A stretch of DNA of 28,289 nucleotides from a virus. The position numbers and the translations under genes were made by a program. Positions 1 to 28,289 of this stretch are shown here, piece by piece (positions within the stretch are counted from its first letter, which is position 1; every line of letters begins with the position of its first letter). The stretch spans positions 1 through 28,289 of IMG/VR virus record IMGVR_UViG_3300031594_000010. The stretch is one strand, 5' to 3'. A model generated the notes under the pieces. That model was not told the origin of the DNA. It ran no database searches and saw nothing but the letters and a program-made list of their open reading frames with translations.

Positions 1-3000
1 TGGCTGTTGTTGAATTCGCAGTAAATGTAGCACCTGCGAAGGCTGAAGTACTTAATCCGAGCTGACCCCAGTTAGTAGTGCCAACCTCAGAGATTTTATA
101 AGTAGCCCCGTTTACGGGGTTAGCACCCTGTCCAACAGTAATTTCACCACTATTGTAGCTAAGATCATATGTATTCGTTAAGCTCTGCAAAGGGCCATAG
201 GTTGTACCTATAGTACCCAAATTCACTGGCGTAGAGCCGCCTGGTTGGCCCGGTGTGCTGTTTGTGTTTGTCGCTGGCCCGTTATACCAGACAAAGCCCA
301 CCCTTATCCCAAGATAAACTTGTAGTTGGTATAATTTTTCTTCAGCCTTTCTAACCCCATTCGACGCTATAACGGCGCCGGCAGGAGTTCTGATATCTTC
401 ATCTACGTCGTGATCATAGGCAGGTTGGGAGACCCCATTAACATCCACGTAGGCATCGTAATCGTCCCAGAAGTATGGTGTTCCGGCATTCGCCCAGTCA
501 TCTATAATTTGGGTATGCCTAGTAAGTTCGGCCTCCCAGAGAGCATAAGCGGCCACCGCTTCTGACGGAGTAATTTTTTCGTCATCAGCGAGATTATCTA
601 ACTGTCCGACAATGTTACCTATCGGCAGAGTGGTAATGGTATTATTACCAGTCTGAGACTCATAAGTACTTAAAGGGCTCAGGCTTATAGTTCCTGCTAC
701 TTCCAGACCGAAGCCATCCCATTTAACGAAGTTTTGTGCGCCTCCTAGATTGAGTCGGACGCCTACAGGAAACTGGTTCCCAGCATCGTCGAGGCCTATC
801 GCCGTTTGTGCGGCTGTAGTGGGGACATTCTGTAAAAAGAATCCGCTATCCGTATCTGCATAATAATTCTTTCCTGCAGTATGAAATATACCACTTAGGT
901 TAGAGGAAGAAGTTCCAAGTTTAATTTTATTGCCGACAACTAACTCGTTGGTCAGTACTGTATTTGCAGCAAGCCTGTTGCCGCTTAGTGTACCTGTTAC
1001 AATTACACTTCCGTCAAAAGTTTCTACGACTAAAGAGCTGAAGCTAGAAGCTTGAACAGACGCAGCACTAGTTACTGCACTTGTTCCAGCATAAATACGT
1101 GTACCTGCTATCTCGTTGGAATTATCCGTAACAGTTATTCTATCATTCTGGCGTAGAGTATTATCAGGTGAGGCGGCTATTACTGCACCTGCGACGGCCG
1201 CGGCGGCGGCGTTATCTAATGTCCCGGCCCATTTTGCTGCGCTTGTCGCATCAATCTGAGCTGTACTAGACGTTTCGAAAGTAAAGATACTACCCCCACG
1301 AACTGCACTTGCATCTAGTGATTTAGTAAGGTTGAATTCAAATACAGCAGTTGGTATAGCAGGAGGATTGGTGTCAAGTGCATGTCCTATACTGTTATCA
1401 AAAACGTCAATCTGAAAAGAGACTTGATTAACAGCCGGGTTGGTAAGAAAGCTACCACTACCACTTGCTGCACTAATAGTAATTTTACCATTACTCTGGT
1501 CAAGTACGGGCAACACACTAGCTTGACCACCTACAGCTGCCGGCAATATACTATCAAAACCAGGACCTAGACTAAACCCATCAGTGGCGGTGGATTGCGG
1601 CTTATATACGAGTACATCAGTTCCGTCAAAAACTCTAATAAAAGAAGAAAAACTAGCTACGTCTGTTATAGCCCCGGTAGCGTCTGCGGCAAAGTTATGG
1701 GTTCCATTTGTAGGTGTATAGGTCTGCCCATCTGCACCAATACTTCCATTTATAACAGTTCTTACACCTGCAAAACTAATAGAAGCTGTGTTGGAAGTAA
1801 AAATTTGTTGATTCGACAGCCCTGAATTTATAGTATCTGTGAAACTGACATCTAGAGTTTGGGGTAAATTAGCTAATGTACCAGAAGCCTGACCCCTACC
1901 TCCGCTATTTTGAAGTGCCTCCGTTGGAGGTGAATATATGTAAGTGTCTGACGAGCCAGTTTGTCCACTTCCTGGATATGACAGGGCAGTCCCACTTGCA
2001 TCCTTCAAAACCCAGGTATACTCTACATTGGCTTCGTCGCTTATATTTACAGGCAGTGCAGTTACTGTCGTCTGACCGGTAGCAGGGTTTGTAACCCTGC
2101 TTGTAGCTGTATTATATTGAAATAACGTTGTACCTGCACTAACACTAACTAATCTATTTGTATTCATTCCAAGAGCTAGACCTGGCACACCCGCTAAATT
2201 ACTTCGAGGCTCATATACAGATGCTACATTAATGAAGCGACTACCTGCTCTATTTGAAGGGGTTTTTACTTGATATCTTATCCAATAGTATCTTAGAGTA
2301 GGGTCAGTACTTTCATTTTCTGTATAAGAGTCCCGAAATTCTTCTACTCTACAGCTACCTATACGCTTAGCACGATCTGCCTCAACTATCGTAGTATTAT
2401 TTGCGTTAAACGGAGCAGGAGCCCCCAAGAAATTAATACTATTACCGCGCCATATTTCAATCTCATGTGTAGTCTCTGAAAAAGCGTCTGTGTTATTCCA
2501 AACCAATATTATTTCGCCTAATTGAACCTGGGAAGCTGCCAGGTTGGTAGGAGGATTTGGCCGACCAAGTGGTGGAGTGTTAGGATCGGGCGCTATACCA
2601 TAGCCTCCGCCTTCTGCTACTATGACATACGCACTATCATCATGCTCAGATGCGGTAATATCTACTAATCCATCGTTTTTAAAATTAATATTAGTTATGC
2701 GAAAGCTTTTGTTTGTATAACCAAAGCGCGGGTATGTAATGTCTATTATATTACCTGAAAGAAGTAGTAAACCTCTTGGAGCCATAGTAAACTGTATCTC
2801 TAAACCGTACCTAGATTCATCTAAAAATTGCTTTATATTGAACCTAGCATTAAAATAATTAGTAACTCCAGGTAAGGAATACTGAGCTTTCTTTTGTATG
2901 CCTTTATCTTCTTTTAAATAATCAGAGTTAAAGAAAGAAACAGTTCTAGCTTGGAAGCCATTAGCAGGGTCTAATATAGAAGCAGTGACATAATTTTTGC

Positions 3001-6000
3001 TATTTTTTAAACCTTTATCTGCTAGTTTAATAGTACCTATTATGTCATCTTCACTGATTCGTTCCGGGTCGACTAAAGTCGGTTTTTTACTTTTAATGTC
3101 AAGCTCATACTTACCTACAGAATACCGAAGCATTCCATTGAACTGTTTCAACATCTTATTGATATTGGAAAATATAGGACTTTGAGTATCAACGATTTGA
3201 TTCATCTGGTGTCGAGTAACGTTTCTTTGCTCACTGCTGTCCCAGCCTAAATACTTCCAATATTTTACATCATCAGAATCATATATGCCATATCCAGAAG
3301 CAGAAAAGTTTGATGCTCTAGAATCCCATTTTTTAACTATTGGATTACCATTTGCTGAGTATACATTATCTTTTGATATACCATAGACTTTACTGCCCCC
3401 CACTTGTCTAAGGTACACAGTAGATGTATATTTGTTCCCGTCTTGTGGGTTGGGCGTTGTTGTAATCACACCTGCTGAAGACGCTCTATAGAAACATTTA
3501 TCATACCAATAGAACTCACCGGCTTGAAAATATTTCCAGTTATTCCATTTTGTAGCAACTTTCCCCACGCAGTCTGTAAAAGTTACTTGTTTCCAGTTAA
3601 AAGGTCCGGTTGTGCCAAAGGCGCTGCCTAGCTCGGCGTCTGTTTCTACCCTACTTACAGTACCACGAAATTGGTTAATAGTAGTTGAGCCGGAGGAAGT
3701 AGACATCTCGTAAGTTTCGCCAACATTAATATTAGCACCAGGAGTAATTAGAACAGTAACCTCCGATCGAGTATCGCATTCTCTTGCAGCAGAAAGAAAA
3801 GAGGATACGTCGATATCCTTATCAATGTCTAGCCCTTTACCATATCTCTCATTTGTAAGGTAGTCAAGCAGTTGCATAGCAGGATTAATAGTAACACGTT
3901 TATCTCCGATTGAGCCGATAGTAAACTTGTCTCCAAGTGCAGGCATAAAATTATAAGCCCAAGGCTCATCAACCATTGCTACCCCGTAAGTATTATCATA
4001 GCTTATAATAGTTCTTTCTTGTTTAAAAACACCTCCTCCGCTTATAGCGTGCTGAAGAGTTACTTTTTTACCGACATAGAAGTTGGCAACGGCTTGGTTG
4101 GCGGCGCCATTTAACGCTATCGCATTTTTAATATAAAGACCTGTAATATTATTCGCAGTTCCGTAACTAGCAGAATAAGGTAAAGGAATATTATCTATGG
4201 TTTGCGTGCTTGTGTTAAAAGAAAACCCTGCGTAAGAGGGTGCAGCAGCAGAAATATCAGCAGCATTATACATACCTATTATTACACCAGGCTGATTTAG
4301 AGCGTACCGCTCGGGGGTGTTGCCTGTGCCGCTCACAACCAGTTTCGTACCAATACCATTTGAACTTTGTACAAACTGAGAGGCTACCATACCTGTGATA
4401 ACAAGAGCTTCGGCTACAATTGTTGATGTTTCTGCTGCATCCCATGTTTGCATATGCCACCTAGCATTATTACTTTTTTTCATATAAAAATTTGTAATAG
4501 GTGTGGTACCGTCCAGAAGGATGGATGGCGAGAGACGAGGAGATAGTCTAAATCTATAGTCAATATCGCCATTGATATCAAAAGTAGACCACTTATCTAC
4601 AATAGTAAAAGTACTTCCTATTGCTCCATTACCTGAAGTTTTATGTAAAGTAACAGAATCATTTAAGTTAAATTGAGTGTGGATAGCATTTGTCAGATTG
4701 GACTCAGTAGATTGCTTATAGCTGCCATCATAGTTATAGCATTCGGGGTTCCGTCCTCGCACTACGTAACTCATTGAAGGCAGGCTTGTTTCACCTTCCT
4801 TAATTACATATTTTCCTGCTACATATGCAGTATCGAGTACCTGATGACTAGGTCCCCAGTATAGTTCTTTACCGGCATAATAGATAGGGTCTTGAGTTGT
4901 AAAGTTTGAATCGCTAGGATTGTTAGCAATCTCTACTAAAGTATTATCTGCTTTTTGATTGGCTTTCCCCGCGTGGAAGGTAATATGTACGTTCATAGGG
5001 TCAATAAAACTATGAGTACGTTCATGTAATATTCCAGTAGCATTCCCAGTTTCTGAGTCACTAGCTCCCGTGGGAGTAGTTTGAAATACAGTCTTTGTAA
5101 AACTATCAGAATTAAAGGGCGCGTTTGGCCCGAGAGTGGTTTCAATAGTAACCCCGTTATAGTCAAACTGTGTAACGTTACCTGTTGCACTATCGTAGGA
5201 ATTTAAAGTATCTCCTCGATCTTGCCTGCCAAAACACTGTAGCTCTACAGCGTCAGATTCAACAGAACGCAAATCAAAATCCAGTTTATTTACACAAATT
5301 GTAGTAGTATCGTCAATCAAAATATCAAATATAGATGCGATTGGGCCTTCACAGAGTGCGTCTGCTTTATAAACTATAGATGCATCGCTTTTATCAGTGT
5401 CTACAAATATAGGAAAAGAGTCAATTTTACGAACACCGTATACTACAGGTAGCATTTTTGCTTGAGGATTAAAACGTAGGTCTACTTCGCGAGTTTCATC
5501 TTCTGTATATTCTTGAAGATCGTCACCTCTAGCGGTTCTGATTTTATCAACTTTTACATTGTAAGTAGCCAGAACATTGATTGCGCGGTTTGCGTGTAAA
5601 AATCCTAAATCGCTAGCATATGCAGGCCTAAGAACAGAGGCTATGTCTACTGTATTATCTGGTTGAAGAGCTCGGTGCTCCTCATCATCTGTTAAACGCC
5701 CTTGTACTCGTAAAAAATCACCCCAATGACTAGAAAGTGTCCATTTTATTTGTGAAGAGTTAGGTTTTTCTACAATCGAGCAACCGCTTGTTATACCTTT
5801 AAAGTATACGTAAGGTGTCCCTATTATTACATTTTCGGAGTTAAGGTGTGCTCTATATATAAAAACTTCTCGGTTTATATAATTAGTATAAGTTCCTCCA
5901 GTTTTATCGGCTATAAGTATGTTTAATTCTTCTGCAGCTAAAGCTATCGTATAGTTTTTCGCTGTAGCTACCGCGGTCATTCCATTTATATCAGTAAAAG

Positions 6001-6553
6001 TAATACTTTTACCTTCGTCCGTAAAACTTTCAATACGAATATACTTTCCGGCATTGTCATGGGTCTGTAGGTCTAATGCTAGGTTGCCTGTGCTTCCTGT
6101 TTTGTTAAGGAATATTTTATCGCCTTCTTGAAAACCTAGTTCAGATAAGTTGGTAGTAGTTACCATCTTTCCATTTACGCTTGTAAAAGTAGCAGCAACA
6201 TCAACTATAGTTCCTAAACTGGAAGCATCTAAAGTCATAGAAAGATTAGAAGCTCTTGCTTGTATATTTTCGTTAACCGTACCTAAGTTGACGAGTTTAT
6301 TTGCTCTATAAATATTACCATCTGTACCTGTAGGTGTAAGAGGGTTTCCATCTAAATCTACAGCGCCATCATCATATACAATATCGAAGGGAGCATCTGT
6401 TATAAAAGTGTAATCACTATCTACACCTTTAATAAGGGCACCAACTATATCAGGGTTTTGAGGTTTCTCAAACCTAATTAAATGAACCACTCTAAAAGGG
6501 TCATAGTTCATAAGTGAAGTTACTAAATCCGGGTGAATTGCGCGTGTTGCCAT
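1..6553 (-). CDS. J-like tail-tip / central fibre protein, partial (runs off left edge)
   Basis: The frame opens at the ATG at 6553 and stays in phase to base 1, giving at least 2184 residues with no stop in the stretches I translated. The start overlaps the preceding stop by one base (TAATG). Residues 1 to about 150 look like the hub domain of a lambda L-type tail-tip protein. The middle has J-family signatures: NPAMQLLDYLTNERYGKG near residue 888 and AARECDTRSEVTV near 920. A fibronectin-III-like segment begins near residue 1325 (PPTNLAAS, then EIILVWNN). The last part is a Gly/Ser/Thr/Ala-rich beta region, including FDGSVIVTGTLSGNRLAANT, ending in NWGQLGLSTSAFAGATFTAN, a phrase common in phage fibre proteins. 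By family knowledge it caps the tail and makes the central fibre that meets the host receptor. The C-terminus lies outside the window. Confidence 0.88.
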   Translation of the reverse strand, partial: MATRAIHPDLVTSLMNYDPFRVVHLIRFEKPQNPDIVGALIKGVDSDYTFITDAPFDIVYDDGAVDLDGNPLTPTGTDGNIYRANKLVNLGTVNENIQARASNLSMTLDASSLGTIVDVAATFTSVNGKMVTTTNLSELGFQEGDKIFLNKTGSTGNLALDLQTHDNAGKYIRIESFTDEGKSITFTDINGMTAVATAKNYTIALAAEELNILIADKTGGTYTNYINREVFIYRAHLNSENVIIGTPYVYFKGITSGCSIVEKPNSSQIKWTLSSHWGDFLRVQGRLTDDEEHRALQPDNTVDIASVLRPAYASDLGFLHANRAINVLATYNVKVDKIRTARGDDLQEYTEDETREVDLRFNPQAKMLPVVYGVRKIDSFPIFVDTDKSDASIVYKADALCEGPIASIFDILIDDTTTICVNKLDFDLRSVESDAVELQCFGRQDRGDTLNSYDSATGNVTQFDYNGVTIETTLGPNAPFNSDSFTKTVFQTTPTGASDSETGNATGILHERTHSFIDPMNVHITFHAGKANQKADNTLVEIANNPSDSNFTTQDPIYYAGKELYWGPSHQVLDTAYVAGKYVIKEGETSLPSMSYVVRGRNPECYNYDGSYKQSTESNLTNAIHTQFNLNDSVTLHKTSGNGAIGSTFTIVDKWSTFDINGDIDYRFRLSPRLSPSILLDGTTPITNFYMKKSNNARWHMQTWDAAETSTIVAEALVITGMVASQFVQSSNGIGTKLVVSGTGNTPERYALNQPGVIIGMYNAADISAAAPSYAGFSFNTSTQTIDNIPLPYSASYGTANNITGLYIKNAIALNGAANQAVANFYVGKKVTLQHAISGGGVFKQERTIISYDNTYGVAMVDEPWAYNFMPALGDKFTIGSIGDKRVTINPAMQLLDYLTNERYGKGLDIDKDIDVSSFLSAARECDTRSEVTVLITPGANINVGETYEMSTSSGSTTINQFRGTVSRVETDAELGSAFGTTGPFNWKQVTFTDCVGKVATKWNNWKYFQAGEFYWYDKCFYRASSAGVITTTPNPQDGNKYTSTVYLRQVGGSKVYGISKDNVYSANGNPIVKKWDSRASNFSASGYGIYDSDDVKYWKYLGWDSSEQRNVTRHQMNQIVDTQSPIFSNINKMLKQFNGMLRYSVGKYELDIKSKKPTLVDPERISEDDIIGTIKLADKGLKNSKNYVTASILDPANGFQARTVSFFNSDYLKEDKGIQKKAQYSLPGVTNYFNARFNIKQFLDESRYGLEIQFTMAPRGLLLLSGNIIDITYPRFGYTNKSFRITNINFKNDGLVDITASEHDDSAYVIVAEGGGYGIAPDPNTPPLGRPNPPTNLAASQVQLGEIILVWNNTDAFSETTHEIEIWRGNSINFLGAPAPFNANNTTIVEADRAKRIGSCRVEEFRDSYTENESTDPTLRYYWIRYQVKTPSNRAGSRFINVASVYEPRSNLAGVPGLALGMNTNRLVSVSAGTTLFQYNTATSRVTNPATGQTTVTALPVNISDEANVEYTWVLKDASGTALSYPGSGQTGSSDTYIYSPPTEALQNSGGRGQASGTLANLPQTLDVSFTDTINSGLSNQQIFTSNTASISFAGVRTVINGSIGADGQTYTPTNGTHNFAADATGAITDVASFSSFIRVFDGTDVLVYKPQSTATDGFSLGPGFDSILPAAVGGQASVLPVLDQSNGKITISAASGSGSFLTNPAVNQVSFQIDVFDNSIGHALDTNPPAIPTAVFEFNLTKSLDASAVRGGSIFTFETSSTAQIDATSAAKWAGTLDNAAAAAVAGAVIAASPDNTLRQNDRITVTDNSNEIAGTRIYAGTSAVTSAASVQASSFSSLVVETFDGSVIVTGTLSGNRLAANTVLTNELVVGNKIKLGTSSSNLSGIFHTAGKNYYADTDSGFFLQNVPTTAAQTAIGLDDAGNQFPVGVRLNLGGAQNFVKWDGFGLEVAGTISLSPLSTYESQTGNNTITTLPIGNIVGQLDNLADDEKITPSEAVAAYALWEAELTRHTQIIDDWANAGTPYFWDDYDAYVDVNGVSQPAYDHDVDEDIRTPAGAVIASNGVRKAEEKLYQLQVYLGIRVGFVWYNGPATNTNSTPGQPGGSTPVNLGTIGTTYGPLQSLTNTYDLSYNSGEITVGQGANPVNGATYKISEVGTTNWGQLGLSTSAFAGATFTANSTTA

Positions 6554-7323
6554 TATCGTAGAGCCTCTTCTAGCTTCAGTGAAAAACTGTATAAATTATT
6601 TGTATTTAAGCTATACTCTACTAGATCGCTAGCAAATATAACTCTGAATTTGGGGTCGTGAAAATTAATAACAGAGCTGACTGTTAAAGTTCTGGTAAGT
6701 GGTGGATTAAAATGTAATAATTGCTGAGTTGCTATAGGGTTAGCTGCACCTGAAAGGTGAGTACCATCAACTTCTACTCGAGTTATTTGATATACTTTTG
6801 TGTGTCGAACATCCCCTCCGTCTGTTATGGTAAAAATATCTCCCGGCTTTGCCGTGCCATTCGCACTTGAGCTATAACCTGGTCGTGATACTATTATAGT
6901 TGTTTGACCTGCTATCCCGTTGGTTGCCGTGCTCGCGGCGGTAAACTGATTTGAAGCTGCATAGGCTGCAAAAGTAGGGTCACGAGGTACTCTATATTGA
7001 GGCAATGAAACAAAAAAGGGTTGTAAACTTCCTTTTTGTTGCATTATAAAAGAATTTACAGGCTCAAACTCCTCGCGAGTCATAGGATTGTAAGAAATAT
7101 CTATATTCCATTTATGCCCCGACAAAGACCTACTTATCAGCCTTCCAGAATTAGTACGAGTATTTAGAAGTGGCTGCTCAGAAGCTAGCTTCACAGAAGC
7201 ATATCCAGGTCCATAAACTCCAGTGTTGACAACGGTACCACTGGAGTTGAGGGAGCCTCCAGCCTCTACAAACGTATTATTGGGGTCTGGTAAAACATTC
7301 TGAAATATGTCAAAGTCTGCCAT
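6553..7323 (-). CDS. Distal tail / minor tail protein between tape measure and J
   Basis: This 256-residue protein lies between the tape measure gene and the J-like gene and overlaps each by a single base (TAATG at both ends), so the three are probably translationally coupled. The position matches lambda M or distal tail proteins, which join the tube to the tip. The sequence is soluble and beta-rich, with a phrase FEPVNSFIMQQKGSLQPFFV typical of minor tail proteins that contact the tube end, and a central Gly/Ser/Thr-rich stretch. No signal peptide or membrane segment is seen. Lambda-type phages usually have several small genes (M, L, K, I) here. This phage has only one, so it and the enlarged N-terminus of the J-like protein may share those roles. 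The name rests mainly on position. Confidence 0.72.
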   Translation of the reverse strand: MADFDIFQNVLPDPNNTFVEAGGSLNSSGTVVNTGVYGPGYASVKLASEQPLLNTRTNSGRLISRSLSGHKWNIDISYNPMTREEFEPVNSFIMQQKGSLQPFFVSLPQYRVPRDPTFAAYAASNQFTAASTATNGIAGQTTIIVSRPGYSSSANGTAKPGDIFTITDGGDVRHTKVYQITRVEVDGTHLSGAANPIATQQLLHFNPPLTRTLTVSSVINFHDPKFRVIFASDLVEYSLNTNNLYSFSLKLEEALR

Positions 7324-10300
7324 TAGTATGATTTATCCTGTACGCCTTCTAAGAACATTTGTCCATGTTCGTTTGCGGCCTCTCGTAACATTGCGATTAT
7401 ATTACCTCTCTGATTCATTAATAAGTCTTCTACACCTGATGCATCTACTGCACTAATTGAGAAGTTTACGTTCGTCATTCCACCTGTTTCTTTTCCAGAA
7501 GGTATAATATTTCCGGCAGTTTCTGGCATAAATACTTCTGGACCTTGCTCACCAACCAGGTAGCCTCCTGCAGCACGACCTTTATATCCAGAGAATGCTG
7601 AGGTGGGTTTAAAGTCGTCCATACCTGTACCGATTCCTGAATCTCCTCGTGCGTATGCCAGCTCTCCTCCAGCATTATTAGCATTCGCTAAGTCTACAGT
7701 ATTGCTTCGTGAGCCTACCTCTAATGTAGAAGGGGCGGTAGGTGTTGATCCTCCTGCACTTCCTCCTCCTTGATACGACGTGCCGGCAATTATAGCAAGT
7801 TGTGCCGCACCCACTGCAGCCATAGCTGCACCCGTAGCAATACCAAAAGGAAGACCGCCAGCATTTGCAATACTTTGTATAACTGCAGAAGCCGTTGATA
7901 GTATTGTTTGAGCCATTTGTGCTTTTTTGTTTATTTCAAAAGCTTTCTTCTTTTCTTTCTCTTTCTTCTTATCTAAAGCGGAAAGCTTAGCTAAACTTGC
8001 TGCAGATTTTCCATCACGTTTTTGTTCTGCAGCAATTTCTTGGTCAATACTTGTAATTTTCTGTTGACTATTTGCTGCTAACATGCTGCTTATAGCTCCT
8101 ATGGTTGCTGAAGAGGCTTCCAGGCCTGCAGCAAGTCTATCTCCTCCAGAAGCAGCGCTATCACCAATTATTTCAAATGCAGTGCTCCAGGCACCCGTTG
8201 CAGCAGCGGCTCCGCTTGTTACAGCATTAAGTAGTAAACCTTCAGGCCCCATCAAATCCATCATAGGCTGTAGTGCATTTATAGTACCTGCTACCTTGTC
8301 TCCTATACTGGACAATTCTTGGTCTGGGTCAAGTGCTCCTCCAGCTCCAAACAAACCGGATATACGCTCGCCTTGCGAGCCACTATTGGAAGTGCTGGCA
8401 TCTAGAGTTGCTCTGCTTTTAACAACTCCTTCAGTTTCTATATTGTCCTTAGCAACAACTCCTGTAGTTATTGCGGCTGCAGTCGCTCCATTTCGTGCTT
8501 GTTCCTGCAAGCCTGCTAGTTTTTCAAAAATCTTTAACTCTTCGGCACTTGCGCCTGTCCTTGCTGCTTTTGCTTTCTCCAAAGCCAGTTGTGCGCCTAG
8601 TAAATCCCACTGTAATTTGATAGTTTCTACCTTTGCTTTAGTTTCCTGTGTTATCATATCCAGGCGGGCTTGTTTATTTTCATTGAACGATTTCATTTCG
8701 TCCTGTGAAGAGGTATCGAACCTATTTGTTGCAGCTTTTCGCTTAAGAGCATTTTGTTGTAGTGCTATACTCGCAGCTAACATAGCTTTTCTAGAGTTGA
8801 GCTCTTTATTTACTAATGTATTTATAAGCATTTGCTGTTTAACGTCAGCAACTTTCACAGAGGCAGCTATTTGTGCAGTTCCAAGCCTTTCTGCTTCAAT
8901 AGCCTTAAGCTCTTGCTGTAATTGCAATAGTTTTTCTTGATCTAGAACGCTTATACCAGATAGGTCTATAAGATTAATTTCTTCTTGCACAGCATTTTTT
9001 CTAGAGTCTACTATCTGATTATGCATATCTAGAGCTCTTTGCATAATTAGAGGGTTATCTTTTGATATTGCATTTAATTTTTTAAACTCTATCTGCTGCT
9101 GTTTAATTAGTGCCTTAGCAGTGATTAGAGTATCGCGGCTTTTTTCAAGTTGTTTAACGCTGAGCATCAGTACCCCTGCGTCACCGAGTAGAGATTTTGG
9201 CAAGCCCCCTGGCAGTGTGTCAGGCAGAACTGATCTCATTGCGTCTATAGTGTCTTGAAAACCTATGGCATTATTTTTGAAGGCCTGAATAGCTTGGCCT
9301 CCTGCAGCAGCTGCATTATTAAATTCTATTGATAATAACTTGAGATTCTCAATAATAGGGTCATACGGTGTACTTTTTCTTGCTCCAAGTTTATTAACCG
9401 AAGCTTGAAAATCTGCCATAACAGTTTGAGCACCCATGATAGACTCTATGATAGATTTATTATTTCCCATGAAGCCGTCGAAAAATTCTTGAAAGCCAGT
9501 ATTAGTCTTAAATCTATAGCTATCCTCCTCTAGTAGCTTCAGTTCTTTTGTCAGTAGTGCTATCTGAGGTGTTAACTCTTTTTTAAGCTTTGGTGCCATT
9601 GCATTCATTGAAGCTAAAGCGTCTTGTATAAATATTTTAGCAGCAGCTTTGTTTAATTCCTCGATACCTGTGTTCAAGGAATCTACTTTCGATTCTGCTC
9701 CTGTCACGGCGCTATCAAAAGCTTTACCCCTGGCATCTAGTGTGGCAGTACCACGACCTGCACCCAAGGCTCCTGAATTTACTCCGCCCTGCCCCGACTT
9801 GGTTTCACTCTCTCTTTTTGCTCGGTTTGCTGCGTCTAAATCCTCTTGAGCTTTTATTCTATCCTCTCTACTTGCTTCTCTTACTGCCGCTGTATACTTT
9901 TTCCATCCGTCTATTAGTTGGTCAATTATGCCTACTTTAGCCTTTAAAGTAGCTACAAAAGCGTCTGCCTTCGAGTCTGTCTTTTTTAAAGTATCCTCTA
10001 ATTGGTCTGAAATAGATACAAAACTCTCAAATGAATCTGTAATGCCGGTAAGTGTTTTTTCAAGTTCACTATCTCCGAAAAGTTTCTTAAATACGGGTAT
10101 TAGTAAAGAAGCTACAAATAGTACTTGACCGATTACAGGTATGGCATTTAGTAGTGCTGTACCAAACAAAACTACAGCACCTCTAGCGGCTGTAGCCCCT
10201 ATTACAACTTTAGCCCACAGGCTTCCATTCACTCTTCCTACTGTTTTCATTTGAAGAGCTGTGCCTGTAAGAGCCACTCTAAACTTAGCTAAAACACCAT

Positions 10301-11657
10301 TTGCTGCTTCCATACGGTTCAGAGCCGCAGATGTTATTGTAGAAGACCTACTTCGACCTGCAGCTATAACACCTTTATTTGTTATTACTGATTTTGTTTT
10401 TTCGGCTTCTTGAAGTTTTTGTACTGCTACAATTTGTTTTCGAATTATGTCAAGATTGTCTTGTCTAGCTTTTTTAACCTCCCCTAATCCTGCCGCAGTT
10501 TGTTTAACTCTTATTGCTTCCGAAGCCTTTAAACTTTTTAATACTTTTGCCTGCTCGTTAATACTTAAAGTACCAGACTTAATTTTAGTAGTAAGATTCT
10601 GAATACCTTTAGGAATTATTGTCAATTCCTTACTAACTTTAGTCGCAGCGTCTGTATACGCCTTACTTACAACTTTAGATGCTTTTTTGGCAGTAGCTCC
10701 TGCTGCGGTAGCAGATCTCGAAAAAGACTCAGACATTTGACCAATAGCAGGTAGTATGGTTTTTAATATTGTGGAGCCAAATAAGAACAGTACACCCGTT
10801 AAAGCTGTGGGGTTAGCACCTAAAAAAGACACTAAAGGAGTTAGTACAGTATTGATAAGATTTAAACCAGTTTTAGAGAGGTTAGTAAAAGCTGCAGCAA
10901 GCTGGTCATACGCATTGGGGTCTAAAGTTTCTGCAATATCCCCGAATTTTTTCAAACCTTGTTCTGTAGTTGCATTTAGAAATGCTTGTCGTCGTTCAAA
11001 CTGAGTAAGCTGGTCACCTGTCTTACCTATAGTAACTGCATAAGCATCTACCGCATCATCAAGACGCACCATGATGCCCAATTCGTCCAGAATTTCTGGT
11101 TCTAATTTTGCAGTACCTTTTACCAGTCTTGTAAGTGCATCTTCCATATCTCTACCGAGAGCTTGAGAAGCGCCTTTAGCTACTTTAGTTAAATCTTCTA
11201 GTTGGGTTGAGGAAAAGCCTGAGCTAAAAGCCAAGGCTGTGGACGACATAGCAGCTTCCATCGAAATGGCTGCTCCTGTAATATCTCGAATATTTTCAGC
11301 AACATAGGTAAGGTTTGCACCTGCAGCATTACCTACTCTGATCAAGCCTTCTTCTAGTTGTTGAGTAGCGGCAGCACGTCTAAGAGCTCCGAAAGCTGCT
11401 GTTAGTGCGAATATATTAGCCGCTAGAACTGCATAAGCAGGAACAAGGCCGCCTGTAATACCTGTAGACATTTTAGAAAATGCTTTTGTACTATTAGAGG
11501 TTGCACCGGCCGCACCTTTAGCTACTTTATTATAGCGATCAGCAGAGTTACTAGCATTATTTAAGCCAGCAGCAGCTTTATCAGCATGTTTACCAACAGC
11601 CTGTAGACTGCCGTCTTCCAGAACCTTAAACTTAACTGTAACTGTATCTGTTGCCAC
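7323..11657 (-). CDS. Tail tape measure protein
   Basis: This 1444-residue protein is the largest complete one in the window and sits directly after the G/T chaperone pair, the standard place for a tape measure. It is rich in Ala, Lys, Gln and Ser with long predicted helices. Hydrophobic segments occur near residues 70-95, 285-310 and 490-525 (including AIPVIGQVLFVASLLIPVF), and a Gly/Ala-rich one near 1250-1290, as usual in proteins that enter the host membrane during DNA ejection. The C-terminus has a Gly-rich part and the phrase AAGGYLVGEQGPEVFMPE, recurrent at tape measure ends. At roughly 0.15 nm per residue, the known rule for this family, the tail would be a little over 200 nm long. 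The start lies two bases after the T stop codon. Long plus-strand frames inside it are shadows. Confidence 0.95.
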   Translation of the reverse strand: MATDTVTVKFKVLEDGSLQAVGKHADKAAAGLNNASNSADRYNKVAKGAAGATSNSTKAFSKMSTGITGGLVPAYAVLAANIFALTAAFGALRRAAATQQLEEGLIRVGNAAGANLTYVAENIRDITGAAISMEAAMSSTALAFSSGFSSTQLEDLTKVAKGASQALGRDMEDALTRLVKGTAKLEPEILDELGIMVRLDDAVDAYAVTIGKTGDQLTQFERRQAFLNATTEQGLKKFGDIAETLDPNAYDQLAAAFTNLSKTGLNLINTVLTPLVSFLGANPTALTGVLFLFGSTILKTILPAIGQMSESFSRSATAAGATAKKASKVVSKAYTDAATKVSKELTIIPKGIQNLTTKIKSGTLSINEQAKVLKSLKASEAIRVKQTAAGLGEVKKARQDNLDIIRKQIVAVQKLQEAEKTKSVITNKGVIAAGRSRSSTITSAALNRMEAANGVLAKFRVALTGTALQMKTVGRVNGSLWAKVVIGATAARGAVVLFGTALLNAIPVIGQVLFVASLLIPVFKKLFGDSELEKTLTGITDSFESFVSISDQLEDTLKKTDSKADAFVATLKAKVGIIDQLIDGWKKYTAAVREASREDRIKAQEDLDAANRAKRESETKSGQGGVNSGALGAGRGTATLDARGKAFDSAVTGAESKVDSLNTGIEELNKAAAKIFIQDALASMNAMAPKLKKELTPQIALLTKELKLLEEDSYRFKTNTGFQEFFDGFMGNNKSIIESIMGAQTVMADFQASVNKLGARKSTPYDPIIENLKLLSIEFNNAAAAGGQAIQAFKNNAIGFQDTIDAMRSVLPDTLPGGLPKSLLGDAGVLMLSVKQLEKSRDTLITAKALIKQQQIEFKKLNAISKDNPLIMQRALDMHNQIVDSRKNAVQEEINLIDLSGISVLDQEKLLQLQQELKAIEAERLGTAQIAASVKVADVKQQMLINTLVNKELNSRKAMLAASIALQQNALKRKAATNRFDTSSQDEMKSFNENKQARLDMITQETKAKVETIKLQWDLLGAQLALEKAKAARTGASAEELKIFEKLAGLQEQARNGATAAAITTGVVAKDNIETEGVVKSRATLDASTSNSGSQGERISGLFGAGGALDPDQELSSIGDKVAGTINALQPMMDLMGPEGLLLNAVTSGAAAATGAWSTAFEIIGDSAASGGDRLAAGLEASSATIGAISSMLAANSQQKITSIDQEIAAEQKRDGKSAASLAKLSALDKKKEKEKKKAFEINKKAQMAQTILSTASAVIQSIANAGGLPFGIATGAAMAAVGAAQLAIIAGTSYQGGGSAGGSTPTAPSTLEVGSRSNTVDLANANNAGGELAYARGDSGIGTGMDDFKPTSAFSGYKGRAAGGYLVGEQGPEVFMPETAGNIIPSGKETGGMTNVNFSISAVDASGVEDLLMNQRGNIIAMLREAANEHGQMFLEGVQDKSY

Positions 11658-11659
11658 TA

Positions 11660-12019
11660 TTACTTTCTCTTTAGCTTATCCCTTTCTCGTTTTAATTGTT
11701 CTTGAGATTGGTTAATAGCCCTTGATTCTAAATAAGTTAGAATCTCTAAAAATAGTTCTGTATCCTCTATTCCATGCATTTCTATATAAAAAGGTAGCGT
11801 TGTAAAGTCTTTTCCCATGTATCCGATATCAGGATAAACTCTGTCACCTAGTGCACTAAAAGTGTTTAGTGCTAAAATGGCTAAGGCGGGAAAATCCTCT
11901 ATATCAGGAGGTATTTCTTCTTCAACCGGTTCCTTTTCCATCTGTTCACACATCTTAAAATAACGCTCTCGCGTCATCTTAGAATCACTATTTTTGAAGA
12001 ACCTTTCCAGGCGCTCCAA
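11660..12019 (-). CDS. Tail assembly chaperone, T-like part (frameshift product or TTG start)
   Basis: This 119-codon frame overlaps the end of the G-like gene by 32 bases and ends two bases before the tape measure gene, the arrangement of lambda G and T. In lambda-type phages the T part is made only as a G-T fusion through ribosomal slippage, and the fusion recruits tube protein to the tape measure. Here T lies in the +1 (equivalently -2) frame relative to G. The only initiation codon near the overlap is TTG at 12019, preceded five bases upstream by a perfect AAGGAGG at 12031-12025, so independent initiation is also possible. The product is charged, with an acidic middle (PVEEEIPPDIEDFPALAILA) and a Lys/Arg-rich C-terminus. 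If slippage occurs at the G stop, about 110 residues of this frame would be fused to G, giving about 260 residues. Confidence 0.75.
   Translation of the reverse strand: MERLERFFKNSDSKMTRERYFKMCEQMEKEPVEEEIPPDIEDFPALAILALNTFSALGDRVYPDIGYMGKDFTTLPFYIEMHGIEDTELFLEILTYLESRAINQSQEQLKRERDKLKRK
11988..11996 (-). other. Candidate ribosomal slip site CAAAAATAG at the end of the G-like gene
   Basis: In the G frame the message ends CAA AAA TAG. A lysine tRNA on the last AAA can move back two bases and pair with another perfect AAA. The next codon is then AAT in the T frame, so slippage bypasses the stop and reads on. A +1 step (AAA to AAT) reaches the same frame with poorer pairing. A GGAAAGG run lies just upstream, and a perfect AAGGAGG about 28 bases upstream. 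Phage Mu is the known precedent for a -2 shift in these genes, while lambda uses -1. Confidence 0.5.
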
Positions 12020-12440
12020 CAGCTCCTCCTTTTGGCTTGCTACGAAAGTTATCTAGATCAAAGACTACCTCATTGAGCCAACCGTCGAATTCAGAAGAAG
12101 AACTTACTAAAACCTCGGCATTATCTAGTGAATATTCTAATTCTTTCGCAGGGTCTTGTCCATCAATATCTATGAGAATCAAAGTCTCTAAGTGGGTAAG
12201 TGTTAAACCTTTCCAGTTTTTAACTACTCCTTTAGTAAATTCTACTACAAATTTATCTTCGTCTAATGTATCTACTGCTTGACGCGTCTTGCGGTCAAAC
12301 TTTGTAGTAGTACACTTCTTACGAAGTCCTGTCAGTTCTTTACGAGACAAGTTTGCTATCTCGACTTCGAATCCTGGTAGTCCAGGAAAGTCAACCCAAA
12401 CTGCTTTGGTATCGACCATTAGTGTTTTTAAATCCATCAT
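11988..12440 (-). CDS. Tail assembly chaperone, G-like part
   Basis: This 150-residue soluble protein sits immediately before the overlapping T-like frame and the tape measure, the position of lambda gpG. In that family G and the G-T fusion coat the tape measure and bring tube subunits to it, and are absent from the finished virion. The start is one of two adjacent ATG codons (12440 or 12437), preceded by AAGGA. The N-terminal part reads AVWVDFPGLPGFEVEIANLS, a strand-rich opening often seen in such chaperones that act on tube proteins. The last residues (KPKGGAVGAPGKVLQK) form a flexible Lys/Gly linker encoded where the two frames overlap, as expected if part of the product is extended into T. 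The gene follows the lectin-containing tube gene by 11 bases. Confidence 0.8.
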   Translation of the reverse strand: MMDLKTLMVDTKAVWVDFPGLPGFEVEIANLSRKELTGLRKKCTTTKFDRKTRQAVDTLDEDKFVVEFTKGVVKNWKGLTLTHLETLILIDIDGQDPAKELEYSLDNAEVLVSSSSEFDGWLNEVVFDLDNFRSKPKGGAVGAPGKVLQK

Positions 12441-12451
12441 TATTCCTTATT

Positions 12452-13960
12452 TTAGTTAAGTGTGATTTTACTACCGAGATCGGTAGGGTTGTCGTTCATT
12501 TTCCAGTCATATGCTTGAGTGTATACGTCGCCTACAGAGTTCCTATTTGTAAAGCTACAGTTTGCGAGATTGAATTTAAAACCTCTAAAACTCGTAGAAC
12601 TCAAACCATTTCCTGCCGTTATTACAAGTGGTACATTTGTGTCCCAGGTCTGTACGTCAGTATTTGAAGTATCTGTAACATACTGTCCTATTGAACCGGA
12701 AAGAATTCGTTTTTCCAGAGTAAATTGAGAAGGATACATAGAATTGCTAGCATTAGTTACATCTAATGCTGCATTGACAGTTTCATAAGGTATCCATTTT
12801 ATGTCATTTTGTAACTCAATGGAACACTTATAAAGACAAGAGCTAAGAGCTGCACCGTTGATAGTAATACCAAGACTTTTTGTCATCTGGTAGGTTCTAG
12901 TACCTCGGGTGGGTAAAGGAAATAATATTTCCCTACCTCTAGTTAGCTTTGCTGCTTGTCCTGAGAGTGACAACTTAAGATTCTGTAATTTCTCAATTAT
13001 GAATGTCCCATTAGTTATAACACACGTTTCAAGCTTATAAACATCGTTTGGTAATTTTACATATAAATCAAAGGTATTTAAAGTATAAGTATCTGTTTTG
13101 TAGTCTACTAAAAGATCTAAGACAGTAGCTAAACTATCTTGTGTGATCATATGTACTGTCATATCAAAATTAGCAGGGTTAGCTTTTTTAATATTAGATG
13201 CTTCGTGCATCTTATGCTGCTCGTGTAGCGTTTTCTGCTGATATGTCTTATCTGTAAAAGTTTGCGTAAAGCTTAAATCAGGGCCTACGTCTAGTAGTAT
13301 TGGTTGATTTTTATAAGCACTTTCCTGATTATTATAAATTCGTAAACCTGAAAGAATAGCTCCTGACCATGCAACATTCCTGTCTATTCCTGTTTGGTTT
13401 CCTGGGCAGTATTCGCTAGTATGAGGGCTGTAACCCCAGCCTCCAGAACCGCTACCCGCCCAGTTATCTCCGGTTAAAGATGAACCGTCTAAAGTGACTC
13501 CTTGTACTTTAAGTTTATTGTCTATCCATAGACTTGCGGTGCCCGCATCGGGGTCTGCTTCCCATGCAATTGTGTGCGCTTTTCCATCAAATTCTTCTAT
13601 TTCTGAAATTGGCTTATTTAAAACTACTAGATCATTTGTGGTTGCCTGATAGCTGCCACTTCCGTGCCCAGTACGGTATTGAAGATACTTAATCCCCGTG
13701 ATAGTAGTAATACCTATCCACATTCCTTGACTTGTGCCACCCTTGGTAAAAAGGGTTTCTTCTGTATTCGTAAACGAAGAGGGAAGAATCAGCTCTCCTG
13801 CAAATACTACTTTTTGTGAGCGTGGAGTGGCGCTCATAGGAGCATTATCGCCTAAATTAACAAAAGGTGTTATAGTTCCAGAAAGCGTCAGCCCGTGTTC
13901 TATATCAAAGGCTGGACAAAGGTATACTTGCGCCTCTTTGTTAAAATTAAAATTAGCCAT
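12452..13960 (-). CDS. Second tail tube protein with inserted LamG/lectin-like domain
   Basis: This 502-residue protein is a diverged copy of the tail tube protein encoded next to it. Both begin with a KEAQVYL / RETKVYI strand. The region at 226-270 here (GPDLSFTQTFTDK then FDMTVHMI) matches 33-80 of the neighbour (LDGFSFSQGTNTS then AEWSFSTYARPF). Later segments match as well (VYKLETCVI / VYKIANCAV, and FNLANCSF / LNMSQCHL near the C-termini). Between the first two, residues about 45-215 form a LamG or concanavalin-like unit: VVFAGELILPSSF, MWIGITTITGIKYLQYR, FDGKAHTIAWEADPDAGTAS, LWIDNK, and a closing ILSGLRIYNNQ. I infer a tube or tube-end subunit displaying a sugar-binding jelly roll on the outside of the tail. 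It has its own promoter and a terminator hairpin in its leader, and starts after GGAG. Confidence 0.78.
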   Translation of the reverse strand: MANFNFNKEAQVYLCPAFDIEHGLTLSGTITPFVNLGDNAPMSATPRSQKVVFAGELILPSSFTNTEETLFTKGGTSQGMWIGITTITGIKYLQYRTGHGSGSYQATTNDLVVLNKPISEIEEFDGKAHTIAWEADPDAGTASLWIDNKLKVQGVTLDGSSLTGDNWAGSGSGGWGYSPHTSEYCPGNQTGIDRNVAWSGAILSGLRIYNNQESAYKNQPILLDVGPDLSFTQTFTDKTYQQKTLHEQHKMHEASNIKKANPANFDMTVHMITQDSLATVLDLLVDYKTDTYTLNTFDLYVKLPNDVYKLETCVITNGTFIIEKLQNLKLSLSGQAAKLTRGREILFPLPTRGTRTYQMTKSLGITINGAALSSCLYKCSIELQNDIKWIPYETVNAALDVTNASNSMYPSQFTLEKRILSGSIGQYVTDTSNTDVQTWDTNVPLVITAGNGLSSTSFRGFKFNLANCSFTNRNSVGDVYTQAYDWKMNDNPTDLGSKITLN

Positions 13961-13972
13961 TATTCTCCGGGC

Positions 13973-14000
13973 AATAAAAAGGGCTCAAAAAGAGCCCTTT
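13973..14000 (-). terminator. Rho-independent terminator in the leader of the lectin tube gene
   Basis: Read leftward, AAAGGGCTC, a five-T loop and GAGCCCTTT form a perfect 9-bp stem (13992-14000 with 13978-13986), followed by TTATT. It lies between a sigma70 promoter (14047-14019) and the ribosome site of the gene starting at 13960. It can end read-through from the first tube gene and could also attenuate the local promoter. On the plus strand the same stem is followed by AGCTTTTTT, so some two-way activity is possible. Confidence 0.75.
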
Positions 14001-14018
14001 AGCTTTTTTCTATCCCAT

Positions 14019-14047
14019 AGTATAGTCCAAAAGACCTCCTATGTCAA
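14019..14047 (-). promoter_or_regulatory. Sigma70 promoter upstream of the lectin tube gene
   Basis: TTGACA (14047-14042), a 17-base spacer and TATACT (14024-14019), with an A-rich tract just upstream. It starts about 10 bases after the stop of the first tail tube gene. Transcription should start near 14011-14012, giving a leader of about 50 bases that includes the terminator hairpin. Confidence 0.82.
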
Positions 14048-14056
14048 GAACTTTTT

Positions 14057-15175
14057 TTAAGCACCTATATACTTGACCGTAAGTTCGTCCGCGGCTGTAA
14101 TATTTGTTCCTAGAGCGGAGAAAGATACCTCTAAAGCAATAATATCATCAATGGAGTGCGTGGGCACTTCTAAGTGACATTGAGACATATTAAGTTCTAT
14201 ACGAGGAGTACCTGAACTACCTCCGACTTTAAAACCAAGAGTAAAAGAGTTAGTAATTGTACTAGTTCCTTCAATAATATTTTCAAACAAGTCCATGCTT
14301 CCTAAAGCAGTGTTATCTAAATAACAACTAAAACTTCCGCCAACGGTGCGCGTACCTGTAACTGCTTCTAAAGGTTGGTTAACTACTCCTATAGTTTCTG
14401 GAGTGACGAATGAAATATTATTACTAATAGTAACATTACCACCTGTTAGCGTTAAACCATAATTAGTAGATGTAGGCGATGTGGATACTGCAGTAAGCTG
14501 CGTTAAGCGGTTACGAATAAAATTAGTTGTACTAGTAATTCCTTCATACCTAGTTCTAACAGGTGCTGAAGCTTCTTCACTAATAATTGTACCCATTCCA
14601 GACCAGTTGATTGTAGTAATACCATCAATATCAAAGTCCATAGATGCTTCATTTACAGCACAATTTGCAATTTTATAAACAGTTGTATCAGTCTTAAAGT
14701 ATATATTCGCTTTTGCTAGCTCAGTTAGGTTTGAATTGGCAAAGGTAATATCCATATCAGTACCATCTGCAGTAATACCTGTTGACCAAGCAGCATTAGT
14801 ACTAGCAGCAGGGTTGGTATACGTAGCATTGGTAGCAAGCATAGCCCACAAAGGCTCTTCTACACAGTGTTGAAAAAGAGCATCGTCTACTCTACCACCA
14901 GTTTCACCTGTTCCAGCTGATTTAAAAGGTCTTGCATAAGTAGAAAAACTCCACTCTGCCGGTGCGTAAGAGTCTGTGAACATTTTACGTCCTCGACGAC
15001 TAGAATTGGCTGCACCAGACATTTCGTTAAGTACTACTTCGCTTGTGTTTGTACCTTGTGAAAATGAAAAACCGTCTAGAACGGGTATCTCCCATATTGC
15101 GTCTGCATCCTCTGTTCCATTTGCTGCTAAGTATGCGATATAAACTTTCGTTTCGCGACTAAAAAATAAAGCCAT
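14057..15175 (-). CDS. Major tail tube protein
   Basis: This 372-residue protein has no membrane segment or signal peptide and is rich in Thr, Ser, Asn and Gly, typical of tube subunits of long non-contractile tails. It opens with a strand (RETKVYIAYLA), then LDGFSFSQGTNTSEVVLNE and a loop with the basic patch SSRRGRKM, which could line or contact the lumen. It lies between the tail terminator gene and its lectin-bearing paralogue, upstream of the G/T chaperones and tape measure, as expected for the tube protein. It is preceded by a strong AGGAG. A 63-base gap separates it from the upstream gene and holds only a weak GAGC-AAAA-GCTC hairpin. Which of the two tube proteins forms the bulk of the tail is inferred: this one, because it lacks the insertion. 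Confidence 0.82.
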   Translation of the reverse strand: MALFFSRETKVYIAYLAANGTEDADAIWEIPVLDGFSFSQGTNTSEVVLNEMSGAANSSRRGRKMFTDSYAPAEWSFSTYARPFKSAGTGETGGRVDDALFQHCVEEPLWAMLATNATYTNPAASTNAAWSTGITADGTDMDITFANSNLTELAKANIYFKTDTTVYKIANCAVNEASMDFDIDGITTINWSGMGTIISEEASAPVRTRYEGITSTTNFIRNRLTQLTAVSTSPTSTNYGLTLTGGNVTISNNISFVTPETIGVVNQPLEAVTGTRTVGGSFSCYLDNTALGSMDLFENIIEGTSTITNSFTLGFKVGGSSGTPRIELNMSQCHLEVPTHSIDDIIALEVSFSALGTNITAADELTVKYIGA

Positions 15176-15238
15176 AGTTATTCTCCTATGTTATCTTGAA
15201 AAGACATGGACGTGAGCTTTTGCTCTTGCCAGTATTTT

Positions 15239-15691
15239 CTAGTATCGAACCTCTATTAGCATCTCTCCGACACCTAAAGGCTCAAGTACACCTTCATCAG
15301 TATCAATACTGATGATTGTGATTTGTTGTGTACTTTGAACCACATTTTTGCGGTCTATGTACGTTAAGTTTGAGTTCTCTTCTAAAAGAGTTTCTACATC
15401 TTCCAGGAGCTCGTCTAAGGCTTTTACAGAATCTTCGTCCTGTACGTAGCATCGTATTGTGACTGATAGAAACCTATCTTTATAACCTCCACCTTGATAT
15501 TCGCGTGTTTCAGAACCAGCGTTTAGGTGGACTGCGGGAAATTCTTCTACTTCATCCCAAAATTTTAATCGAGGAGAGACATTCTCATTTAAGTTAGTTA
15601 AGTAGTCTCCTTGCCCATTTATATCTTTTAACTTTTCTACAATAGCGGTTAATATACCTAGGCGTCTTGTAGTGTATGCCCTTTCTGCCAT
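15239..15691 (-). CDS. Tail terminator / tail completion protein
   Basis: This 150-residue protein begins at an ATG overlapping the stop of the neck gene by one base (TAATG). Its pattern fits gpU-like tail terminators: an N-terminal helix (LGILTAIVEKLKDI), then WDEVEEFPAVHLNAGSETRE, strands (FLSVTIRCYV), a helix rich in Asp/Glu/Leu (ALDELLEDVETLLEE), and a last strand pair ending in GVGEMLIEVRY. Proteins of this family form the hexamer that stops tube growth and joins the tail to the head. Its place just before the tail tube gene agrees. I see no catalytic motif. The family name is from pattern and position only. Confidence 0.72.
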   Translation of the reverse strand: MAERAYTTRRLGILTAIVEKLKDINGQGDYLTNLNENVSPRLKFWDEVEEFPAVHLNAGSETREYQGGGYKDRFLSVTIRCYVQDEDSVKALDELLEDVETLLEENSNLTYIDRKNVVQSTQQITIISIDTDEGVLEPLGVGEMLIEVRY

Positions 15692-17001
15692 TATACTCTC
15701 CTAGTGTAGAATCTGCCTATAGCCATTTTGACTGCGATCTCGCGAATAGATTTATCAATTAGTTTGCGAGGGTCTCTTTGCCCATTAGACCAAGCACCGC
15801 TGCTTCCTTCTTCAAAAACTTGATAAGGGTCTCGTTGGTATGTGTATCCAATACTCGGAAGCCCTTTGGGTGTTTGCGTTATATCTGTCACCCTGGTTGA
15901 TTCCGCAAACCTGCCTGTTCTATTAACAAGTGCAGGTTCTTGCATATTTCTTCTTACAGTATTTGGTAGTTCTTTGTTAATCATGCCTATCATCTCTAGC
16001 ATGCTAGATGCAGGAGATGCTTGTGTTTTTCTTTTACTCTTTCGAGGGCTGCTAGGTTGCGTAATAACTGCTTTGCCCTTTTTCAGCTTTGGCTTAGTAG
16101 TAACAGAAGTCTTAGTAGACAACTTATGGCTCAAAGCTTTAGAACTAACTTTTACATTTTTGTTACTCGTTTTAAACTTAGCAATAACTACTTTGTTAGC
16201 TTTCTGCTTCAAAGAACTAGAGCCTTCCATATTTAATAGTTCAGGTGTTATGCCTTTTAAGAAAGACCTATAAGCAGTTTTTAAAGCTTTTTCTTCTTTA
16301 GAATCTGCTATATTCTCTTTTCCTGATTGAAAAGAAATTACAGAAACATAATCAGCAGTCAGCTTACCAGCTTTAGTAACTATTTGACTAGACTTAGTTA
16401 TTAACCTACTAATCTCTCTATACTCTATACTAGAAATATCTCCTTTGAAAGCACTACTAGCTAAATTGTGCAATAAAAGCTTTTTAGTGCTGTCATCTAA
16501 ACCTGAAACAGAAGATGCTATTTGCACTTGAGATACCGCTGTTCCTTCTGCCCCATGACCTTTATGAAGATTGGAGGAAACATCTTTTGATTGAGCATTA
16601 GACAACACTTTTCTATCTTCTAAAACTTTAAGCATACTAACCTTAACCACACTTACAGACTTAGAAAAACTAGTAACTATAAACATATCCTCATTTAACG
16701 TATAAGGAAGTCCGATAGAGGGCAGCTTAGCTACTACAGCATTAAACCTTCTTTTATTCCTAGACTTGAAAGATTCCTGCAGTTTTTTAGCGTGCTTTTG
16801 TCCTGCTTGTAAAGCAGCTAAAAGGTCTGCTTCTTTAATCTCTATGCCTGGAACTACAAGTTCTATTACTTTTCTTAAGTCTTTAGTATCAGCTAATATT
16901 AAAAGCTGACCTCGTTGTCTTTGTACAGCCTTGCGAGCCTCCTTATCTAACTTTCGTAGTAACGGAAGTTGAAAATCTTTTTCAAAGCGTTGCTTACTCA
17001 T
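15691..17001 (-). CDS. Neck / head-tail joining protein with long Lys/Ser-rich middle
   Basis: This 436-residue protein overlaps the connector stop by one base (TGATG). It reads as three parts. The N-terminal third is charged and helical (LPLLRKLDKEARKAVQRQRG). A middle region of about 200 residues is rich in Lys, Ser, Thr and Val, with low-complexity runs near 290-330. The C-terminal 100 residues are more conserved-looking (LVNRTGRFAEST, then GLPSIGYTYQRDPYQVFEEG and RDPRKLIDKSIREIAVKMA). That last part resembles minor head-tail joining proteins placed between connector and tail terminator. Such proteins are usually 100-200 residues, so this one is unusually long. The basic middle could touch DNA or the capsid interior, which is my inference. 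No membrane segment is visible. Confidence 0.6.
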   Translation of the reverse strand: MSKQRFEKDFQLPLLRKLDKEARKAVQRQRGQLLILADTKDLRKVIELVVPGIEIKEADLLAALQAGQKHAKKLQESFKSRNKRRFNAVVAKLPSIGLPYTLNEDMFIVTSFSKSVSVVKVSMLKVLEDRKVLSNAQSKDVSSNLHKGHGAEGTAVSQVQIASSVSGLDDSTKKLLLHNLASSAFKGDISSIEYREISRLITKSSQIVTKAGKLTADYVSVISFQSGKENIADSKEEKALKTAYRSFLKGITPELLNMEGSSSLKQKANKVVIAKFKTSNKNVKVSSKALSHKLSTKTSVTTKPKLKKGKAVITQPSSPRKSKRKTQASPASSMLEMIGMINKELPNTVRRNMQEPALVNRTGRFAESTRVTDITQTPKGLPSIGYTYQRDPYQVFEEGSSGAWSNGQRDPRKLIDKSIREIAVKMAIGRFYTRRV

Positions 17002-17573
17002 CAGTAGTTTTTATATAAGTCTAAGACTCTTTTTATATGATCTGGGTATGCAACAGTGCTGGCGGCATTTTGTATGCTAGCGCCTCCAAGATTCTGTCGC
17101 TGTTTATGCTCGTCTTTAAAGTAGTACTTAACTAGATCAATTACTGCTAGTTTTAAGTCTTCGGGACATGTTTCCCAACCTGCTTTATATACTACTTCTA
17201 CGGCACCGGGACCCCGTGGGAAGTTTTTATATCGAGTACCAGAATTAGATCTAAAAATACTATCTGTTACAGTATCTAAATAGTAGTCTTTATCGGCAAC
17301 TAGAGTGACATAAGCACTGCTGATTCCCGTTCGTTCTTTTACTGTTACAATACTATTAACAGGACTTTCTGTTAGTTGCACCGAACTTGATGCAAAGTCA
17401 ATGCTGAATGTTTCTGTCTTATTAGCAGTATAATAGTCTACTATAGTGTTATTACAATAAGTTTTTACTAATGCACTCACGGCTGTGATTAAATTAGATA
17501 TACGAGAATCATCCCCAAGACCGTTGATTTTGGAGGCTATCTTGTATTCGTCTAAAGTTATTAAATTTGCCAT
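17001..17573 (-). CDS. Head-tail connector protein (gp6-like)
   Basis: This 190-residue protein has the layout of HK97 gp6-type connectors. An N-terminal helical part (ITLDEYKIASKINGLGDDSR, then ISNLITAVSALVKTYCN) is followed by a strand-rich middle (FSIDFASSSVQLTESPVNSI). Helices near CPEDLKLAVIDLVKYYFKDE come next, and a short tail ends at the C-terminus. In that family it forms a ring under the portal and seals the packaged head. It follows the capsid gene after a terminator hairpin and precedes the neck gene by a one-base overlap. The region before its ATG has no clear Shine-Dalgarno, so its expression may depend on read-through of the hairpin and weak initiation, in keeping with a low-copy part. 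Confidence 0.78.
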   Translation of the reverse strand: MANLITLDEYKIASKINGLGDDSRISNLITAVSALVKTYCNNTIVDYYTANKTETFSIDFASSSVQLTESPVNSIVTVKERTGISSAYVTLVADKDYYLDTVTDSIFRSNSGTRYKNFPRGPGAVEVVYKAGWETCPEDLKLAVIDLVKYYFKDEHKQRQNLGGASIQNAASTVAYPDHIKRVLDLYKNY

Positions 17574-17593
17574 AAAGCTATAAGTCCATTAGT

Positions 17594-17621
17594 AAAAACT
17601 TGGGGGCGAACCCCCAAGTTT
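17594..17621 (-). terminator. Hairpin terminator with TTCG loop after the capsid gene
   Basis: Read leftward, AAACTTGGGGG, TTCG, CCCCCAAGTTT and then TTACT: an 11-bp perfect stem with a stable UUCG tetraloop and a run of five T. It starts 17 bases after the protease/capsid stop. No promoter is visible between it and the connector start 20 bases further on, so it probably acts as a partial terminator or as a 3' end protecting the abundant capsid message. Confidence 0.72.
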
Positions 17622-17637
17622 AGTTACTCTTCTACGA

Positions 17638-19008
17638 TTAAGATGAGTGGTACGCGATACGTACCGAAGGCAGATTACCAACAGCACCGGCAAACAACTC
17701 AGTAAAACCGAGAGACTGTGAAGCAACAATAGCAGTACGCTGATTGGCTGTTTCATAGTCAGTTTCGATTGAAACACCTTTCAGACGAGGCACAACATAG
17801 TTGTTAACGTTAACTGCAACAGCAGCTGTTTTGTTAACACCACGCTCGAAAGCATCACTGACAACTACCGGAGAACCATAAACAGCGCCTACAGAACCCA
17901 CAACCTTAGCAGCCAAATCACTACCAACTTCACTGATATCTTGAAAGCCAGGATCATTGATCAAGTTGTAGTACTCAACTGTGTTAACGATGTAAGCAAC
18001 ATCAGCAGGGTTAATACCATACTTGCCCATCTCACCACGTGCTTTCATAAGTTTCTCAGCCGTCAATGCAATACTAGTACTGATTACCATACCAGTAGCA
18101 GGTACACTAACTGAGTTAGCGGCCATCATACTTGTTCCGTCAGTTCCAGAGCCAACTAGGCCAGGGATAGCGGTAGTACCTTTAGTGAAGGCGCTATCAA
18201 TTGCACGAGCGTGAGCACGGGCCAAAGCAGACAAGATCATTGGAAGGATTGTAACTACTACCTGCTCATCGGTATCATTAGCAATGAAAGTACCAGAGAT
18301 CAAACGCTTAGCAAGAGCAGTAACTTCACGAAGCTGAAACTCATTAGCTACACTTCCCGCTGCTTCTGTAAGGATACCATCACCAATTCCGCCAGCGCCG
18401 AAAGTAGCAAGGTTAGTGTCATCCATCAAAGGAAGAACTGTAGCGCCAGAATTGACTTGCAATTCACGGAACAGGCCAGCAACTTTCTGTTGCAGACGTA
18501 CTTCTTCTTCAAAAGTATTAGAAACAATAGTATCTAAAGTTCCTGCATTATCCTCGAACTGAACACCAAGTTTTTGCAGAAGGTCTTGACCGAACTGAGT
18601 TCCGTTCATTCCTTTCTTAGTAATTTTACCAAGAACAGAAGCCATAAGGAATTCCTTACCAAACTTAGTAAGATCTTGCTCACGTCCTGAGAAGGACTTC
18701 TTGCTGTTTTGCATAGCAGTAATTTCAGTAGACTTCTCTTCGAGGTCTGCTTTGTGCTCTGCTAAGATTTTAGCGATGTCAGCGTCTTTTGCGCTAATTT
18801 TTGCTTCCATGTCTGACATGAGAGCTTCTACGCCTGACTGAATACCAGTCTTAACGCGAATGTTTTGTGCTTCAAGAACAGAAGCCTCTTTTTCAGCTTC
18901 GGCTTTCTCAGCTGCTTTTTGCTCGGCTTGCTTCATTGCGATTTTTGCAGCTGTATCTTCAGCTACCTTCTTTGCAAAAGCTTCCAAGTCGATGTTTTGG
19001 TTATCCAT
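17638..19008 (-). CDS. Nested internal-start product: delta domain plus major capsid protein
   Basis: Inside the protease/capsid frame, codon 208 is an ATG at 19008 preceded by AGGAG at 19019-19015 with a six-base spacing, as good as any ribosome site in this window. Initiation here would give 456 residues, MDNQNIDLEAFAKKVAEDTA onward, made of the scaffold-like coiled coil and the capsid domain without the protease. That matches the usual HK97 capsid precursor layout. It would also explain how hundreds of shell subunits can be made without an equal number of proteases. The segment before it (residues 185-207, Asn/Thr/Pro-rich) reads as a linker. The site is seen directly; its use is inferred. 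Nested in-frame starts are known for lambda C/Nu3. Confidence 0.68.
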   Translation of the reverse strand: MDNQNIDLEAFAKKVAEDTAAKIAMKQAEQKAAEKAEAEKEASVLEAQNIRVKTGIQSGVEALMSDMEAKISAKDADIAKILAEHKADLEEKSTEITAMQNSKKSFSGREQDLTKFGKEFLMASVLGKITKKGMNGTQFGQDLLQKLGVQFEDNAGTLDTIVSNTFEEEVRLQQKVAGLFRELQVNSGATVLPLMDDTNLATFGAGGIGDGILTEAAGSVANEFQLREVTALAKRLISGTFIANDTDEQVVVTILPMILSALARAHARAIDSAFTKGTTAIPGLVGSGTDGTSMMAANSVSVPATGMVISTSIALTAEKLMKARGEMGKYGINPADVAYIVNTVEYYNLINDPGFQDISEVGSDLAAKVVGSVGAVYGSPVVVSDAFERGVNKTAAVAVNVNNYVVPRLKGVSIETDYETANQRTAIVASQSLGFTELFAGAVGNLPSVRIAYHSS

Positions 19009-19629
19009 TTTGATCTCCTGATTTGTGGAGGGTTGCTCCACGCTTTTCGGTGTGTTATCCCTAGCTACATTTGAAGTATTAACTTCGTCCTTAGCCAGAG
19101 ACTGACCGGCTAGATCTACACGATTAGTGAAAGTTTTTTTGAAGGCTTCGTACTCATCAACTGAGTCAAAAGACTTCGCGAGCGAAAAAGTAGCTTCTTG
19201 ATTACAGGGTACGGAAACAACCGAAACCTCAAACAACTCAGCGTCCTTAATCATTAGTCCATCGGTTTCTTTAATGTAATCAGCATCCTTGACTCTGAAA
19301 CCAACAGAAAAGGCTCCAAGAACACCGTCTTTAACAAGCTCAGCTACGTTGCCAGGGGCACTTTTACTGATTTTGCATTCCAACTCTAGACCATTGGGAC
19401 CAGCTTTCATCCCCGTAGCGCGACCAATAGGTCTATTATAGTCATGATTAAATAGAATAATTGGGTTTTTTTCGAAATTTTTCAAGCCACCTTTCTGCCA
19501 AGCTTCTGCTGATATTGTATCACCTGCGCGATCAAAATCAGCGGTGCTCGCCATTCCACGAATCACAACAGACCCGTCGTCGGCCTGCTCAGATTTAAAC
19601 GTGGAAGTAAGACTAAAAATTTTATCCAT
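17638..19629 (-). CDS. Fused prohead protease and HK97-fold major capsid protein
   Basis: This is one frame of 663 residues. Residues 1-190 are an HK97-type prohead serine protease: VIRGMASTADFDRAGD, His62 in FNHDYNRPIG, Ser108 in GAFSVGF, and the acidic/strand motif ELFEVSVVSVPCN at 131-143. Residues about 208-315 form a Lys/Glu/Ala-rich coiled-coil delta (scaffold) region. Residues about 320-663 match an HK97-fold capsid, with an N-arm, TIVSNTFEEEVRLQQKVAGLF, a Gly-rich centre, and a C-terminal strand region ending SLGFTELFAGAVGNLPS. The start overlaps the upstream stop by eight bases. Protease, scaffold and shell are usually two genes, and an internal Shine-Dalgarno and ATG at 19008 suggests that both fused and separate forms are made. 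Cleavage is expected near residues 308-320, an inference. Confidence 0.92.
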   Translation of the reverse strand: MDKIFSLTSTFKSEQADDGSVVIRGMASTADFDRAGDTISAEAWQKGGLKNFEKNPIILFNHDYNRPIGRATGMKAGPNGLELECKISKSAPGNVAELVKDGVLGAFSVGFRVKDADYIKETDGLMIKDAELFEVSVVSVPCNQEATFSLAKSFDSVDEYEAFKKTFTNRVDLAGQSLAKDEVNTSNVARDNTPKSVEQPSTNQEIKMDNQNIDLEAFAKKVAEDTAAKIAMKQAEQKAAEKAEAEKEASVLEAQNIRVKTGIQSGVEALMSDMEAKISAKDADIAKILAEHKADLEEKSTEITAMQNSKKSFSGREQDLTKFGKEFLMASVLGKITKKGMNGTQFGQDLLQKLGVQFEDNAGTLDTIVSNTFEEEVRLQQKVAGLFRELQVNSGATVLPLMDDTNLATFGAGGIGDGILTEAAGSVANEFQLREVTALAKRLISGTFIANDTDEQVVVTILPMILSALARAHARAIDSAFTKGTTAIPGLVGSGTDGTSMMAANSVSVPATGMVISTSIALTAEKLMKARGEMGKYGINPADVAYIVNTVEYYNLINDPGFQDISEVGSDLAAKVVGSVGAVYGSPVVVSDAFERGVNKTAAVAVNVNNYVVPRLKGVSIETDYETANQRTAIVASQSLGFTELFAGAVGNLPSVRIAYHSS

Positions 19630-19957
19630 CTTTCTTCTCCACTTTAACTTTAGCAGGTTTAGTCGCTGCAGGCTTATTAGCAGGCATTGACCAAACAGGT
19701 GCTTTAGTTTCTACAGGTTTAACTGTAGGTTTTACTTCTGGTATATCTAAATGTTTAACAAGAGGTCCAAATTGTGGACTAGCCCTTAGAGAAGCTATCG
19801 CACCTCTATAACCTCCAAAAATACAGTTAAGAGTAGCTCCAAGAACTGGTTGGCTCTTTAACGCAATATAAGAATTTTCATCAAGAATTTTACCTTCTTT
19901 TATAAAAAAGTCTGTTAATTGCTTTAGAGCTTTTCTAGTTTTTACTTTATTCGCCAT
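19622..19957 (-). CDS. Small basic protein of unknown function between portal and protease
   Basis: I choose the ATG at 19957 (111 residues, MANKVKTRKALKQLTDFFIK) rather than an upstream TTG-type start at 19984, because GAGG lies nine bases before it. The gene then overlaps the portal end by 11 bases and the protease start by 8. The N-terminal 70 residues are basic and helical with a hydrophobic patch (LGATLNCIFGGYRGAIASL). The last 40 are Pro/Lys/Ala/Val-rich (PEVKPTVKPVETKAPV), like a flexible tail. No known motif is recognised. Its position in the head operon suggests a head-assembly accessory or minor head protein, but that is only context. Confidence 0.65.
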   Translation of the reverse strand: MANKVKTRKALKQLTDFFIKEGKILDENSYIALKSQPVLGATLNCIFGGYRGAIASLRASPQFGPLVKHLDIPEVKPTVKPVETKAPVWSMPANKPAATKPAKVKVEKKDG

Positions 19958-21131
19958 CTTCGTTTTCCTCAACGGGTCGACCACCTACATTGGCGTCGAC
20001 TGCGGATCCTGCTATATTTGCAGGAACTCTGATTTCTTCAGTACCTTCTATAACTGGGAAGCCTAGTTTATCTCTAGCCTCCGCAGGAGTGATAATACCA
20101 CCATTTACTAATGAAGTATAATATGCGGAAGCATCACTTAGCTCAGGCTGTAAAGCCGGAATGTCGCTAAGGTCTTCAACACACTCGAAACCATAAAATC
20201 GAGTCATTGCAAAATTGATTTTTCGAACAATAGGAAGTATAGTCTCAAGATAATATAATCGCATATTTGGGCGAATATTGGCATTATTTCCAGAGTCCAA
20301 AAGAATTGGAGGGATTCCGAGTGCCTTCAAAATTACTTTTTCATTGTCGGCTATGCTTTGTTGAAAATCCAAATCTTTAAAATTTACATTTGAAATACTA
20401 TCTACTGATATACCACCGTCTAAAATTAGGGGGCGCCTTCCGCCAGCATCTGGGCTATAGCGTTGCTGCCAGGATAAGATCATACGTTCTTTAATTTTAT
20501 CAGAAAGGGTATTCTCTGTCTTAAGTACAAGACCAGGAACTGCACCATTCTTAAAGAAGTTATCTTGAAACTTACGCATAGACGAAATAAGATTCATCGT
20601 GCGCGCTGCAGGGCTTAGTCGAGGAACGCCTCTATAAATAGAGTGGAAAGAGTTCTCTTTAATATGGATGATCTCCTCAGTAGTAAAATCAACATCATTT
20701 AAAGAGTAGTGAGATATATAAGTCTTATCGTCTGCATGTACAGTAACTTTTTCTGCAGGTAGATGGTACATATGAGCACCATCAAAATAAATAAAGATAT
20801 TGCCATCAATAATGAAATCTGTAATTAAGTTTCGACGGAAACTGTTAATATCCTGATAAGGGTTTGGTTCGCGGTTAAGTAGTGTCTCTACCTTAACTCT
20901 TTTGATACCTTTGATAACACCTTTAGTCTTAGTCTCAGGCTTAACAAGAGTAGCAATACCAGCACAGTCATCAACTATCATATTTACACCACGATTGACT
21001 ATTTCTAGTTCTTCGTATGCACGCGTATAGCTAAGAGTGAGTTCTCTGGAAGACTCTTTTTGTCCAACGTCAAATTGCTGGGCTGGATTCAACTTTTCGG
21101 TTCTACCTAATATGTTACTATACCAAGCCAT
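19947..21131 (-). CDS. Portal protein (HK97-type)
   Basis: This 394-residue protein matches the HK97-type portal family in length and pattern. The N-terminal helical part has SYTRAYEELEIVNRGVNMIV, then TLLNREPNPYQDINSFRRNL, the segment IIDGNIFIYFDGAHMYHLPA and the recurring RGVPRLSPAARTM. The crown and stem part has FFKNGAVPGLVLK, then DFQQSIADNEKVILKALGIP followed by PPILL, and a C-terminal PAEARDKLGFP, a phrase typical of these portals. By family knowledge twelve copies form the ring through which terminase packs DNA and to which the tail neck joins. The ATG lies inside the end of the HNH gene (14-base overlap), so the two are coupled. The acidic tail PVEENEDGE overlaps the next gene. Confidence 0.93.
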   Translation of the reverse strand: MAWYSNILGRTEKLNPAQQFDVGQKESSRELTLSYTRAYEELEIVNRGVNMIVDDCAGIATLVKPETKTKGVIKGIKRVKVETLLNREPNPYQDINSFRRNLITDFIIDGNIFIYFDGAHMYHLPAEKVTVHADDKTYISHYSLNDVDFTTEEIIHIKENSFHSIYRGVPRLSPAARTMNLISSMRKFQDNFFKNGAVPGLVLKTENTLSDKIKERMILSWQQRYSPDAGGRRPLILDGGISVDSISNVNFKDLDFQQSIADNEKVILKALGIPPILLDSGNNANIRPNMRLYYLETILPIVRKINFAMTRFYGFECVEDLSDIPALQPELSDASAYYTSLVNGGIITPAEARDKLGFPVIEGTEEIRVPANIAGSAVDANVGGRPVEENEDGE

Positions 21132-21483
21132 GTTTTTCCCTTTGAATCTGTACCCATCGCATCTGCTTCTTTGCAGTACCTAACGAAGGATCTTTACCGT
21201 AAATTGAATGGAGCTTTAAGTGATGAGTATGACATATAGTAGTTGTATGGTCATACAGCTCAGCATGGTGCTCTTCTATAAAGTCATCTCTGAGTGCTTG
21301 TATATACTCAGGATTATGTTTGTTGGTACTAAGCCACTGGTTTAGTAAAGGTGTTAAACTATAAAAATGGTGAAAGTCTAACTGCTCTGTCTCGCCACAA
21401 ATCTCACAAGCCGAACCTTTTTTATACTTGGACTTTGCCTTGTCTCGGACATACTTTACAACATCTCGTTTTAGCCTGGGCAT
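21118..21483 (-). CDS. HNH endonuclease
   Basis: This 121-residue protein has a zinc-binding HNH fold: a basic N-terminus, CEIC at 26-29, the first catalytic region LDFHHFYSL (His38-His39), and the second metal-binding helix TTICHTHHLKLHSIYG (Cys84 to His92). Small phage HNH proteins next to terminase genes are known to work with the large subunit in cutting at cos ends, and others are free-standing homing nucleases. This one lies between terminase large subunit and portal rather than before the small subunit. It has its own consensus promoter and a 79-base upstream gap, while its 3' end overlaps the portal start by 14 bases. That mix fits either a packaging partner or an acquired gene that now drives the head operon. 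The start follows AGGA at six bases. Confidence 0.85.
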   Translation of the reverse strand: MPRLKRDVVKYVRDKAKSKYKKGSACEICGETEQLDFHHFYSLTPLLNQWLSTNKHNPEYIQALRDDFIEEHHAELYDHTTTICHTHHLKLHSIYGKDPSLGTAKKQMRWVQIQREKHGLV

Positions 21484-21510
21484 CTTGGTTCCTGATTTTT
21501 CATTAAAAGA

Positions 21511-21539
21511 ATTATATCTAGTTTAACTTGGCTTGTCAA
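21511..21539 (-). promoter_or_regulatory. Consensus sigma70 promoter before HNH and portal
   Basis: TTGACA (21539-21534), 17 bases, TATAAT (21516-21511): a perfect match, with an A-rich CAAAAATAG tract just upstream. Transcription should start near 21504, about 20 bases before the HNH start, and could serve the whole head operon. Confidence 0.85.
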
Positions 21540-21562
21540 ACACTATTTTTGCCCAGGTATCG

Positions 21563-22867
21563 CTAGAAGGATATATTCGCAGTTTGAAACGAGTATAGCG
21601 CGTAACGAATTGCATCAGCCATGTGTGAAGCCATATCATGCTTCGGTTTTTCCCTTAATAGATTGGGATTGGGGTCCCACTGATAAGAGTCTAGGCATGC
21701 TAAAGAGTGTTTACATTGTTGATCGACAAACAGAAAGCCGTTATCTACGATAGCTGCGACATGTCCGATTCCATCTAGTACGGACTTTTTTGCATTAATA
21801 GTAGTAATGTCATAGTTTTGTGCAAGGTCAAACCGGGTTTGTTGTGCTGCGGAGTCAATGTAAATATAGTCTACATTCCACCTATCTATGAGTTTCTGTA
21901 TTTCGACTGCGTGTTGTTCTGTCGTTCTCTCTGCATTAAGATATTCATCTACTAAGTAGTATTGTTGGGTATCCCAATCATACGCTATTATACATAATGC
22001 GGTGGGGTCTTTGAAACCTACGTCCAACCCCGCGAACACGTCCATCGTTTTAGTATCAAACTGAGATAAGTCTTTAACGTTCTTTTCAAAGTCAAAACTC
22101 CATATCTGTCCTGCATAAGTATTAAAATCAGCTTCATACTCTTGTTTGAACTCTGCTTCCGACATAGACTTACGCGCCTCTAATATATCTGTTTCAGACA
22201 TACGAGGGTTATCCCTATAAGTTGCTCTGATAGAGGCCCATTCGGGAAACTCATCGGAGAAACCTCTGTAGAAAAACTCGGAAAACCAGTTGTTGCGACC
22301 CCGTGGCGTGGAAATGAATAACGCTTTTGAATTTGGTTTATCTAGTGTGGGTCTTAGTGCTACATTGAAAGCATCTTTGCCATCTGCTAGTGCGGCTTCA
22401 TCAAATATAATAAGATCGTAAGAGCGACCAACACAAGAGTCAACTTGGTTTACAGAACCCATTCTTACCGTAGAGCCGTTGGATATTTCTATGACTTTAT
22501 CTTTTGCATTGTCCTTAGTTACTTCTAGATCAAAGTGCTTAATTAACGTTCTTTGTAAATCGAAAGAGATTTGAGAAAGAGCATAGTTAGGGGACATAAT
22601 CAGAATGTTAGAGCCTGGTACTAAGGATACCAGTTGTCCAATAATATTAGCGATATAAGTCTTTCCCTGTCGCCGGGATACAGCTGCACAGACAAACCTG
22701 TACTTAGGGTTATTAATTGCATTAATAATTGCTATCTGTGAAGGTAGGGGTGTAACTTTTAGAAGTGCTAAGTAAGGGTCTATTGGAAGCTTTATAAACT
22801 TAGCCTCCGCCCCTAACTCAGCTATTTCAGTAGAGACGATATCCCTACGACTTATTTCTATTGCCAT
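21563..22867 (-). CDS. terL: Terminase large subunit
   Basis: This 434-residue packaging motor and nuclease shows the ATPase part with Walker A SRRQGKT at 64-70, Walker B LIIFDEAA at 152-159 and the coupling motif STPRG at 186-190. The RNase H-like nuclease part has Asp282 in GLDVGFKDPTA, Asp338 in YIDSAAQQTR, and Asp411/Asp418 in HDMASHMADAIRYAL, all the acidic residues needed to hold metal. The length is normal for the family. It docks on the portal, pumps DNA with ATP and cuts concatemers. It follows the holin-like gene after 26 bases with only a weak AAGAAG ribosome site, and is followed by a promoter for HNH and portal. No key residue is missing. Confidence 0.96.
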   Translation of the reverse strand: MAIEISRRDIVSTEIAELGAEAKFIKLPIDPYLALLKVTPLPSQIAIINAINNPKYRFVCAAVSRRQGKTYIANIIGQLVSLVPGSNILIMSPNYALSQISFDLQRTLIKHFDLEVTKDNAKDKVIEISNGSTVRMGSVNQVDSCVGRSYDLIIFDEAALADGKDAFNVALRPTLDKPNSKALFISTPRGRNNWFSEFFYRGFSDEFPEWASIRATYRDNPRMSETDILEARKSMSEAEFKQEYEADFNTYAGQIWSFDFEKNVKDLSQFDTKTMDVFAGLDVGFKDPTALCIIAYDWDTQQYYLVDEYLNAERTTEQHAVEIQKLIDRWNVDYIYIDSAAQQTRFDLAQNYDITTINAKKSVLDGIGHVAAIVDNGFLFVDQQCKHSLACLDSYQWDPNPNLLREKPKHDMASHMADAIRYALYSFQTANISF

Positions 22868-22893
22868 AAATTTCTTCTTGTTGTTATTATTAG

Positions 22894-23259
22894 TTATTCA
22901 CCATCACCGGTTGATCTAGTGTATAGACCAAACCAGGCTGCCCCAGCACCTACAACAGTACTTATAAGCCCTGCTTGAGATAGTTCAGGCTTATCGAGTT
23001 CCATAAACCAAATTGTAGAGTAGTAGAGAAGAACCATGTACACACTGATAAATGCGCGTGGGAATATACGCCACGCGTCTATAGTCTTTGCTGCGTGTAT
23101 CCACTTCTGCCAAGGATTGATAGAAGATTCATCTTTAAGTTCGCGTATCTCGTCTTTAAGTTTTGAGTTTTCATGTAGTATTGCCATAAACCGATCAAGG
23201 TCGACCTCAACCTCGTTGCGGTCAAAGTCACCTTGAAAATGTCTATCTGGGTCTACCAT
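22894..23259 (-). CDS. Holin-like membrane protein
   Basis: This 121-residue protein has an acidic N-terminus with a short coiled coil (ILHENSKLKDEIRELKDESS, residues 27-46). An amphipathic IDAWRIFPRAF comes next, and two membrane segments follow: about 70-86 (ISVYMVLLYYSTIWFM) and about 95-113 (QAGLISTVVGAGAAWFGLY). It ends in a short polar tail. The second-segment phrase GAGAAWFGLY recurs in putative holins of marine phages, in my recollection. Holins perforate the inner membrane at lysis, and a two-span layout fits class II. It overlaps the preceding gene by seven bases (ATGGTAG) and lies next to terminase. No endolysin is in this window. Another reading is a membrane-anchored packaging or lysis accessory. 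Confidence 0.6.
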   Translation of the reverse strand: MVDPDRHFQGDFDRNEVEVDLDRFMAILHENSKLKDEIRELKDESSINPWQKWIHAAKTIDAWRIFPRAFISVYMVLLYYSTIWFMELDKPELSQAGLISTVVGAGAAWFGLYTRSTGDGE

Positions 23260-23555
23260 TTAACTTTATCTGCCCAATATGCTGCTGACATTTTGCCTTT
23301 AGCAATATTCTTAGCGTGACGGGCTTTGAAAGACCTACGCTTTGCTTTCATTGCTTCGGATTCTCCAGCTTTGGGTTTTCCTGCTGTACTGGCTCCTTGT
23401 TGTCCGAAACGAATTGTTTTAGTCTTAGTACCAACTTTGGCTACAACAATATGCGATTTCTTTTTATGTCCGGGCGTGCGTTTGGGTTTATTGTACCCTG
23501 ATACTCCAGCGCGCTTTAACTTACTACTCTTCGCCTTCTTCCTCTTCGTCGCCAT
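23253..23555 (-). CDS. Small very basic protein, phage-conserved family of unknown function
   Basis: The start at 23555 follows GAGGAG with a good spacing and gives 100 residues; in-frame codons farther upstream overlap the previous gene and read as chance. The protein is about one third Lys/Arg (MATKRKKAKSSKLKRAGVSG, KPKRTPGHKKKSHIVVAKVG) and ends with ARHAKNIAKGKMSAAYWADK. I recognise the phrases TIRFGQQG and the ARHAKNIAKGKM ending from hypothetical proteins widespread in marine phages, whose role is unknown. The charge suggests DNA or RNA binding. Its first 32 bases overlap the acidic gene before it and its end overlaps the holin-like gene by seven bases, so it sits in a tightly coupled string between the terminase genes. 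Confidence 0.75.
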   Translation of the reverse strand: MATKRKKAKSSKLKRAGVSGYNKPKRTPGHKKKSHIVVAKVGTKTKTIRFGQQGASTAGKPKAGESEAMKAKRRSFKARHAKNIAKGKMSAAYWADKVKW

Positions 23556-23715
23556 CGTAATACTCCTCTTCACACTCGCAAGGATCGCAATCGCAATCGT
23601 CGCATACATCATTAATAGCTAAAGATTCTAATGCTTCTTCTTCAGTATTAAACTTGTGAAGTTTTCCTTCCGCATCTCTGTAACACCAGCTACCACGCTT
23701 CTCATATATGTCCAC
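23524..23715 (-). CDS. Small acidic cysteine-cluster protein
   Basis: This 63-residue product starts at a GTG (23715) that shares its G with the stop of the previous gene (TAGTG) and has GGGGA upstream. The first 35 residues form a small folded-looking part (MDIYEKRGSWCYRDAEGKLH, then FNTEEEALESLA). It is followed by a dense cluster of five cysteines at 38, 41, 43, 46 and 48 (VCDDCDCDPCEC) and a Glu/Asp tail. The CxxCxCxxCxC spacing suggests metal binding. The acidic tail is encoded by the same bases that encode the Lys-rich start of the next gene in another frame. No family is recognised. Placed between two very basic proteins, it might neutralise or bind one of them, which is only an inference. 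Confidence 0.65.
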   Translation of the reverse strand: MDIYEKRGSWCYRDAEGKLHKFNTEEEALESLAINDVCDDCDCDPCECEEEYYDGDEEEEGEE

Positions 23716-23807
23716 TATTTCTTTCCCCTTCTACGCTTGTTTCCAGCAGCTCTTTGACCTCTTTTAGGTAGCTTTACTTTTGGCTTTTTCTTTTTACTAT
23801 TATACAT
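23715..23807 (-). CDS. 30-residue highly basic peptide
   Basis: A short gene with a strong AAGGAG seven bases before its ATG. It encodes 30 residues, nearly half Lys/Arg (MYNSKKKKPKVKLPKRGQRA then an Arg/Lys-rich end). It follows the previous gene by 10 bases and overlaps the next by one (TAGTG). Coupling on both sides and the good ribosome site support a real gene despite its size. It looks like a nucleic-acid-binding tail or a protamine-like peptide, but I know no family for it. Confidence 0.6.
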   Translation of the reverse strand: MYNSKKKKPKVKLPKRGQRAAGNKRRRGKK

Positions 23808-23817
23808 AGTTTTCTCC

Positions 23818-24072
23818 TTATACCGGACCTAGAGTAGTTAGTGTTACCACTAATCCTGCTAGGAATACTATAATTATTCCACCCATAGACAATAATCTGC
23901 TGTCTATGCGTTGAAGGCCTTGTTCGATATACTCAAGCCTGGAAAAGGTTGTTTTCCATCGCTCTCCGTTTTGAACCTCTAGTGTATTGAATTCACGCTC
24001 AAGGTTAGCAACCTGTCTCGACGTTTCCAGAAACTGGGCCATGTATACTTTGTTATCCTCCCTCCGGTCCAT
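23818..24072 (-). CDS. Coiled-coil protein with C-terminal membrane anchor (XhlA-like layout)
   Basis: I choose the ATG at 24072 (84 residues), which has GGAG ten bases upstream and overlaps the terminase small subunit end by 20 bases. An alternative ATG at 24042 gives 74 residues with the coupled GGAGG of the terminase stop 14 bases away. A longer upstream extension would lie inside the small-subunit gene and is unlikely. Residues about 20-60 form a coiled coil (LETSRQVANLEREFNTLEVQ, then RLEYIEQGLQRIDSRL), followed by one membrane span (MGGIIIVFLAGLVVTLTTLG) at the very end. This matches the layout of haemolysin XhlA-type and other holin partner proteins. It may help lysis or tether packaging to the membrane. 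The name is a layout match only. Confidence 0.6.
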   Translation of the reverse strand: MDRREDNKVYMAQFLETSRQVANLEREFNTLEVQNGERWKTTFSRLEYIEQGLQRIDSRLLSMGGIIIVFLAGLVVTLTTLGPV

Positions 24073-24520
24073 TGAGTAATTTCTCCATAAGCTTACCATA
24101 GTTACCTTGTCCGAAAGGTACAGACTCATTGAGCTGTATATTCGTTTGGTTCTTGATATTGCTTCCTTCTGCTTTAAGCAAGTCTGCCTGAGCTTTAATT
24201 TCATCCATGCGCATCTTGTGCGCCATTAACAAGAGGTCTGCTAAGTCTTTACTAGAGTATACGCCAGTTTCCTGAGCTTCTTCTAGTTTAGACGCAATCA
24301 TCTCATCTAATAAGGAACCGATATTATTTTTATTGCGGTAGCCCATATCTAAGTATACTGTATCAATATACTTTTTAACTTCACGCTTATTAAGGACTTC
24401 AACTACCTGTGTTTCTGATACTTGAAGATATTCGCACACGCCACGAATATTGCCATACTGGAGGTAGCTATTGGCTATCTCTAGTCCTTCGGGGGATATT
24501 GTAGTTAATTCTTTTGCCAT
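24053..24520 (-). CDS. terS: Terminase small subunit (probable)
   Basis: This 155-residue protein starts at the ATG at 24520. The frame can be extended to a TTG at 24556, but those bases are a perfect sigma70 promoter, so the ATG is the real start. An N-terminal helix-turn-helix (YGNIRGVCEYLQVSETQVVE) would bind the packaging site. A helical oligomerisation region follows (GSLLDEMIASKLEEAQETGV, LLLMAHKMRMDEIKAQADLL), then a flexible Asn/Gln/Gly tail ending NGPEGG, where these proteins usually contact the large subunit. By family knowledge a ring of small subunits picks the phage DNA and hands it to the motor. The gene heads the packaging group, with the large subunit about 1.2 kb downstream. 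No Shine-Dalgarno is present, and the message should start zero to two bases before the ATG. Confidence 0.72.
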   Translation of the reverse strand: MAKELTTISPEGLEIANSYLQYGNIRGVCEYLQVSETQVVEVLNKREVKKYIDTVYLDMGYRNKNNIGSLLDEMIASKLEEAQETGVYSSKDLADLLLMAHKMRMDEIKAQADLLKAEGSNIKNQTNIQLNESVPFGQGNYGKLMEKLLNGPEGG

Positions 24521-24527
24521 GTTACAG

Positions 24528-24556
24528 ATTATACTTAAATAGAGATAGGTTGTCAA
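24528..24556 (-). promoter_or_regulatory. Perfect sigma70 promoter giving an almost leaderless message
   Basis: TTGACA (24556-24551), 17 bases, TATAAT (24533-24528), preceded by an A-rich AAAAATAAACC tract. Only seven bases (CTGTAAC) separate the -10 box from the ATG at 24520. Normal initiation, about seven bases after the -10 box, therefore falls at or next to the start codon. Confidence 0.88.
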
Positions 24557-24575
24557 GGTTTATTTTTGTGAGGTT

Positions 24576-24646
24576 CCAACATACTATGTGGGCTCTTCCG
24601 GCAGAATTACGTCTACGTATGTGGTAGCCCCAACATACTGTGTAGG
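24576..24646 (-). repeat. Short tandem duplication across the chaperone-like stop codon
   Basis: CCAACATACTATGTGGGC at 24576-24593 and CCAACATACTGTGTAGG at 24630-24646 are near copies 54 bases (18 codons) apart. In the gene's direction the unit begins CAGTATGTTGG (Gln-Tyr-Val-Gly). In the second copy the CAG is TAG, the present stop codon. The ending may come from a duplication followed by a C-to-T change. Confidence 0.5.
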
Positions 24647-25081
24647 TAGGTCTCGTAGCTCCTGTCTATAAGCGGCCCACTCTGCCTTTTTTGAGTCGGA
24701 AAGAGCATTATCTGGTAATTGTGTCCAGTCACTATCGTTAAGAGAGTTTGTTCTGAAATATCTAATTCCTTCTGCTGCCTCAACTATCTGTAGTTCTTTT
24801 AGCTCTAGATTTTCTACCCAGCCCTCTGAACCTCTCCATTGTGACCAATTAGTGTCTTCCGGACTTTTTGGAGGTATTTCTGCCCACTCACTACCTGTCC
24901 AGTATTCCTCAAACCTCTCTCTACGAGAGTCTGACTCAATAGCGCGGTTTCCGTTTTCGTCTATTCCGAAGATTCCTTCAGAAACAGCAAGACCTCCTTC
25001 ATCATTAAAAAGATAAGGAGCCACCTGCCCCTGTTCTATAATTATACCTACTTCGTCTACTACGATTCTATATACTGACAT
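24584..25081 (-). CDS. Tail fibre assembly chaperone-like protein
   Basis: This 165-residue acidic protein has a C-terminal phrase RYFRTNSLNDSDWTQLPDNA followed by LSDSKKAEWAAYRQELRDLP. That is the hallmark of the phage tail assembly chaperone family commonly found beside tail fibre genes. Its N-terminal 100 residues are strand-rich and probably fold on or hold the fibre. It starts 12 bases after the fibre stop with GGAG upstream, so it is co-translated with its likely client. The last 18 codons belong to a small tandem duplication that continues past the stop. In this family the protein helps fibre trimerisation and may be absent from the virion or stay as a tip component. Confidence 0.72.
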   Translation of the reverse strand: MSVYRIVVDEVGIIIEQGQVAPYLFNDEGGLAVSEGIFGIDENGNRAIESDSRRERFEEYWTGSEWAEIPPKSPEDTNWSQWRGSEGWVENLELKELQIVEAAEGIRYFRTNSLNDSDWTQLPDNALSDSKKAEWAAYRQELRDLPTQYVGATTYVDVILPEEPT

Positions 25082-25093
25082 TTTTGTTCTCCA

Positions 25094-26902
25094 TTAGTTG
25101 TCAAAGTCCCAAGTAAATGTATCGGGTTCTCCGAAATCTGCTACTGCGTATAGTTGTTTTCCGATATAAGTTGATAATACTCCAGAACCTGACATGCCGA
25201 GATGGTTGGCTCCGGCTGCACTACCGGTATAATATTCTAAAGGTGTTGCTCTAACATTGCCAAACCTACCTGTATATTGATACATATGCCAATAAACACC
25301 AATTTTATACGCTCCCTCCCATCTGTACATATTAGTAAAGAAATGTTGATACGCGCCCCCATTGCCCGCCGAAACAGTATTATAAACTCTAACATTTTGG
25401 CTAGTCGTACCTTTTGCTGTTGGATTCATTAAACAATAGTTTTTATTAGGGTAATTTGCAGGGCCGGTGCTAGAGTTTCCCCAAAGCATATTACCAGAGG
25501 CCCCAACAGGCCCAGTGTTGCTGACCGGCCCCCAATCATATACTTTACCAGTACCACTGCCGGTATAGCGAGTGTGCACAATTGAGCCTTGATAATAATT
25601 CACACCACTAGTATTGGACAAGTAGTTCCAGTTTGTATTACCAGCATTTTGTATCTGATAGACCCCCGGTGCTAAACCATTCACATTTCTAAGCGTAAGA
25701 GTCTTCCAATTACCAGGGGCAGCGGTCTCAGGATTTCGTGTAACCACGTCGAGCACCTTAGCAGCACGGGCTAAGCTAGAGTATAGAATGTGTTGTTCAC
25801 CGGGACTACTGCTATGGAATTTTTGTCCGGTAGTAGTGTAAGCCTCTACAGCCATAGTTTTATTATTAGGGTCTGTATATTTTTCATTAGTAAATGGTGA
25901 TATTTTGCCCCAGTGTGGGCCTGGCATAGTAATTTTATAATCCCAAACACAGGTCGTCCTTTGATCAGTAAATATCCGAAACGACCGGTTAAAATGTGAT
26001 GTGCCATACTGCCAAGAGCCTCGGTCAGACACTCCATTGTTTACATTCGCTACGGCTGGGTAAGCCGGGTCATATATGCCGCCGTAACCGCGTGTCCTCA
26101 TAAAAGCGTCCTGATATTGAACAGGCCACATTTTATCGGGTTTCCAGTAGGTGTTAGCGGTCAACATGCCAAAATGCCGAGGCTGAGCAATGTTGTTGTT
26201 GCTCGCTGGGCGAACCCAAATCTCAGGGGTTACTTCGAACATCCGTTCCTGCTGAGCAGCTATCTTGTTAGTAACATTAACTCGGGCACTCGTACAGTTT
26301 ACTCCGGCTTTCATCTTCCATACAGTATATGCATAGTTATAGTTGTAGGTGACGTTACTGTATTTAATCACGTTGAAGACGTGAGGCCACCAAAAGTAAG
26401 CCGTGTGCCAGGTGGACCAAGTAGCTTTTCTGTTTACTAAGCTAGTGAGTTGGCCGGCGTTGTAGGGAGTAATGATACAATCTACATCGAGAAAGCCCCC
26501 ACCGCTGCCAGTAGTAGTCGGTGGGCTATAAAAAGACGAATATTCAAAAAATAGTGGCCCGAACACAGTTGGGGGCCCTCCATAGACTTCAGCTGGGCTA
26601 CGAGGGTAGTATACCATAGCACCTAAATCTCCAGAGCCAATTTGCGCGGTCGATGGAGCAGCAGGAAGAGCGGCTTTTGTAGTTACCATCTGAACACTGC
26701 CGTGCTGTACAGCATTTGCTTGACCAAAGCAATAATCTGGAATTACTATAGCATCGCTAACACCTCCTCCACCGTGCCCATAGGTCGAGTCAAATTGCTG
26801 GGCGGTGGTGAGTTGGCCAGTTCTAACAACCATCTGAACAGGGTTGTTGCTGTTGAATATAGTTCTTCCCTGGAAGTCGTCTACCTGTATTCCGTAAGTC
26901 AT
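25094..26902 (-). CDS. Large tail fibre / receptor-binding-like protein
   Basis: This 602-residue protein opens with MTYGIQVDDFQGRTIFNSNN, a short motif found at the N-terminus of fibre or tip-attached phage proteins and shared with the next protein upstream. The rest is rich in Tyr, Trp, Asn, Gly and Thr, with aromatic-rich stretches (YFWWPHVFNVIKYSNVTYNY; YRWEGAYKIGVYWHMYQYTG). These suit a beta-structured, sugar-facing surface. There is no signal peptide or membrane span. It is followed directly by the fibre-chaperone-like gene. I take it as a receptor-binding or side-fibre protein, with the N-terminus attaching to the virion and the remainder variable. I do not recognise a catalytic domain. 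AAGGA ten bases before the ATG overlaps the previous stop. Confidence 0.65.
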   Translation of the reverse strand: MTYGIQVDDFQGRTIFNSNNPVQMVVRTGQLTTAQQFDSTYGHGGGGVSDAIVIPDYCFGQANAVQHGSVQMVTTKAALPAAPSTAQIGSGDLGAMVYYPRSPAEVYGGPPTVFGPLFFEYSSFYSPPTTTGSGGGFLDVDCIITPYNAGQLTSLVNRKATWSTWHTAYFWWPHVFNVIKYSNVTYNYNYAYTVWKMKAGVNCTSARVNVTNKIAAQQERMFEVTPEIWVRPASNNNIAQPRHFGMLTANTYWKPDKMWPVQYQDAFMRTRGYGGIYDPAYPAVANVNNGVSDRGSWQYGTSHFNRSFRIFTDQRTTCVWDYKITMPGPHWGKISPFTNEKYTDPNNKTMAVEAYTTTGQKFHSSSPGEQHILYSSLARAAKVLDVVTRNPETAAPGNWKTLTLRNVNGLAPGVYQIQNAGNTNWNYLSNTSGVNYYQGSIVHTRYTGSGTGKVYDWGPVSNTGPVGASGNMLWGNSSTGPANYPNKNYCLMNPTAKGTTSQNVRVYNTVSAGNGGAYQHFFTNMYRWEGAYKIGVYWHMYQYTGRFGNVRATPLEYYTGSAAGANHLGMSGSGVLSTYIGKQLYAVADFGEPDTFTWDFDN

Positions 26903-26915
26903 TATCTAGTATTCC

Positions 26916-27356
26916 TTATGCTGTTATATTTTTGCCTACGCTATATATGTTCCAGGTTTGTGTTTCTTGGGCTAGGTCGGCCTGATAAGACCCTGTCCAA
27001 TTCAGATTCGTGCCATTCCAGTACATCCTAACTCTACCAAGGTTATTTGATGAAGTATACTGTTGAAATCCAAAGGTATTATCTCTTGTGGAAGAAGGCC
27101 AACCCCAGTCGTCTGTTCCGTTTCCGTGATTTCTTACGGTGATATAGTTGGCCTCAAAGTCAGGTTGACTAGTGCAACCCATTACGTATAGATCGACGGA
27201 GTTAGGTTTGTTGCTGGGTCTGGTCCAATTGCCACCGCTGAGAGGCCATAAAGTTATCTCAAACTCGACTATAACGTGATGTATTAGGCTCGTACCTTTA
27301 CTACTATCTACAAGTACGTTGCCTGCAGCGTCAAGTTGTTGAAATCCGAAAGCCAT
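26916..27356 (-). CDS. Small fibre-like virion protein
   Basis: This 146-residue protein starts six bases after a perfect AAGGAGG, the strongest ribosome site in the window, and about 17 bases after the predicted transcription start. The N-terminus MAFGFQQLDAAGNVLVDSSK parallels that of the next gene (M-aromatic-G-x-Q, then Asp/Gly, then x-x-Ser), so both may dock at the same virion site. The rest is Trp/Asn/Gly/Thr-rich and beta-like (FEITLWPLSGGNWTRPSNKP; RVRMYWNGTNLNWTGSYQAD). No membrane segment or known enzyme motif is seen. The strong promoter and ribosome site suggest high copy number. It could be a short fibre, a decoration or a plug protein; the fibre name rests on the shared motif and neighbours. 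Confidence 0.6.
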   Translation of the reverse strand: MAFGFQQLDAAGNVLVDSSKGTSLIHHVIVEFEITLWPLSGGNWTRPSNKPNSVDLYVMGCTSQPDFEANYITVRNHGNGTDDWGWPSSTRDNTFGFQQYTSSNNLGRVRMYWNGTNLNWTGSYQADLAQETQTWNIYSVGKNITA

Positions 27357-27380
27357 TTTTTTCCTCCTTAATTTTTACCA

Positions 27381-27409
27381 ATTATACTGTACCGGGGGAA
27401 ATTTGTCAA
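27381..27409 (-). promoter_or_regulatory. Consensus sigma70 promoter for the leftward structural block
   Basis: TTGACA (27409-27404), 17 bases, TATAAT (27386-27381), with AAAAAAAGTC upstream. Transcription should start near 27373-27374, just ahead of the AAGGAGG of the first fibre-like gene. Its CTTGACAAATTT is shared with the first rightward promoter. Confidence 0.88.
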
Positions 27410-27585
27410 GACTTTTTTTCGAGTTGGTCTGTTGGGTGTCTGGTTGTGCGTGTTTTCGTATAACACCTTTTATGATTTTCGTGTATTTTATAAAGTCGTA
27501 CGTGCGGGGGAGCCTGCGCGACCGGCATATACCAAAGTCTTATAACCGCCCCCCCTGCTTATGCTTTTTTAATCTAAGAAAAGGC
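27410..27585. other. Divergent intergenic region without a gene
   Basis: Between the divergent promoters I see no supported coding frame. The left part (27421-27460) is rich in G and T on the plus strand. The middle holds CGTACG and a C/G-rich island near 27500-27560 with GCGGGGGAGC, GCGCGACCGGC and CCGCCCCCCC, in contrast to AT-rich surroundings. It could contain a packaging (cos) or replication signal, but no diagnostic repeat set is visible. Confidence 0.4.
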
Positions 27586-27614
27586 TTGACAAATTTGAAT
27601 ATCTATGAGATAAT
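27586..27614 (+). promoter_or_regulatory. Rightward sigma70 promoter, cassette copy 1
   Basis: TTGACA (27586-27591), 17 bases, GATAAT (27609-27614), with an AAGAAAAGG tract upstream. It leads into the repeated leader and the ATG at 27646. Confidence 0.8.
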
Positions 27615-27648
27615 AGCTACATCAACTTAGAGAAGGAAAGAAAAAATG
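27610..27648 (+). repeat. Start-associated leader repeat, copy 1 of 3
   Basis: This 39-base unit runs from the -10 box to the start codon: ATAATAGCTACATCAACTT, then AGAGAAGGAAAG, an A run and ATG. Copies 2 (27810-27848) and 3 (27942-27979) differ by one substitution and one fewer A respectively. AGAAGG is the ribosome site. Confidence 0.9.
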
Positions 27649-27789
27649 TGTTTAGAAGAAGCTGAAGCATTAGGAGCCGACTTAGAAGGCTTACTACCCC
27701 GACACGGGGAAGAGCTAGAGCGTTGGAATAGAGCTAGATCTCTAGAACAGGCTTGCCGTCCTGAATATGCGAGCAAAGAAAAAGCTTGA
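27646..27789 (+). CDS. 47-residue acidic protein of unknown function
   Basis: First gene of the rightward unit, directly after cassette copy 1. The 47 residues (MCLEEAEALGADLEGLLPRH, then GEELERWNRARSLEQ and a Lys-ended tail) are charged and helical, with no membrane span or known motif. Its TGA stop lies inside the -35 box of the next promoter, so coding and control sequences are packed together. Support comes from the promoter, the ribosome site and a complete frame. The size and position, next to the divergent control region, suggest an early host-interaction protein, but nothing in the sequence shows a function. Confidence 0.65.
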   Translation: MCLEEAEALGADLEGLLPRHGEELERWNRARSLEQACRPEYASKEKA

Positions 27790-27814
27790 CATATTCAGAT
27801 ACCTGCGCTATAAT
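27786..27814 (+). promoter_or_regulatory. Rightward consensus sigma70 promoter, cassette copy 2
   Basis: TTGACA (27786-27791), 17 bases, TATAAT (27809-27814): a perfect match. AAAGAAAAAGC lies upstream. The TGA inside the -35 box is the stop codon of the gene before. Confidence 0.88.
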
Positions 27815-27848
27815 AGCTACATCAACTTAGAGAAGGGAAGAAAAAATG
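27810..27848 (+). repeat. Start-associated leader repeat, copy 2 of 3
   Basis: Same 39-base unit as at 27610, with a single A-to-G change (GAAGGGAAG in place of GAAGGAAAG). It ends at the ATG of a 29-residue membrane peptide. Confidence 0.9.
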
Positions 27849-27935
27849 AAAAAAGAAATGCTACTTATCCCACTAGGATTCGTTATATCAATCGCTATGA
27901 GCGTGGTATTATTTGGCTTGCTTGCTACTGTTTAA
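27846..27935 (+). CDS. 29-residue single-span membrane peptide
   Basis: The peptide has a basic start (MKKEM) and then one hydrophobic span (LLIPLGFVISIAMSVVLFGL). A short end follows, with no charged tail. It would sit in the inner membrane with the N-terminus inside. The promoter, the leader repeat and a good ribosome site support expression. Tiny early membrane peptides in phages often alter membrane physiology or block superinfection, but no such role can be read here. It ends six bases before the third cassette copy. Confidence 0.62.
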   Translation: MKKEMLLIPLGFVISIAMSVVLFGLLATV

Positions 27936-27946
27936 TATGGCATAAT
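27918..27946 (+). promoter_or_regulatory. Weak rightward promoter, cassette copy 3
   Basis: CATAAT (27941-27946) lies 17 bases after TTGCTT (27918-27923), which itself lies in the end of the preceding gene. The -10 side and leader match the other copies, but the -35 box is poor, so this copy may rely on read-through from the two stronger promoters. Confidence 0.5.
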
Positions 27947-27979
27947 AGCTACATCAACTTAGAGAAGGAAAGAAAAATG
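27942..27979 (+). repeat. Start-associated leader repeat, copy 3 of 3
   Basis: Same unit with one A fewer before the ATG (38 bases). It ends at the start of a 34-residue membrane peptide. Matching ceases just upstream of the -10 box, so only the leader and ribosome site, not the -35 box, were kept or copied. Confidence 0.88.
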
Positions 27980-28081
27980 AACAGAGACGATATACAGGTG
28001 GTTCTAACTATTCTCAGCGGTTTTGTACTGGGAACGGCTTTCGGAATATGCATGGTTGTGCTCACTGTAGGGGTAGCATAA
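27977..28081 (+). CDS. 34-residue single-span membrane peptide
   Basis: The peptide has a short charged start (MNRDDIQVV) followed by one long hydrophobic span (LTILSGFVLGTAFGICMVVL), with small-residue Gly/Ala positions that could pack helices, and TVGVA at the end. It starts after cassette copy 3 and its stop overlaps the next ATG by one base (TAATG), so the two are coupled. A longer frame extending upstream is open only by chance through the leader. Role unknown. Confidence 0.6.
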   Translation: MNRDDIQVVLTILSGFVLGTAFGICMVVLTVGVA

Positions 28082-28149
28082 TGCTAAAGATTTATATTAT
28101 TATAGGCTGGACATTGTTTCTCGTCATCAACTTACTTGAGGTACTATAA
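28081..28149 (+). CDS. 22-residue hydrophobic peptide
   Basis: A one-base overlap with the preceding stop (TAATG) and a complete short frame (MLKIYIIIGWTLFLVINLLE then VL). Almost the whole peptide is one membrane span. It is followed one base later by another membrane peptide gene. The coupled position is the main support; there is no own Shine-Dalgarno. Such short frames can be chance, so this is a tentative gene. Confidence 0.4.
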   Translation: MLKIYIIIGWTLFLVINLLEVL

Positions 28150-28150
28150 A

Positions 28151-28289
28151 ATGAAACTATTTAAACTGATTTTTGGCGCATTCGCATTGTTTGCCGCAAC
28201 CGTTGTGTGGTGTGTTCTGCGGTTGCTCACGATCATTCGGTATTGTGTTTCCTTTGTTTATGGCTTGGTGCGTACCTTGGTGCGTAGAC
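28151..28289 (+). CDS. Membrane peptide gene, partial at right edge
   Basis: The frame opens with MKLFKLIFGAFALFAATVVW one base after the previous stop and remains open to the end of the window (at least 46 residues). A hydrophobic span covers about residues 5-25, followed by a second hydrophobic, Arg-containing stretch (LRLLTIIRYCVSFVYGLVRT). GAGGT lies about 10 bases upstream. The start resembles a signal or membrane anchor. The C-terminus is outside the window. Confidence 0.5.
   Translation, partial: MKLFKLIFGAFALFAATVVWCVLRLLTIIRYCVSFVYGLVRTLVRR

Follow-up and report, generated by a model that had tools for sequence, protein, structure and literature searches.

In phage lambda, the tail chaperones G and GT are encoded by two ORFs that lie between the tail tube and tape measure genes, and T is made as an extension of G by a -1 frameshift; the tape measure protein is the binding partner of the G domain, and T brings in the tail tube protein. 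A survey by Xu et al. in 2004 reportedly covered tail chaperone pairs analogous to lambda G/GT. The tail chaperones of phages Mu (PMC5009743, PMC3498833) and 9g (PMC4276943) are described as using a -2 shift. Shifts in the +1 direction at UUU_CGN are best known from influenza and plant viruses; they are described at UCC_UUU_CGU in influenza A PA-X and at UUU_CGN in amalgaviruses (PMC3498833, PMC5052127), to which Firth et al. added a predicted wider class of UUU_C sites (PMC3498833). In regard to the HF1 group of haloviruses, a +1 shift at TTT-CGC was proposed for the same gene pair on the basis of six genomes. We checked HF2 and confirmed both the frame and the site (AAG TTT CGC AGA TAG).

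The window analysed here is the whole stretch of DNA, 28,289 bases, of IMG/VR virus record IMGVR_UViG_3300031594_000010, from a marine relative of phage T5. Its minus strand encodes, in order, the major tail protein, a baseplate-tube-like protein, G, T, and the tape measure protein, and the G/T pair is placed between the tail tube and tape measure genes, as in lambda. G matched phrog_313 and T matched phrog_3914, both of which are tail assembly chaperone families; the roles of G and G-T as chaperones are proposed from this homology and from the lambda precedent. The Pfam TAC_5 match to the chaperone was under the cut-off. In the PDB fold search, no hit reached an E of 0.001, and the match to the HK97 chaperone 2ob9 was weak (E 1.8); the PDB sequence search gave no meaningful match, and the nucleotide search of phages and the NCBIfam search each gave zero matches. 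An ORF of at least 2184 aa (2..6553, minus strand) continues past the left end of the window. The features discussed below are listed in Table 1.

Table 1. Positions of the tail genes, the slip site, and neighbouring features in the window.
Feature	Position	Strand	Remarks
Major tail (tube) protein	14057..15175	-	upstream of G; phrog_3575
G	11988..12440	-	150 aa; ends CAA AAA TAG
G domain common to both products	12045..12440	-	132 codons, the slip Phe being the last; phrog_313; model confident to about residue 130
T-frame TAG	12053..12055	-	upstream bound of the possible shift region
Slip site AAC TTT CGT	12042..12050	-	about 55 bases upstream of the site proposed in the preliminary description
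P-site Phe codon TTT	12047..12045	-	would re-pair on TTC (12046..12044)
G-only tail RSKPKGGAVGAPGKVLQK	11988..12044	-	from non-shifting ribosomes; sequence and length variable
T part of the predicted G-T fusion after +1	11660..12043	-	127 codons and stop; starts V-A-S-Q-K; phrog_3914
AAGGAGG (12031..12025), 5-nt spacer, TTG (12019..12017)	12017..12031	-	candidate start of free T, this virus only
Hairpin over the T-frame ATG of K-M-T-R-E-R	11957..11980	-	ATG in the 5' arm
Tape measure protein	7323..11657	-	downstream of T; phrog_3779

Searches of IMG/VR proteins gave 80 relatives of G and 40 of T. A protein search of a phage collection matched G in 886 records, mainly from Vibrio and enteric hosts; the records opened, 18 of the 886 and several of them close relatives of each other, were all T5-like (Demerecviridae) phages. 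Further searches, among which those with PM135 G and with A1 (genome contigs) made few additions, brought the collection to 400 loci, the same contigs often being retrieved repeatedly. Loci L024, L161, and L274 lack a G stop and were left out, and identical junctions among the remaining 397 were merged to give 243 distinct junctions. This set includes six MAG contigs from various bacterial groups (L317-L322) that bear the phage chaperone gene and are likely phage contigs binned with bacteria.

The T frame of the window is reached from G by +1 or -2, and its open stretch takes in the last 65 nt of G, which agrees with the preliminary description in placing T outside the common -1 frame. T lay in the same +1/-2 frame in all of the first 82 distinct junctions. 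Across the full set, T overlapped G in another frame and was open across the slip in the +1 frame in 185 of the 243 junctions and in the -1 frame in 54; in the other 4, the T frame was cut off by contig ends. TTT_C was found in 185/185 junctions with T in +1, in 0/54 with T in -1, and in all 4 of the truncated ones, which is a perfect partition between the two groups. When the relatives were aligned on the G stop, AAC/AAT/ACT TTT CGN stood out just downstream of the T-frame stop. In the first set, the Phe codon was TTT in 88/88 distinct G genes and was followed by CGT in 76, CGC in 9, CGA in 2, and CAC in 1; the T frame opened 5 nt ahead of the TTT in 52 of the 88. In the larger set, CGN occupied the A site in 188/189 junctions, the single exception, TTT CAC, having retained TTT_C. 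The re-pairing check at this TTT allowed a +1 slip only, with none at -2. Across the whole window, 27 copies of TTT_C were seen against 27.5 expected, giving no sign of its avoidance elsewhere in the window.

Substitutions mapped on the G tree revealed strong constraint at the site. There were no TTT/TTC changes at the slip codon (TTT in 189/189), compared with 15-34 at seven other Phe columns, and no CGN/AGR changes at the next codon (CGN in 188/188), compared with 21-26 at four other Arg columns. The coding of Phe and Arg does not account for the invariance of TTT and CGN; a Phe tRNA that re-pairs on TTC does. Arg in G and Val/Ala in T place a further constraint on the CG of CGN. The diversities at G codon positions 1, 2, and 3 were 0.19, 0.15, and 0.44 upstream of the site, 0.61, 0.55, and 0.39 in the overlap past it, and 0.57, 0.41, and 0.38 farther downstream, mostly in T alone. 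Directly past the site, the most variable base is thus no longer the third one of the G codon but the third one of the T codon, which indicates that from there onward the DNA varies as T-frame DNA. The T alignment of the marine group was gap-free from F-V onward.

A frameshift that joins the two tail chaperones is most likely, and +1 was among the options of the preliminary description. We regard it as very probable, from the sequence comparisons, that G and T are joined by a +1 slip at TTT_CGT, yielding G and a G-T fusion. The majority of ribosomes would complete G. In a minority, the Phe-tRNA paired to TTT in the P site, with the A site still at CGT, would move forward by one base and re-pair on TTC; the shifted ribosome would read GTA next and go on through T to 11660, producing a G-T fusion of 259 aa. 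This predicted fusion matched phrog_313 end to end (1.3e-18 vs 5.1e-15 for G alone). A fusion built at the junction of the preliminary description matched phrog_313 nearly equally (66.1 vs 68.6 bits for the +1 fusion), so that the match supports a fusion and not the position of its junction. The AlphaFold model of G was confident to about residue 130, whereas residues 135-150 had a pLDDT under 50, which suggests that the folded G domain ends at the slip position. The G tail past the slip is 6 to 30 residues long in the relatives.

We searched for stimulators near the slip site. In dinucleotide shuffles of a sample of 40, the stretch just past the +1 site gave a mean z of 0.06, and 0/40 fell under -2. 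The synonymous-codon test on the +1 group gave -1.24 compared with -0.93 and -0.25 for control stretches, which is no clear support for a structure there. The efficiency of the shift, itself a prediction, may be low in the +1 group, where neither an adjacent structure nor any other of the known +1 stimulators turned up. Farther downstream, the hairpin over the T-frame ATG of K-M-T-R-E-R gave a mean z of -3.10 against synonymous-codon shuffles in the MTRER-type subset (45/54 under -2), the comparison being with the same control stretches of the wider +1 group. This hairpin perhaps masks an internal start.

The 54 distinct junctions with T in -1 (L301-L305, L310, L311, and loci of a later search) form a sister clade with homologous G and T, and all of them carry AAT TTT ACN at the same Phe codon. 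The heptamer was A_AAT_TTT in 50 of the 54 and T_AAT_TTT in 4; A_AAT_TTT in an open -1 overlap was absent from all 185 junctions with T in +1. The tree showed no AAT changes at the site in the -1 clade, compared with 5-10 at other Asn columns. The slip direction changed once on the G tree of 243 rows, which is unrooted and does not give the polarity of the change; on an unrooted 50-row tree, the -1 group formed one side of a branch with an SH-aLRT of 96. A hairpin, CAAGTA...TACTTG, begins about seven nt past the heptamer. Its mean z in dinucleotide shuffles was -2.98 (28/40 of the sample under -2), and the synonymous-codon test gave -3.29 compared with -1.27 and -1.81 for the clade's own control stretches. 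The alignment of this hairpin covered 31 of 41 distinct stretches, and its 3' arm stood at two different places among the members. The -1 direction, A_AAT_TTT, and the conserved downstream stem distinguish the clade from the group of the window, which would slip at the same Phe codon; the canonical -1 heptamer X_XXY_YYZ does not describe the window's own group, with T in +1.

The site recurs in T5-like phages. TTT CGT or CGA with T in +1 was found in 18/18 T5-like genomes read, including T5, Sugarland, and Shivani. CGT is the last sense codon of G in My1 and 234P1 (TCC TTT CGT TAA in My1), where the T frame is open over no more than the final 14 nt of G; these short overlaps confine the slip to a few codons. 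DU_PP_V also has TCC TTT CGT. E. coli uses CGU frequently, at 20.2 per 1000 (PMC3498833), and a starved A site therefore cannot explain the T5 site.

Three other explanations were weighed against a +1 slip at TTT_CGT. The first is that ribosomes start T by internal initiation, either on the TTG that follows AAGGAGG or on the ATG farther downstream, and that no shift is programmed. The AAGGAGG does lie 5 nt ahead of an in-frame TTG of the T frame, as the preliminary description had noted, and T is listed as a separate gene in 17 of the 18 T5-like records, only Shivani joining G and T. However, a strong Shine-Dalgarno sequence with a T-frame start inside the overlap occurred in 4/184 distinct junctions, two of which are near-copies of the window, and an ATG with even a loose one occurred in 5/184. 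TTG itself was present at that codon in 4/184, and 13/184 had no ATG, GTG, or TTG anywhere between the slip and a point 60 nt beyond the G stop. AAGGAGG occurs five times on the minus strand of the window. Internal initiation would also leave unexplained the invariant TTT_C and the T-frame conservation upstream of the TTG, and we consider it improbable as the source of T. The proposal of a free T starting at the TTG stands as a possibility for this one virus, in which internal initiation may add some free T, but it does not describe a feature of the family.

Still less probable is that TTT_C is invariant for some other reason, such as a protein constraint, a nascent peptide, or an RNA signal, and that the shift takes place elsewhere, for example by +1 on AAA_G at 12032. 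Re-pairing from AAA to AAG is possible there, and AAAG is in frame in 124/191 overlaps. However, AAAG is not universal, whereas TTT_C is found in 184/191 and the remaining 7 have T in -1; the G genes of My1 and 234P1 stop immediately past CGT, and Phe coding cannot give the wobble invariance at TTT.

The third explanation is that of the preliminary description, in which the shift takes place within 11988-12031, at the G stop. G does end CAA AAA TAG, and the frame fits; a Lys-tRNA on AAA at 11993 is able to re-pair perfectly on AAA two bases back in this virus, and +1 on CAA was the other option, with the stop and AAGGAGG as proposed aids to either. This AAA is the only codon in the window that re-pairs two bases back, and the Mu-like -2 reading did not hold in the relatives, AAAAA before the stop being kept in 8/184 distinct +1 junctions. 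TAG was the G stop in 39/184 distinct junctions, the position of the G stop varies widely, and the features described there drift when the relatives are aligned at it. AAGGAGG-aided slippage was likewise rejected as the main mechanism since it was not conserved among the 184 junctions. The conserved site at 12042..12050 falls just outside the proposed region. Because T conservation and the codon-position pattern start about 55 nt upstream, at TTT_C, and a fusion made at the stop would omit the conserved T segment FVxxQKxxxxxRLE, a slip at the G stop is the most improbable of the three.

A +1 slip at TTT_CGT would set this locus apart from lambda in its direction, in its UUU_CGN site, and in that no adjacent stimulatory structure was found. 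The -2 shifts of Mu and 9g reach the same frame, but -2 re-pairing is impossible at the conserved site here. The site resembles those of PA-X and amalgaviruses in its P-site UUU, the next base C, the CGN in the A site, and the +1 frame, and differs in belonging to a bacteriophage, bacterial ribosomes, and structural chaperone genes. The E-site UCC of influenza is not typical here, the codon before TTT being mostly AAC or AAT (AAC 132, AAT 36, and TCC 2 of 189). The HF1-group haloviruses have the same motif, gene pair, and +1 frame but are archaeal myoviruses, and BLASTP gave no similarity between HF2 G and the G analysed here.

It seems somewhat more probable than otherwise that UUU_CGN is an old +1 signal for bacterial ribosomes that acts without an adjacent RNA structure, is common to T5-like phages and to a large marine sister lineage, and is present in haloarchaeal viruses either through shared descent or independently. 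In one lineage, the same Phe codon would have become a -1 site when A_AAU_UUU and a hairpin were acquired as T moved frame, or the reverse, so that the direction could flip with the fusion point fixed. In the near relatives of the window, the hairpin over the T-frame ATG may restrict T to the fused product. The +1 motif of eukaryotic viruses, suggested for haloviruses, would thereby be extended to bacteriophages; the accessible text of the literature searched, which was mostly open-access, contained no report of such a UUU_CGN site in the chaperones of bacteriophages, T5-like or other. T5-like phages would offer an easy E. coli system for asking why CGN after UUU promotes +1 slippage, and for the evolution of frameshift direction, the -1 sister clade serves as a matched natural experiment.

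The Sugarland paper states that the chaperone, like that of T5, is without a predicted frameshift signal (PMC6256483). The conserved UUU_CGN would give T5-like phages such a signal, against that published statement for T5, a textbook phage (PMC6256483), and would correct the gene annotation, in which 1/18 T5-like records joins G and T. The word "frameshift" is absent from the Shivani genome paper. The joined chaperone of Shivani (KP143763.1, 93207..94038; L405) is annotated as 277 aa, which fits a -2 shift; +1 would give 276.

Follow-up and report, generated by a model that had tools for sequence, protein, structure and literature searches.

Bacteriophage T5 offers the closest described counterpart of the proteins analyzed here. 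In the T5 tail, p140 forms a single trimeric ring between the last ring of the tail tube and the distal tail protein; it arose by duplication of the gene for the tail tube protein pb6, to which it retains 9% identity (PMC10038345). The p140 ring is reported to be free of decoration and enclosed by the p132 collar, which bears the fibers, and p140 together with p132 has been reported as a landmark of the large T5-like phages only (PMC10038345). Elsewhere, siphophage tails are decorated by Ig and FN3 domains (PMC8718954), and sugar-binding modules are found on the tails of the 936 lactococcal phages, where domains from a shared stock are plugged into structural proteins, namely the neck passage protein, an extension of the major tail protein and the evolved Dit, and two binding modules have been shown to bind host cells (PMC6669499). 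Paralogous tube proteins and sugar-binding tail decorations are, then, known; what is new in the locus described below is an insert on a p140-type ring, and we found no report in the open-access literature of such a ring with an inserted lectin-fold domain. The LamG-bearing phages DLP3 and vB_VneS_J26 were considered as precedents and rejected, the respective proteins being listed as members of the LamG superfamily or as carrying a LamG domain, with no link to the tube.

The window, that is, the whole stretch of DNA that was analyzed, comprises 28,289 nt, positions 1 to 28,289 of the IMG/VR virus record IMGVR_UViG_3300031594_000010, from a marine phage. The record is probably a fragment because the hub gene continues past one of its ends. 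The order of the tail genes, from tail completion through the tail terminator, the tail tube protein (TTP), the baseplate tube protein (BTP), two overlapping chaperone ORFs, the tape measure and the distal tail protein to the hub, is that of the T5 tail region (Table 1); the tail completion gene matches PF25747 below the cut-off. The overlap of the chaperone ORFs fits a programmed frameshift like that of lambda G/GT. The hub is of the J type and at least 2184 aa long, with the best phrog_31 match reported at residues 1114-1370, after a long N-terminal part, whereas the tip hub of T5 consists of the separate pb3 and pb4 proteins. In the head region, a 663-aa ORF (17638-19629, minus strand) has matches to head maturation protease as well as to major head protein families, so that a single polypeptide seems to combine the protease and the capsid protein. 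Upstream of the terminase, a 602-aa gene without a family match (25094-26902, minus strand) adjoins a tail fiber assembly gene (24584-25081) and may encode a side fiber. No Rfam family was detected within the window.

Table 1. Tail genes and elements of the tube protein region in the window
Feature	Coordinates	Strand	Evidence
Tail terminator protein	15239..15691	-	phrog_3907 E 8.8e-34, PF23818 E 9.5e-33
Tail tube protein (TTP), T5 pb6-type, 372 aa	14057..15175	-	phrog_3575 E 9.1e-60; PDB 7qg9_F E 1.6e-44
Conserved intergenic element, about 100 nt	13961..14056	-	promoter, terminator hairpin, then BTP start
p140-type baseplate tube protein (BTP) with inserted jelly roll, 502 aa	12452..13960	-	PF23779, phrog_3889, AF2/Foldseek
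First tube strand of BTP, residues 1-14 (MANFNFNKEAQVYL)	13919..13960	-	common to empty-site relatives (MANFNFNKEAEVYL)
Inserted concanavalin-type jelly roll, BTP residues 15-221	13298..13918	-	empty-site relatives; fold match
Remaining BTP tube core, residues 222-502 plus stop	12452..13297	-	PF23779; 77-80% identity to empty-site L012-L016
Tail assembly chaperone pair	11660..12440 (ORFs 11988-12440, 11660-12019)	-	phrog_313 E 5e-15, phrog_3914 E 1e-15
Tape measure protein	7323..11657	-	phrog_3779 E 1.4e-86
Distal tail protein (pb9-like)	6553..7323	-	phrog_1302 E 6.6e-20, PF21425 E 1.7e-8
Hub / central fiber protein, J type, truncated by window end	2..6553	-	phrog_31 E 6.8e-37

The ORFs of both tube proteins are intact. 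The 372-aa protein matches T5 pb6 across the whole tube domain (residues 2-365) and has the same duplicated tube fold (PDB 5ngj, 9iny): its AlphaFold2 (AF2) model, with a pLDDT of 78, retrieves the T5 tail tube (9iny_A) as the top Foldseek match with a TM score of 0.80. Unlike pb6, it has no C-terminal Ig-like domain, a feature that is also missing in some T5-like TTPs (PMC5717097). The TTPs of several relatives carry inserts of their own, near residue 125 in L004, L019, L034, L035 and L036 and, in a second loop near residue 232, in L005, L006 and L015, where the insert is a short module (YKITEVGDTNWTDIGA...). The L032 BTP has a stretch resembling this short module nested within its lectin-like insert.

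The 502-aa protein is a member of the T5 p140 baseplate tube family and not a second shaft protein. It matches PF23779 with an E-value of 8.7e-12 (45.2 bits against a curated cut-off of 27) and phrog_3889 with an E-value of 5.4e-10, the matches to p140-family profiles being confined to residues 222-492. The top Foldseek match of its AF2 model (pLDDT 71, pTM 0.75) is T5 p140 (7qg9_G, E 6.9e-13), T5 pb6 is matched at 2e-11, and structural comparison with both yields Z scores of about 22 over 275-290 residues (22.0 over 275 residues for 9ioz_A); the tail tip middle protein (TTMP) of phage DT57C is matched as well. Because the fold match spans residues 4 to 501, the first strand, upstream of the profile matches, also belongs to the tube fold. 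Its gene immediately follows that of the tail tube protein and precedes that of the tape measure. Thus, the window BTP shares with T5 p140 and DT57C TTMP (PDB 7qg9, 8hqz) the profile, the duplicated tube fold and the place in the gene order, and, like T5 p140, is a paralog of the tail tube protein encoded next to it. It differs in that T5 p140 is about 298 aa long, whereas the window protein has a 207-aa jelly roll in place of the first hairpin turn.

A sequence-only reading of this region had proposed that the two proteins are paralogs on the strength of short motif matches. These alone prove nothing because direct BLASTP between the two proteins is not significant (E 0.088). The paralogy itself is real, and has already been published for T5: profile-profile comparison with hhalign of 56 BTPs with an empty insertion site and 26 TTPs aligned 252 columns with a probability of 97% and an E-value of 8.6e-11, and the predicted structures have the tube fold in common. 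Most of the proposed motif pairs, namely the first strand, LSFSQ/FSFSQ and VYKLETC/VYKIANC, were recovered in the hhalign alignment; the extreme C-termini, which had also been paired, lie outside it, given that the alignment ends at residue 272 of the L012 BTP.

The boundaries of the insert are defined by relatives in which the site is empty. Relatives L012 to L016 have tube cores 77-80% identical to that of the window BTP and 7 aa where the latter has 207 aa: L013 reads MANFNFNKEAEVYL-YDGSTYH-RLDVGPDLSFSQTF, and the window reads MANFNFNKEAQVYL-[207 aa]-LLDVGPDLSFTQTF. As judged from these alignments, the insert takes the place of the turn of the first (beta1-beta2) hairpin. The jelly roll at the first tube strands that the sequence-only reading had noticed is present in the predicted structure, but the empty-site comparison places it at residues 15-221 rather than 45-215. 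Residues 21-219 of the model, which include loops and stretches with pLDDT below 50, come closest to the lectin domains of sialidases (Z 12.2 for NanB), with CBM40 and laminin LG both at Z 10.6 and pentraxins at about 10, each match covering 140-167 residues. At the sequence level, Pfam scans gave no match for the insert segment at E-values up to 10 and weak unrelated matches only for the individual members of the insert alignment; neither the window insert nor its 7 aligned relatives qualify as Laminin_G_3 (PF13385), and profiles of both insert types described below retrieved no PDB sequence. The concanavalin-like part of the earlier label is thus supported by the fold, whereas assignment to the LamG family is not, there being no Pfam or PDB sequence match. 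The resemblance to sialic-acid-binding CBM40, as to the other lectin, laminin G and pentraxin domains, is a similarity of fold without significant sequence match. A second copy of the module was not found elsewhere in the window, in which the hub gene is incomplete.

To place the insert in an evolutionary context, we compiled 77 distinct BTP relatives through two scans of viral sequences and one of genomes, the last contributing only two MAG contigs. The lengths of the first-hairpin turn are bimodal: 61 of the 77 proteins have a short turn, the remaining 16 have a domain of 200-320 aa at exactly that turn, and no intermediate sizes were observed. Nine of the 16 inserts are of the window type and seven are of a second type. 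Among the latter, five (L076, L083, L084, L087 and L092) score above the Laminin_G_3 cut-off (up to E 3e-17), L035 falls just below it (E 4e-5), and L032 was placed in this type by 33% identity to L035. We detected no relation between the two types with hhalign, the alignments being shallow. The entire 502-aa protein, insert included, recurs at 100, 98 and 89% identity in three contigs and at 50-53% in others.

The phyletic pattern of the insert does not follow that of the tube core. On the core tree, the distribution of the insert requires 5 gains or losses, at least two of which are forced by well-supported branches. The inserts of L009 and L005 are 91% identical, compared to 76.5% for the cores, with dS of 0.39 and 1.05, respectively (the last codons of the L005 insert are approximate in this comparison). 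In both the TTP (93% identity) and the BTP core (85%), L009 is nearest to the empty-site L022, and the TTPs of L005 and L015 are 96% identical, although L015 encodes an empty BTP, one of the window's clade. These comparisons indicate that the insert travels separately from the BTP core. The insert evolves under purifying selection, with dN/dS ratios of 0.15-0.70; for the L004/L009 pair, in which dS is equal, the ratio for the insert is three times that for the core.

The window-type module is not limited to BTPs. We identified it in J-type hubs of up to 2985 aa (phrog_31; L123, L133, L139 and L142), in fiber-like proteins without a family (L135 and L151), and, directly after the GTA_TIM stretch, in the GTA megatrons of Rhodobacter and Dinoroseobacter phages. 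In the four hubs, the module occupies a nearly constant position near residue 790, just past the J-type core. The domain of the R26L megatron (XBW75391.1) is homologous to the window insert (34% identity, pairwise E 2e-17), although on a different carrier protein, and 27 copies of the module from different carriers all share the residues EFD, HT and, further along, WID. For the megatron of roseophage R4C, in which a domain was named carbohydrate-binding and likened to CBM11 (PMC10276861), the parallel with the window insert is one of name rather than established homology. A search for BTPs in 20 module-bearing records, mostly short fragments, recovered only L137, with an additional window-type BTP, and L138, in which the BTP (5095-6609, plus strand) has an unfilled short first hairpin and carries the window-type jelly roll fused at the C-terminus (residues 303-494). 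The reciprocal search for the window-type module in 20 records with an empty site or the other insert, run without a positive control, produced no match.

The TTP and BTP genes are separated by an intergenic element with a near-consensus sigma-70-like promoter (TTGACA-17-TATACT, 14047-14019, minus strand), the spacer of which contains an inverted repeat (GGTC..GAC), and an intrinsic-terminator hairpin (14000-13978, minus strand) located between the promoter and the BTP start. Nearly all of the relatives that were examined have this layout. An alignment of 19 relatives shows no variation in CTTGACAT or in most of the -10 region, and the terminator stem retains pairing despite different sequences. 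The element could set the ratio of TTP to BTP or produce a short RNA; as one of the best-conserved stretches adjoining the insert, it could also act as an anchor for recombination.

Taken together, these observations make it likely, in our assessment, that the insert decorates the tail-tip ring as a swappable, glycan-binding-like module, present in about three copies per virion, and serves as an accessory grip on the host envelope. By homology with T5 p140, a BTP trimer would form one ring between the last TTP ring of the shaft and the distal tail protein, and since p140 makes a single trimeric tip ring, about three inserts per virion would be expected. The beta1-beta2 hairpin has served as the plug-in site, accepting the 207-aa jelly roll in exchange for a 7-aa turn. 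The jelly roll would hang outside the ring because three globules of 22 kDa would hardly fit in a lumen that holds the tape measure, and because the beta1-beta2 loop of lambda gpV touches an external Ig domain (PMC8718954). From this position, it would assist the tail tip in holding on to the host envelope, either ahead of irreversible binding by the J-type hub or the fibers or while that binding takes place. Among phages, the module is exchanged: it is present or absent, is replaced by another type or sits on other tail-tip proteins. Glycan binding is predicted from the modeled fold and from the company that the module keeps on other carriers. The parallel with the 936 phages lies in the use of a common stock of modules; there, the folds, carriers and positions are different, the modules being C-terminal extensions or Dit insertions, as opposed to a domain set into the first hairpin of the protein that forms a baseplate tube ring (PMC6669499). 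If the window virion were T5-like in this region, there would be little room for a jelly roll on the ring because the p132 collar encloses it in T5. A more far-reaching version, in which the first hairpin is a dedicated plug-in site throughout a large group of marine phages with T5-like tails, and unrelated lectin-fold modules, gained, lost and exchanged time and again irrespective of the ring core, form a three-copy receptor crown that replaces the T5 collar and side fibers at the first contact with the host, we regard as possible but doubtful.

The sequence-only reading had offered a mixed tube with lectin domains along the tail or, alternatively, sugar-binding units at one end of it, and had named a tail collar and gliding on the host surface as further possible roles. 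Mixed decorated tubes do exist, as in SPP1, where gp17.1 and gp17.1* occur at 3:1 (PMC8718954), and BTP and TTP have the tube fold in common. Nevertheless, a role of the 502-aa protein as a second shaft subunit is very unlikely because both the profile (PF23779) and the fold single out p140, a separate one-ring family in T5; furthermore, the terminator hairpin conserved between the two genes suggests unequal expression. Placement at one end of the tail agrees with the location of the p140-type ring at the tip of T5 (PMC10038345), and a surface-adhesion role is plausible. That the insert is a functionless chance acquisition or an assembly artefact, as the prevalence of relatives without it might suggest, appears least probable of all, given its recurrence in independent contigs, the maintenance of the open frame with dN/dS below 1 and the presence of a second, unrelated type of domain at the same site.

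A more serious alternative is that the domain binds no sugar and functions in assembly or stability, packing on neighbors in the BTP ring or substituting for the p132 collar as an anchor of side fibers. Jelly rolls serve protein contacts too. In the tube protein of phage YSD1, an inserted beta-sandwich (domain2) packs onto the next subunit and stabilizes the ring rather than binding the host (PMC8718954), the fiber-bearing collar of T5 sits at the p140 ring (PMC10038345), and the tail fiber assembly gene in the window makes side fibers in need of an anchor possible. We nevertheless consider this explanation unlikely: most relatives, close ones included, do without the domain; the module recurs in J-type hubs, GTA megatrons and fiber-like proteins, with different partners; and the protein sequence of the insert changes about three times faster than that of the core (in one pair, at equal dS, 0.27 vs 0.09), unlike an interface with a conserved partner. 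An exchangeable decoration of the ring with an accessory role in adhesion thus remains our favored interpretation.

Many marine viral contigs thus encode a p140-type ring protein, in the window together with a J-type hub, and about one in five of the distinct BTPs found has a lectin-fold domain at this one loop. Should the domain indeed bind host glycans, matched pairs of phages with similar cores and with, without or with a different insert could be used to test the function of the module. In that case, the first hairpin would provide a natural site for insertions into a ring that is otherwise conserved, and adhesion modules would have a new location on the tails of siphophages.
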